Shown here: one piece after another, positions 1 to 33,825 of the stretch
Layout: each line of letters opens with the position of its first letter
Numbering within the stretch: the stretch's first letter is position 1
Assembly (NCBI GenBank): GCA_947258845.1
Contig: CAMYJZ010000019.1
Span: forward strand, 20,595-54,419
DNA length: 33,825 nt
Source of the DNA: an uncultured Ectothiorhodospiraceae bacterium
GTDB lineage: Bacteria; Pseudomonadota; Gammaproteobacteria; UBA9214
Direction: 5' to 3'
Made by a program: the position numbers and the translations under genes
The notes under the pieces: generated by a model
Databases searched by the model: none
What the model was told of the DNA's origin: nothing
The model's input: the letters and a program-made list of their open reading frames with translations, nothing else

Positions 1-1156
1 GCGCGATGATCCAGCCGAAGACCTTGCCGGAACGCACGATCAGCTCATTGCTCGCCTGCCGGTTGATGACGCGCCGGTACAGGCCCAGGCTGAACAGGGT
101 GCAGGTGCTGTTCAGGGCCGAGTTGTAGCTGGAGAGGATGGCGCCCGTCATCACCGCCGCGAAGAAACCGGCAAAGGGCGTCGGCAGCACCTGGTTCACC
201 AGCATGCCGTAGGCATGATCCGCCTTGATGTCCTGGCCCGCGAACAGGGCGTAGGCGATCATGCCAGGGATCACCAGGTAGAGCGGACCGACCAGCTTCA
301 GCAGGCCGGTCGCCAGCACGCCTTTCTGACCCTCGGCCAGCGACTTGGCGCCAAAGGTGCGCTGGATGATCTGCTGGTTGGTGGTCCAGTAAAACATGTG
401 CAGCAGCAGGATGCCTGAAAAGACCGTGCCGAACGGCACCCCGCTGTCAGGACCACCGATGGAGTTGAAGCGGCCGGGGTTGCCCGCCGACAGTGCATCG
501 ATGCCCGCAAGGAATTCACCCTCGCCGAGCGCATTCAGACCAAACCAGGCGATCATCAGGCCGCCGGCCAGCAGGCCGATGCCGTTGATGGTGTCGGATA
601 CGGCAACGGTGCGCAGACCACCGAACAGCGCGTAGACCGAACCGATGAGGCCGACCACCCAGACGATGATCCACAGGGTCTGCGTGTGCGATTCGAGGCC
701 GAGGTAGCCCTGCACGTCGAGGATGCCGATCAGCCCCGTGGCGCCGGTGTAGAGAATGATCGGCAGCAGGATCCCGGCATAGGCGACCAGGAAAATCAGG
801 TTGGTGATGACCTGGGTCTGGTGATCGAAGCGGATCTCCAGGTACTCCGGCACGGTCGACACGCCGCTGCGCAGGAAGCGCGGCAGGAAGAACAGCGCCA
901 TGCACACCAGTGCGATGACGGCCACGACCTCCCAGACCATGACGGCAAAACCATGGGTAAAGGCGGCGCCGTTGAGCCCGACCATCTGCTCGGTGGAGAG
1001 GTTGGTCAGGAGCAGGGAGCCGGCGATCAGCGGCCAGGTCAGGCTGCGACCGGCGAGGAAAATGCCCTGGCTGGTGGCATGGTCATCCCGGCGCGTCAGC
1101 CACCAGGTGAGCGCGGCCACCAGGGCGGTGAAGAACAGGAAGGAGGCCAGGATCAT
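1..1156 (-). CDS. Sodium:solute symporter (SSS/SLC5 family, SglT/YidK-like), 3' end truncated by window edge
   Basis: Own minus-strand translation (not in the ORF track because it runs off the edge): MILASFLFFTALVAALTWWLTRRDDHATSQGIFLAGRSLTWPLIAGSLLLTNLSTEQMVGLNGAAFTHG...; multiple TM segments and SSS-type LAGRSL/GSLLLTNLSTEQ motifs. An in-frame TAG lies upstream of the ATG at 1156. Confidence 0.85.
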   Translation of the reverse strand, partial: MILASFLFFTALVAALTWWLTRRDDHATSQGIFLAGRSLTWPLIAGSLLLTNLSTEQMVGLNGAAFTHGFAVMVWEVVAVIALVCMALFFLPRFLRSGVSTVPEYLEIRFDHQTQVITNLIFLVAYAGILLPIILYTGATGLIGILDVQGYLGLESHTQTLWIIVWVVGLIGSVYALFGGLRTVAVSDTINGIGLLAGGLMIAWFGLNALGEGEFLAGIDALSAGNPGRFNSIGGPDSGVPFGTVFSGILLLHMFYWTTNQQIIQRTFGAKSLAEGQKGVLATGLLKLVGPLYLVIPGMIAYALFAGQDIKADHAYGMLVNQVLPTPFAGFFAAVMTGAILSSYNSALNSTCTLFSLGLYRRVINRQASNELIVRSGKVFGWIIA

Positions 1157-1227
1157 CGCATCAGGGGGCGTCGAAGCACAGTGCTAATTGATGCGAGGAA
1201 AGATACTGTGCGCTGGCGCGATTACAA

Positions 1228-1264
1228 AAAGAAACCGGGCGTTGGCATGGCTGCCAACGCCCGG
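1228..1264 (-). terminator. Rho-independent terminator downstream of the PEP-CTERM gene
   Basis: Perfect 13-bp inverted repeat CCGGGCGTTGGCA (1235-1247) / TGCCAACGCCCGG (1252-1264), 4-nt loop, followed on the minus strand by TTTCTTTTTG. Confidence 0.85.
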
Positions 1265-1341
1265 ATGGTACTCGTTACATCTGCGGCATGCGAAAACGGA
1301 TCTCGCGTGCCAATGCCGTCACGATGACGGCGAAACATGCG

Positions 1342-2019
1342 TCAGCCCTTGCGGCGACGACGTGCTACACCGACCAGGCCGACCAGACCGGAACCGAACA
1401 GCCAGACGGCAGCGGGGACTGGAATGGCCTGTACTTCAAGTTCAAGCGATGCGGCATCGAACCTTGGTGCACCACCGCCAATGCCAGCGAATGGTCCGGT
1501 AATGAGGGTGAGCCGTACACCGTTTGTTCCCCTCTCAGTGGGGACTGTTGCACCAACGACCCCAATCTGAGTCCAAACATCTAGGGGGGCAGTGAAGTCA
1601 ATGGTCGACCCAAAGGATACGATACCATTCTGAGCACCATCAGTTAACCATTCAAGATTGACTGCAGCAATCTGACCATCCAACATTGGGTCAGCACTGT
1701 CGTTCAGAACCCATGCAGTGCCAGTCACCACATCAGTCGGGTTTACTGAGAAATCTTGAAATACGCCAGCTTCACCGAATACTTTGAGTACAACGGTTCC
1801 CTCTAAAGCTCCAGCCGGACCGATCGGCGGCACCCCTTGGATACGGAAAGCAGGACCGAATGCGGTCCAGCCATTACCCGCTCCAGCAGCCTCAGCACCG
1901 ACAAACGCTGGATCTTCAAAACCTGGATTGACGAGCACGTTTGCGTGAGCGATGCCGGCACACAGTGCGAAAAGCGAAACCGACCCCACGAATTTTAAGA
2001 TACTGTTCTTAATAGTCAT
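1342..2019 (-). CDS. PEP-CTERM/VPLPA-CTERM sorting-domain protein with a carbohydrate-binding-like module
   Basis: Signal peptide (VGSVSLFALCAGIAHA), NPGFEDP...GWTAFG module, C-terminal VPAAVWLFGSGLVGLVGVARRRRKG sorting signal. Confidence 0.85.
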   Translation of the reverse strand: MTIKNSILKFVGSVSLFALCAGIAHANVLVNPGFEDPAFVGAEAAGAGNGWTAFGPAFRIQGVPPIGPAGALEGTVVLKVFGEAGVFQDFSVNPTDVVTGTAWVLNDSADPMLDGQIAAVNLEWLTDGAQNGIVSFGSTIDFTAPLDVWTQIGVVGATVPTERGTNGVRLTLITGPFAGIGGGAPRFDAASLELEVQAIPVPAAVWLFGSGLVGLVGVARRRRKG

Positions 2020-2094
2020 TTTGTAGCCCTCTTGAGAAATCTCACGAATTTTCTCTCAACCGATTTGAAAGAACTTCTGGTTATTTTTCTAGCA

Positions 2095-2158
2095 ATGCAT
2101 ATTGCTATATAGCAGTTTTGGTGTAACTTCATCAACAAACTGCTATATAGCTATGCAT
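2095..2158. promoter_or_regulatory. Twin operator-like sites TGCTATATAGCA / TGCTATATAGCT in inverted extended context
   Basis: TGCTATATAGCA at 2103-2114 and TGCTATATAGCT at 2141-2152; flanks (ATGCATA ... CAGTTT) are mirrored, making a larger imperfect inverted repeat upstream of the PEP-CTERM gene. Confidence 0.6.
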
Positions 2159-2530
2159 AATCGATGCCATATTTCTATCTATCTGATTTTTATTTATTAT
2201 TTTTCATACCATGTAACTCGTCCACCCTGGCCGGCATCGTTTTGTAAGGCATTCTGACATCGGAAAATGCAAAGCCTGGCTTATGGGCTGATAAAATTTA
2301 TATGAATTACAGTAGTTTGCCAAATAATTGGCGGGTATGCGCCGGGCTCTGCCACTCAGTCGGGATCCCTTACAGTCTCCGGTACCTTAACAGCCTGCTG
2401 CGGAAATCCGTCCCGCCGGAGCGTCACTACCGCCGGCGCCCCGCCCGGAAAATGTCCTGACAAACAGTACGGCCCGGGCTTGACGGGCGAAATCCCGTCA
2501 AGCATGGACCCGTTGCTGCGCGGTGGCCGG

Positions 2531-3892
2531 TCAGGCGTCACGGGCCAGGTGCCCGCCACGGCTGGCGATCACCTCTCGGTACCAGTGCGCGGAATCCTTC
2601 AGGGTGCGACGCTGGCTGGCATAGTCCACGTGGATCAGCCCGAAGCGTTTGGCATAACCCTCGGCCCATTCGAAGTTATCCATGACCGACCAGAGAAAAT
2701 ACCCCAGTGCCGGCACGCCCTCCGCAATCGCACGGCTGTATTCCTCAAGATATTGTTGTAAAAAATCGATGCGCTGCCGGTCATGGACGCGATCGTCCTC
2801 TAGGGTGTCGTCACTCGCCATGCCGTTTTCGGTGATGACGATCGGCAGCCGGTAGCGCTCGTGCAGGAAGCGCGGGCCCCAGTAAAGCGCCTCGGGCGTG
2901 ACCGGCCAGCCCATGGCCGTCACCGGCAGGTCGGCGTCGGGGACATTCTCGGCCTCCCCTGCCGGCGTCGCACGGATGCACCGACCGGAATAGATATTCG
3001 CACCGAAAAAATCCAGCGGTTGATGGATAATCGCGAGGTCGCCTGACGGCAGTTCGGGCATGTCGGCTGCAAACAGCCGCAGTCCGTCTTCCGGGTAGTG
3101 CCCGAGGATCATGGGATCCGAGAACCAGCTGTTGTTGAAGAAACTTTTCCTGCGGATTGCGAACATCCGGCGGCGGGCGGCGGTGATATCCTCAGGCCGG
3201 CCGGTTGCCGGTATCGAGACCAGGTTCGCCTGTACCGTGCCGATCAGTGGGGCTTTTATGGCCCGCGCACGGATCACCTGCACAGCCCGCCCGTGCGCCA
3301 GCAGGGCGTGATGCGCGGCGCGCAGGACTTCGGCAAGGCCCATCTGCAGACCGGGCGCATGGCTGCCATCCAGGTGCCCCATGCCGATGAAGCACTGCGG
3401 CTCGTTGAGCGTCATCCAGTGGGCGACCCGGTCAGAGAGCCTGTCCACCACGCGGGCGGTGTACTCGGCAAACCAGTCGGCACTGTCCCGGTTCAGCCAG
3501 CCGCCCCGACAGTAGAGTGCGTAGGGATAGTCCCAGTGAAACAGGGTCACCCAGGGCGCTATGCCGCGTTCCAGCAGCGCATCGACCAGCCGGCTGTAGA
3601 AATCCAGCCCCTTGTCGTTGATGACGCCCGTGCCCTCGGGAAGAATGCGTGGCCAGCTGATAGAGAAACGGTAGGCCTGCAGGCCCATCTCGGCCATCAG
3701 GCCGACATCTTCCCGGTATCGGCGGTAATGGTCACAGGCCATCTCACCGGTGTCGCCGTTCTTGATCCTGCCCGGCTGACGGCCCAGCATGTCCCATACG
3801 GACATGCCGCCCCCGTCACGGTATGCCGCCCCCTCTACCTGGTAGCTGGAGGTTGCAGCGCCCCAGATAAAATCTTTCGGGAATGCCATCAA
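2531..3892 (-). CDS. GH1 beta-glucosidase, no signal peptide
   Basis: FPKDFIWGAATSSYQVEGA N-terminus, TLNEPQ acid/base motif, ITENG nucleophile motif, 453 aa. Confidence 0.95.
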   Translation of the reverse strand: MMAFPKDFIWGAATSSYQVEGAAYRDGGGMSVWDMLGRQPGRIKNGDTGEMACDHYRRYREDVGLMAEMGLQAYRFSISWPRILPEGTGVINDKGLDFYSRLVDALLERGIAPWVTLFHWDYPYALYCRGGWLNRDSADWFAEYTARVVDRLSDRVAHWMTLNEPQCFIGMGHLDGSHAPGLQMGLAEVLRAAHHALLAHGRAVQVIRARAIKAPLIGTVQANLVSIPATGRPEDITAARRRMFAIRRKSFFNNSWFSDPMILGHYPEDGLRLFAADMPELPSGDLAIIHQPLDFFGANIYSGRCIRATPAGEAENVPDADLPVTAMGWPVTPEALYWGPRFLHERYRLPIVITENGMASDDTLEDDRVHDRQRIDFLQQYLEEYSRAIAEGVPALGYFLWSVMDNFEWAEGYAKRFGLIHVDYASQRRTLKDSAHWYREVIASRGGHLARDA

Positions 3893-4010
3893 TGGGCGAG
3901 TGAATGCAGCCAGGGCAAATCAGCGCCACTGCCAAGCAAAAAGTCTGATCTGTACAGATCTCTGATAACTATTTCGACGCAGGATGCAATCCGAAAATCA
4001 CGCGCTTGAA

Positions 4011-5351
4011 CTAGAAAACGTTGACTGACAGGACACCATCGTTGGGACAGTCCACGCCGCAGGGTACATAGGTATACCCCCACTCACCTATCTCACCCAG
4101 TGCGCCAAGGGGGCTTGGAACTGGAAGTCCTTCCAGGCTTGCGTCATCCCAGAAAATGGAGCCCCCACCACCGCCAATGTCGATATGCAGCAACAAGAGC
4201 CTGGCAGTGACTGCATCGGGAGGCGCGGTGCCCTGAACCGACAACTCTGTCCAGTCGGAAGGTGAGAGCCCGCTCCTGGGCGCCAGCAGGATATTCTCCC
4301 CCCCAACTGTGTCAGCGAACACCTCCAGGGCTTCACCGACTTGAACACCAAGATCATCGAGAAATGTCAGTTGCAGAAGCGCAAGATTGTTGAATTCATC
4401 GCCGGCCCAGTTCATGGCGTACACGGATGCGGTATAGGTTTCATGAGGGGTTACCGGATATTCCTGGAAGGCCCCACCATCACCCCCGAACTGCTTGAGG
4501 ACCTGGGTGTCGGTAAGTGCGGTTGGATTCACACTGTTACCGCCGGGTTGATAGAGGTTGCTGGTCGTAAATGCATTGTTGAAACATGTCCAGTCCCTCG
4601 AACAGGCAACATCACCATCCAATGCGTCGGTACCAGGACTGGTCTCCTCAAAACTGTCGTTGCGCATCAGGTTCTCTTCGGTGACTGGCAACAGCAGTGA
4701 ATAACCATTGGGGTAGAAGCTGGGAGTTGAAGAAGCATCGGATGTCGCAAGTTGTCTATGTAAATGATCGCCAACCAGCAGGTTGAGTTGCTGAGAAACA
4801 AATACTTCCGGGAAACCAAATGGACCAAAGAAAGTCACGGACCCAAAATAATTATCCAGGACTGAGCGGTAGGCCTTTACAGCCTGTCGCCGCACGAGCG
4901 GATCGCCAATGCCAATCTGAACCTGTGCCGTCCATAATTCGTGCAATGCACGCGCGGTGTAATACTGATTCTCCCCGGAGCTTCTACGCGCCAGCGCCGT
5001 CGCCCAGAGATAGAAGCGTGCCTTTGCGCCCGTGGGCCCCGGTGGAATCTCCTCCAACAGTTCCAGCTTGCCAATGGGTTCATCAGGATTGTTTTCATCA
5101 AACTCACCGGTCGGAATATTCTGATAGGGATTCTCCTCGTCCAGGAGGACACAGGTCTCCCGGTAAACCCCCGCATCTTCACAACGCAATCCAAGGATCA
5201 GGTCGGTCGGCAGGGTGTAGGAAGTAAAGGGGGTTCCATCGGTACTGTCAGGACCACAGCCAGTAGTAAAGAGCACAACCAGCCCGAGCAGCATGGTACG
5301 GAGTCCTGCAGAGGCGACTGACCCCATTTTGTTTGAATTGGTGATTCTCAT
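4011..5351 (-). CDS. Lipoprotein with uncharacterised N-terminal region and C-terminal CBM-like module
   Basis: Lipobox-like LVVLFTTGC; module NLMRNDSFEE...FGGDGGAFQEYPV...WDDASLEG at about 4131-4673, similar to modules in the GH16 and PEP-CTERM proteins. Confidence 0.7.
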   Translation of the reverse strand: MRITNSNKMGSVASAGLRTMLLGLVVLFTTGCGPDSTDGTPFTSYTLPTDLILGLRCEDAGVYRETCVLLDEENPYQNIPTGEFDENNPDEPIGKLELLEEIPPGPTGAKARFYLWATALARRSSGENQYYTARALHELWTAQVQIGIGDPLVRRQAVKAYRSVLDNYFGSVTFFGPFGFPEVFVSQQLNLLVGDHLHRQLATSDASSTPSFYPNGYSLLLPVTEENLMRNDSFEETSPGTDALDGDVACSRDWTCFNNAFTTSNLYQPGGNSVNPTALTDTQVLKQFGGDGGAFQEYPVTPHETYTASVYAMNWAGDEFNNLALLQLTFLDDLGVQVGEALEVFADTVGGENILLAPRSGLSPSDWTELSVQGTAPPDAVTARLLLLHIDIGGGGGSIFWDDASLEGLPVPSPLGALGEIGEWGYTYVPCGVDCPNDGVLSVNVF

Positions 5352-5379
5352 GAGAATGTCTCCGGCAAAGCAAACCCGT

Positions 5380-8300
5380 CTACTGGAAGGCCCACTTGAA
5401 ATAGAACATGGTTAAAAAATCATAGCCATTTGCGCCATCCCGATACTCATCGTCCGGCGAGTTCTCGTCCAGCGTCCGGTACAGCGCCCGGATACCGATT
5501 TTGCTGGATTCATCCTCGTCCAGGCGCTGATCGAGCAGCAGCGAATAGTCCAGCTTGTACTGTTCGGGGTAGGTAACATTGAACTGCCGATGAAAATCAT
5601 ACGGTCCCCAGGCGTCTTTCTTGAAGTACCCGGAGAGAATGTGCTTCCGGTTGAAGATGAACTTGGCGTCCGCCTCGTAGAATTCACGCGCGCCCCCGTT
5701 CGGATCTCCGGTCGACTGCTGCTGCCCGGCGACCAGGTTGGTAATCAACTTGAAATCGCGGTGCGTATTGAACACCATCCGGTTCGACACTTTCCAGATA
5801 TCCTCTGCCGGGAGACCCTGGCCAAAGGGTGCATTGAACCCGCCCTCGTCAAAGAAAAACAGGTAGGAATCGGTTGGCGTCGGGTACTCCGTGTAATTGG
5901 CCCCGATATTGAAGGCAAACGCGGCATTTTCACGCCGGTCATTGTCCCAGTGATAAAAGAACGTGGCGGGTGTGGGGTCATAGGTTAAAAAGATCTCGGC
6001 CGACCTGGCCTCCCGGTTGTCCAGCACCGCGAAGGGATCATCTTCCCGGTTGCGCGGGCTGATGCCGGGATCGCCACCAACCACCGGATCAAAGAGCGGG
6101 TTGGCATCCTCCAGGTTGTCGCGATACAGGAAGCGCGGGTAGATCATGAAGTCACCGTAATTCATCATGATACCGGCCTCGTACTCCTGCTTGTTGCCCA
6201 GTGACGAATAGGGAAGGTAGGTGCCCGGTGTGCCCCCGGTCCCGAATTCCCTGAGCTGATCGCCCCCGTCTGCCACCAGGCCGGCATAATGGGCCGCCAG
6301 GTAGAGCTGGGAAAAATGCAGGTTGCCGATGTGCAGGCTGGACGGCTTGTATGTCAGCTGCGCCCTGGCTCCCAGCGTATCCTCGAACTCTATTTCATCG
6401 ATGTAGGTGGTAGTGCCGGTTCTGCGGTCATATTCGTCGTCCTCCTTTTCCGTGCTGGCCATGATACCGCCAACCTCGAGCTTGGTGCTGTCAGTGAGAT
6501 CGGTTTTTGCATAGATGGTTGTCTGGCGTGACTGGCGCTCGGTTGCTTCCGTTGCCGTCGCCGAATCATCGAGCCTGGACACGTCCTCGGAATGCATGAA
6601 GGTATAATCGATGTCGCCAATCTTGTTGCTGTACTTGAGCATCACCAGCGGGTTTGCACCCCAGTAGACCTCGGGTCCGAACAGCAGCTTGAGCCCGTCG
6701 AGTTTTCCCTTGCCGACTATTTCCGCCCCAAAAGGCGCCTTGGCGTTCCAGATGTCCTGGCCATCCAGGTCGGTCGTCTCTCTCAACAGGCCAAAGAAAT
6801 CGCCCTCGTATTTCCAGTGGTAACGTTCTGTATGGTAAAAGGCGCTCAGGTCGAATAAATCACCGGTGTACGTGGCATCGAAATCATAAATCTCAATATT
6901 TTCACGATCCGGGTCAGGCTGATTGAGCTCCCAACCATAGGTGATTTCGAAGTTATCCTTGTCGGCTGCATTCGCAAAAAGATTGACTGTGAATTGCCCT
7001 TCTATTCTATCGTTCGGCTGAAATTCAAAATCCAGGAAGGCCCATTCACCGTCGGTGAACTCGATCGCATCTTCACCATCGATGTCGATCTCATCTTCCG
7101 ACCCTTTCAGCACGAATTCGCCCTCGAGACTACCGCCCGTAAAACTCAACAGCTTCTTGCTCTCGTGCTTGTCATAGCCGTGCTCCCGCTCGCTTTTCAA
7201 CATGCGGACATCGGCCTTGAGTTCCTGGTAATCCATGTTGATATTGCCGATATCCTGGTTTATCGCGGCCTTTTTGTATTTATAGGGATCGATCTTCCAG
7301 ATCTCGGAGAGCACGTCGTAGGCCATCCTCGGTATGGCCTCGTAAACGCCGTCCACGTTGGGCGTACCCAGCCGGGCGATGCCGAACCATTCCTCGTTCA
7401 TGTTGTTCTTGCCTTCAACATGATCGAATTTATAACCGCCGTTTGCCCATGAGGCGTTGTTGTCATGAATGTCGAGATCCTCCTGGTCCTCGACATTGTA
7501 TTTCCACCATTCATCGCGCCACTCGAACACGAAGCCGCCGATCGAGTTGCCCTCCTCATTGTTGCCGTAGCTCTTGTTGTACATCTCCAGCCACTGTTCC
7601 TTGAGGTAAGTGGCCTGGGCCAGCTGGTCTTCCCGGTTCTCCCTCGCATTGAAGGCATCGCTGCCGAATTCCATGAACACCACGGGCAGGTCCAGCTTGT
7701 TTTTAACGTCCTGCCACAGGTTGGAGACGGGATTGATAAAACTCTTGCCCCGGTACGTATTGACACCAAGCAAATCCAGATCCGTGCAGTACTCGGCAAT
7801 CAGGTCGATATACTGGAGGTCGCCATTGACAATGGTGAAGGGGTGATTCCGATCGATACGCTTGCCTGCTGCGATGACCTCGTTGAACAGGCTGTACAGG
7901 TACTTTGCTTTTCCCCTGTGCCGCTCGCCTTCCGGCAGATTCTCGATTTCGGCACTGGACCATTCGAGACCGTAGTTGTTCTCATTGCCAAGCGCGAACA
8001 TCAGCACACCGGGAGTGTTTTTGTATGTCTCAACCAACTCCAGCACGTTTTTCTTCAGGGTTGCCCGGGTCAGTTCATCGGAGTAATCCGTTGTTGCGAC
8101 CCACTTGCCGCCGACACTGAGGCCATACCTTCCCATGAGATCGTGGTCGTTAATGATCGTCATGATGCCATGTTCTCTGTAGACATAGGTTACCCACTTG
8201 GGCGGTATCTTGGAGAAGGTGCGAATGGCATTCACACCCGCCTTCTTCATCAGGCCAAAGTCGTAATCGAGCACCTTTCTGATAAATTCGTCGGACTGAC

Positions 8301-8538
8301 CCCAGAGGTCGTAGTTGAAATTCTCGTTCCTGGGTATGTAGCCCCATACGACACCCTTGACATAGAAATCCTCGCCATTCACCTGCAGCTTCCAGCCATT
8401 TTCGTCCTGGTGCGTGGTGACCACGTCAGCCGCCTGTGCCGGGCTGACGAATGGAACATGAACAACCAGGAGGAAGACAAAAAGTCCGCAGATATTCCTG
8501 ATGCCCTTACAGAATTTCAGACCTGACATGGTGACCAC
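5380..8538 (-). CDS. Exported clan GH-A-like glycosidase fused to a C-terminal outer-membrane beta-barrel-like domain (likely start 8529)
   Basis: Signal peptide (LLVVHVPFVSPAQAA); TIM-barrel-like VNGEDFYVKGV...GVNAIRTF...ALGNENN...FMEFGSDAF...FEWRDEWW; C-terminal ~590 aa rich in alternating amphipathic strands, ending ...FLTMFYFKWAFQ. Confidence 0.8.
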   Translation of the reverse strand: MVTMSGLKFCKGIRNICGLFVFLLVVHVPFVSPAQAADVVTTHQDENGWKLQVNGEDFYVKGVVWGYIPRNENFNYDLWGQSDEFIRKVLDYDFGLMKKAGVNAIRTFSKIPPKWVTYVYREHGIMTIINDHDLMGRYGLSVGGKWVATTDYSDELTRATLKKNVLELVETYKNTPGVLMFALGNENNYGLEWSSAEIENLPEGERHRGKAKYLYSLFNEVIAAGKRIDRNHPFTIVNGDLQYIDLIAEYCTDLDLLGVNTYRGKSFINPVSNLWQDVKNKLDLPVVFMEFGSDAFNARENREDQLAQATYLKEQWLEMYNKSYGNNEEGNSIGGFVFEWRDEWWKYNVEDQEDLDIHDNNASWANGGYKFDHVEGKNNMNEEWFGIARLGTPNVDGVYEAIPRMAYDVLSEIWKIDPYKYKKAAINQDIGNINMDYQELKADVRMLKSEREHGYDKHESKKLLSFTGGSLEGEFVLKGSEDEIDIDGEDAIEFTDGEWAFLDFEFQPNDRIEGQFTVNLFANAADKDNFEITYGWELNQPDPDRENIEIYDFDATYTGDLFDLSAFYHTERYHWKYEGDFFGLLRETTDLDGQDIWNAKAPFGAEIVGKGKLDGLKLLFGPEVYWGANPLVMLKYSNKIGDIDYTFMHSEDVSRLDDSATATEATERQSRQTTIYAKTDLTDSTKLEVGGIMASTEKEDDEYDRRTGTTTYIDEIEFEDTLGARAQLTYKPSSLHIGNLHFSQLYLAAHYAGLVADGGDQLREFGTGGTPGTYLPYSSLGNKQEYEAGIMMNYGDFMIYPRFLYRDNLEDANPLFDPVVGGDPGISPRNREDDPFAVLDNREARSAEIFLTYDPTPATFFYHWDNDRRENAAFAFNIGANYTEYPTPTDSYLFFFDEGGFNAPFGQGLPAEDIWKVSNRMVFNTHRDFKLITNLVAGQQQSTGDPNGGAREFYEADAKFIFNRKHILSGYFKKDAWGPYDFHRQFNVTYPEQYKLDYSLLLDQRLDEDESSKIGIRALYRTLDENSPDDEYRDGANGYDFLTMFYFKWAFQ

Positions 8539-8618
8539 CCTTAGTATTTGCAGAAATCAACTAATGAAATATAAATAAACAATTTGCCTGTATTGCATCG
8601 AAAATATCCCGATCCTGT

Positions 8619-10418
8619 CTAGGCATCCCACACAACGTTTTTGACTGCTTCCGGTTCCAGCTGAATCCGCACGGTCTGCAGCGAATTCGCGTCAATACTG
8701 ACATCTGCATACTGCGCCCCGACCTGAAGCAGGTACTGGACCGGTTTCTTCGTGGTATTCAGCACCTGGACAGATAGCAGGCCATCGCGATTGACTGTGG
8801 CACTCGCATGGATGGCATCGTCGTCCAGGCCGTCCAGGTACTTGTCTGCCTGCACGGCCCTGTCACCCGGCCTGATGGTCCGGCTGAACTGCGCAAGGAT
8901 ATAGTAGATCGGCGTGTAATAGACATGCTGCTTCTCCACATCGATCATGATGGGCGCGCCGCAGAAATTCCCCACGTGGTTGGGCCCGCCCCTGCTGTCC
9001 AGCACGATATTCCAGTCGATCCAGCCGGCCATCCAGTGATTCAGGCTCACGATGATGTTTCTTGCATAGCGATGCACCGGCGTGTAAATGGGGTGATCCT
9101 CCACCTTGACGCCCGGCCAGGTGGCGGTATAGGCCCAGTCTGTGGCATTTGGATTCCACCAGAAGGCATCGTTGTCGAACCAGCCACTCTCCTTGTACCG
9201 GATTGGATCGAGAATACCCTGTGGTGCATCCTTGCCCAGGTCATCTATGGTGCCTTCCGTGTGAATGACCGGAAAGTCCGGAAACCTGTCATGCACCCTG
9301 TCCAGTATGTCTTCAAATACCTTGAAGGTACTTTCGTACCAGTGCACCGCCACGCCAAAAACATATTTTGCGGTTTCCGGGTCGCCCAGGATGGTATCCG
9401 TCCACTCCTCCAGTCCATCCCTGTTCTGGTCGTAGATCAGCAACCTGACAGCGCCGTTGTCGCTGGCATGCAATTTCGGTCCCAGATGGTTTTTTATGAA
9501 TTCATTCTGCGACGCCGGCGTGAAATGCATACTCTCCCACTGGCCATTATTTCCATGCGGTTCGTTGACCGGTGTAAGCCCCCAGATATCGATGCCCTCA
9601 TCCCGGTAGGCCTGGAGATATTTTGTAATGTAATCGGCGTAGACCGGCAAATATTCCTTTTTGAGTTTTCCCCCTGTGCCCTGCCAATTGTTTTCATCAG
9701 ATCCGGGGATGTACCAGTCCGCGATATCCTTCATCCAGGAGGGCGCCGTCCAGGCCGAGGCGATTAGATTAAGGTCTTTCTCCTGTTGCGCTTTTTTAAT
9801 CGACAACGCCTCCTCGATCATGGGCATCAGGTCATAGGAGGAATCGCGTATTCCCGGGTATTCCTCGGCTGGAAATCCGTCTTTATCGGGCGCAATACTG
9901 AAATGCTCCAGTTTCACGTCACCCTTCACGTCGTCATAGGAGTATCTCCCCTTCACGGAGAAATCCGTTGCACCGATAGGGGTTCTCGCCAGGGAGAAAT
10001 TGGCGCCTGCTTCACCGTAGATGTTGTGCATCACCTGCAGCCTTTTCTCCCTGTCCAGATGCGCCAGCACGAAGGCGGACGATTCGGTAAACGAGGTGCC
10101 GATACCGACAATTTCCTGCTTGACGATGTCGGGATGTACGACAATCCGGTTGCCCTGCGCCTGCCCCTTCGTGAATGTCAGGTTCTTCTTGTGTGCGATC
10201 CTGTCGCCTTCCTCCGAGGTCAGCAGCACCTCCATGGAAGTGGCGATGTTATAGTTTATGCCCTGTGTATCTGGCACTTCTGCATGACCGGAGTCCTCGG
10301 AAGAACACGCACTCACCAGCAGTGAAAGCATCACGCCCTTGTACAGATTATTTAGTCTCATTATCCAGCTACCCTGCACCGGCACATGTGAGTGCTGCGA
10401 CCTGTTAGCAATGCACAT
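8619..10418 (-). CDS. GH30 glycosidase, lipoprotein (beta-1,6-glucanase/glucosidase-like); likely start 10361
   Basis: MRLNNLYKGVMLSLLVSACSS lipobox; GH30 motifs GIGTSFTESSAF, ARTPIGATDFS, SAWTAPSWMKD, TPVNEPHG, HTEGT. Confidence 0.9.
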   Translation of the reverse strand: MCIANRSQHSHVPVQGSWIMRLNNLYKGVMLSLLVSACSSEDSGHAEVPDTQGINYNIATSMEVLLTSEEGDRIAHKKNLTFTKGQAQGNRIVVHPDIVKQEIVGIGTSFTESSAFVLAHLDREKRLQVMHNIYGEAGANFSLARTPIGATDFSVKGRYSYDDVKGDVKLEHFSIAPDKDGFPAEEYPGIRDSSYDLMPMIEEALSIKKAQQEKDLNLIASAWTAPSWMKDIADWYIPGSDENNWQGTGGKLKKEYLPVYADYITKYLQAYRDEGIDIWGLTPVNEPHGNNGQWESMHFTPASQNEFIKNHLGPKLHASDNGAVRLLIYDQNRDGLEEWTDTILGDPETAKYVFGVAVHWYESTFKVFEDILDRVHDRFPDFPVIHTEGTIDDLGKDAPQGILDPIRYKESGWFDNDAFWWNPNATDWAYTATWPGVKVEDHPIYTPVHRYARNIIVSLNHWMAGWIDWNIVLDSRGGPNHVGNFCGAPIMIDVEKQHVYYTPIYYILAQFSRTIRPGDRAVQADKYLDGLDDDAIHASATVNRDGLLSVQVLNTTKKPVQYLLQVGAQYADVSIDANSLQTVRIQLEPEAVKNVVWDA

Positions 10419-10521
10419 GAAAGGCCATACCGGTCAGACAGATGCAGCTGCAATCTCCCCCGCATGCTCGCCCTTCCTCCCCTGCGGCATAGCCAAGACT
10501 GGATGTGCTGCCAGGCTAAAA

Positions 10522-13308
10522 CTACGGTACTGCCTCGTAGACCTTGACGTAGTCAACCAGCATGGTCTGGGGCCAGGTCTCGGTCCCGTCCGGCGGCTGG
10601 TCGGCACTACCCAGCGTCCCGCCCATCGCGACATTGAGTATCATGAAGAAGTCCCGCGTAAATTCTTCCATGGTGTCCGGATCGATGACCCGGGAAAACA
10701 CCTGGCGGCCGTCGGCATAAAATACGATTCTCTCAGGATCCCACACGGCCTCGAAAATATGGAAATCATCGCCCAGCGATTCTTCGAAAACCAGGCTGTC
10801 GCCGACAAAGACCCGTCCTTCCGGGAAGGAGCATGCCTCCGGGAACTGTATGGTTTCATCGCACCAGTGCAGGGTGGAGTGCGTGGTCATGGGATTCGAG
10901 CCGAAGGTGTTCCACATCTCCATGATGTCGATCTCGCCTGACCTTGGCCAGCCGACCTCGGGGAAGTTGGATCCCAGCATCCAGAATGCCGGCCAGGCAC
11001 CCTTGCCAACCGGTGGCTTGATTCGCGCCTCGATTTTTCCGTAGCGGATGGTATTGAACGTCTCCAGCGTATTGATCCTGGCCGAAGTCACCGTTCCGTC
11101 GCGAACACCGGCAACACATTCTTCGGGTGGTGCATCGACATTGGTGAAGACGATATTGTCGTAGTAAACACCGGTATTATCATACTCGGTTGTCACGGTG
11201 TTGAAGCCGAACTGCAGTAGCTGGCCTTCGAGCAGGGGATCAGAAAGATCCAGGCTTATGGAGAAGGAGTTCCAATCCACATTACTGATAGCGGTCATGT
11301 CGGCCCGGATATCGTTGGTCGTTGCAAAACCGGCACCGGGATCCAGGGTCTTGATGAACGCACTTGCCTCGGTAACCGGCTGGACTGCATCGGCAATTCC
11401 ACCTTCAAACGGCGACTTGGCATCAAAACTCAACGTGTAGGTAGTACCGATATCATCGGCTGTGATGGTTATCTCCTGGAACACGCTGGTGTTTATGGTA
11501 CAGCCACTGGCACCACAATTGCCGCCGCTGGTTTGATCGCCATTGTTGTAGTCACTGTAGATGTTCAGGTGCTGCTCGCCCTGGTCGGGGCCACCTTCAC
11601 CGGTTGCGATCGCCGAAAAACCGGGCCCGCCGTTGGGCGCGGGGAACGGACCATAGGGGTACTTGAATATGCCGGTGCCGACATCGCCGTCCCACACGTC
11701 GGCGAAAATAACGTAACCATCTTGATTCAATGCCTCGGGGTCGGTGGCACCCAGGGCCTCGAAGTCCTGGGAATAGGTCTCTCCGTCTGCCCCGGGACCC
11801 GGGTCGGATGACACACACAGGGCGGATATCACCAGGTTGCCGTTTTCCACGCGGACGTTTTCCGGGTCATCGGTATACAGCTGCCACTCGTTGTTGCCCC
11901 AGCCACCGTCTCCGTACCCCAGATCGTAGCCCCAGTTGCCGGGCGAGGGAGGCCCATCGACATCGAATTCATCCGACCATATCAGCGAGAATTCCAGTTC
12001 CGGTTCCGGCTCAGGCGGAGGGCTGTCCTCGGTAGGGGTCGAGGTCAAAATGATGTCGTCCCAGTAAAGAGCGCCAGTTTCGGGGGTTCCGTCAATCAGG
12101 ACATGCAACATCAATACCTGGGCCGACTGTGTACCCGTGGGTGCAGTAGCGGAAAGGGATATCTCGGTCCAGTCGGTGACCTCGGCCCCGTCCTGAGGCA
12201 GCAGCTGGTACGGCTGGTTGCCAAGTGAATCAGCGAAGGTCTCGATGGCCGCACCGACCTGATTGCCGCCGCCCAGCCGTCCTCCCGGCGCATCCCAGAA
12301 GGTCAATTGCACAATTGCCAGATTGTTGAAGGGATCCGGCTCCCAGCTCATTGCATGGGCAGTCAGTTCAACCATGTCGCCTTCGAGTGCCTCGATAACA
12401 TTTTCGGCACCGCCATCCACACCGAACTGGATCAGGGACTGGGTGCCATCAGCGTCATGCGAAACCGGTGCGGAGCTGGGACCCAGCGCGGAAGTGACGA
12501 AGTTGCAGTTGAACGTGTTCCAGGCGCCAAGACTGTTACCACCACAATTACCCACATTGCCACTAACCGCGTCAGGTACGCCTGGCGGTTCAAAACCTGC
12601 GTCCGTCAGCGTGTCCCTGGGCGGGACAGACGTGGGGGGCGGGAATTCAGGATAACCGGGGAAGGACCAGCTGAAGGTATTACTACCCTCGTAAAAAACA
12701 TAGGTCTGGTAGAAGTTGTCCAGTGCTGTCTGGGTACTGACAACCGCATTACCCGGGGCAATGTTCTCAATAACGGTCACAACGTCTGTACTGAACGCCG
12801 GACTCGAGAAATCCAGGCTCAGGCCGGCGGCAGCGGCCCGGGTGTCGTCACTAACGGAAATGCCGTTGGAATGATCACCGTCTACATCGATGCTTTGCAG
12901 AAAGACCAGCAAATTGGTCGCCGCCTGGTCTGTGGGACCATCATCATCACTGCTCCCGGTCAACTCAACCGGTGTAATGATCGGGGCCCCTGGCGCCGAA
13001 CCCAGCTGAATGCCCCCGATAGAAAATGTAACCGATTCGCTCGGCAGGTACTGGAACTCACCCTGGCCATTGGTGATCCCTGACCGGCTCGGCGTTTCAT
13101 AATCGACTCCGTCGACCGGTGAATTGACCAGCCTGCCCGTTTCTGGCGGCGGCGGATTACCCTGGACCGGTTCCGGTCCGCTGCCACCACCGAAGCAGGC
13201 CAACAGGGGCAAGACGAGCGAGATAACCGTGAGTGGCTGTAACAGGCGGAGTAAATATTTATCCATAATGAAAAGCTTCACGTTATTGTCAGAATCACGA
13301 CGCATCAT
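10522..13308 (-). CDS. GH16 beta-glucanase (laminarinase-like) lipoprotein with upstream CBM-like module and a large insertion in the catalytic domain; likely start 13266
   Basis: MDKYLLRLLQPLTVISLVLPLLACFGGG lipobox; FSLIWSDEFD...NWGYDLGYGDGGWGNNEWQLYTD; catalytic GEIDIMEMWN (ExDxxE); C-terminal MLVDYVKVYE. Confidence 0.92.
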   Translation of the reverse strand: MMRRDSDNNVKLFIMDKYLLRLLQPLTVISLVLPLLACFGGGSGPEPVQGNPPPPETGRLVNSPVDGVDYETPSRSGITNGQGEFQYLPSESVTFSIGGIQLGSAPGAPIITPVELTGSSDDDGPTDQAATNLLVFLQSIDVDGDHSNGISVSDDTRAAAAGLSLDFSSPAFSTDVVTVIENIAPGNAVVSTQTALDNFYQTYVFYEGSNTFSWSFPGYPEFPPPTSVPPRDTLTDAGFEPPGVPDAVSGNVGNCGGNSLGAWNTFNCNFVTSALGPSSAPVSHDADGTQSLIQFGVDGGAENVIEALEGDMVELTAHAMSWEPDPFNNLAIVQLTFWDAPGGRLGGGNQVGAAIETFADSLGNQPYQLLPQDGAEVTDWTEISLSATAPTGTQSAQVLMLHVLIDGTPETGALYWDDIILTSTPTEDSPPPEPEPELEFSLIWSDEFDVDGPPSPGNWGYDLGYGDGGWGNNEWQLYTDDPENVRVENGNLVISALCVSSDPGPGADGETYSQDFEALGATDPEALNQDGYVIFADVWDGDVGTGIFKYPYGPFPAPNGGPGFSAIATGEGGPDQGEQHLNIYSDYNNGDQTSGGNCGASGCTINTSVFQEITITADDIGTTYTLSFDAKSPFEGGIADAVQPVTEASAFIKTLDPGAGFATTNDIRADMTAISNVDWNSFSISLDLSDPLLEGQLLQFGFNTVTTEYDNTGVYYDNIVFTNVDAPPEECVAGVRDGTVTSARINTLETFNTIRYGKIEARIKPPVGKGAWPAFWMLGSNFPEVGWPRSGEIDIMEMWNTFGSNPMTTHSTLHWCDETIQFPEACSFPEGRVFVGDSLVFEESLGDDFHIFEAVWDPERIVFYADGRQVFSRVIDPDTMEEFTRDFFMILNVAMGGTLGSADQPPDGTETWPQTMLVDYVKVYEAVP

Positions 13309-13429
13309 GCTGGCCGTATTGTGTGTGCATGCATCAGATTGAGAATGTGTGCAGTTATGGTTTGTCCAGGGCCGGTGTATTTATTGCCTGTTCGATCAAC
13401 TGACCCGCAATCACTTTTTGGTTGATTTC

Positions 13430-13441
13430 TGCTATATAGCA
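13430..13441. promoter_or_regulatory. Operator-like perfect palindrome TGCTATATAGCA in the GH16/regulator divergent intergenic region
   Basis: Identical 12-mer to 2103-2114; lies between divergent genes starting at about 13308 (-) and 13622 (+). Confidence 0.6.
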
Positions 13442-13621
13442 CACTAAGCTTCAAAGGTACTTGCTGTCAAGACCGGGCACAACAGTTTTTCAGGCAGAAA
13501 TTATTCAGCCTGCTCGAACTGATGAATACATCAATATATTAATATTTTCGTTTATGCTTATGTCTTCAATCACGACACTGAATGATCAATCCTGACCAGT
13601 CATACAGGCCTCCTGATAACA

Positions 13622-14719
13622 ATGGAAAAATCAGAACCCAAGCATATCGTTGCAGAAAAAAAAATCAGGGAATTCATCAAGCACTGCAAAGCCGATGAAA
13701 AGATCCCGGGTGAGCGGGTTTATGCACAGCAATTGGGTATTTCCTATATGACCGCCCGAAAAGCCGTCGAGAGTCTTGTCGCAAAAGGCCTGCTCTACAA
13801 GATACCCAAAAAAGGTACGTACGTTTCCGGACAGAGAACCACGCGAAGAAAAACAAAAAACATAGGTTATTTCCTGGATTCCAGCATCAAACAGGGCCTG
13901 TCCAGCCCCTACTATGCATTGATATTCGATGCCATAGAAAAAGAAGCAGCGAAAAAAGGATACTCGTTAATATATTTTTCCGACGCAAGCGAATCCGGCA
14001 TTAAAAGCACGATGGAAAAGCTGGATGGAGTTATTGTCAGCTGTTTCCCGCGCATTGAAGAACTGTTGCACAAGTTGAAAGCGCATGCGCCGGTAATTTG
14101 CATCGACAACGGTTCTGCGGATGAATCCATACCCTCGGTAACGATCGATAACAAGAACGCTGTTAGCGAAGCAATTAGTCACCTGATTTCACTGGGACAT
14201 CACCGGATTGGCTTCATTACCGGTCTTGATGACTCGAAAGTCGGAAGAGACAGATACAACGGCTACTTGAGCGCACTGAGCGACCATGGCTTGAATGTTG
14301 AGACAGACCTTGTTTACAAGGGTGATTACACATTCAAAACGGGTTCGGATGCTGCTGATTATTTCCTTTCGCTTGACAGGCTGCCGACTGCAATCATGTG
14401 CGCAAACGACACCATGGCGATTGGCGCGATCAAGGAAATCAAGAGCCTTGGCCATAACGTACCCGACGACATCAGTATTATGGGTTTTGATGATATTGCC
14501 GTTGCATCACAAATGTCTCCCGCCTTGACTACGGTGGCCGCGCCTGTCAAGGAACTCGCAAAACAGTGCGTGATCATGCTCAGCAAGATAATCGATGGCA
14601 CTGAGCCCGATAACATGCACATATCCATCCCGGCCCGGTTGGTACTCAGAAACACGTGTGCGCACAACAGAACAAGCGCCGATAAAGCAAATGAATCCGG
14701 AAATACTCTAGCGGGATAA
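13622..14719 (+). CDS. Transcriptional regulator: GntR-type winged HTH plus LacI/periplasmic-binding-protein-like sensor domain
   Basis: N-terminus KIPGERVYAQQLGISYMTARKAVESLVAKGLLYKIPKKGTYVS (GntR wHTH); C-terminus ...HHRIGFITG...PTAIMCANDTMAIGAIKEIKSLGHNVPDDISIMGFDDIAVASQMSPALTTV (LacI/PBP1). Confidence 0.93.
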   Translation: MEKSEPKHIVAEKKIREFIKHCKADEKIPGERVYAQQLGISYMTARKAVESLVAKGLLYKIPKKGTYVSGQRTTRRKTKNIGYFLDSSIKQGLSSPYYALIFDAIEKEAAKKGYSLIYFSDASESGIKSTMEKLDGVIVSCFPRIEELLHKLKAHAPVICIDNGSADESIPSVTIDNKNAVSEAISHLISLGHHRIGFITGLDDSKVGRDRYNGYLSALSDHGLNVETDLVYKGDYTFKTGSDAADYFLSLDRLPTAIMCANDTMAIGAIKEIKSLGHNVPDDISIMGFDDIAVASQMSPALTTVAAPVKELAKQCVIMLSKIIDGTEPDNMHISIPARLVLRNTCAHNRTSADKANESGNTLAG

Positions 14720-14821
14720 CCGGCTTGATATACCAGCAAGCATAATAAATGGCACAGGAACGCTGCAATCAGCAATCAGGCAAGATATATGCTCCTCGAA
14801 TTGACAGCTGCAGACCCGAAT

Positions 14822-14842
14822 GCCCCCTGCGATGCAGGGGGC
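14822..14842. other. Perfect hairpin GCCCCCTGC-gat-GCAGGGGGC
   Basis: 9-bp perfect stem with 3-nt loop between the regulator and glgC; no obvious U-tract. Confidence 0.5.
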
Positions 14843-15019
14843 CGCGACTTGAAGCGCGATCACAAGGGATCCCTTGCACCGGTCAGGGCCCTCATTCTAC
14901 TTAGCCGTGAGTAATCCAGATTTTATTGCCTGCTGATGCCTGCTATTGAGATACAACCACGGGACTGTAAACAAGGAACAAACAAGATTTAAAACGACTA
15001 TCGGCAGAGGCTAATAAAA

Positions 15020-16267
15020 ATGCCAACAAGCAATGCTCGATATATTTCAAGGCTGACCCGGGATACACTGGCGCTCATACTCGCCGGCGGACGTGGCACC
15101 CGGCTGCATGAATTAACATCACGGCGCGCGAAACCTGCTGTCTATTTTGGCGGCAAGTTCCGCATCATCGATTTCCCTCTATCCAATTGCGTCAACTCCG
15201 GAATCAGGCGAATCAGCGTACTGACGCAGTACAAGGCGCATTCGCTGATCCGGCACCTGGTCAAGGGCTGGGGCTCCTTTCATAGCGAACTGGATGAATT
15301 CGTGGAAGTCCTTCCTGCCTCTCAACGCACCGATAGCGGATGGTATGCAGGCACGGCTGATGCCATCTTCCAGAATCTGGACATTATCAGGGAATGGCGC
15401 CCACAGCACTTACTGGTACTCTCGGGCGATCACGTATACAAAATGGATTATGGTCCTTTGCTTGCATGGCATTGCGAGCATAAGGCAGATATGACGATTT
15501 CATGCCTGGAGGTGTCACGGGAAGAGGCAAGAAACTTCGGCGTCATAGGCACTGACAGCGACAACAGGATTATCTCCTTCAAGGAAAAACCGTCTGCACC
15601 ACGCCTGTTACCGGGATCTGATGATCGCGCACTTGTCTCGATGGGGAATTACGTATTCAACACGGAATTTCTTTTCGATCAACTGAAACTGGATGCAGCT
15701 GATCAGCACTCAAGCCATGACTTCAGCAAAGACATCATTCCATCCATTATAGATGAAGCAGGGGTATACGCCTGCCCGTTTCGGGACGAAGAAACAGGCA
15801 TACAGCCCTACTGGCAGGACGTGGGGACGCTGGACGCCTTCTGGAAAGCAAACATGGGCCTGCTCGACGACACGCCTAAACTCGACCTGTACGATAAAAG
15901 GTGGCCAATTCTTACCCACCAGGGACAATTCCCGGCTGCCCGTTTCGTATGTGAAGACAGCAGCCATCACCTCGCGGTCCTGGACTCAATCGTCTCCGGT
16001 GGCTGCATTGTATCCGGGCCATCACTGTCGCATTCCGTATTATCTCCCAATGTCAGGATTGGATCCCGCGCGAGCATAGAAGAATCCATCATATTTCCTG
16101 AAGTCGTTATCGGGGAAGATTGCCGCATTAATCGCGCCATTATCGACAGGGATTGTCAGATACCTGCAGGAACAGTAATCGGAGAAGACCACAAAGCTGA
16201 TGCACATCGCTTTCGCGTTACATCGAATGACGTTGTGCTGGTTACTCGCGAAATGCTTGCGTCGTGA
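15020..16267 (+). CDS. glgC: Glucose-1-phosphate adenylyltransferase (ADP-glucose pyrophosphorylase)
   Basis: [68 protein letters not shown]-terminal left-handed beta-helix repeats. Confidence 0.96.
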
Positions 16268-16381
16268 GTGCTGAGCGTATTTCATACAACCTGGAGTTCT
16301 GCCTTTGCCACAAATAATCGGCTGGAGCGACTGAATAGCAAATGTAGCATCCGTTTTGCCCTCATAAAGAGCAGAGAAAAC

Positions 16382-19300
16382 ATGGATACTCCCATTATCA
16401 ACAACGAAACTGCACACGGTAAATTCACGTCATTGTTCGGCGAACGCTTTTACGCGATACATAACGTGAATAATATAGCGCCTTTTTTTATCAGCGTCGT
16501 ATCGAATTCCGATCACTGGTTATTCATCTCCTCGACAGGCGGTTTGACGGCGGGCCGAATATCGCCCGAGACGGCGCTGTTTCCATACATAACGGTTGAC
16601 AAGATCCACGAAAGCACCCCGCATACCGGCAGCAAAACCCTGTTAAGTACGGTTATCCATGGACAGAGGCATGAGTGGGAGCCGTTTAACAAGGAACATG
16701 ACGGCCGCTTTGTAACCAGCCGCAGCCTCTATAAAAACATCCTGGGTAACAAGCTGTGTTTCGAAGAAGTAAACCATGACCTTGATCTGGCATTTCGTTA
16801 TTGCTGGGTTACCAGCGACAACTTCGGATTTGTACGGCAATGCGAACTCGAAAATCTTGGTAACGAGAACACAAGCGTCGAAATCGTAGACGGACTGCAA
16901 AACATCCTGCCTGCCGGCACGCCTCGCTACGCACAAACAAACGTCAGCAACCTCGTGGATGCCTACAAGTGGTCGGAGCTGGACGAAAAAACAGGTCTGG
17001 CATTTTTCACTCTCAGCTCCGGCATCACCGATCGCGCCGAGCCCTGCGAGTCTCTCAAGGCAACGACTGTATTTTGTCTTGGCCTGAGTGGTCACAAAGT
17101 GCTGCTCTCCTCGACTCAACTGGGGAAGTTCCGCAGCGGCGCGCCTATGGCACGGGAGGTTCACAAGCGCGGCATCAGGGGAGCTTACCTGGTCAATGCA
17201 TCCCTCGAAATGGAACCGCAGGCATCCCGGCAGTGGCGGGTAGTCGCCAACACCGAGCAGAGCCAGGCACACGCGGTAAGGCTGCAGAAAATGCTCGCTG
17301 ATCCGGATGCGCTGACCGGCGAGATATCCCGGTCAGTGGACAATGATTCGGACGAGCTGGCCCGTATCATGGCACGCGGAGACGCTTTCCAGGTCACCGC
17401 CGAAGAAAATGTATCGGCACACCATTATGCCAACGTGCTGTTCAATATCCTTCGCGGAGGCATCTTCGACAATCAGTACCAGGTATCGTCACTGGATTTG
17501 CGCAAGACCATCCAGGCATTCAACCACCAGGTATATCAGCGCCATACAGGACTATTCGATAGCTTACCCGCGAATCTGGACTACGCCGAATTATTAGCAT
17601 CCATCAGGCAGCAGGACGACCCGCAGCTGGAGCGCCTCGTTTTCGAGTACCTGCCCATTACCTTTGGTCGCCGGCACGGCGATCCCAGCCGGCCCTGGAA
17701 CCAGTTTTCAATCAAGATCAAAGATGAACGCGGCAATCACCTGCTCTCTTATGAGGGTAACTGGCGGGATATTTTCCAGAACTGGGAGGCCCTGGCCTTC
17801 AGCTATCCTGAATTTATCGAAACCATGATTGCGAAGTTCGTCAATGCCTCGACGGCGGATGGCTACAATCCTTATCGGATTACCAATGAAGGCATTGACT
17901 GGGAGGTCGAGGATCCCGATGACCCATGGAGTTATATCGGCTACTGGGGTGATCACCAGATTATCTACCTCCTGAAATTGCTGGAGCTCTCAAGCCAGTT
18001 CCATCCGCAGCGTCTATCTATCTTGCTGCACAAGCCTATTTTCAGCTATGCGAACGTTCCCTACAAAATCAAACCATTCGATGCCTTGTTGGCGAATGCC
18101 AGGAGTACCGTGGAGTTTGATCGGGAACTGGCTGAGCGCATCGCTCAACGAGTGGATTACCAGGGCGCCGATGCCAAACTGATAGAGGACGCCGATGGCG
18201 AGGTGTACCAGGTAAACCTCCTCGAGAAGTTGCTGGTGGCGCTGTTGTGCAAACTTGGCAACCTCGTTATTGATGGAGGCATCTGGCTGAATACCCAGCG
18301 CCCGGAGTGGAATGATGCCAACAACGCGCTGGTTGGACAGGGGCTTTCCATGGTGACCCTGTACTACATGCGCCGTTATATCGTATTCCTGCAAGGTTTA
18401 CTGGCGGATGAATCGGGTTCGATCTGCCTGTCCCGGGAAGTGGACCTGTGGCTGACGGAAACCGCCGCGGCATTGAGCAAGGTTCGTCCGCGACTGCAGG
18501 ATGGGCCGGTTAGCGAGAGGCTGAGGTACCAGTTACTGGTCGAGCTTGGACAGGCAGCCTCCCGTTACCGACAGACCGTCTACGAGCAAGGCACATTCAC
18601 GGGCAAAACACCCCAGCCACTGGACCAGGTGAGAACCTTGCTGACTGATGCACTGGCCGTGGTCGATCACAGCATCCGGATTAACGTCCGCGAAGACGGC
18701 CTGTACCACGCCTATAACCTGCTGCACATCAAGCGTGAAGCAGTCGAAATCGACACCTTGTATCCGATGCTCGAAGGCCAGGTAGCCGTTCTCAGTTCAG
18801 GTGCCCTGCCACCCGCCCAAGTGATCGAAATACTGGAGACACTTTTCGCCAGTGATATATATCGCCCCGACCAGGAAACCTTCATGTTATACCCGGATCG
18901 CCGCTTGCCCGGCTTCATGGAGAAGAACCGGATACCGGCCTCTCAGCTGGAATCGATACCGGTCCTGGTGCGCATGCTTGAAAAGCGAGACGATCGCATC
19001 GTGGTACGCGATGCAGACGGCTGCTACCGCTTCAGTGCAGAGTTTCACAATGCGGATGATCTCAACACCCTGCTGGACACCCTGGTGCAATCATACGGTG
19101 ACGAGCTCGAGGACGCGCGCCAGGCCCTGCTATCGCTCTATGAGAAGGTGTTCAATCACAGTGCGTTTACAGGCCGATCCGGCGGGATGTTCGGTTTTGA
19201 GGGACTGGGCTGCATCTACTGGCACATGGTATCCAAGCTGCTGCTGGCAGTGCAGGAGAACTTCTTCGACGCTCAGACGCAGGGCGCTGGTAAAGACACC

Positions 19301-19873
19301 TGCCGAAGCCTGGGACGGCTCTATTACCGCGTTCGCAAGGGGATCGGTTTCAACAAGTCTCCCGTGGAATATGGCGCTTTTCCGACAGACCCCTATTCCC
19401 ACACGCCCAAACACGCCGGTGCCCAGCAACCCGGCATGACTGGCCAGGTCAAGGAAGAAATACTGACGCGGTTTGGTGAGCTGGGCGTACGGGTCAGCGG
19501 CGGTGCAGTTCATTTCGAACCGGGCCTGCTGCGAGTGCGCGAGTTCACGACCCACCCCGAAACCTTCCGCTTTCTGGACGTTGATGGACAATGGCAGGAC
19601 CTGGCTGTACCGGAGTCAGGCCTGGCATTTACCTGGTGCCAGGTGCCGATTATTTATCGACTGGATGACTCTGCCAAGCCGACGCTGACCATTCACCAGG
19701 ATGACCGCAGCCTGCAGACCCTTGAGGAACTTGCCCTGCCCCCCGCTTCAAGCAAGGAACTCTTTATGCGCAGCGGCAGAATCCGCCTGATCGAGCTGGT
19801 TTTGGGAAGCAGCCAGCTATTTTCCGACCCTCCGACCAGCAACAGCACAGGCAAGAGCCAGCATCATGAATGA
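16382..19873 (+). CDS. Large carbohydrate phosphorylase-like protein (GH94 superfamily; probable GH149/GH161 beta-1,3-glucan phosphorylase); track ORF begins at 16268, preferred start 16382
   Basis: MDTPIINNETAHGKFTSLFGERFYAI...; GNWRDIFQNWEAL and SYIGYWGDHQIIYLLKLLE resemble the (alpha/alpha)6 catalytic region of GH94-type phosphorylases; ~1163 aa; beta-glucan locus context. Confidence 0.75.
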   Translation: MDTPIINNETAHGKFTSLFGERFYAIHNVNNIAPFFISVVSNSDHWLFISSTGGLTAGRISPETALFPYITVDKIHESTPHTGSKTLLSTVIHGQRHEWEPFNKEHDGRFVTSRSLYKNILGNKLCFEEVNHDLDLAFRYCWVTSDNFGFVRQCELENLGNENTSVEIVDGLQNILPAGTPRYAQTNVSNLVDAYKWSELDEKTGLAFFTLSSGITDRAEPCESLKATTVFCLGLSGHKVLLSSTQLGKFRSGAPMAREVHKRGIRGAYLVNASLEMEPQASRQWRVVANTEQSQAHAVRLQKMLADPDALTGEISRSVDNDSDELARIMARGDAFQVTAEENVSAHHYANVLFNILRGGIFDNQYQVSSLDLRKTIQAFNHQVYQRHTGLFDSLPANLDYAELLASIRQQDDPQLERLVFEYLPITFGRRHGDPSRPWNQFSIKIKDERGNHLLSYEGNWRDIFQNWEALAFSYPEFIETMIAKFVNASTADGYNPYRITNEGIDWEVEDPDDPWSYIGYWGDHQIIYLLKLLELSSQFHPQRLSILLHKPIFSYANVPYKIKPFDALLANARSTVEFDRELAERIAQRVDYQGADAKLIEDADGEVYQVNLLEKLLVALLCKLGNLVIDGGIWLNTQRPEWNDANNALVGQGLSMVTLYYMRRYIVFLQGLLADESGSICLSREVDLWLTETAAALSKVRPRLQDGPVSERLRYQLLVELGQAASRYRQTVYEQGTFTGKTPQPLDQVRTLLTDALAVVDHSIRINVREDGLYHAYNLLHIKREAVEIDTLYPMLEGQVAVLSSGALPPAQVIEILETLFASDIYRPDQETFMLYPDRRLPGFMEKNRIPASQLESIPVLVRMLEKRDDRIVVRDADGCYRFSAEFHNADDLNTLLDTLVQSYGDELEDARQALLSLYEKVFNHSAFTGRSGGMFGFEGLGCIYWHMVSKLLLAVQENFFDAQTQGAGKDTCRSLGRLYYRVRKGIGFNKSPVEYGAFPTDPYSHTPKHAGAQQPGMTGQVKEEILTRFGELGVRVSGGAVHFEPGLLRVREFTTHPETFRFLDVDGQWQDLAVPESGLAFTWCQVPIIYRLDDSAKPTLTIHQDDRSLQTLEELALPPASSKELFMRSGRIRLIELVLGSSQLFSDPPTSNSTGKSQHHE

Positions 19874-21239
19874 TACGCATCTGAAATTCAGGGAGAAGCT
19901 GGGTTATGGCCTGGGTGACACGGCATCGAATTTCTTTTTCCAGACATTCAACATCTTTCTCCTTTACTACTACACCGATGTATTCGGCATTTCGGCCGCC
20001 GCGGTGGGTACGCTGTTCTTCGTGTCAAAGCTGTGGGATGCCTTCAACGACCCATTGATGGGCATAATCTCCGACCGCACCCGGTCACGTTTTGGAAAGT
20101 TCAGGCCCTATTTACTGTGGGTTGCCGTCCCGTACGGCTTGATGGGTTACCTCATGTTCGCCAACCCGGACCTTGGCGAGTCCGGAAAACTGGTTTATGC
20201 CTGGGTAACCTACACCCTGATGATGATGATATACACAGCGATCAATGTCCCCTACTCGGCGCTCATGGGTGTAATGACGCCCTCATCGCGGGAACGGACC
20301 GTTCTCTCGAGCTATCGGTTTGTCTGCGCGTTTGGAGGCGGGCTGCTGATTTCGATGCTGGTGCGGCCTTTAATCAATTATTTTGGTGCCGGTGACGAGG
20401 CGAAGGGTTTCAGTACCACGATGGCCCTGTTCGCTATCCTGTCGGTCGCCCTGTTCTGGTATACATTTTCAACGACCAGGGAAAGGGTAAAAACACCTGA
20501 TGATCATAAATCGAACCTGAAGCAGGACCTCAAATTCCTGGTTTCGAACCGCCCATGGATTGTGCTGTTTTTTGCAGCAATCTTCACACTGGCCAACGTC
20601 GCGGTAAAAAATGCGGTAACAGTACACTTCTTCAAATACTACGTTGGTGATGACGGTTCTTCAGTATTTCTATTCATGGATCGCACCACGCTTTTCCTGT
20701 CCGCCGGCATGCTGGCGATGATTCTTGGTGTTGCAAGCACCAAGTTTTTCATCCAGCGATTTGAAAAGAAATCCCTGATGATCTGGCTGAGCCTGCTCAA
20801 TGCCGCGTCAATGGCGATCATCTTCATGATTCCGCCCGACCAGTATTGGACCATGATGGCAGTAAATATCGTGGGAATGTACCTGGTAGGACCGACACCA
20901 GCCCTGGTCTGGTCAATGTATGCAGATGTCGCGGACTATGGTGAATGGAAGTACGGTCGACGCACAACCGGGCTCGTATTCTCCGCAGCACAATTTGCCC
21001 AGAAGTTCGGCCTGACTATTGGTGCCGGCCTTTCCGGCTGGTTACTGGCGCTTGTTGGATTTGTCGCGAATGTCGAGCAAACGGAAACGTCTCTTCTTGG
21101 AATACGCGTGATGTTCACGCTTCTTCCCGCCTGCTTTGCAACGGCGAACGCCTTCGTCCTCATTTTTTACAGGCTGAGTGACCGCCAGGTTGAGCAGATC
21201 GAAATAGAGCTGGGAAAACGCAATGCGGGCCTGGCCTAG
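19866..21239 (+). CDS. GPH-family (MelB-like) MFS sugar transporter
   Basis: KLGYGLGDTASNFFFQTFNIFLLYYYTDVFGI...LWDAFNDPLMGIISDRTRSRFGKFRPYLLW; start overlaps the phosphorylase stop (ATGAATGA). Confidence 0.92.
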   Translation: MNDTHLKFREKLGYGLGDTASNFFFQTFNIFLLYYYTDVFGISAAAVGTLFFVSKLWDAFNDPLMGIISDRTRSRFGKFRPYLLWVAVPYGLMGYLMFANPDLGESGKLVYAWVTYTLMMMIYTAINVPYSALMGVMTPSSRERTVLSSYRFVCAFGGGLLISMLVRPLINYFGAGDEAKGFSTTMALFAILSVALFWYTFSTTRERVKTPDDHKSNLKQDLKFLVSNRPWIVLFFAAIFTLANVAVKNAVTVHFFKYYVGDDGSSVFLFMDRTTLFLSAGMLAMILGVASTKFFIQRFEKKSLMIWLSLLNAASMAIIFMIPPDQYWTMMAVNIVGMYLVGPTPALVWSMYADVADYGEWKYGRRTTGLVFSAAQFAQKFGLTIGAGLSGWLLALVGFVANVEQTETSLLGIRVMFTLLPACFATANAFVLIFYRLSDRQVEQIEIELGKRNAGLA

Positions 21240-21339
21240 TTATCTGTAGTGCGCTTTTTAACACTGTGCCCGCAGGCACGCCAACAACGAATGATATAGC
21301 GGGTTTTAATATGGCTACGAATAAAGGGGAGTCCAATCA

Positions 21340-22779
21340 ATGATCCAGAAACACTACGCCACTCCGCCTGAGGACAGAATCCCGCTCAGCCAGAAAATCG
21401 CATTTGGCGCAGGAATGCTTGGCAACCAGATGTTTCCCGCCGCCCTGGCCATTTTCATGGTTGTTCTCGTGAAGGGTTTGGGCATGGACCCGATGCTATG
21501 GGGCATACTGTTTTTCGTTCCCCGCATGTTCGATGCCATCACGGACCCGATCATGGGCTTCATTTCGGATAATACAAACTCGCCGTGGGGACGCCGTCGA
21601 CCTTATATATTCATCGGTGCACTTATTGCCGGCGTGTTTTACATGATTATGTGGCAGGTCTACCCTGAGAACAGCCAGACCTACAATTTCACCTATTTCC
21701 TGCTGACATCCATCGTCTTCTACCTCGGGCTCACCATATTCGCCACACCCTATGTGGCGATGGGTTACGAGATGAGCAATGATTTTCATGAACGGACCAG
21801 ATTGATGGGCGTGGCACAATGGATCGGTCAGTGGGCGTGGGTTATCGTACCCTGGTTTTGGGTGATAATTTACGATCCAGATATATTCGAAACTCCCGCT
21901 GCAGGCGCACGACAGCTGTCTATATGGGTAGGTTTGTTTTGCCTGTGCCTGGCTATCGTACCAGCGCTCTTCTGCAAGACCCAGCCGGTTGACCCCGATC
22001 ACCTGCTAAAACTCACACGAGTTAATTTTCGAGAAAACCTGGGCAAGTTCTTCAGGGGTTTCGTTGACACTTTTAAAAACAAGTCATTTCTAAAATTATG
22101 CATCGCCACCTTTTTCGTGTTCAATGCCTTCAATACCATTGCCGGGTTTTCCTTCTTCATCATTGTTTACTATATGAATGCAGGTGATGCAGCTGTAGCA
22201 GGTACCTGGCCCGCCTGGTTTGGCTCGATCAGTGCGCTTTGCACCACTTTCCTGGTCATTCCTGTCATTACCTTCATTTCGCAGAGACTCGGTAAACGGA
22301 ATACCTTCCTTTTGTCACAGGCCATATCACTGGTGGGTTATTCCATGTTCTGGTGGTGTTTCCAGCCCGATAACCCTCTTATGATGTTTGTGCCACTACC
22401 CTTGTTTGCCTTTGGCATCGGTAGCCTGTTCACCCTGATGATGTCCATGACTGCGGATGTCTGCGATCTCGATGAGCTTAACACCGGATTTCGGCGTGAA
22501 GGTACCTTTGCCGCAATATACTGGTGGATGGTGAAATTCGGATTTGCAATTGCCGGCTTGTTGAGCGGGACGATACTTACACTTGTAGGCTTCGACCAGA
22601 ACATCGCCGTACAGACGCCTGAAACACTGACCGGACTCCGACTTGCCTATATCCTGGTACCGATAACCGGTACCGTTATCGCTATGGCAATAATGACGCG
22701 CTATGACATCACCGAGCAAAGGGCTCATGAGATTCGCCTGGAACTGGAAGCCAGGCGAGGTGAAAGAACCCTCACATAG
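21340..22779 (+). CDS. Second MFS/GPH-family transporter
   Basis: KIAFGAGMLGNQMFPAALAIFMVVLVKGLG...RMFDAITDPIMGFISDNTNSPWGRRRPYIFIGALIAGVF; 12-TM pattern. Confidence 0.9.
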   Translation: MIQKHYATPPEDRIPLSQKIAFGAGMLGNQMFPAALAIFMVVLVKGLGMDPMLWGILFFVPRMFDAITDPIMGFISDNTNSPWGRRRPYIFIGALIAGVFYMIMWQVYPENSQTYNFTYFLLTSIVFYLGLTIFATPYVAMGYEMSNDFHERTRLMGVAQWIGQWAWVIVPWFWVIIYDPDIFETPAAGARQLSIWVGLFCLCLAIVPALFCKTQPVDPDHLLKLTRVNFRENLGKFFRGFVDTFKNKSFLKLCIATFFVFNAFNTIAGFSFFIIVYYMNAGDAAVAGTWPAWFGSISALCTTFLVIPVITFISQRLGKRNTFLLSQAISLVGYSMFWWCFQPDNPLMMFVPLPLFAFGIGSLFTLMMSMTADVCDLDELNTGFRREGTFAAIYWWMVKFGFAIAGLLSGTILTLVGFDQNIAVQTPETLTGLRLAYILVPITGTVIAMAIMTRYDITEQRAHEIRLELEARRGERTLT

Positions 22780-22959
22780 TCTTCATTCCAGGCGCTCGCG
22801 GCCAGGCTGAGTCAACACCTCCGATAGAGCATATTGGATCGCTGTTGATCCAACCTTCGATGCCTGCAGGCAACGGGGCTCACGGGTAATAAATCATAAC
22901 CTTGCAAAATACGAAATAAATTCCGGCTGTAAAGCCTTGAAATTACCAGGTGGTCCACA

Positions 22960-23862
22960 ATGGGTAGATACAAAACGAAAGATGCTTTAGCCAAGAAACT
23001 CGCTCTGGCCGGGATCGATGCCTCCAGCACCTCTGGCGGCAAACTGGCCACAATCGTTCAACATATACTCAAGCACAAGATTCACGGCATTACTTTCAGC
23101 CCCTATATCGAGGGGCAGGGTCCCGGCACGCAGATCACCGAAGAACAGGTCCGCGAGCGCCTTAACTATATCCTGCCCTATGTCGACTGGGTGCGTTCCT
23201 TCTCCTGTACTGAGGGCAACGAGCAGATCCCCGCTATTGCAAAAAAGAGCGGCCTCAAGACACTGGTCGGGGCCTGGCTGGAGGGCGATCGGGAGAATAA
23301 TGAGAAGGAGCTGGTTAATGCGATCAAGGTGGCAAAGGACTCCCATGCCGACATCCTGGCGGTGGGAAATGAGGTTCTGCTCCGCGGAGAACTTTCCGAA
23401 GACGAACTGATCGACTATATCATGCGGGCGAAGCAGGCCGTACCGGATGTACCCGTCGGATATGTCGATGCCTATTTCAAATTTGTTGACCATCCGCGGG
23501 TAACCGAGGCCTGTGATGTCATCCTCGCCAACTGCTACCCGTTTTGGGAAAGTTGCCCCGCCGAATATGCCCTGCTCTACATGAAAGATATGTATCATCG
23601 CGCCGTTCGTGCTGCGAACGGCAAGAAGGTCATCATCAGCGAAACCGGCTGGCCGAACAAGGGAACCTCTGTCGGGGGCGCCATCCCGTCGGAGGATAAT
23701 GCTATGAAATATTTCATCGATACCTATCGCTGGGCACAGGAGGAAGGAATCGAAATCTTCTATTTTTCCTCGTTTGATGAGGCCTGGAAGGTAGATAAGG
23801 AAGGAGACGTGGGGGCCTACTGGGGGCTTTGGGATGAAGACGGAAATCTGAAATATGTCTGA
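22960..23862 (+). CDS. GH17 glycosidase, no signal peptide
   Basis: GITFSPYIEGQGPGTQIT, LAVGNEVLLRGE acid/base, VIISETGWPNKG nucleophile, YFSSFDEAWK. Confidence 0.9.
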   Translation: MGRYKTKDALAKKLALAGIDASSTSGGKLATIVQHILKHKIHGITFSPYIEGQGPGTQITEEQVRERLNYILPYVDWVRSFSCTEGNEQIPAIAKKSGLKTLVGAWLEGDRENNEKELVNAIKVAKDSHADILAVGNEVLLRGELSEDELIDYIMRAKQAVPDVPVGYVDAYFKFVDHPRVTEACDVILANCYPFWESCPAEYALLYMKDMYHRAVRAANGKKVIISETGWPNKGTSVGGAIPSEDNAMKYFIDTYRWAQEEGIEIFYFSSFDEAWKVDKEGDVGAYWGLWDEDGNLKYV

Positions 23863-24823
23863 CATGCAAGCCGGACAATCCGCAAGCTGGCTTGCCATGC
23901 AGGCGGGGCATGCAAATGCGATCTGTTATTCCGGTTACCGGGAAGGACAGTCTCCTCACGCTGGTATTTTCCCGACGTATGATGATATCTGCGAGGATTT
24001 GCATATCCTTGCGCATAACTGGAAGTTTCTCAGGCTGTATGACTGCAGCCCCCATGCCGAGACCGTCCTCGAGGTGATTTGCCGGGAGGCCCTGGATTTC
24101 AAGGTCATGCTTGGGCTCGATGTGGCAGCCGAAATGAGCAACTGGAACTGCCCCTGGGGTGCCGAATACAGCGAGGAGAGCCTCACTGCCAACCGGGAAT
24201 CAAACAGCCAGCAGATTGACAAATTGATTGCGCTGGCAAAAGCGTACCCGGATGTCGTGTCCTGTGTATCGGTGGGAAATGAGGCCACCGTCGAGTGGAC
24301 TGACCACATGGTGCCGGTGGCAAATCTGATTACCTATGTACATAGAATCAAGGATGCCATCTCGCAGCCGGTGACCTTTTGCGAAAACTACGTACCCTGG
24401 ACCTCAAAGCTGGAGCCGCTGGCAGCCGAGCTGGATTTTATCTCGGTGCACACCTATCCCGCATGGGAGTACCGTACTATCGAGGACGCGCTCGAGTACA
24501 CCAAGCAAAACTATCATGACGTAATGCATCACTATCCCGGGAAGCAGGTTGTGATTACCGAAGCAGGCTGGACGACGACATCCAATGGCCGCGGACTCGA
24601 TAGCTGGAATGCATCCGAGGAGCTGCAGGCAATCTACTATCACCAATTAATCGAATGGACTACGAGAGAGAAAATTCTCACCTTTTTTTTTGAAGCATTT
24701 GATGAGCCCTGGAAGGGATCTTCCGACCCGCTGGATCCTGAAAAGCACTGGGGGCTATTTACCGTAGATCGCAGGCCAAAGCTGGCCATGCGGGAAATTC
24801 CGCGTTATGCAGAAATAAATTAA
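23855..24823 (+). CDS. Second GH17 glycosidase, no obvious signal peptide
   Basis: VSVGNEATVEWTDH, VVITEAGWTTTSNG, FFFEAFDEPWKG; start overlaps the previous CDS by 8 nt. Confidence 0.88.
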   Translation: MSDMQAGQSASWLAMQAGHANAICYSGYREGQSPHAGIFPTYDDICEDLHILAHNWKFLRLYDCSPHAETVLEVICREALDFKVMLGLDVAAEMSNWNCPWGAEYSEESLTANRESNSQQIDKLIALAKAYPDVVSCVSVGNEATVEWTDHMVPVANLITYVHRIKDAISQPVTFCENYVPWTSKLEPLAAELDFISVHTYPAWEYRTIEDALEYTKQNYHDVMHHYPGKQVVITEAGWTTTSNGRGLDSWNASEELQAIYYHQLIEWTTREKILTFFFEAFDEPWKGSSDPLDPEKHWGLFTVDRRPKLAMREIPRYAEIN

Positions 24824-24912
24824 CTGCCTCTGTATGTTCCACTTTTGCCTTTACTGCTATAGCGGGATAATGCTCTGGCAGACTTTTTTATTTCACCTGA
24901 TTTGGGAACCCA

Positions 24913-26386
24913 TTGAAACCGATCCCCTTCGATAACCGCTACGCCGAACTGGGCGATTCCTTCTACGCCAGCACCGATCCCGCACCTGTTTCAGACCCGG
25001 CACTGGTCATCTTTAACCGGGCGCTGGGCGAGGAACTCGGGCTGGCGGACACCTGCCTTACCTCGCCTGACGCGGCGGCCATCCTGGCCGGCAACCGGGT
25101 ACCCGAGGGCGCCGCGCCCCTGGCGATGGCCTACGCGGGCCACCAGTTCGGGCACTTCGTTCCGCAGCTGGGGGACGGCCGCGCCCTGCTGCTGGGCCAG
25201 ATCGGACGGCCGGACGGCACTCTCGCCGACATCCATCTGAAAGGCTCCGGACGCACGGCGTTCTCGCGTGGCGGTGACGGGCGCTCCGCCCTGGGGCCGG
25301 TGCTGCGCGAATACCTGGTCGGCGATGGCGCAACTCGGCGTGCCCACCACCCGGGCACTGGCGGCCGTTACCACGGGCGAACAGGTGGCCCGCCAGGAAC
25401 TGCTGCCCGGCGGCGTGATCACCCGCATCGCCGCCAGCTTCGTGCGCGTCGGCACCTTCGAGTATTTCTCATCAAAAGGTGACCTGGAGGCCGTCACCCG
25501 GCTGGCGGACTATGTTATCGAACACAACTACCCCGCGTGTCACGCGGCAACGCAACCCTACCGGGCCTGGTTCGAGGCGGTCATCGACCGGCAGGCGGCG
25601 CTGATCGCCAGATGGATGCAGTTCGGGTTTATCCACGGCGTGATGAACACCGACAACATGTCGATTGCGGGTGAGACCATCGACTACGGACCCTGCGCGT
25701 TCATGGACCACTATGCGCACGACCAGGTCTACAGCTCCATCGACCGCCACGGCCGATATGCTTACAACAACCAGCCAAACATCGGACTCTGGAATCTGAC
25801 ACGCCTGGCGGAATCCATCCTGCCCCTGCTGGGCGTGACCACCGAGTCCGCCGTGGAGGCTGCGAAAGACGCCCTGGAAAAGTACGCGGGCCGGTACGCG
25901 GATTACTGGCTCGAGGGTATGCGCGCGAAAACGGGCCTTGCAACCCGCCTCCATGAGGACAAGGTGCTGATCAATGAGCTGTTCGAGGTGATGGCCGCGA
26001 ACCGGGCGGATTTTACCCTCACGTTCCATTACCTCTCCCTGCTCGCTGCTGACCCAGCTGATGAGGACGGGGACCTGCGCGCCCTGTTCGAAGATCCGGC
26101 ACCGATCGATCGCTGGCTTCATAACTGGCGCAGCCGGCTGAAGAAGGAAAACAGTATCGATGCCGGGCGCCAGACACGCATGCAGGCAGTTAACCCTGTC
26201 TATATCCCCCGCAACCACCAGATAGAGGCAGCGATCCGGGCGGCGGAAGATCATGGTGATTTTTCGGTGTTCCACGAACTGCACGCGGTGCTGCAGACAC
26301 CCTACGAGCGGCAGCCAAACAAGGACGTCTATATGCAGCCACCGGAACCGGACGAAGTCGTGCAACAGACGTTTTGCGGGACCTGA
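24913..26386 (+). pseudogene. selO: SelO (YdiU/UPF0061) protein adenylyltransferase, interrupted by a frameshift near 25320-25335
   Basis: Frame A (24913..) gives [15 protein letters not shown]...[24 protein letters not shown]...[31 protein letters not shown]; frame B (ORF from 25268) continues [49 protein letters not shown]...GVMNTDNMSIAGETIDYGPCAFMD. Confidence 0.85.
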
Positions 26387-26434
26387 TCCTTATGTGCCGG
26401 ATTCAGTTAATCTGTGAAGATGTATCCATCCCGT

Positions 26435-26905
26435 TCATTTGTAACTGGCCGAGGTGATGAACTCCCCAAACGATTCGCACCAGACGATGACCGTATTGTA
26501 TCGATTGATATCAATGTCATTCGGCACGGACACAATAAAATTCTCGAACGTCTTGATATCGCCGACCCGGGCCATGGCAGGCTTGAGCCGCTCGAACTCC
26601 GCCTCCGTCTCCACGAACTCCGGCGACAGATAGAGCTTGTAGTCCGGACCGGGTGCGATCCGGCCCTGCAGTGAAATCAAGCGCGAGCCCACCGAGACCG
26701 TCCCTTTCCCCCAGTGCAGGAAATCACTGCCTTTGAGATCTCGCAGGAATTGGCCCTGATAGGTTGCATCGGCCTGGGCACTGGCCATTTCGTCAGCGGA
26801 TGGTGCTTCCGGCGCCGTGAGGATAGGCAGGGCATAGATACCCGCTACAAAGCCGGTAACGGCAAAGATCAGGTGCGTCATAACCAGGATGACCGGCTTT
26901 TTCAT
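26435..26905 (-). CDS. DM13-domain protein, membrane-anchored
   Basis: N-terminal TM segment; LHWGKGTVSV...PGPDYKLYLSPEFVETEAEF...NRYNTVIVWCESFGEFITSASY. Confidence 0.75.
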   Translation of the reverse strand: MKKPVILVMTHLIFAVTGFVAGIYALPILTAPEAPSADEMASAQADATYQGQFLRDLKGSDFLHWGKGTVSVGSRLISLQGRIAPGPDYKLYLSPEFVETEAEFERLKPAMARVGDIKTFENFIVSVPNDIDINRYNTVIVWCESFGEFITSASYK

Positions 26906-26912
26906 ATCTATT

Positions 26913-27006
26913 AAAGGGTGTCAGAGCGCATTTGTTTCTTATATTAGAGGGAAATGTGCTCTGACACCCTTTTGTCGCGGGAAATGTGCTCTGACACCCT
27001 TTTGTC
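26913..27006. repeat. REP-like palindromic element: 15-bp inverted stem plus 28-bp tandem direct repeat
   Basis: AAAGGGTGTCAGAGC (26913-26927) is the exact reverse complement of GCTCTGACACCCTTT (26958-26972); GGGAAATGTGCTCTGACACCCTTTTGTC occurs at 26949-26976 and 26979-27006. Confidence 0.85.
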
Positions 27007-27270
27007 TGTGTCTTTCTCTGTGTCTTTGAATTCTTACAGTTTATCTCCTGTACCTGACAAAACCGGGTGAAATCGTTTTGATTAAGCGCCTTACTAGATG
27101 AAATATATATAAATAGCTTGGCTGGCGCATTTTTTGCAAATTATTTCCCAATTATGCGTCTACTCGGGCTTTCTGTAAATTATCCCGACAAAACAAGCGG
27201 TGAACTGAACCCCGAGGGCTATCTGTTTCGGGGACACCGCACCTAATTCACCGAATAAGGACGTAAACCG

Positions 27271-28749
27271 ATGAATCCGAAATCCAGACACTCCCTTGCC
27301 CTGGCGCTGATGTTCGCGGCGCTGGCTTTCCTGCTGGCCTCCTGCGGGGGTGGCGGCGGTTCCGGCGGTACCGCCCAGGCCACCGGTAACGTGGCCCTGC
27401 TGTTGACCGACGCGCCGGCCGACGAGTTCGACAACATCATGGTGACCATCGAAAAGGCGGAGTTGCTGTCAGATGATGACCGGGTAACGGTCATGGACGA
27501 AACCAGGACCTTTGACCTGCTCGAGCTGACCGATGCCCGGGTGTTCGCTATCCGCAACGACGTGCCGGCCGGCACCTACAGCAAGATCCGTCTGACCCTG
27601 TCCAGGCTGGAGCTGATCAAGCGGGACGACGACGGCAACATCATCGAGACCTATGAGCCAAAGCTGCCGGGCAACGGAAAGCTGGACCTGGTGCCGGCGG
27701 AGGATTTCAGGGTCGTGCCCGATGGTTCGCTGGTGATCCAGATCGACATGGACGCAAGCAAGTCCATTCACATCGTCAGTGCCGGCGGTAGCACGAAGTA
27801 CCAGTTCCGGCCGGTGGTGTTCGTGGACATCATCGGCGCTCCGGTCCAGGGCAATCTGGTGCGCTTGCACGGCATAATCCGGGACATCGATGCGGAGGAT
27901 GAGGAATTCGAGCTGTGCACCGGCGAGATCGACATCAACTATGTAGACGATGACCAGCGTGAGTACGACGGCTGCATCGAGGTGGCTGTGGACGAGGGCA
28001 CAGCCATCTTCGATGAGGGCGGTCTGCCCACCGACTTCGGCAACCTGGTTGAAGGTGACGAGGCCACCGTCTACGGCAAGTTCCGTCGCGAAGATGATGA
28101 AGATGATGACGAGGACGGAGATGATGAGGATGAACTGGATGACGGGCACCAGCGGGAGCTGAAGGACCTCGAGCTGGTGGCCAGCGTCATCGAGCTGGGT
28201 GAAGAAGGTACCTTCCTGACCCTGGACGGTGTGGCCCTGTCCGAAGCGGACTCCAGTGACCAGTTCGATATGGAAGTGGAATCCGGCCAGGGCTTTGTCC
28301 CGGATACCGTACTGACGGTGCAGCTGCAGGAGGGCACCAGGATCATCGATCGTCAGGGCAACGAACTGGGTGAGGACGACATCGGATCCGGCGACCTGGT
28401 AGCGGTTGACGGCATACTGGATGTGAACGAGGACGTGCTGTTCGCAGCCCTGGTCGTACTCGATCTCGAAGCACCCGACGAGGTCAGCCTGAGCGGTAGC
28501 GTGGACGAAAACCCGGATGGCGAGTGTGGCCTGTCCATCAATACCGACACAGGCGAGCGCAGTGTGCGGGCCGATAACGCCGATGTGTTCCTGGTGTCCG
28601 CAACCGACCACATCGGCGGCTCCGAGCCCATCGAGGTGACAGACCTCGTGGAAGGCCAGGAGGTGGACGTCTATGGCAGCGAGGCCGGCGACGGTTGCTT
28701 CGAGGCGGATACGATCATCGCCTTCGAACTGGAGCCGGCTCCGCTCTAA
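27271..28749 (+). CDS. DUF4382/DUF5666-type lipoprotein
   Basis: LLASCGGGGGSGG lipobox; GNVALLLTDAPADEFDNIMVTIEKAELLSDD (DUF4382-like); later strands with FDEGGLPTDFGNLVEGDEATVYGKF (DUF5666-like); acidic DDEDDDEDGDDEDELDD tract. Confidence 0.8.
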   Translation: MNPKSRHSLALALMFAALAFLLASCGGGGGSGGTAQATGNVALLLTDAPADEFDNIMVTIEKAELLSDDDRVTVMDETRTFDLLELTDARVFAIRNDVPAGTYSKIRLTLSRLELIKRDDDGNIIETYEPKLPGNGKLDLVPAEDFRVVPDGSLVIQIDMDASKSIHIVSAGGSTKYQFRPVVFVDIIGAPVQGNLVRLHGIIRDIDAEDEEFELCTGEIDINYVDDDQREYDGCIEVAVDEGTAIFDEGGLPTDFGNLVEGDEATVYGKFRREDDEDDDEDGDDEDELDDGHQRELKDLELVASVIELGEEGTFLTLDGVALSEADSSDQFDMEVESGQGFVPDTVLTVQLQEGTRIIDRQGNELGEDDIGSGDLVAVDGILDVNEDVLFAALVVLDLEAPDEVSLSGSVDENPDGECGLSINTDTGERSVRADNADVFLVSATDHIGGSEPIEVTDLVEGQEVDVYGSEAGDGCFEADTIIAFELEPAPL

Positions 28750-29552
28750 CCGCTGCCGGAGAATATTGTACTCTGATACCTTTTTTCGTTGTTTCGTGCT
28801 GCCGGGTCCTGCCGGTAGTACTGCGCCAGCTGCTCGTACACCGCCGGGTACTCGGCGCGCAGCCGGCGCGGCGCCTCGAAGAAATACTCGCTGAAGACGG
28901 CAAAACACTCGGCGGGTGATTCCGCCGCGTAAGCGTCTATCGGCGTCTCCTCGCCGCGCCCGATGCGGGCGTGCAAATCATCATAGGCCTGCGTGAAGGC
29001 CCCGGTCCAGCGCCCGATCGACATGCCGCGATGCAACGGCGGGAACCCGTTCGGCGTGCCGTTACACATGTCCAGCTTGTGCGCGCATTCGTGGATCACC
29101 ACGTTGTAACCCTCCCAGGCGGACTGCGCGTGCACGTCCGACAGCGAGATCACCAGCGGCCCGCGTTCCCAGGCCTCCCCCGCACGCAGGTCGCGTCCGC
29201 GGTGCACGACGCCGACCTCGTCCTCCTGCTCGTGATCGACCAGGAATTCGTCCGGATAGACGATGATGGTGGCCCATTCGTCATAGGCCTCGATCCCGAG
29301 ATTCAGGACCGGGAGGCAGGCATTGATGGCGATGAGCAGCCGGTCCTGCGCTGCCGTCTCTGCGTGACCCGCCGAACTGAAGACCTTCTCGTGCAGGAAA
29401 AGCGACACCAGTCGGCGCAGGCGATCCAGCTCGCCGGCGTCCAGGCCATCACAGGCAGGCACGCGACCAAGCACCTGTGTGAAGGCGTCTTCGGATATCA
29501 GGCCGTCACGCAGGTAACGGTTGCGCCGCCAGCGCCTGTACCAGGCAAGCAT
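28746..29552 (-). CDS. mtfA: MtfA-type zinc-dependent peptidase
   Basis: VVIHECAHKLDMCNGTPNGFPPLHRGM zinc-protease motif; ESPAECFAVFSEYFFEAP; 268 aa. Confidence 0.9.
   Translation of the reverse strand: MLAWYRRWRRNRYLRDGLISEDAFTQVLGRVPACDGLDAGELDRLRRLVSLFLHEKVFSSAGHAETAAQDRLLIAINACLPVLNLGIEAYDEWATIIVYPDEFLVDHEQEDEVGVVHRGRDLRAGEAWERGPLVISLSDVHAQSAWEGYNVVIHECAHKLDMCNGTPNGFPPLHRGMSIGRWTGAFTQAYDDLHARIGRGEETPIDAYAAESPAECFAVFSEYFFEAPRRLRAEYPAVYEQLAQYYRQDPAARNNEKRYQSTIFSGSG
28766..28787. repeat. Degenerate half-copy of the REP-like repeat
   Basis: TTGTACTCTGATACCTTTTTTC compared with TGTGCTCTGACACCCTTTTGTC at about 26955-26976. Confidence 0.5.
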
Positions 29553-29569
29553 GGCAGGACTATCTCACC

Positions 29570-29625
29570 TTAACAGGGACCGGATATACGGCAGCCCCAT
29601 GAAGAATGAGAGGATTCCCTGTTAA
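29570..29625. repeat. Inverted repeat TTAACAGGGA ... TCCCTGTTAA
   Basis: Perfect 10-bp arms at 29570-29579 and 29616-29625 separated by 36 bp, just upstream of mtfA. Confidence 0.6.
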
Positions 29626-29825
29626 ACCACTCATGGCAAGATAATACCAGCCCGCACATACCAGACATGAATCCGCGCCACCATCAAACAAACAGAATGC
29701 CCTGAGATGACATCCCTCTCCCTAAGGTAGAATTCCGGGATGAATGGACGAAAGACTATTGACATATCAATGGCGCCTGATTCCGACGATTCATTCATAT
29801 CGGCTTCCGGTATACAGTGTGCATT

Positions 29826-30884
29826 ATGGCGGGATCTGTAAAAATACTTGCCGCGATCTGGCTGGCGCTGCTCTCGAGTGCCTGCTCGACGCTGGGTTAT
29901 TACTCGCAGTCGGTTAGCGGCCATCTGGACGTCATGCAACGGCGCCAGCCGATTGCAGATCTGCTCGATTCAGGGACAACGCCCCCCGGGCTGAAGGCGC
30001 GGTTATCGACGGCACAGACCATGCGGCGCTTTGCCAGCACCGAACTCGGCTTGCCGGACAATGGCAGTTTTAACCACTATGCCGACCTGGAGAGGCCGTA
30101 TGCCGTGTGGAATGTGTTCGCGGCACCCCGGTTGTCCCTCCAACTGAAAGAGTGGTGTTACCCGTTTGCGGGTTGCGTCACGTATCGCGGCTATTTTTCC
30201 GAAGACAAGGCCCGCGCACAGGCATTGCAGCTGGACAACCTGGGATTCGACACCTATTACGGCGGGGTGGCGGCCTACTCCACGCTGGGCTGGTTCGATG
30301 ACCCGTTACTGAACACAGTGACCGGCTACAGCGACACACGGCTGGCCGGCCTGATCTTTCACGAGCTCGCCCACCAGCAGCTCTATATTCCGGGCGATAC
30401 ACTGTTCAACGAGGGTTTCGCTACTGTTGTAGAGAACGCGGGTGTACGACGCTGGCTCGAGCAGCAGGCTGATCCGGAAAAGACCAGCGACTACGCGGCC
30501 CATCAACGCTACCAGGAGGCATTTCATGCGCTGGTAGCCCGGACCCGTGCCGAGTTGAAGGAAGTCTATGCGAGTGAATTGCCCGACAGTGACAAACTCC
30601 AGCTAAAAAAACATCACCTGGATGCGATGCGCGCCGGGTATGTCCGGCTCCAACAATCCGGTGACATGGATACCCGCTACGATGCCTGGTTTGCCGGGGA
30701 GTTGAACAATGCCCGGCTAGGCGCAGTGAATGCCTACCGGGCCTATGTGCCGCTGTTCGAAGGTTTGCTCGCAGACTCCGGCGGAGATCTGGCTCTGTTT
30801 TACCAACGCGCCGCTGCACTCGGCACCGTACCCGGGCCCCAACGGCTGGCGCGCCTCCGCAAGGCGGGTGCTGCAGCGCATTGA
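29826..30884 (+). CDS. Predicted aminopeptidase lipoprotein (COG4324-like)
   Basis: MAGSVKILAAIWLALLSSACSTLGYYSQSVSGHLDVM; LIFHELAHQQLY HExxH-type motif; ORF track start 29817, in-frame ATG at 29826 preferred. Confidence 0.85.
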   Translation: MAGSVKILAAIWLALLSSACSTLGYYSQSVSGHLDVMQRRQPIADLLDSGTTPPGLKARLSTAQTMRRFASTELGLPDNGSFNHYADLERPYAVWNVFAAPRLSLQLKEWCYPFAGCVTYRGYFSEDKARAQALQLDNLGFDTYYGGVAAYSTLGWFDDPLLNTVTGYSDTRLAGLIFHELAHQQLYIPGDTLFNEGFATVVENAGVRRWLEQQADPEKTSDYAAHQRYQEAFHALVARTRAELKEVYASELPDSDKLQLKKHHLDAMRAGYVRLQQSGDMDTRYDAWFAGELNNARLGAVNAYRAYVPLFEGLLADSGGDLALFYQRAAALGTVPGPQRLARLRKAGAAAH

Positions 30885-30886
30885 AT

Positions 30887-30924
30887 GGTGTCAGAGAACT
30901 TTGTTGTGGCTCTGACATCCTTTT
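30887..30924 (+). terminator. REP-like hairpin doubling as a possible terminator
   Basis: TGTCAGAG (30889-30896) / CTCTGACA (30910-30917) stem followed by TCCTTTTAA, immediately after the aminopeptidase stop. Confidence 0.5.
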
Positions 30925-30933
30925 AATGCACGC

Positions 30934-31296
30934 TTACCAGTGCCAGCCCAGGAAAACGAAACCTGCAAAGAGCGCGCAGAAGCACAGCACGGCTATACCG
31001 AGGCACCAGAAAAACTTCCGCTCGATAGCACGCAATTCTCCATATTCCAGCTCAAACCTCGGCAGGTCGACAATATTCCTGCGATAAAGAAGCTTCAGGG
31101 CAGGATGACCACCATTCCAGTTTCTTGCGACGACATTCAATTCCGACCAGAGTTCAGGACGCTCTTTCTCCAGCCAGTCGGCGATATGGCTGGCTTTTCG
31201 GGTCATCCGGATCTGGCATACATAGGCATAGACGATACAAACACTGGCCAGTACTAGCAGAATCTTTATCTCGGGACTTGGCACAATCGGATGCAA
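30934..31296 (-). CDS. Small membrane protein with two TM segments (possibly UspB-like)
   Basis: 120 aa; hydrophobic segments near both ends (KILLVLASVCIVYAYVC; FFWCLGIAVLCFCALFAGFVFLGW). Confidence 0.5.
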   Translation of the reverse strand: MHPIVPSPEIKILLVLASVCIVYAYVCQIRMTRKASHIADWLEKERPELWSELNVVARNWNGGHPALKLLYRRNIVDLPRFELEYGELRAIERKFFWCLGIAVLCFCALFAGFVFLGWHW

Positions 31297-31419
31297 TTCA
31301 GGAACGGTCAGGGTTCAGCTTGAACCTCGATCTTTAGAATCCAGGCCACCGTCTGATGGATGTGTCATCAACAAAGGGGCTGGAATCATTTTCTGAGTCT
31401 ATTCTTCCAATGCCCGACC

Positions 31420-32232
31420 TTAAAAAACCGACGCGCTCAACTCCTGCACCGCCGTCAGCATCTCCGCGTCATCCGTTAACGCCTCCGCGATGCAACTCCG
31501 GCATGCCACCACAGGATTCACACCATCCTTGACCAGCTTGGCCGCGTGCACCAGTAGCCGCGTACTCGCGCCCTCCTCCAGGCCGCTGCCCTTGAGGTTG
31601 CGGGTCATGTGCGCGAACTTGACCAGCTGGCCGGCGAGGTCGGAGTCAATCCCGGTCTCGTTGACGATGATCTTGGTCTCCATGACCGCAGCCGGATAGT
31701 CGAACTCCAGCGCCACGAAACGCTGGCGGGTGCTCTGCTTGAGGTCCTTGAGCACGCTCTGGTAGCCGGGGTTGTAGGAAATGGCCATGCAGAATTCCGG
31801 GCCGGCCTCGATGATTTCGCCGAGCTTTTCCATCGGCAGCACGCGCCGGTCATCGGCCAGCGGGTGGATCACCACGGTGGTGTCCTTGCGGGCCTCGACG
31901 ATTTCGTCGAGATAGCAGATCGCGCCGCTGCGCACCGCCCGGGCAAGCGGCCCGTCCACCCAGACGGTTTCACCGCCGGTTACCAGGTAGCGCCCGACCA
32001 GATCGGAGGCGGTCAGGTCATCATGACAGGAGACGGTGATCAGGGGCCGTTGCAGGCGCCAGGCCATGTGCTCCATGAAGCGGGTCTTGCCACAGCCGGT
32101 GGGACCCTTGAGCAGCACCGGCAACTGGTTACGGTAGGCGGCCTCGAATACCACCCGTTCGTCCCCAACGGGCTCGTAGTAGGGTTCCTCCTGGATGAAG
32201 AATTCTTCCGGTTTCAGGGTACGGATGCTCAT
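31420..32232 (-). CDS. cbbQ: CbbQ/NirQ/NorQ-family AAA+ ATPase
   Basis: [20 protein letters not shown] Walker [73 protein letters not shown]. Gene symbol is a family-level guess. Confidence 0.85.
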
Positions 32233-32643
32233 GAAGCTGCAGTTCCACTATTTAACTGATCAGACTGGGAATCTTGCCACAGAGCCGGGGGAGAACACAG
32301 GGTGGGGGTGCCACGAGGGCATTTACCCGGACCGATCGCGCCTGCGAGGCGCTACAGGTTGTCCCTGGGCGGTGTGGGGGGCATCATCCATGATATACAC
32401 GTGATATATAAGGATTCTATTTCTGTATTGTAAATTTCAATAGGCTTCCCCCCCCGCCCATATGGCGCAGATTGGGTAGACAGAGTATTGTTATTGGCCT
32501 ATTTATACGGTTACTCCGCGTAGCATGGCAGCATCCCGCCCGTCATCCCGGGTGGAACCCGCACAGCACGCCGAAACTCACACGTAACCGCCCGGAATAC
32601 AAACAGAAAAGACGCGTAGCAGCGTCCAAGTGGAGGTTCTGCA

Positions 32644-33753
32644 ATGTCGGAGGTTATCGCAACCAACCAGACCATCCTGGTGGTGGGAGGCGGCATCAGC
32701 GGCGTGACGGCCGCGATCGAGGCCGCCGAGTGTGGCAAGCCCGGCAATTACAGCGTGACCCTGAAAAGCGCGCCGCGCTATGTCAACGAGAACTGCACGG
32801 CCTGCGGTGACTGCGAGACCGTCGTGGAGGCGGAGTTCGACAGCGAATACGACTACGGCATGAAGCAGCGCAAGGGCGCCTATATCCCTTTCAACATGGC
32901 CTACCCGCAGCGCTACGTGCTCGACCCGCGCATCATCGGCACCCCCGATGCCGACAAGGCGAAAGCGGCCTGCAGGTACGACGCCATCGACCTCGATATG
33001 CAGGAGAGCGAGACCACTATCACCGTCGGCGCCATCATCTGGGCCACCGGCTGGCAGCCGTACGATGCCGACAAGATCCAGCCCTATGGCCATGACCGTT
33101 ATGACAACGTGATCAGCAGCGTGGAATTCGAACGCATGCTGGACCCCTTCGGGCCCACCGGTGGCAAGATCGTGCGACCAGGCGACGGCCAGGAGGCCAG
33201 GAACGTGGCCTTCATCCAGTGCGCCGGCTCGCGTGACCGCAACCACCTGAAGCACTGTTCGCGTATCTGCTGCATGGCCACGCTGAAGCAGACCACCTAT
33301 CTGCGCGAGAAATTTGCAGATGACTTCAAGGCCAGCGTCTACTACATCGACATCCGCGCCATCGACCGCATCGACGACTTCTACCAGAAGGTGCAGGCAG
33401 ATCCCAACGTCAGCTTCGTGAAATCCAAGGTCGCCAGCATCACCGAGGACAAGCAGAGCGGCAACCCGGTGCTGCACGGCGTCGACACCGAGGGCTATCA
33501 CCGCTACAGCAACCCGCACGACCTGGTCGTGCTGGCCGTGGGCATGGAGCCCAGCGTGCCAAAGGACAGCTTCCCGGTCGATGTTGTCATAAACGACAAC
33601 GGTTTCATCGAGACGGACGAGGCCAACGGCGGTATTTTTGCAGCCGGGTGTTCATCCGACGCCCTGGATGTGAACCGCGCGGTACAGAGCGCGACGGCCA
33701 GTGCATTGCGTGCGATCCAGGTAGTTAACCGGGTCGCTGGAACGGAGGGTTAA
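32644..33753 (+). CDS. qmoA: QmoA/HdrA-like FAD-binding protein, probably carrying an in-frame deletion near the N-terminus
   Basis: ILVVGGGISGVTAAIEAAECGK; PGNYSVTLKSAPRYVNENCTACGDCE; IIWATGWQPYDADKI; FIQCAGSRDRNHLKHCSRICCMATLKQ; good SD (GGAGGT). Confidence 0.85.
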   Translation: MSEVIATNQTILVVGGGISGVTAAIEAAECGKPGNYSVTLKSAPRYVNENCTACGDCETVVEAEFDSEYDYGMKQRKGAYIPFNMAYPQRYVLDPRIIGTPDADKAKAACRYDAIDLDMQESETTITVGAIIWATGWQPYDADKIQPYGHDRYDNVISSVEFERMLDPFGPTGGKIVRPGDGQEARNVAFIQCAGSRDRNHLKHCSRICCMATLKQTTYLREKFADDFKASVYYIDIRAIDRIDDFYQKVQADPNVSFVKSKVASITEDKQSGNPVLHGVDTEGYHRYSNPHDLVVLAVGMEPSVPKDSFPVDVVINDNGFIETDEANGGIFAAGCSSDALDVNRAVQSATASALRAIQVVNRVAGTEG

Positions 33754-33756
33754 ACA

Positions 33757-33825
33757 GTGTCAGACGAAATCAAGACAGGCGCATACATCTGCAAGGGCTG
33801 TGGTCTGGGCGAACGTCTCGACTGC
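33757..33825 (+). CDS. qmoB: Start of QmoB/HdrA-like subunit (GTG start), truncated by window edge
   Basis: Own translation M(V)SDEIKTGAYICKGCGLGERLDC; CxGCGxGE N-terminal motif directly after qmoA. Confidence 0.7.
   Translation, partial: MSDEIKTGAYICKGCGLGERLDC

Follow-up and report, generated by a model that had tools for sequence, protein, structure and literature searches.

Uptake of glycans through the outer membrane is seen mainly as TonB-driven or as passage through simple porins, and the channel and the cutting are normally the jobs of separate proteins. Gene clusters built around the phosphorylase GH149 are known as Type I, with an ABC transporter, and Type II, with a TonB receptor (PMC5827456). 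The locus described here lies in a stretch of 33,825 nucleotides (the window) from an uncultured Ectothiorhodospiraceae bacterium, and shares GH149, GH16, GH17, a pfam13347 MFS transporter and regulators with the Type II clusters of Gammaproteobacteria (PMC5827456). Those clusters have a TonB-dependent receptor, whereas none is seen in the window, and a fusion of a glycoside hydrolase (GH) to a barrel occupies the outer-membrane slot. Laminarin loci have also been reported from Woeseiaceae, seven of them with SusC (PMC12175321). Neither of these two papers mentions a porin.

Parts of the fusion recall proteins of other function. In the sucrose porin ScrY and in FapF an outer-membrane barrel is likewise preceded by an N-terminal coiled coil, shown to be periplasmic in FapF and described as a similar case in ScrY (PMC5557850), but these proteins have fewer strands and no enzyme. 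In the cytochrome-porin Cyc2 (PMC8406198) a redox domain, predicted periplasmic like the enzyme here, is N-terminal to the porin; unlike the fusion, Cyc2 is a cytochrome with 16 strands and serves iron oxidation, not glycans. The sets AlgE/AlgK, PgaA/PgaB and PelB/PelA also combine a barrel, a lipoprotein or TPR part and a hydrolase, but they act in export together with a synthase, their hydrolase is separate, and no TPR is seen in the lipoprotein of the present locus. No description of a GH-porin fusion was found in the literature searched, a search that most subscription journals lay beyond.

Architecture of the fusion protein

The fusion gene has a GTG start codon. An ATG at codon 4 could be the true start; it does not vary among the three homologues that were aligned first. 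The signal peptide ends at ...SPAQA/AD. At full length the gene is single-copy in its genome; a second, weak match there is a separate ORF of ~639 aa just upstream of the window. Pfam recognised only Glyco_hydro_2_C (PF02836; aa 50-325, E 1.3e-9). In a full-length AlphaFold2 model (39 homologues; pLDDT 78) a TIM barrel at 60-413 leads into a helical linker and then into a long series of beta-strands that reaches the C-terminus; the pTM of 0.64 is too low to place the enzyme relative to the pore. This computed architecture is kept at 50-65% identity across several phyla, so the fusion is the product of neither chance nor mis-assembly. A signal peptide, a TIM barrel and a C-terminal outer-membrane barrel in one ORF, as the initial annotation had read the gene, were thus borne out.

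Table 1. Features of the window, with coordinates in the window, strand and basis or remark
Feature	Coordinates	Strand	Basis or remark
GH1 beta-glucosidase	2531..3892	-	above NCBIfam cutoff
Partner lipoprotein (lipobox TTGC), with extra CBM-like insert at about aa 220-420	4011..5351	-	directly downstream of fusion
GH-barrel fusion protein: signal peptide, GH-A domain, coiled coil, outer-membrane barrel	5380..8538	-	1052 aa
Outer-membrane beta-barrel, about aa 465-1051, about 24 strands	5383..7146	-	barrel-only model, Foldseek, strand statistics
Coiled-coil linker, aa 426-447, heptad I426 I430 I433 Y437 L440 V444 L447	7198..7263	-	helix in model
Catalytic clan GH-A domain (predicted), about aa 38-413	7300..8427	-	PF02836, TIM strands in model, invariance, weak GH158 similarity
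GH30, closest NCBIfam model endo-1,6-beta-glucanase	8619..10418	-	below cutoff
GH16 protein with CBM-like modules	10522..13308	-	
GntR/LacI-type sugar-responsive regulator	13622..14719	+	
GlgC-like nucleotidyltransferase	15020..16267	+	
GH149 beta-1,3-oligoglucan phosphorylase	16268..19873	+	1066 bits to 6hq6
MFS_2 sugar transporter	19866..21239	+	
Second MFS_2 sugar transporter	21340..22779	+	
GH17	22960..23862	+	
GH17	23855..24823	+	

The eight TIM strands of the model span 60-65, 104-107, 126-130, 178-183, 234-236, 257-261, 286-291 and 332-337. E186 (GNENN) comes after strand 4 and E290 (FMEFGSD) is on strand 7, and each is unchanged in 39/39 homologues. The two motifs had been picked out as candidate acid/base and nucleophile, and this computed geometry agrees: E186 is the predicted acid/base and E290 the predicted nucleophile, as expected for clan GH-A. 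By sequence and by fold the best solved relatives of the domain are the GH158 endo-beta-1,3-glucanases (BuGH158, PDB 6pal; GH158(Pro), PDB 9oro), with which it shares the clan GH-A fold, the glutamate positions and the beta-1,3-glucan context. The similarity to GH158 is very weak (E 5.6e-5 with a single sequence and 2.7e-10 with a profile, at partial coverage), whereas a true GH158 from one of the homologous clusters reaches 1.4e-102, and characterised members are not matched over the catalytic domain. Unlike BuGH158, which has a C-terminal Ig-like domain (PMC7157763), the fusion continues after the TIM barrel with a helix, a coiled coil and the outer-membrane barrel. The match to PF02836 is clear (38 bits, cutoff 21) and recurs in 31/39 homologues. 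The sandwich domains that precede the TIM barrel in GH2 are absent here, the TIM barrel starting ~20 residues past the signal peptide. One homologue of the fusion protein gave a match to GH72. Judged from sequence, the catalytic domain counts as a distant sister of GH158 and no clear member of it, and CAZy may already have a name for it; the domain, whose family had been considered unassignable and perhaps new, is no isolated unknown.

Modelled on its own (41 homologues), the C-terminal region forms a barrel with pLDDT 82 and pTM 0.79. Its strands number about 24, a manual reading of DSSP output in which short elements were joined or set aside, with an error of up to two, and its C-terminal end is YDFLTMFYFKWAF(Q). 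All of the 50 best Foldseek matches listed from the PDB are transmembrane outer-membrane proteins, among them AlgE, TonB-dependent receptors, chitoporin, OmpF, Occ channels, ScrY and LptD, with low TM-scores (0.17-0.38 by query length). The barrel strands alternate in hydrophobicity with a score of 1.27, compared with 0.73 (sd 0.11) on average after shuffling, and 0/5000 shuffles came up to the observed value. The C-terminal residue is F in 37/39 homologues; the window protein ends ...KWAFQ (window 5380-5385), one residue past that terminal F. Amphipathic strands and the C-terminal aromatic signal of an outer-membrane beta-barrel are both present in this predicted barrel. Pfam models of TonB receptors, and any other Pfam model outside the GH domain, gave no match. 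The models were also inspected for a soluble sandwich or propeller at the C-terminus and for a missing TIM barrel or misplaced glutamates at strands 4 and 7; neither was found. The first proposal, that the protein's own barrel anchors the enzyme in the outer membrane, is supported by the models, by Foldseek and by the deep conservation.

Position of the enzyme relative to the pore

In the barrel the loops average 20.8 residues after odd strands and 6.1 after even ones (permutation p = 3e-4, on strands assigned by hand from the model), and from this pattern the rule commonly applied to outer-membrane proteins predicts both termini to be periplasmic. Since the GH domain is attached to strand 1 of an even-stranded barrel with such termini, it too would be periplasmic, and most likely hangs under the pore. 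Between the two lies the heptad of aa 426-447, whose core positions are hydrophobic in 89% of homologues against 17% elsewhere, which suggests an oligomeric coiled coil.

Relatives, gene neighbourhood and partner lipoprotein

One scan of genome contigs yielded 68 loci with relatives of the fusion, mostly from Gammaproteobacteria (many Woeseiaceae, some Thiotrichales), Cloacimonadota and Geobacteraceae, with one Spirochaete and one Delongbacterium. Gammaproteobacteria, Cloacimonadota, Geobacteraceae, Spirochaetes and Bacteroidota all have homologues of full length, and plasmid records add Bacteroides finegoldii and Persicobacter (37-39% identity over 94% of the query). Within the order to which the window belongs, only one other genome gives a strong match, and within the class 4/369 genomes match at E <= 1e-10, the window's own counted. 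The fusion is sparse but widespread. A pattern search of viral contigs gave no match, and unfused barrels sought in 299 genomes of the phylum turned up only fused forms. In the gut bacterium Bacteroides finegoldii the homologue (L083 11867-15001) has GH16 and BglX as neighbours, and the surrounding annotation names no SusC/SusD; its own annotation reads only 'glycoside hydrolase family 2 TIM barrel-domain containing protein'.

The window combines clustered beta-glucan GHs, transporters and a regulator, and is a beta-1,3(1,6)-glucan (laminarin-type) utilisation locus, the substrate being presumed. Neighbour clusters were counted over 69 loci, many of them on short contigs: GH149 was present in 34, GH30 in 20, the regulator in 43 and MFS_2 in 30. 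Representative homologous loci also encode GH3, CBM9, GH158 and regulators. The GlgC-like gene directly precedes GH149, a similar gene is present in locus L066, and its product might convert glucose-1-phosphate to a nucleotide sugar. On the window's contig no TonB-dependent-receptor barrel was found; the genome, a 94% complete draft, has three, and several other host genomes have 1-4. Three clusters (L012, L075 and L076) encode a TonB-receptor-like protein, recognised by eye from its N-terminal sequence, so the barrel need not be the sole route.

An uncharacterised lipoprotein is encoded directly downstream of the fusion in 53/60 assessable loci (47 by ORF search and 6 by tblastn), the 60 being those with enough sequence, with duplicates of one contig counted once. 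This computed linkage, like that to beta-glucan enzymes, is conserved. The exceptions are three Thiotrichales-type loci, two Spirochaete loci and two Bacteroidota records, in which a different lipoprotein follows the fusion gene. A TPR or other domain was sought in the lipoprotein with Pfam and nothing convincing emerged. The insert of the window's copy resembles modules of the neighbouring GH16 protein (36% identity) and, weakly, a PEP-CTERM-like small protein at window 1342-2019; it is missing from three other copies first aligned.

The distances of the GH domain, the barrel and the lipoprotein are correlated (r 0.78-0.84). One Spirochaete genome has a barrel that lacks GH, bears a signal peptide of its own and is followed by the lipoprotein; in two others a distant barrel adjoins a separate GH lipoprotein with 24-27% identity to the N-terminal domain; a further one carries the lipoprotein domain as an N-terminal fusion to a barrel (L115 6684-9050). 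Several more predicted secreted enzymes of GH-A appearance lie near the last of these. Four loci (L075, L076, L078 and L079) keep the GH domain and linker and have lost both barrel and lipoprotein, with no other copy of either elsewhere in their genomes. Because of these splits, re-fusions and joint loss, the sequences argue that the three parts cooperate, with barrel and lipoprotein as a pair. In L075 and L076 the TonB-receptor-like N-terminus lies further along in the cluster, and it is possible that this protein replaces the lost barrel.

A proposed hydrolase-porin for beta-glucan and the alternatives

The reading we favour, with a probability of about two in three, is that of a hydrolase-porin of a laminarin-type locus, in which the GH-A domain cuts glucan oligosaccharides under its own pore. 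The secreted GH16 and GH30 would shorten the polymer, and oligosaccharides would cross the wide C-terminal barrel, with which the lipoprotein would work. Tethered below the pore by the coiled coil, the GH-A domain would cut them in the periplasm to sizes that MFS_2 accepts, and phosphorolysis by the cytosolic GH149 would release glucose-1-phosphate. Here the periplasmic placement, oligomeric state, substrate, direction of import and kinetic coupling of cutting to entry are what we infer. The reading is favoured because of the fold, the catalytic residues and the loop pattern; because a coiled coil lies beside strand 1, as in FapF; because GH149, GH16, GH17, GH30 and MFS_2 surround the gene, with GH158, GH3 and regulators in homologous loci; because of the lipoprotein linkage, the split and re-fused forms, the joint loss and the correlated distances; and because TonB-receptor barrels, not found on the contig, are few in the window's genome and in several other host genomes. 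Counted against it are the four loci that keep the enzyme without the barrel, the TonB-receptor-like proteins of some clusters, and the fact that some hosts are kin to chemolithoautotrophs rather than to classic glycan degraders. Of the initial proposals, the glycan-processing porin is the favoured one, and a putative coupling of hydrolysis to glycan entry is favoured by the gene context. A bolder version, to which we give somewhat less than even odds, is a TonB-independent importer of glycans in several phyla, in which hydrolysis directly under a wide pore destroys the substrate as it arrives and so pulls it inward; such an importer would have a lipoprotein partner of its own and fill the slot usually taken by SusC or a TonB receptor.

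The fusion could instead serve co-localisation only, with an import pore whose enzyme neither drives nor gates entry. The genomes that retain the enzyme alone, and the Spirochaete with the barrel alone, speak for this; the fusion is nevertheless kept across phyla, and 65 barrel residues are invariant in 39 homologues, seemingly more than a generic pore needs, and we consider an uncoupled enzyme unlikely. It is more doubtful still that the GH domain stands outside the cell, by an autotransporter-like or reversed topology, with the barrel a mere anchor. Autotransporter passengers are N-terminal to their barrel, as this enzyme is, and loci of this kind often encode surface glucanases. Against this, about 24 strands are modelled where an autotransporter domain has 12, no autotransporter is among the 50 Foldseek matches listed, a coiled coil sits at the junction of enzyme and barrel, and the Spirochaete lipoprotein domain occupies the same N-terminal position. 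The self-tethered surface enzyme raised at the outset is therefore improbable, the N-terminal domain joining strand 1 and the loops pointing to periplasmic termini. Least probable is secretion of a self-made beta-glucan, for although AlgE is among the best fold matches listed and a hydrolase, lipoprotein and barrel resemble exopolysaccharide export sets, the annotated conserved neighbour families are degradative, uptake or regulatory, with no glycosyltransferase synthase among them, and the lipoprotein has no TPR match.

If the hydrolase-porin reading is true, this conserved enzyme-pore fusion and the lipoprotein linked to it would add a third arrangement to those by which beta-1,3-glucans such as laminarin are taken up. 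Its users would be poorly studied sediment bacteria, and it is also encoded in a human gut Bacteroides, where the annotation hides the channel; genome surveys for SusC and TonB receptors would miss the fusion.
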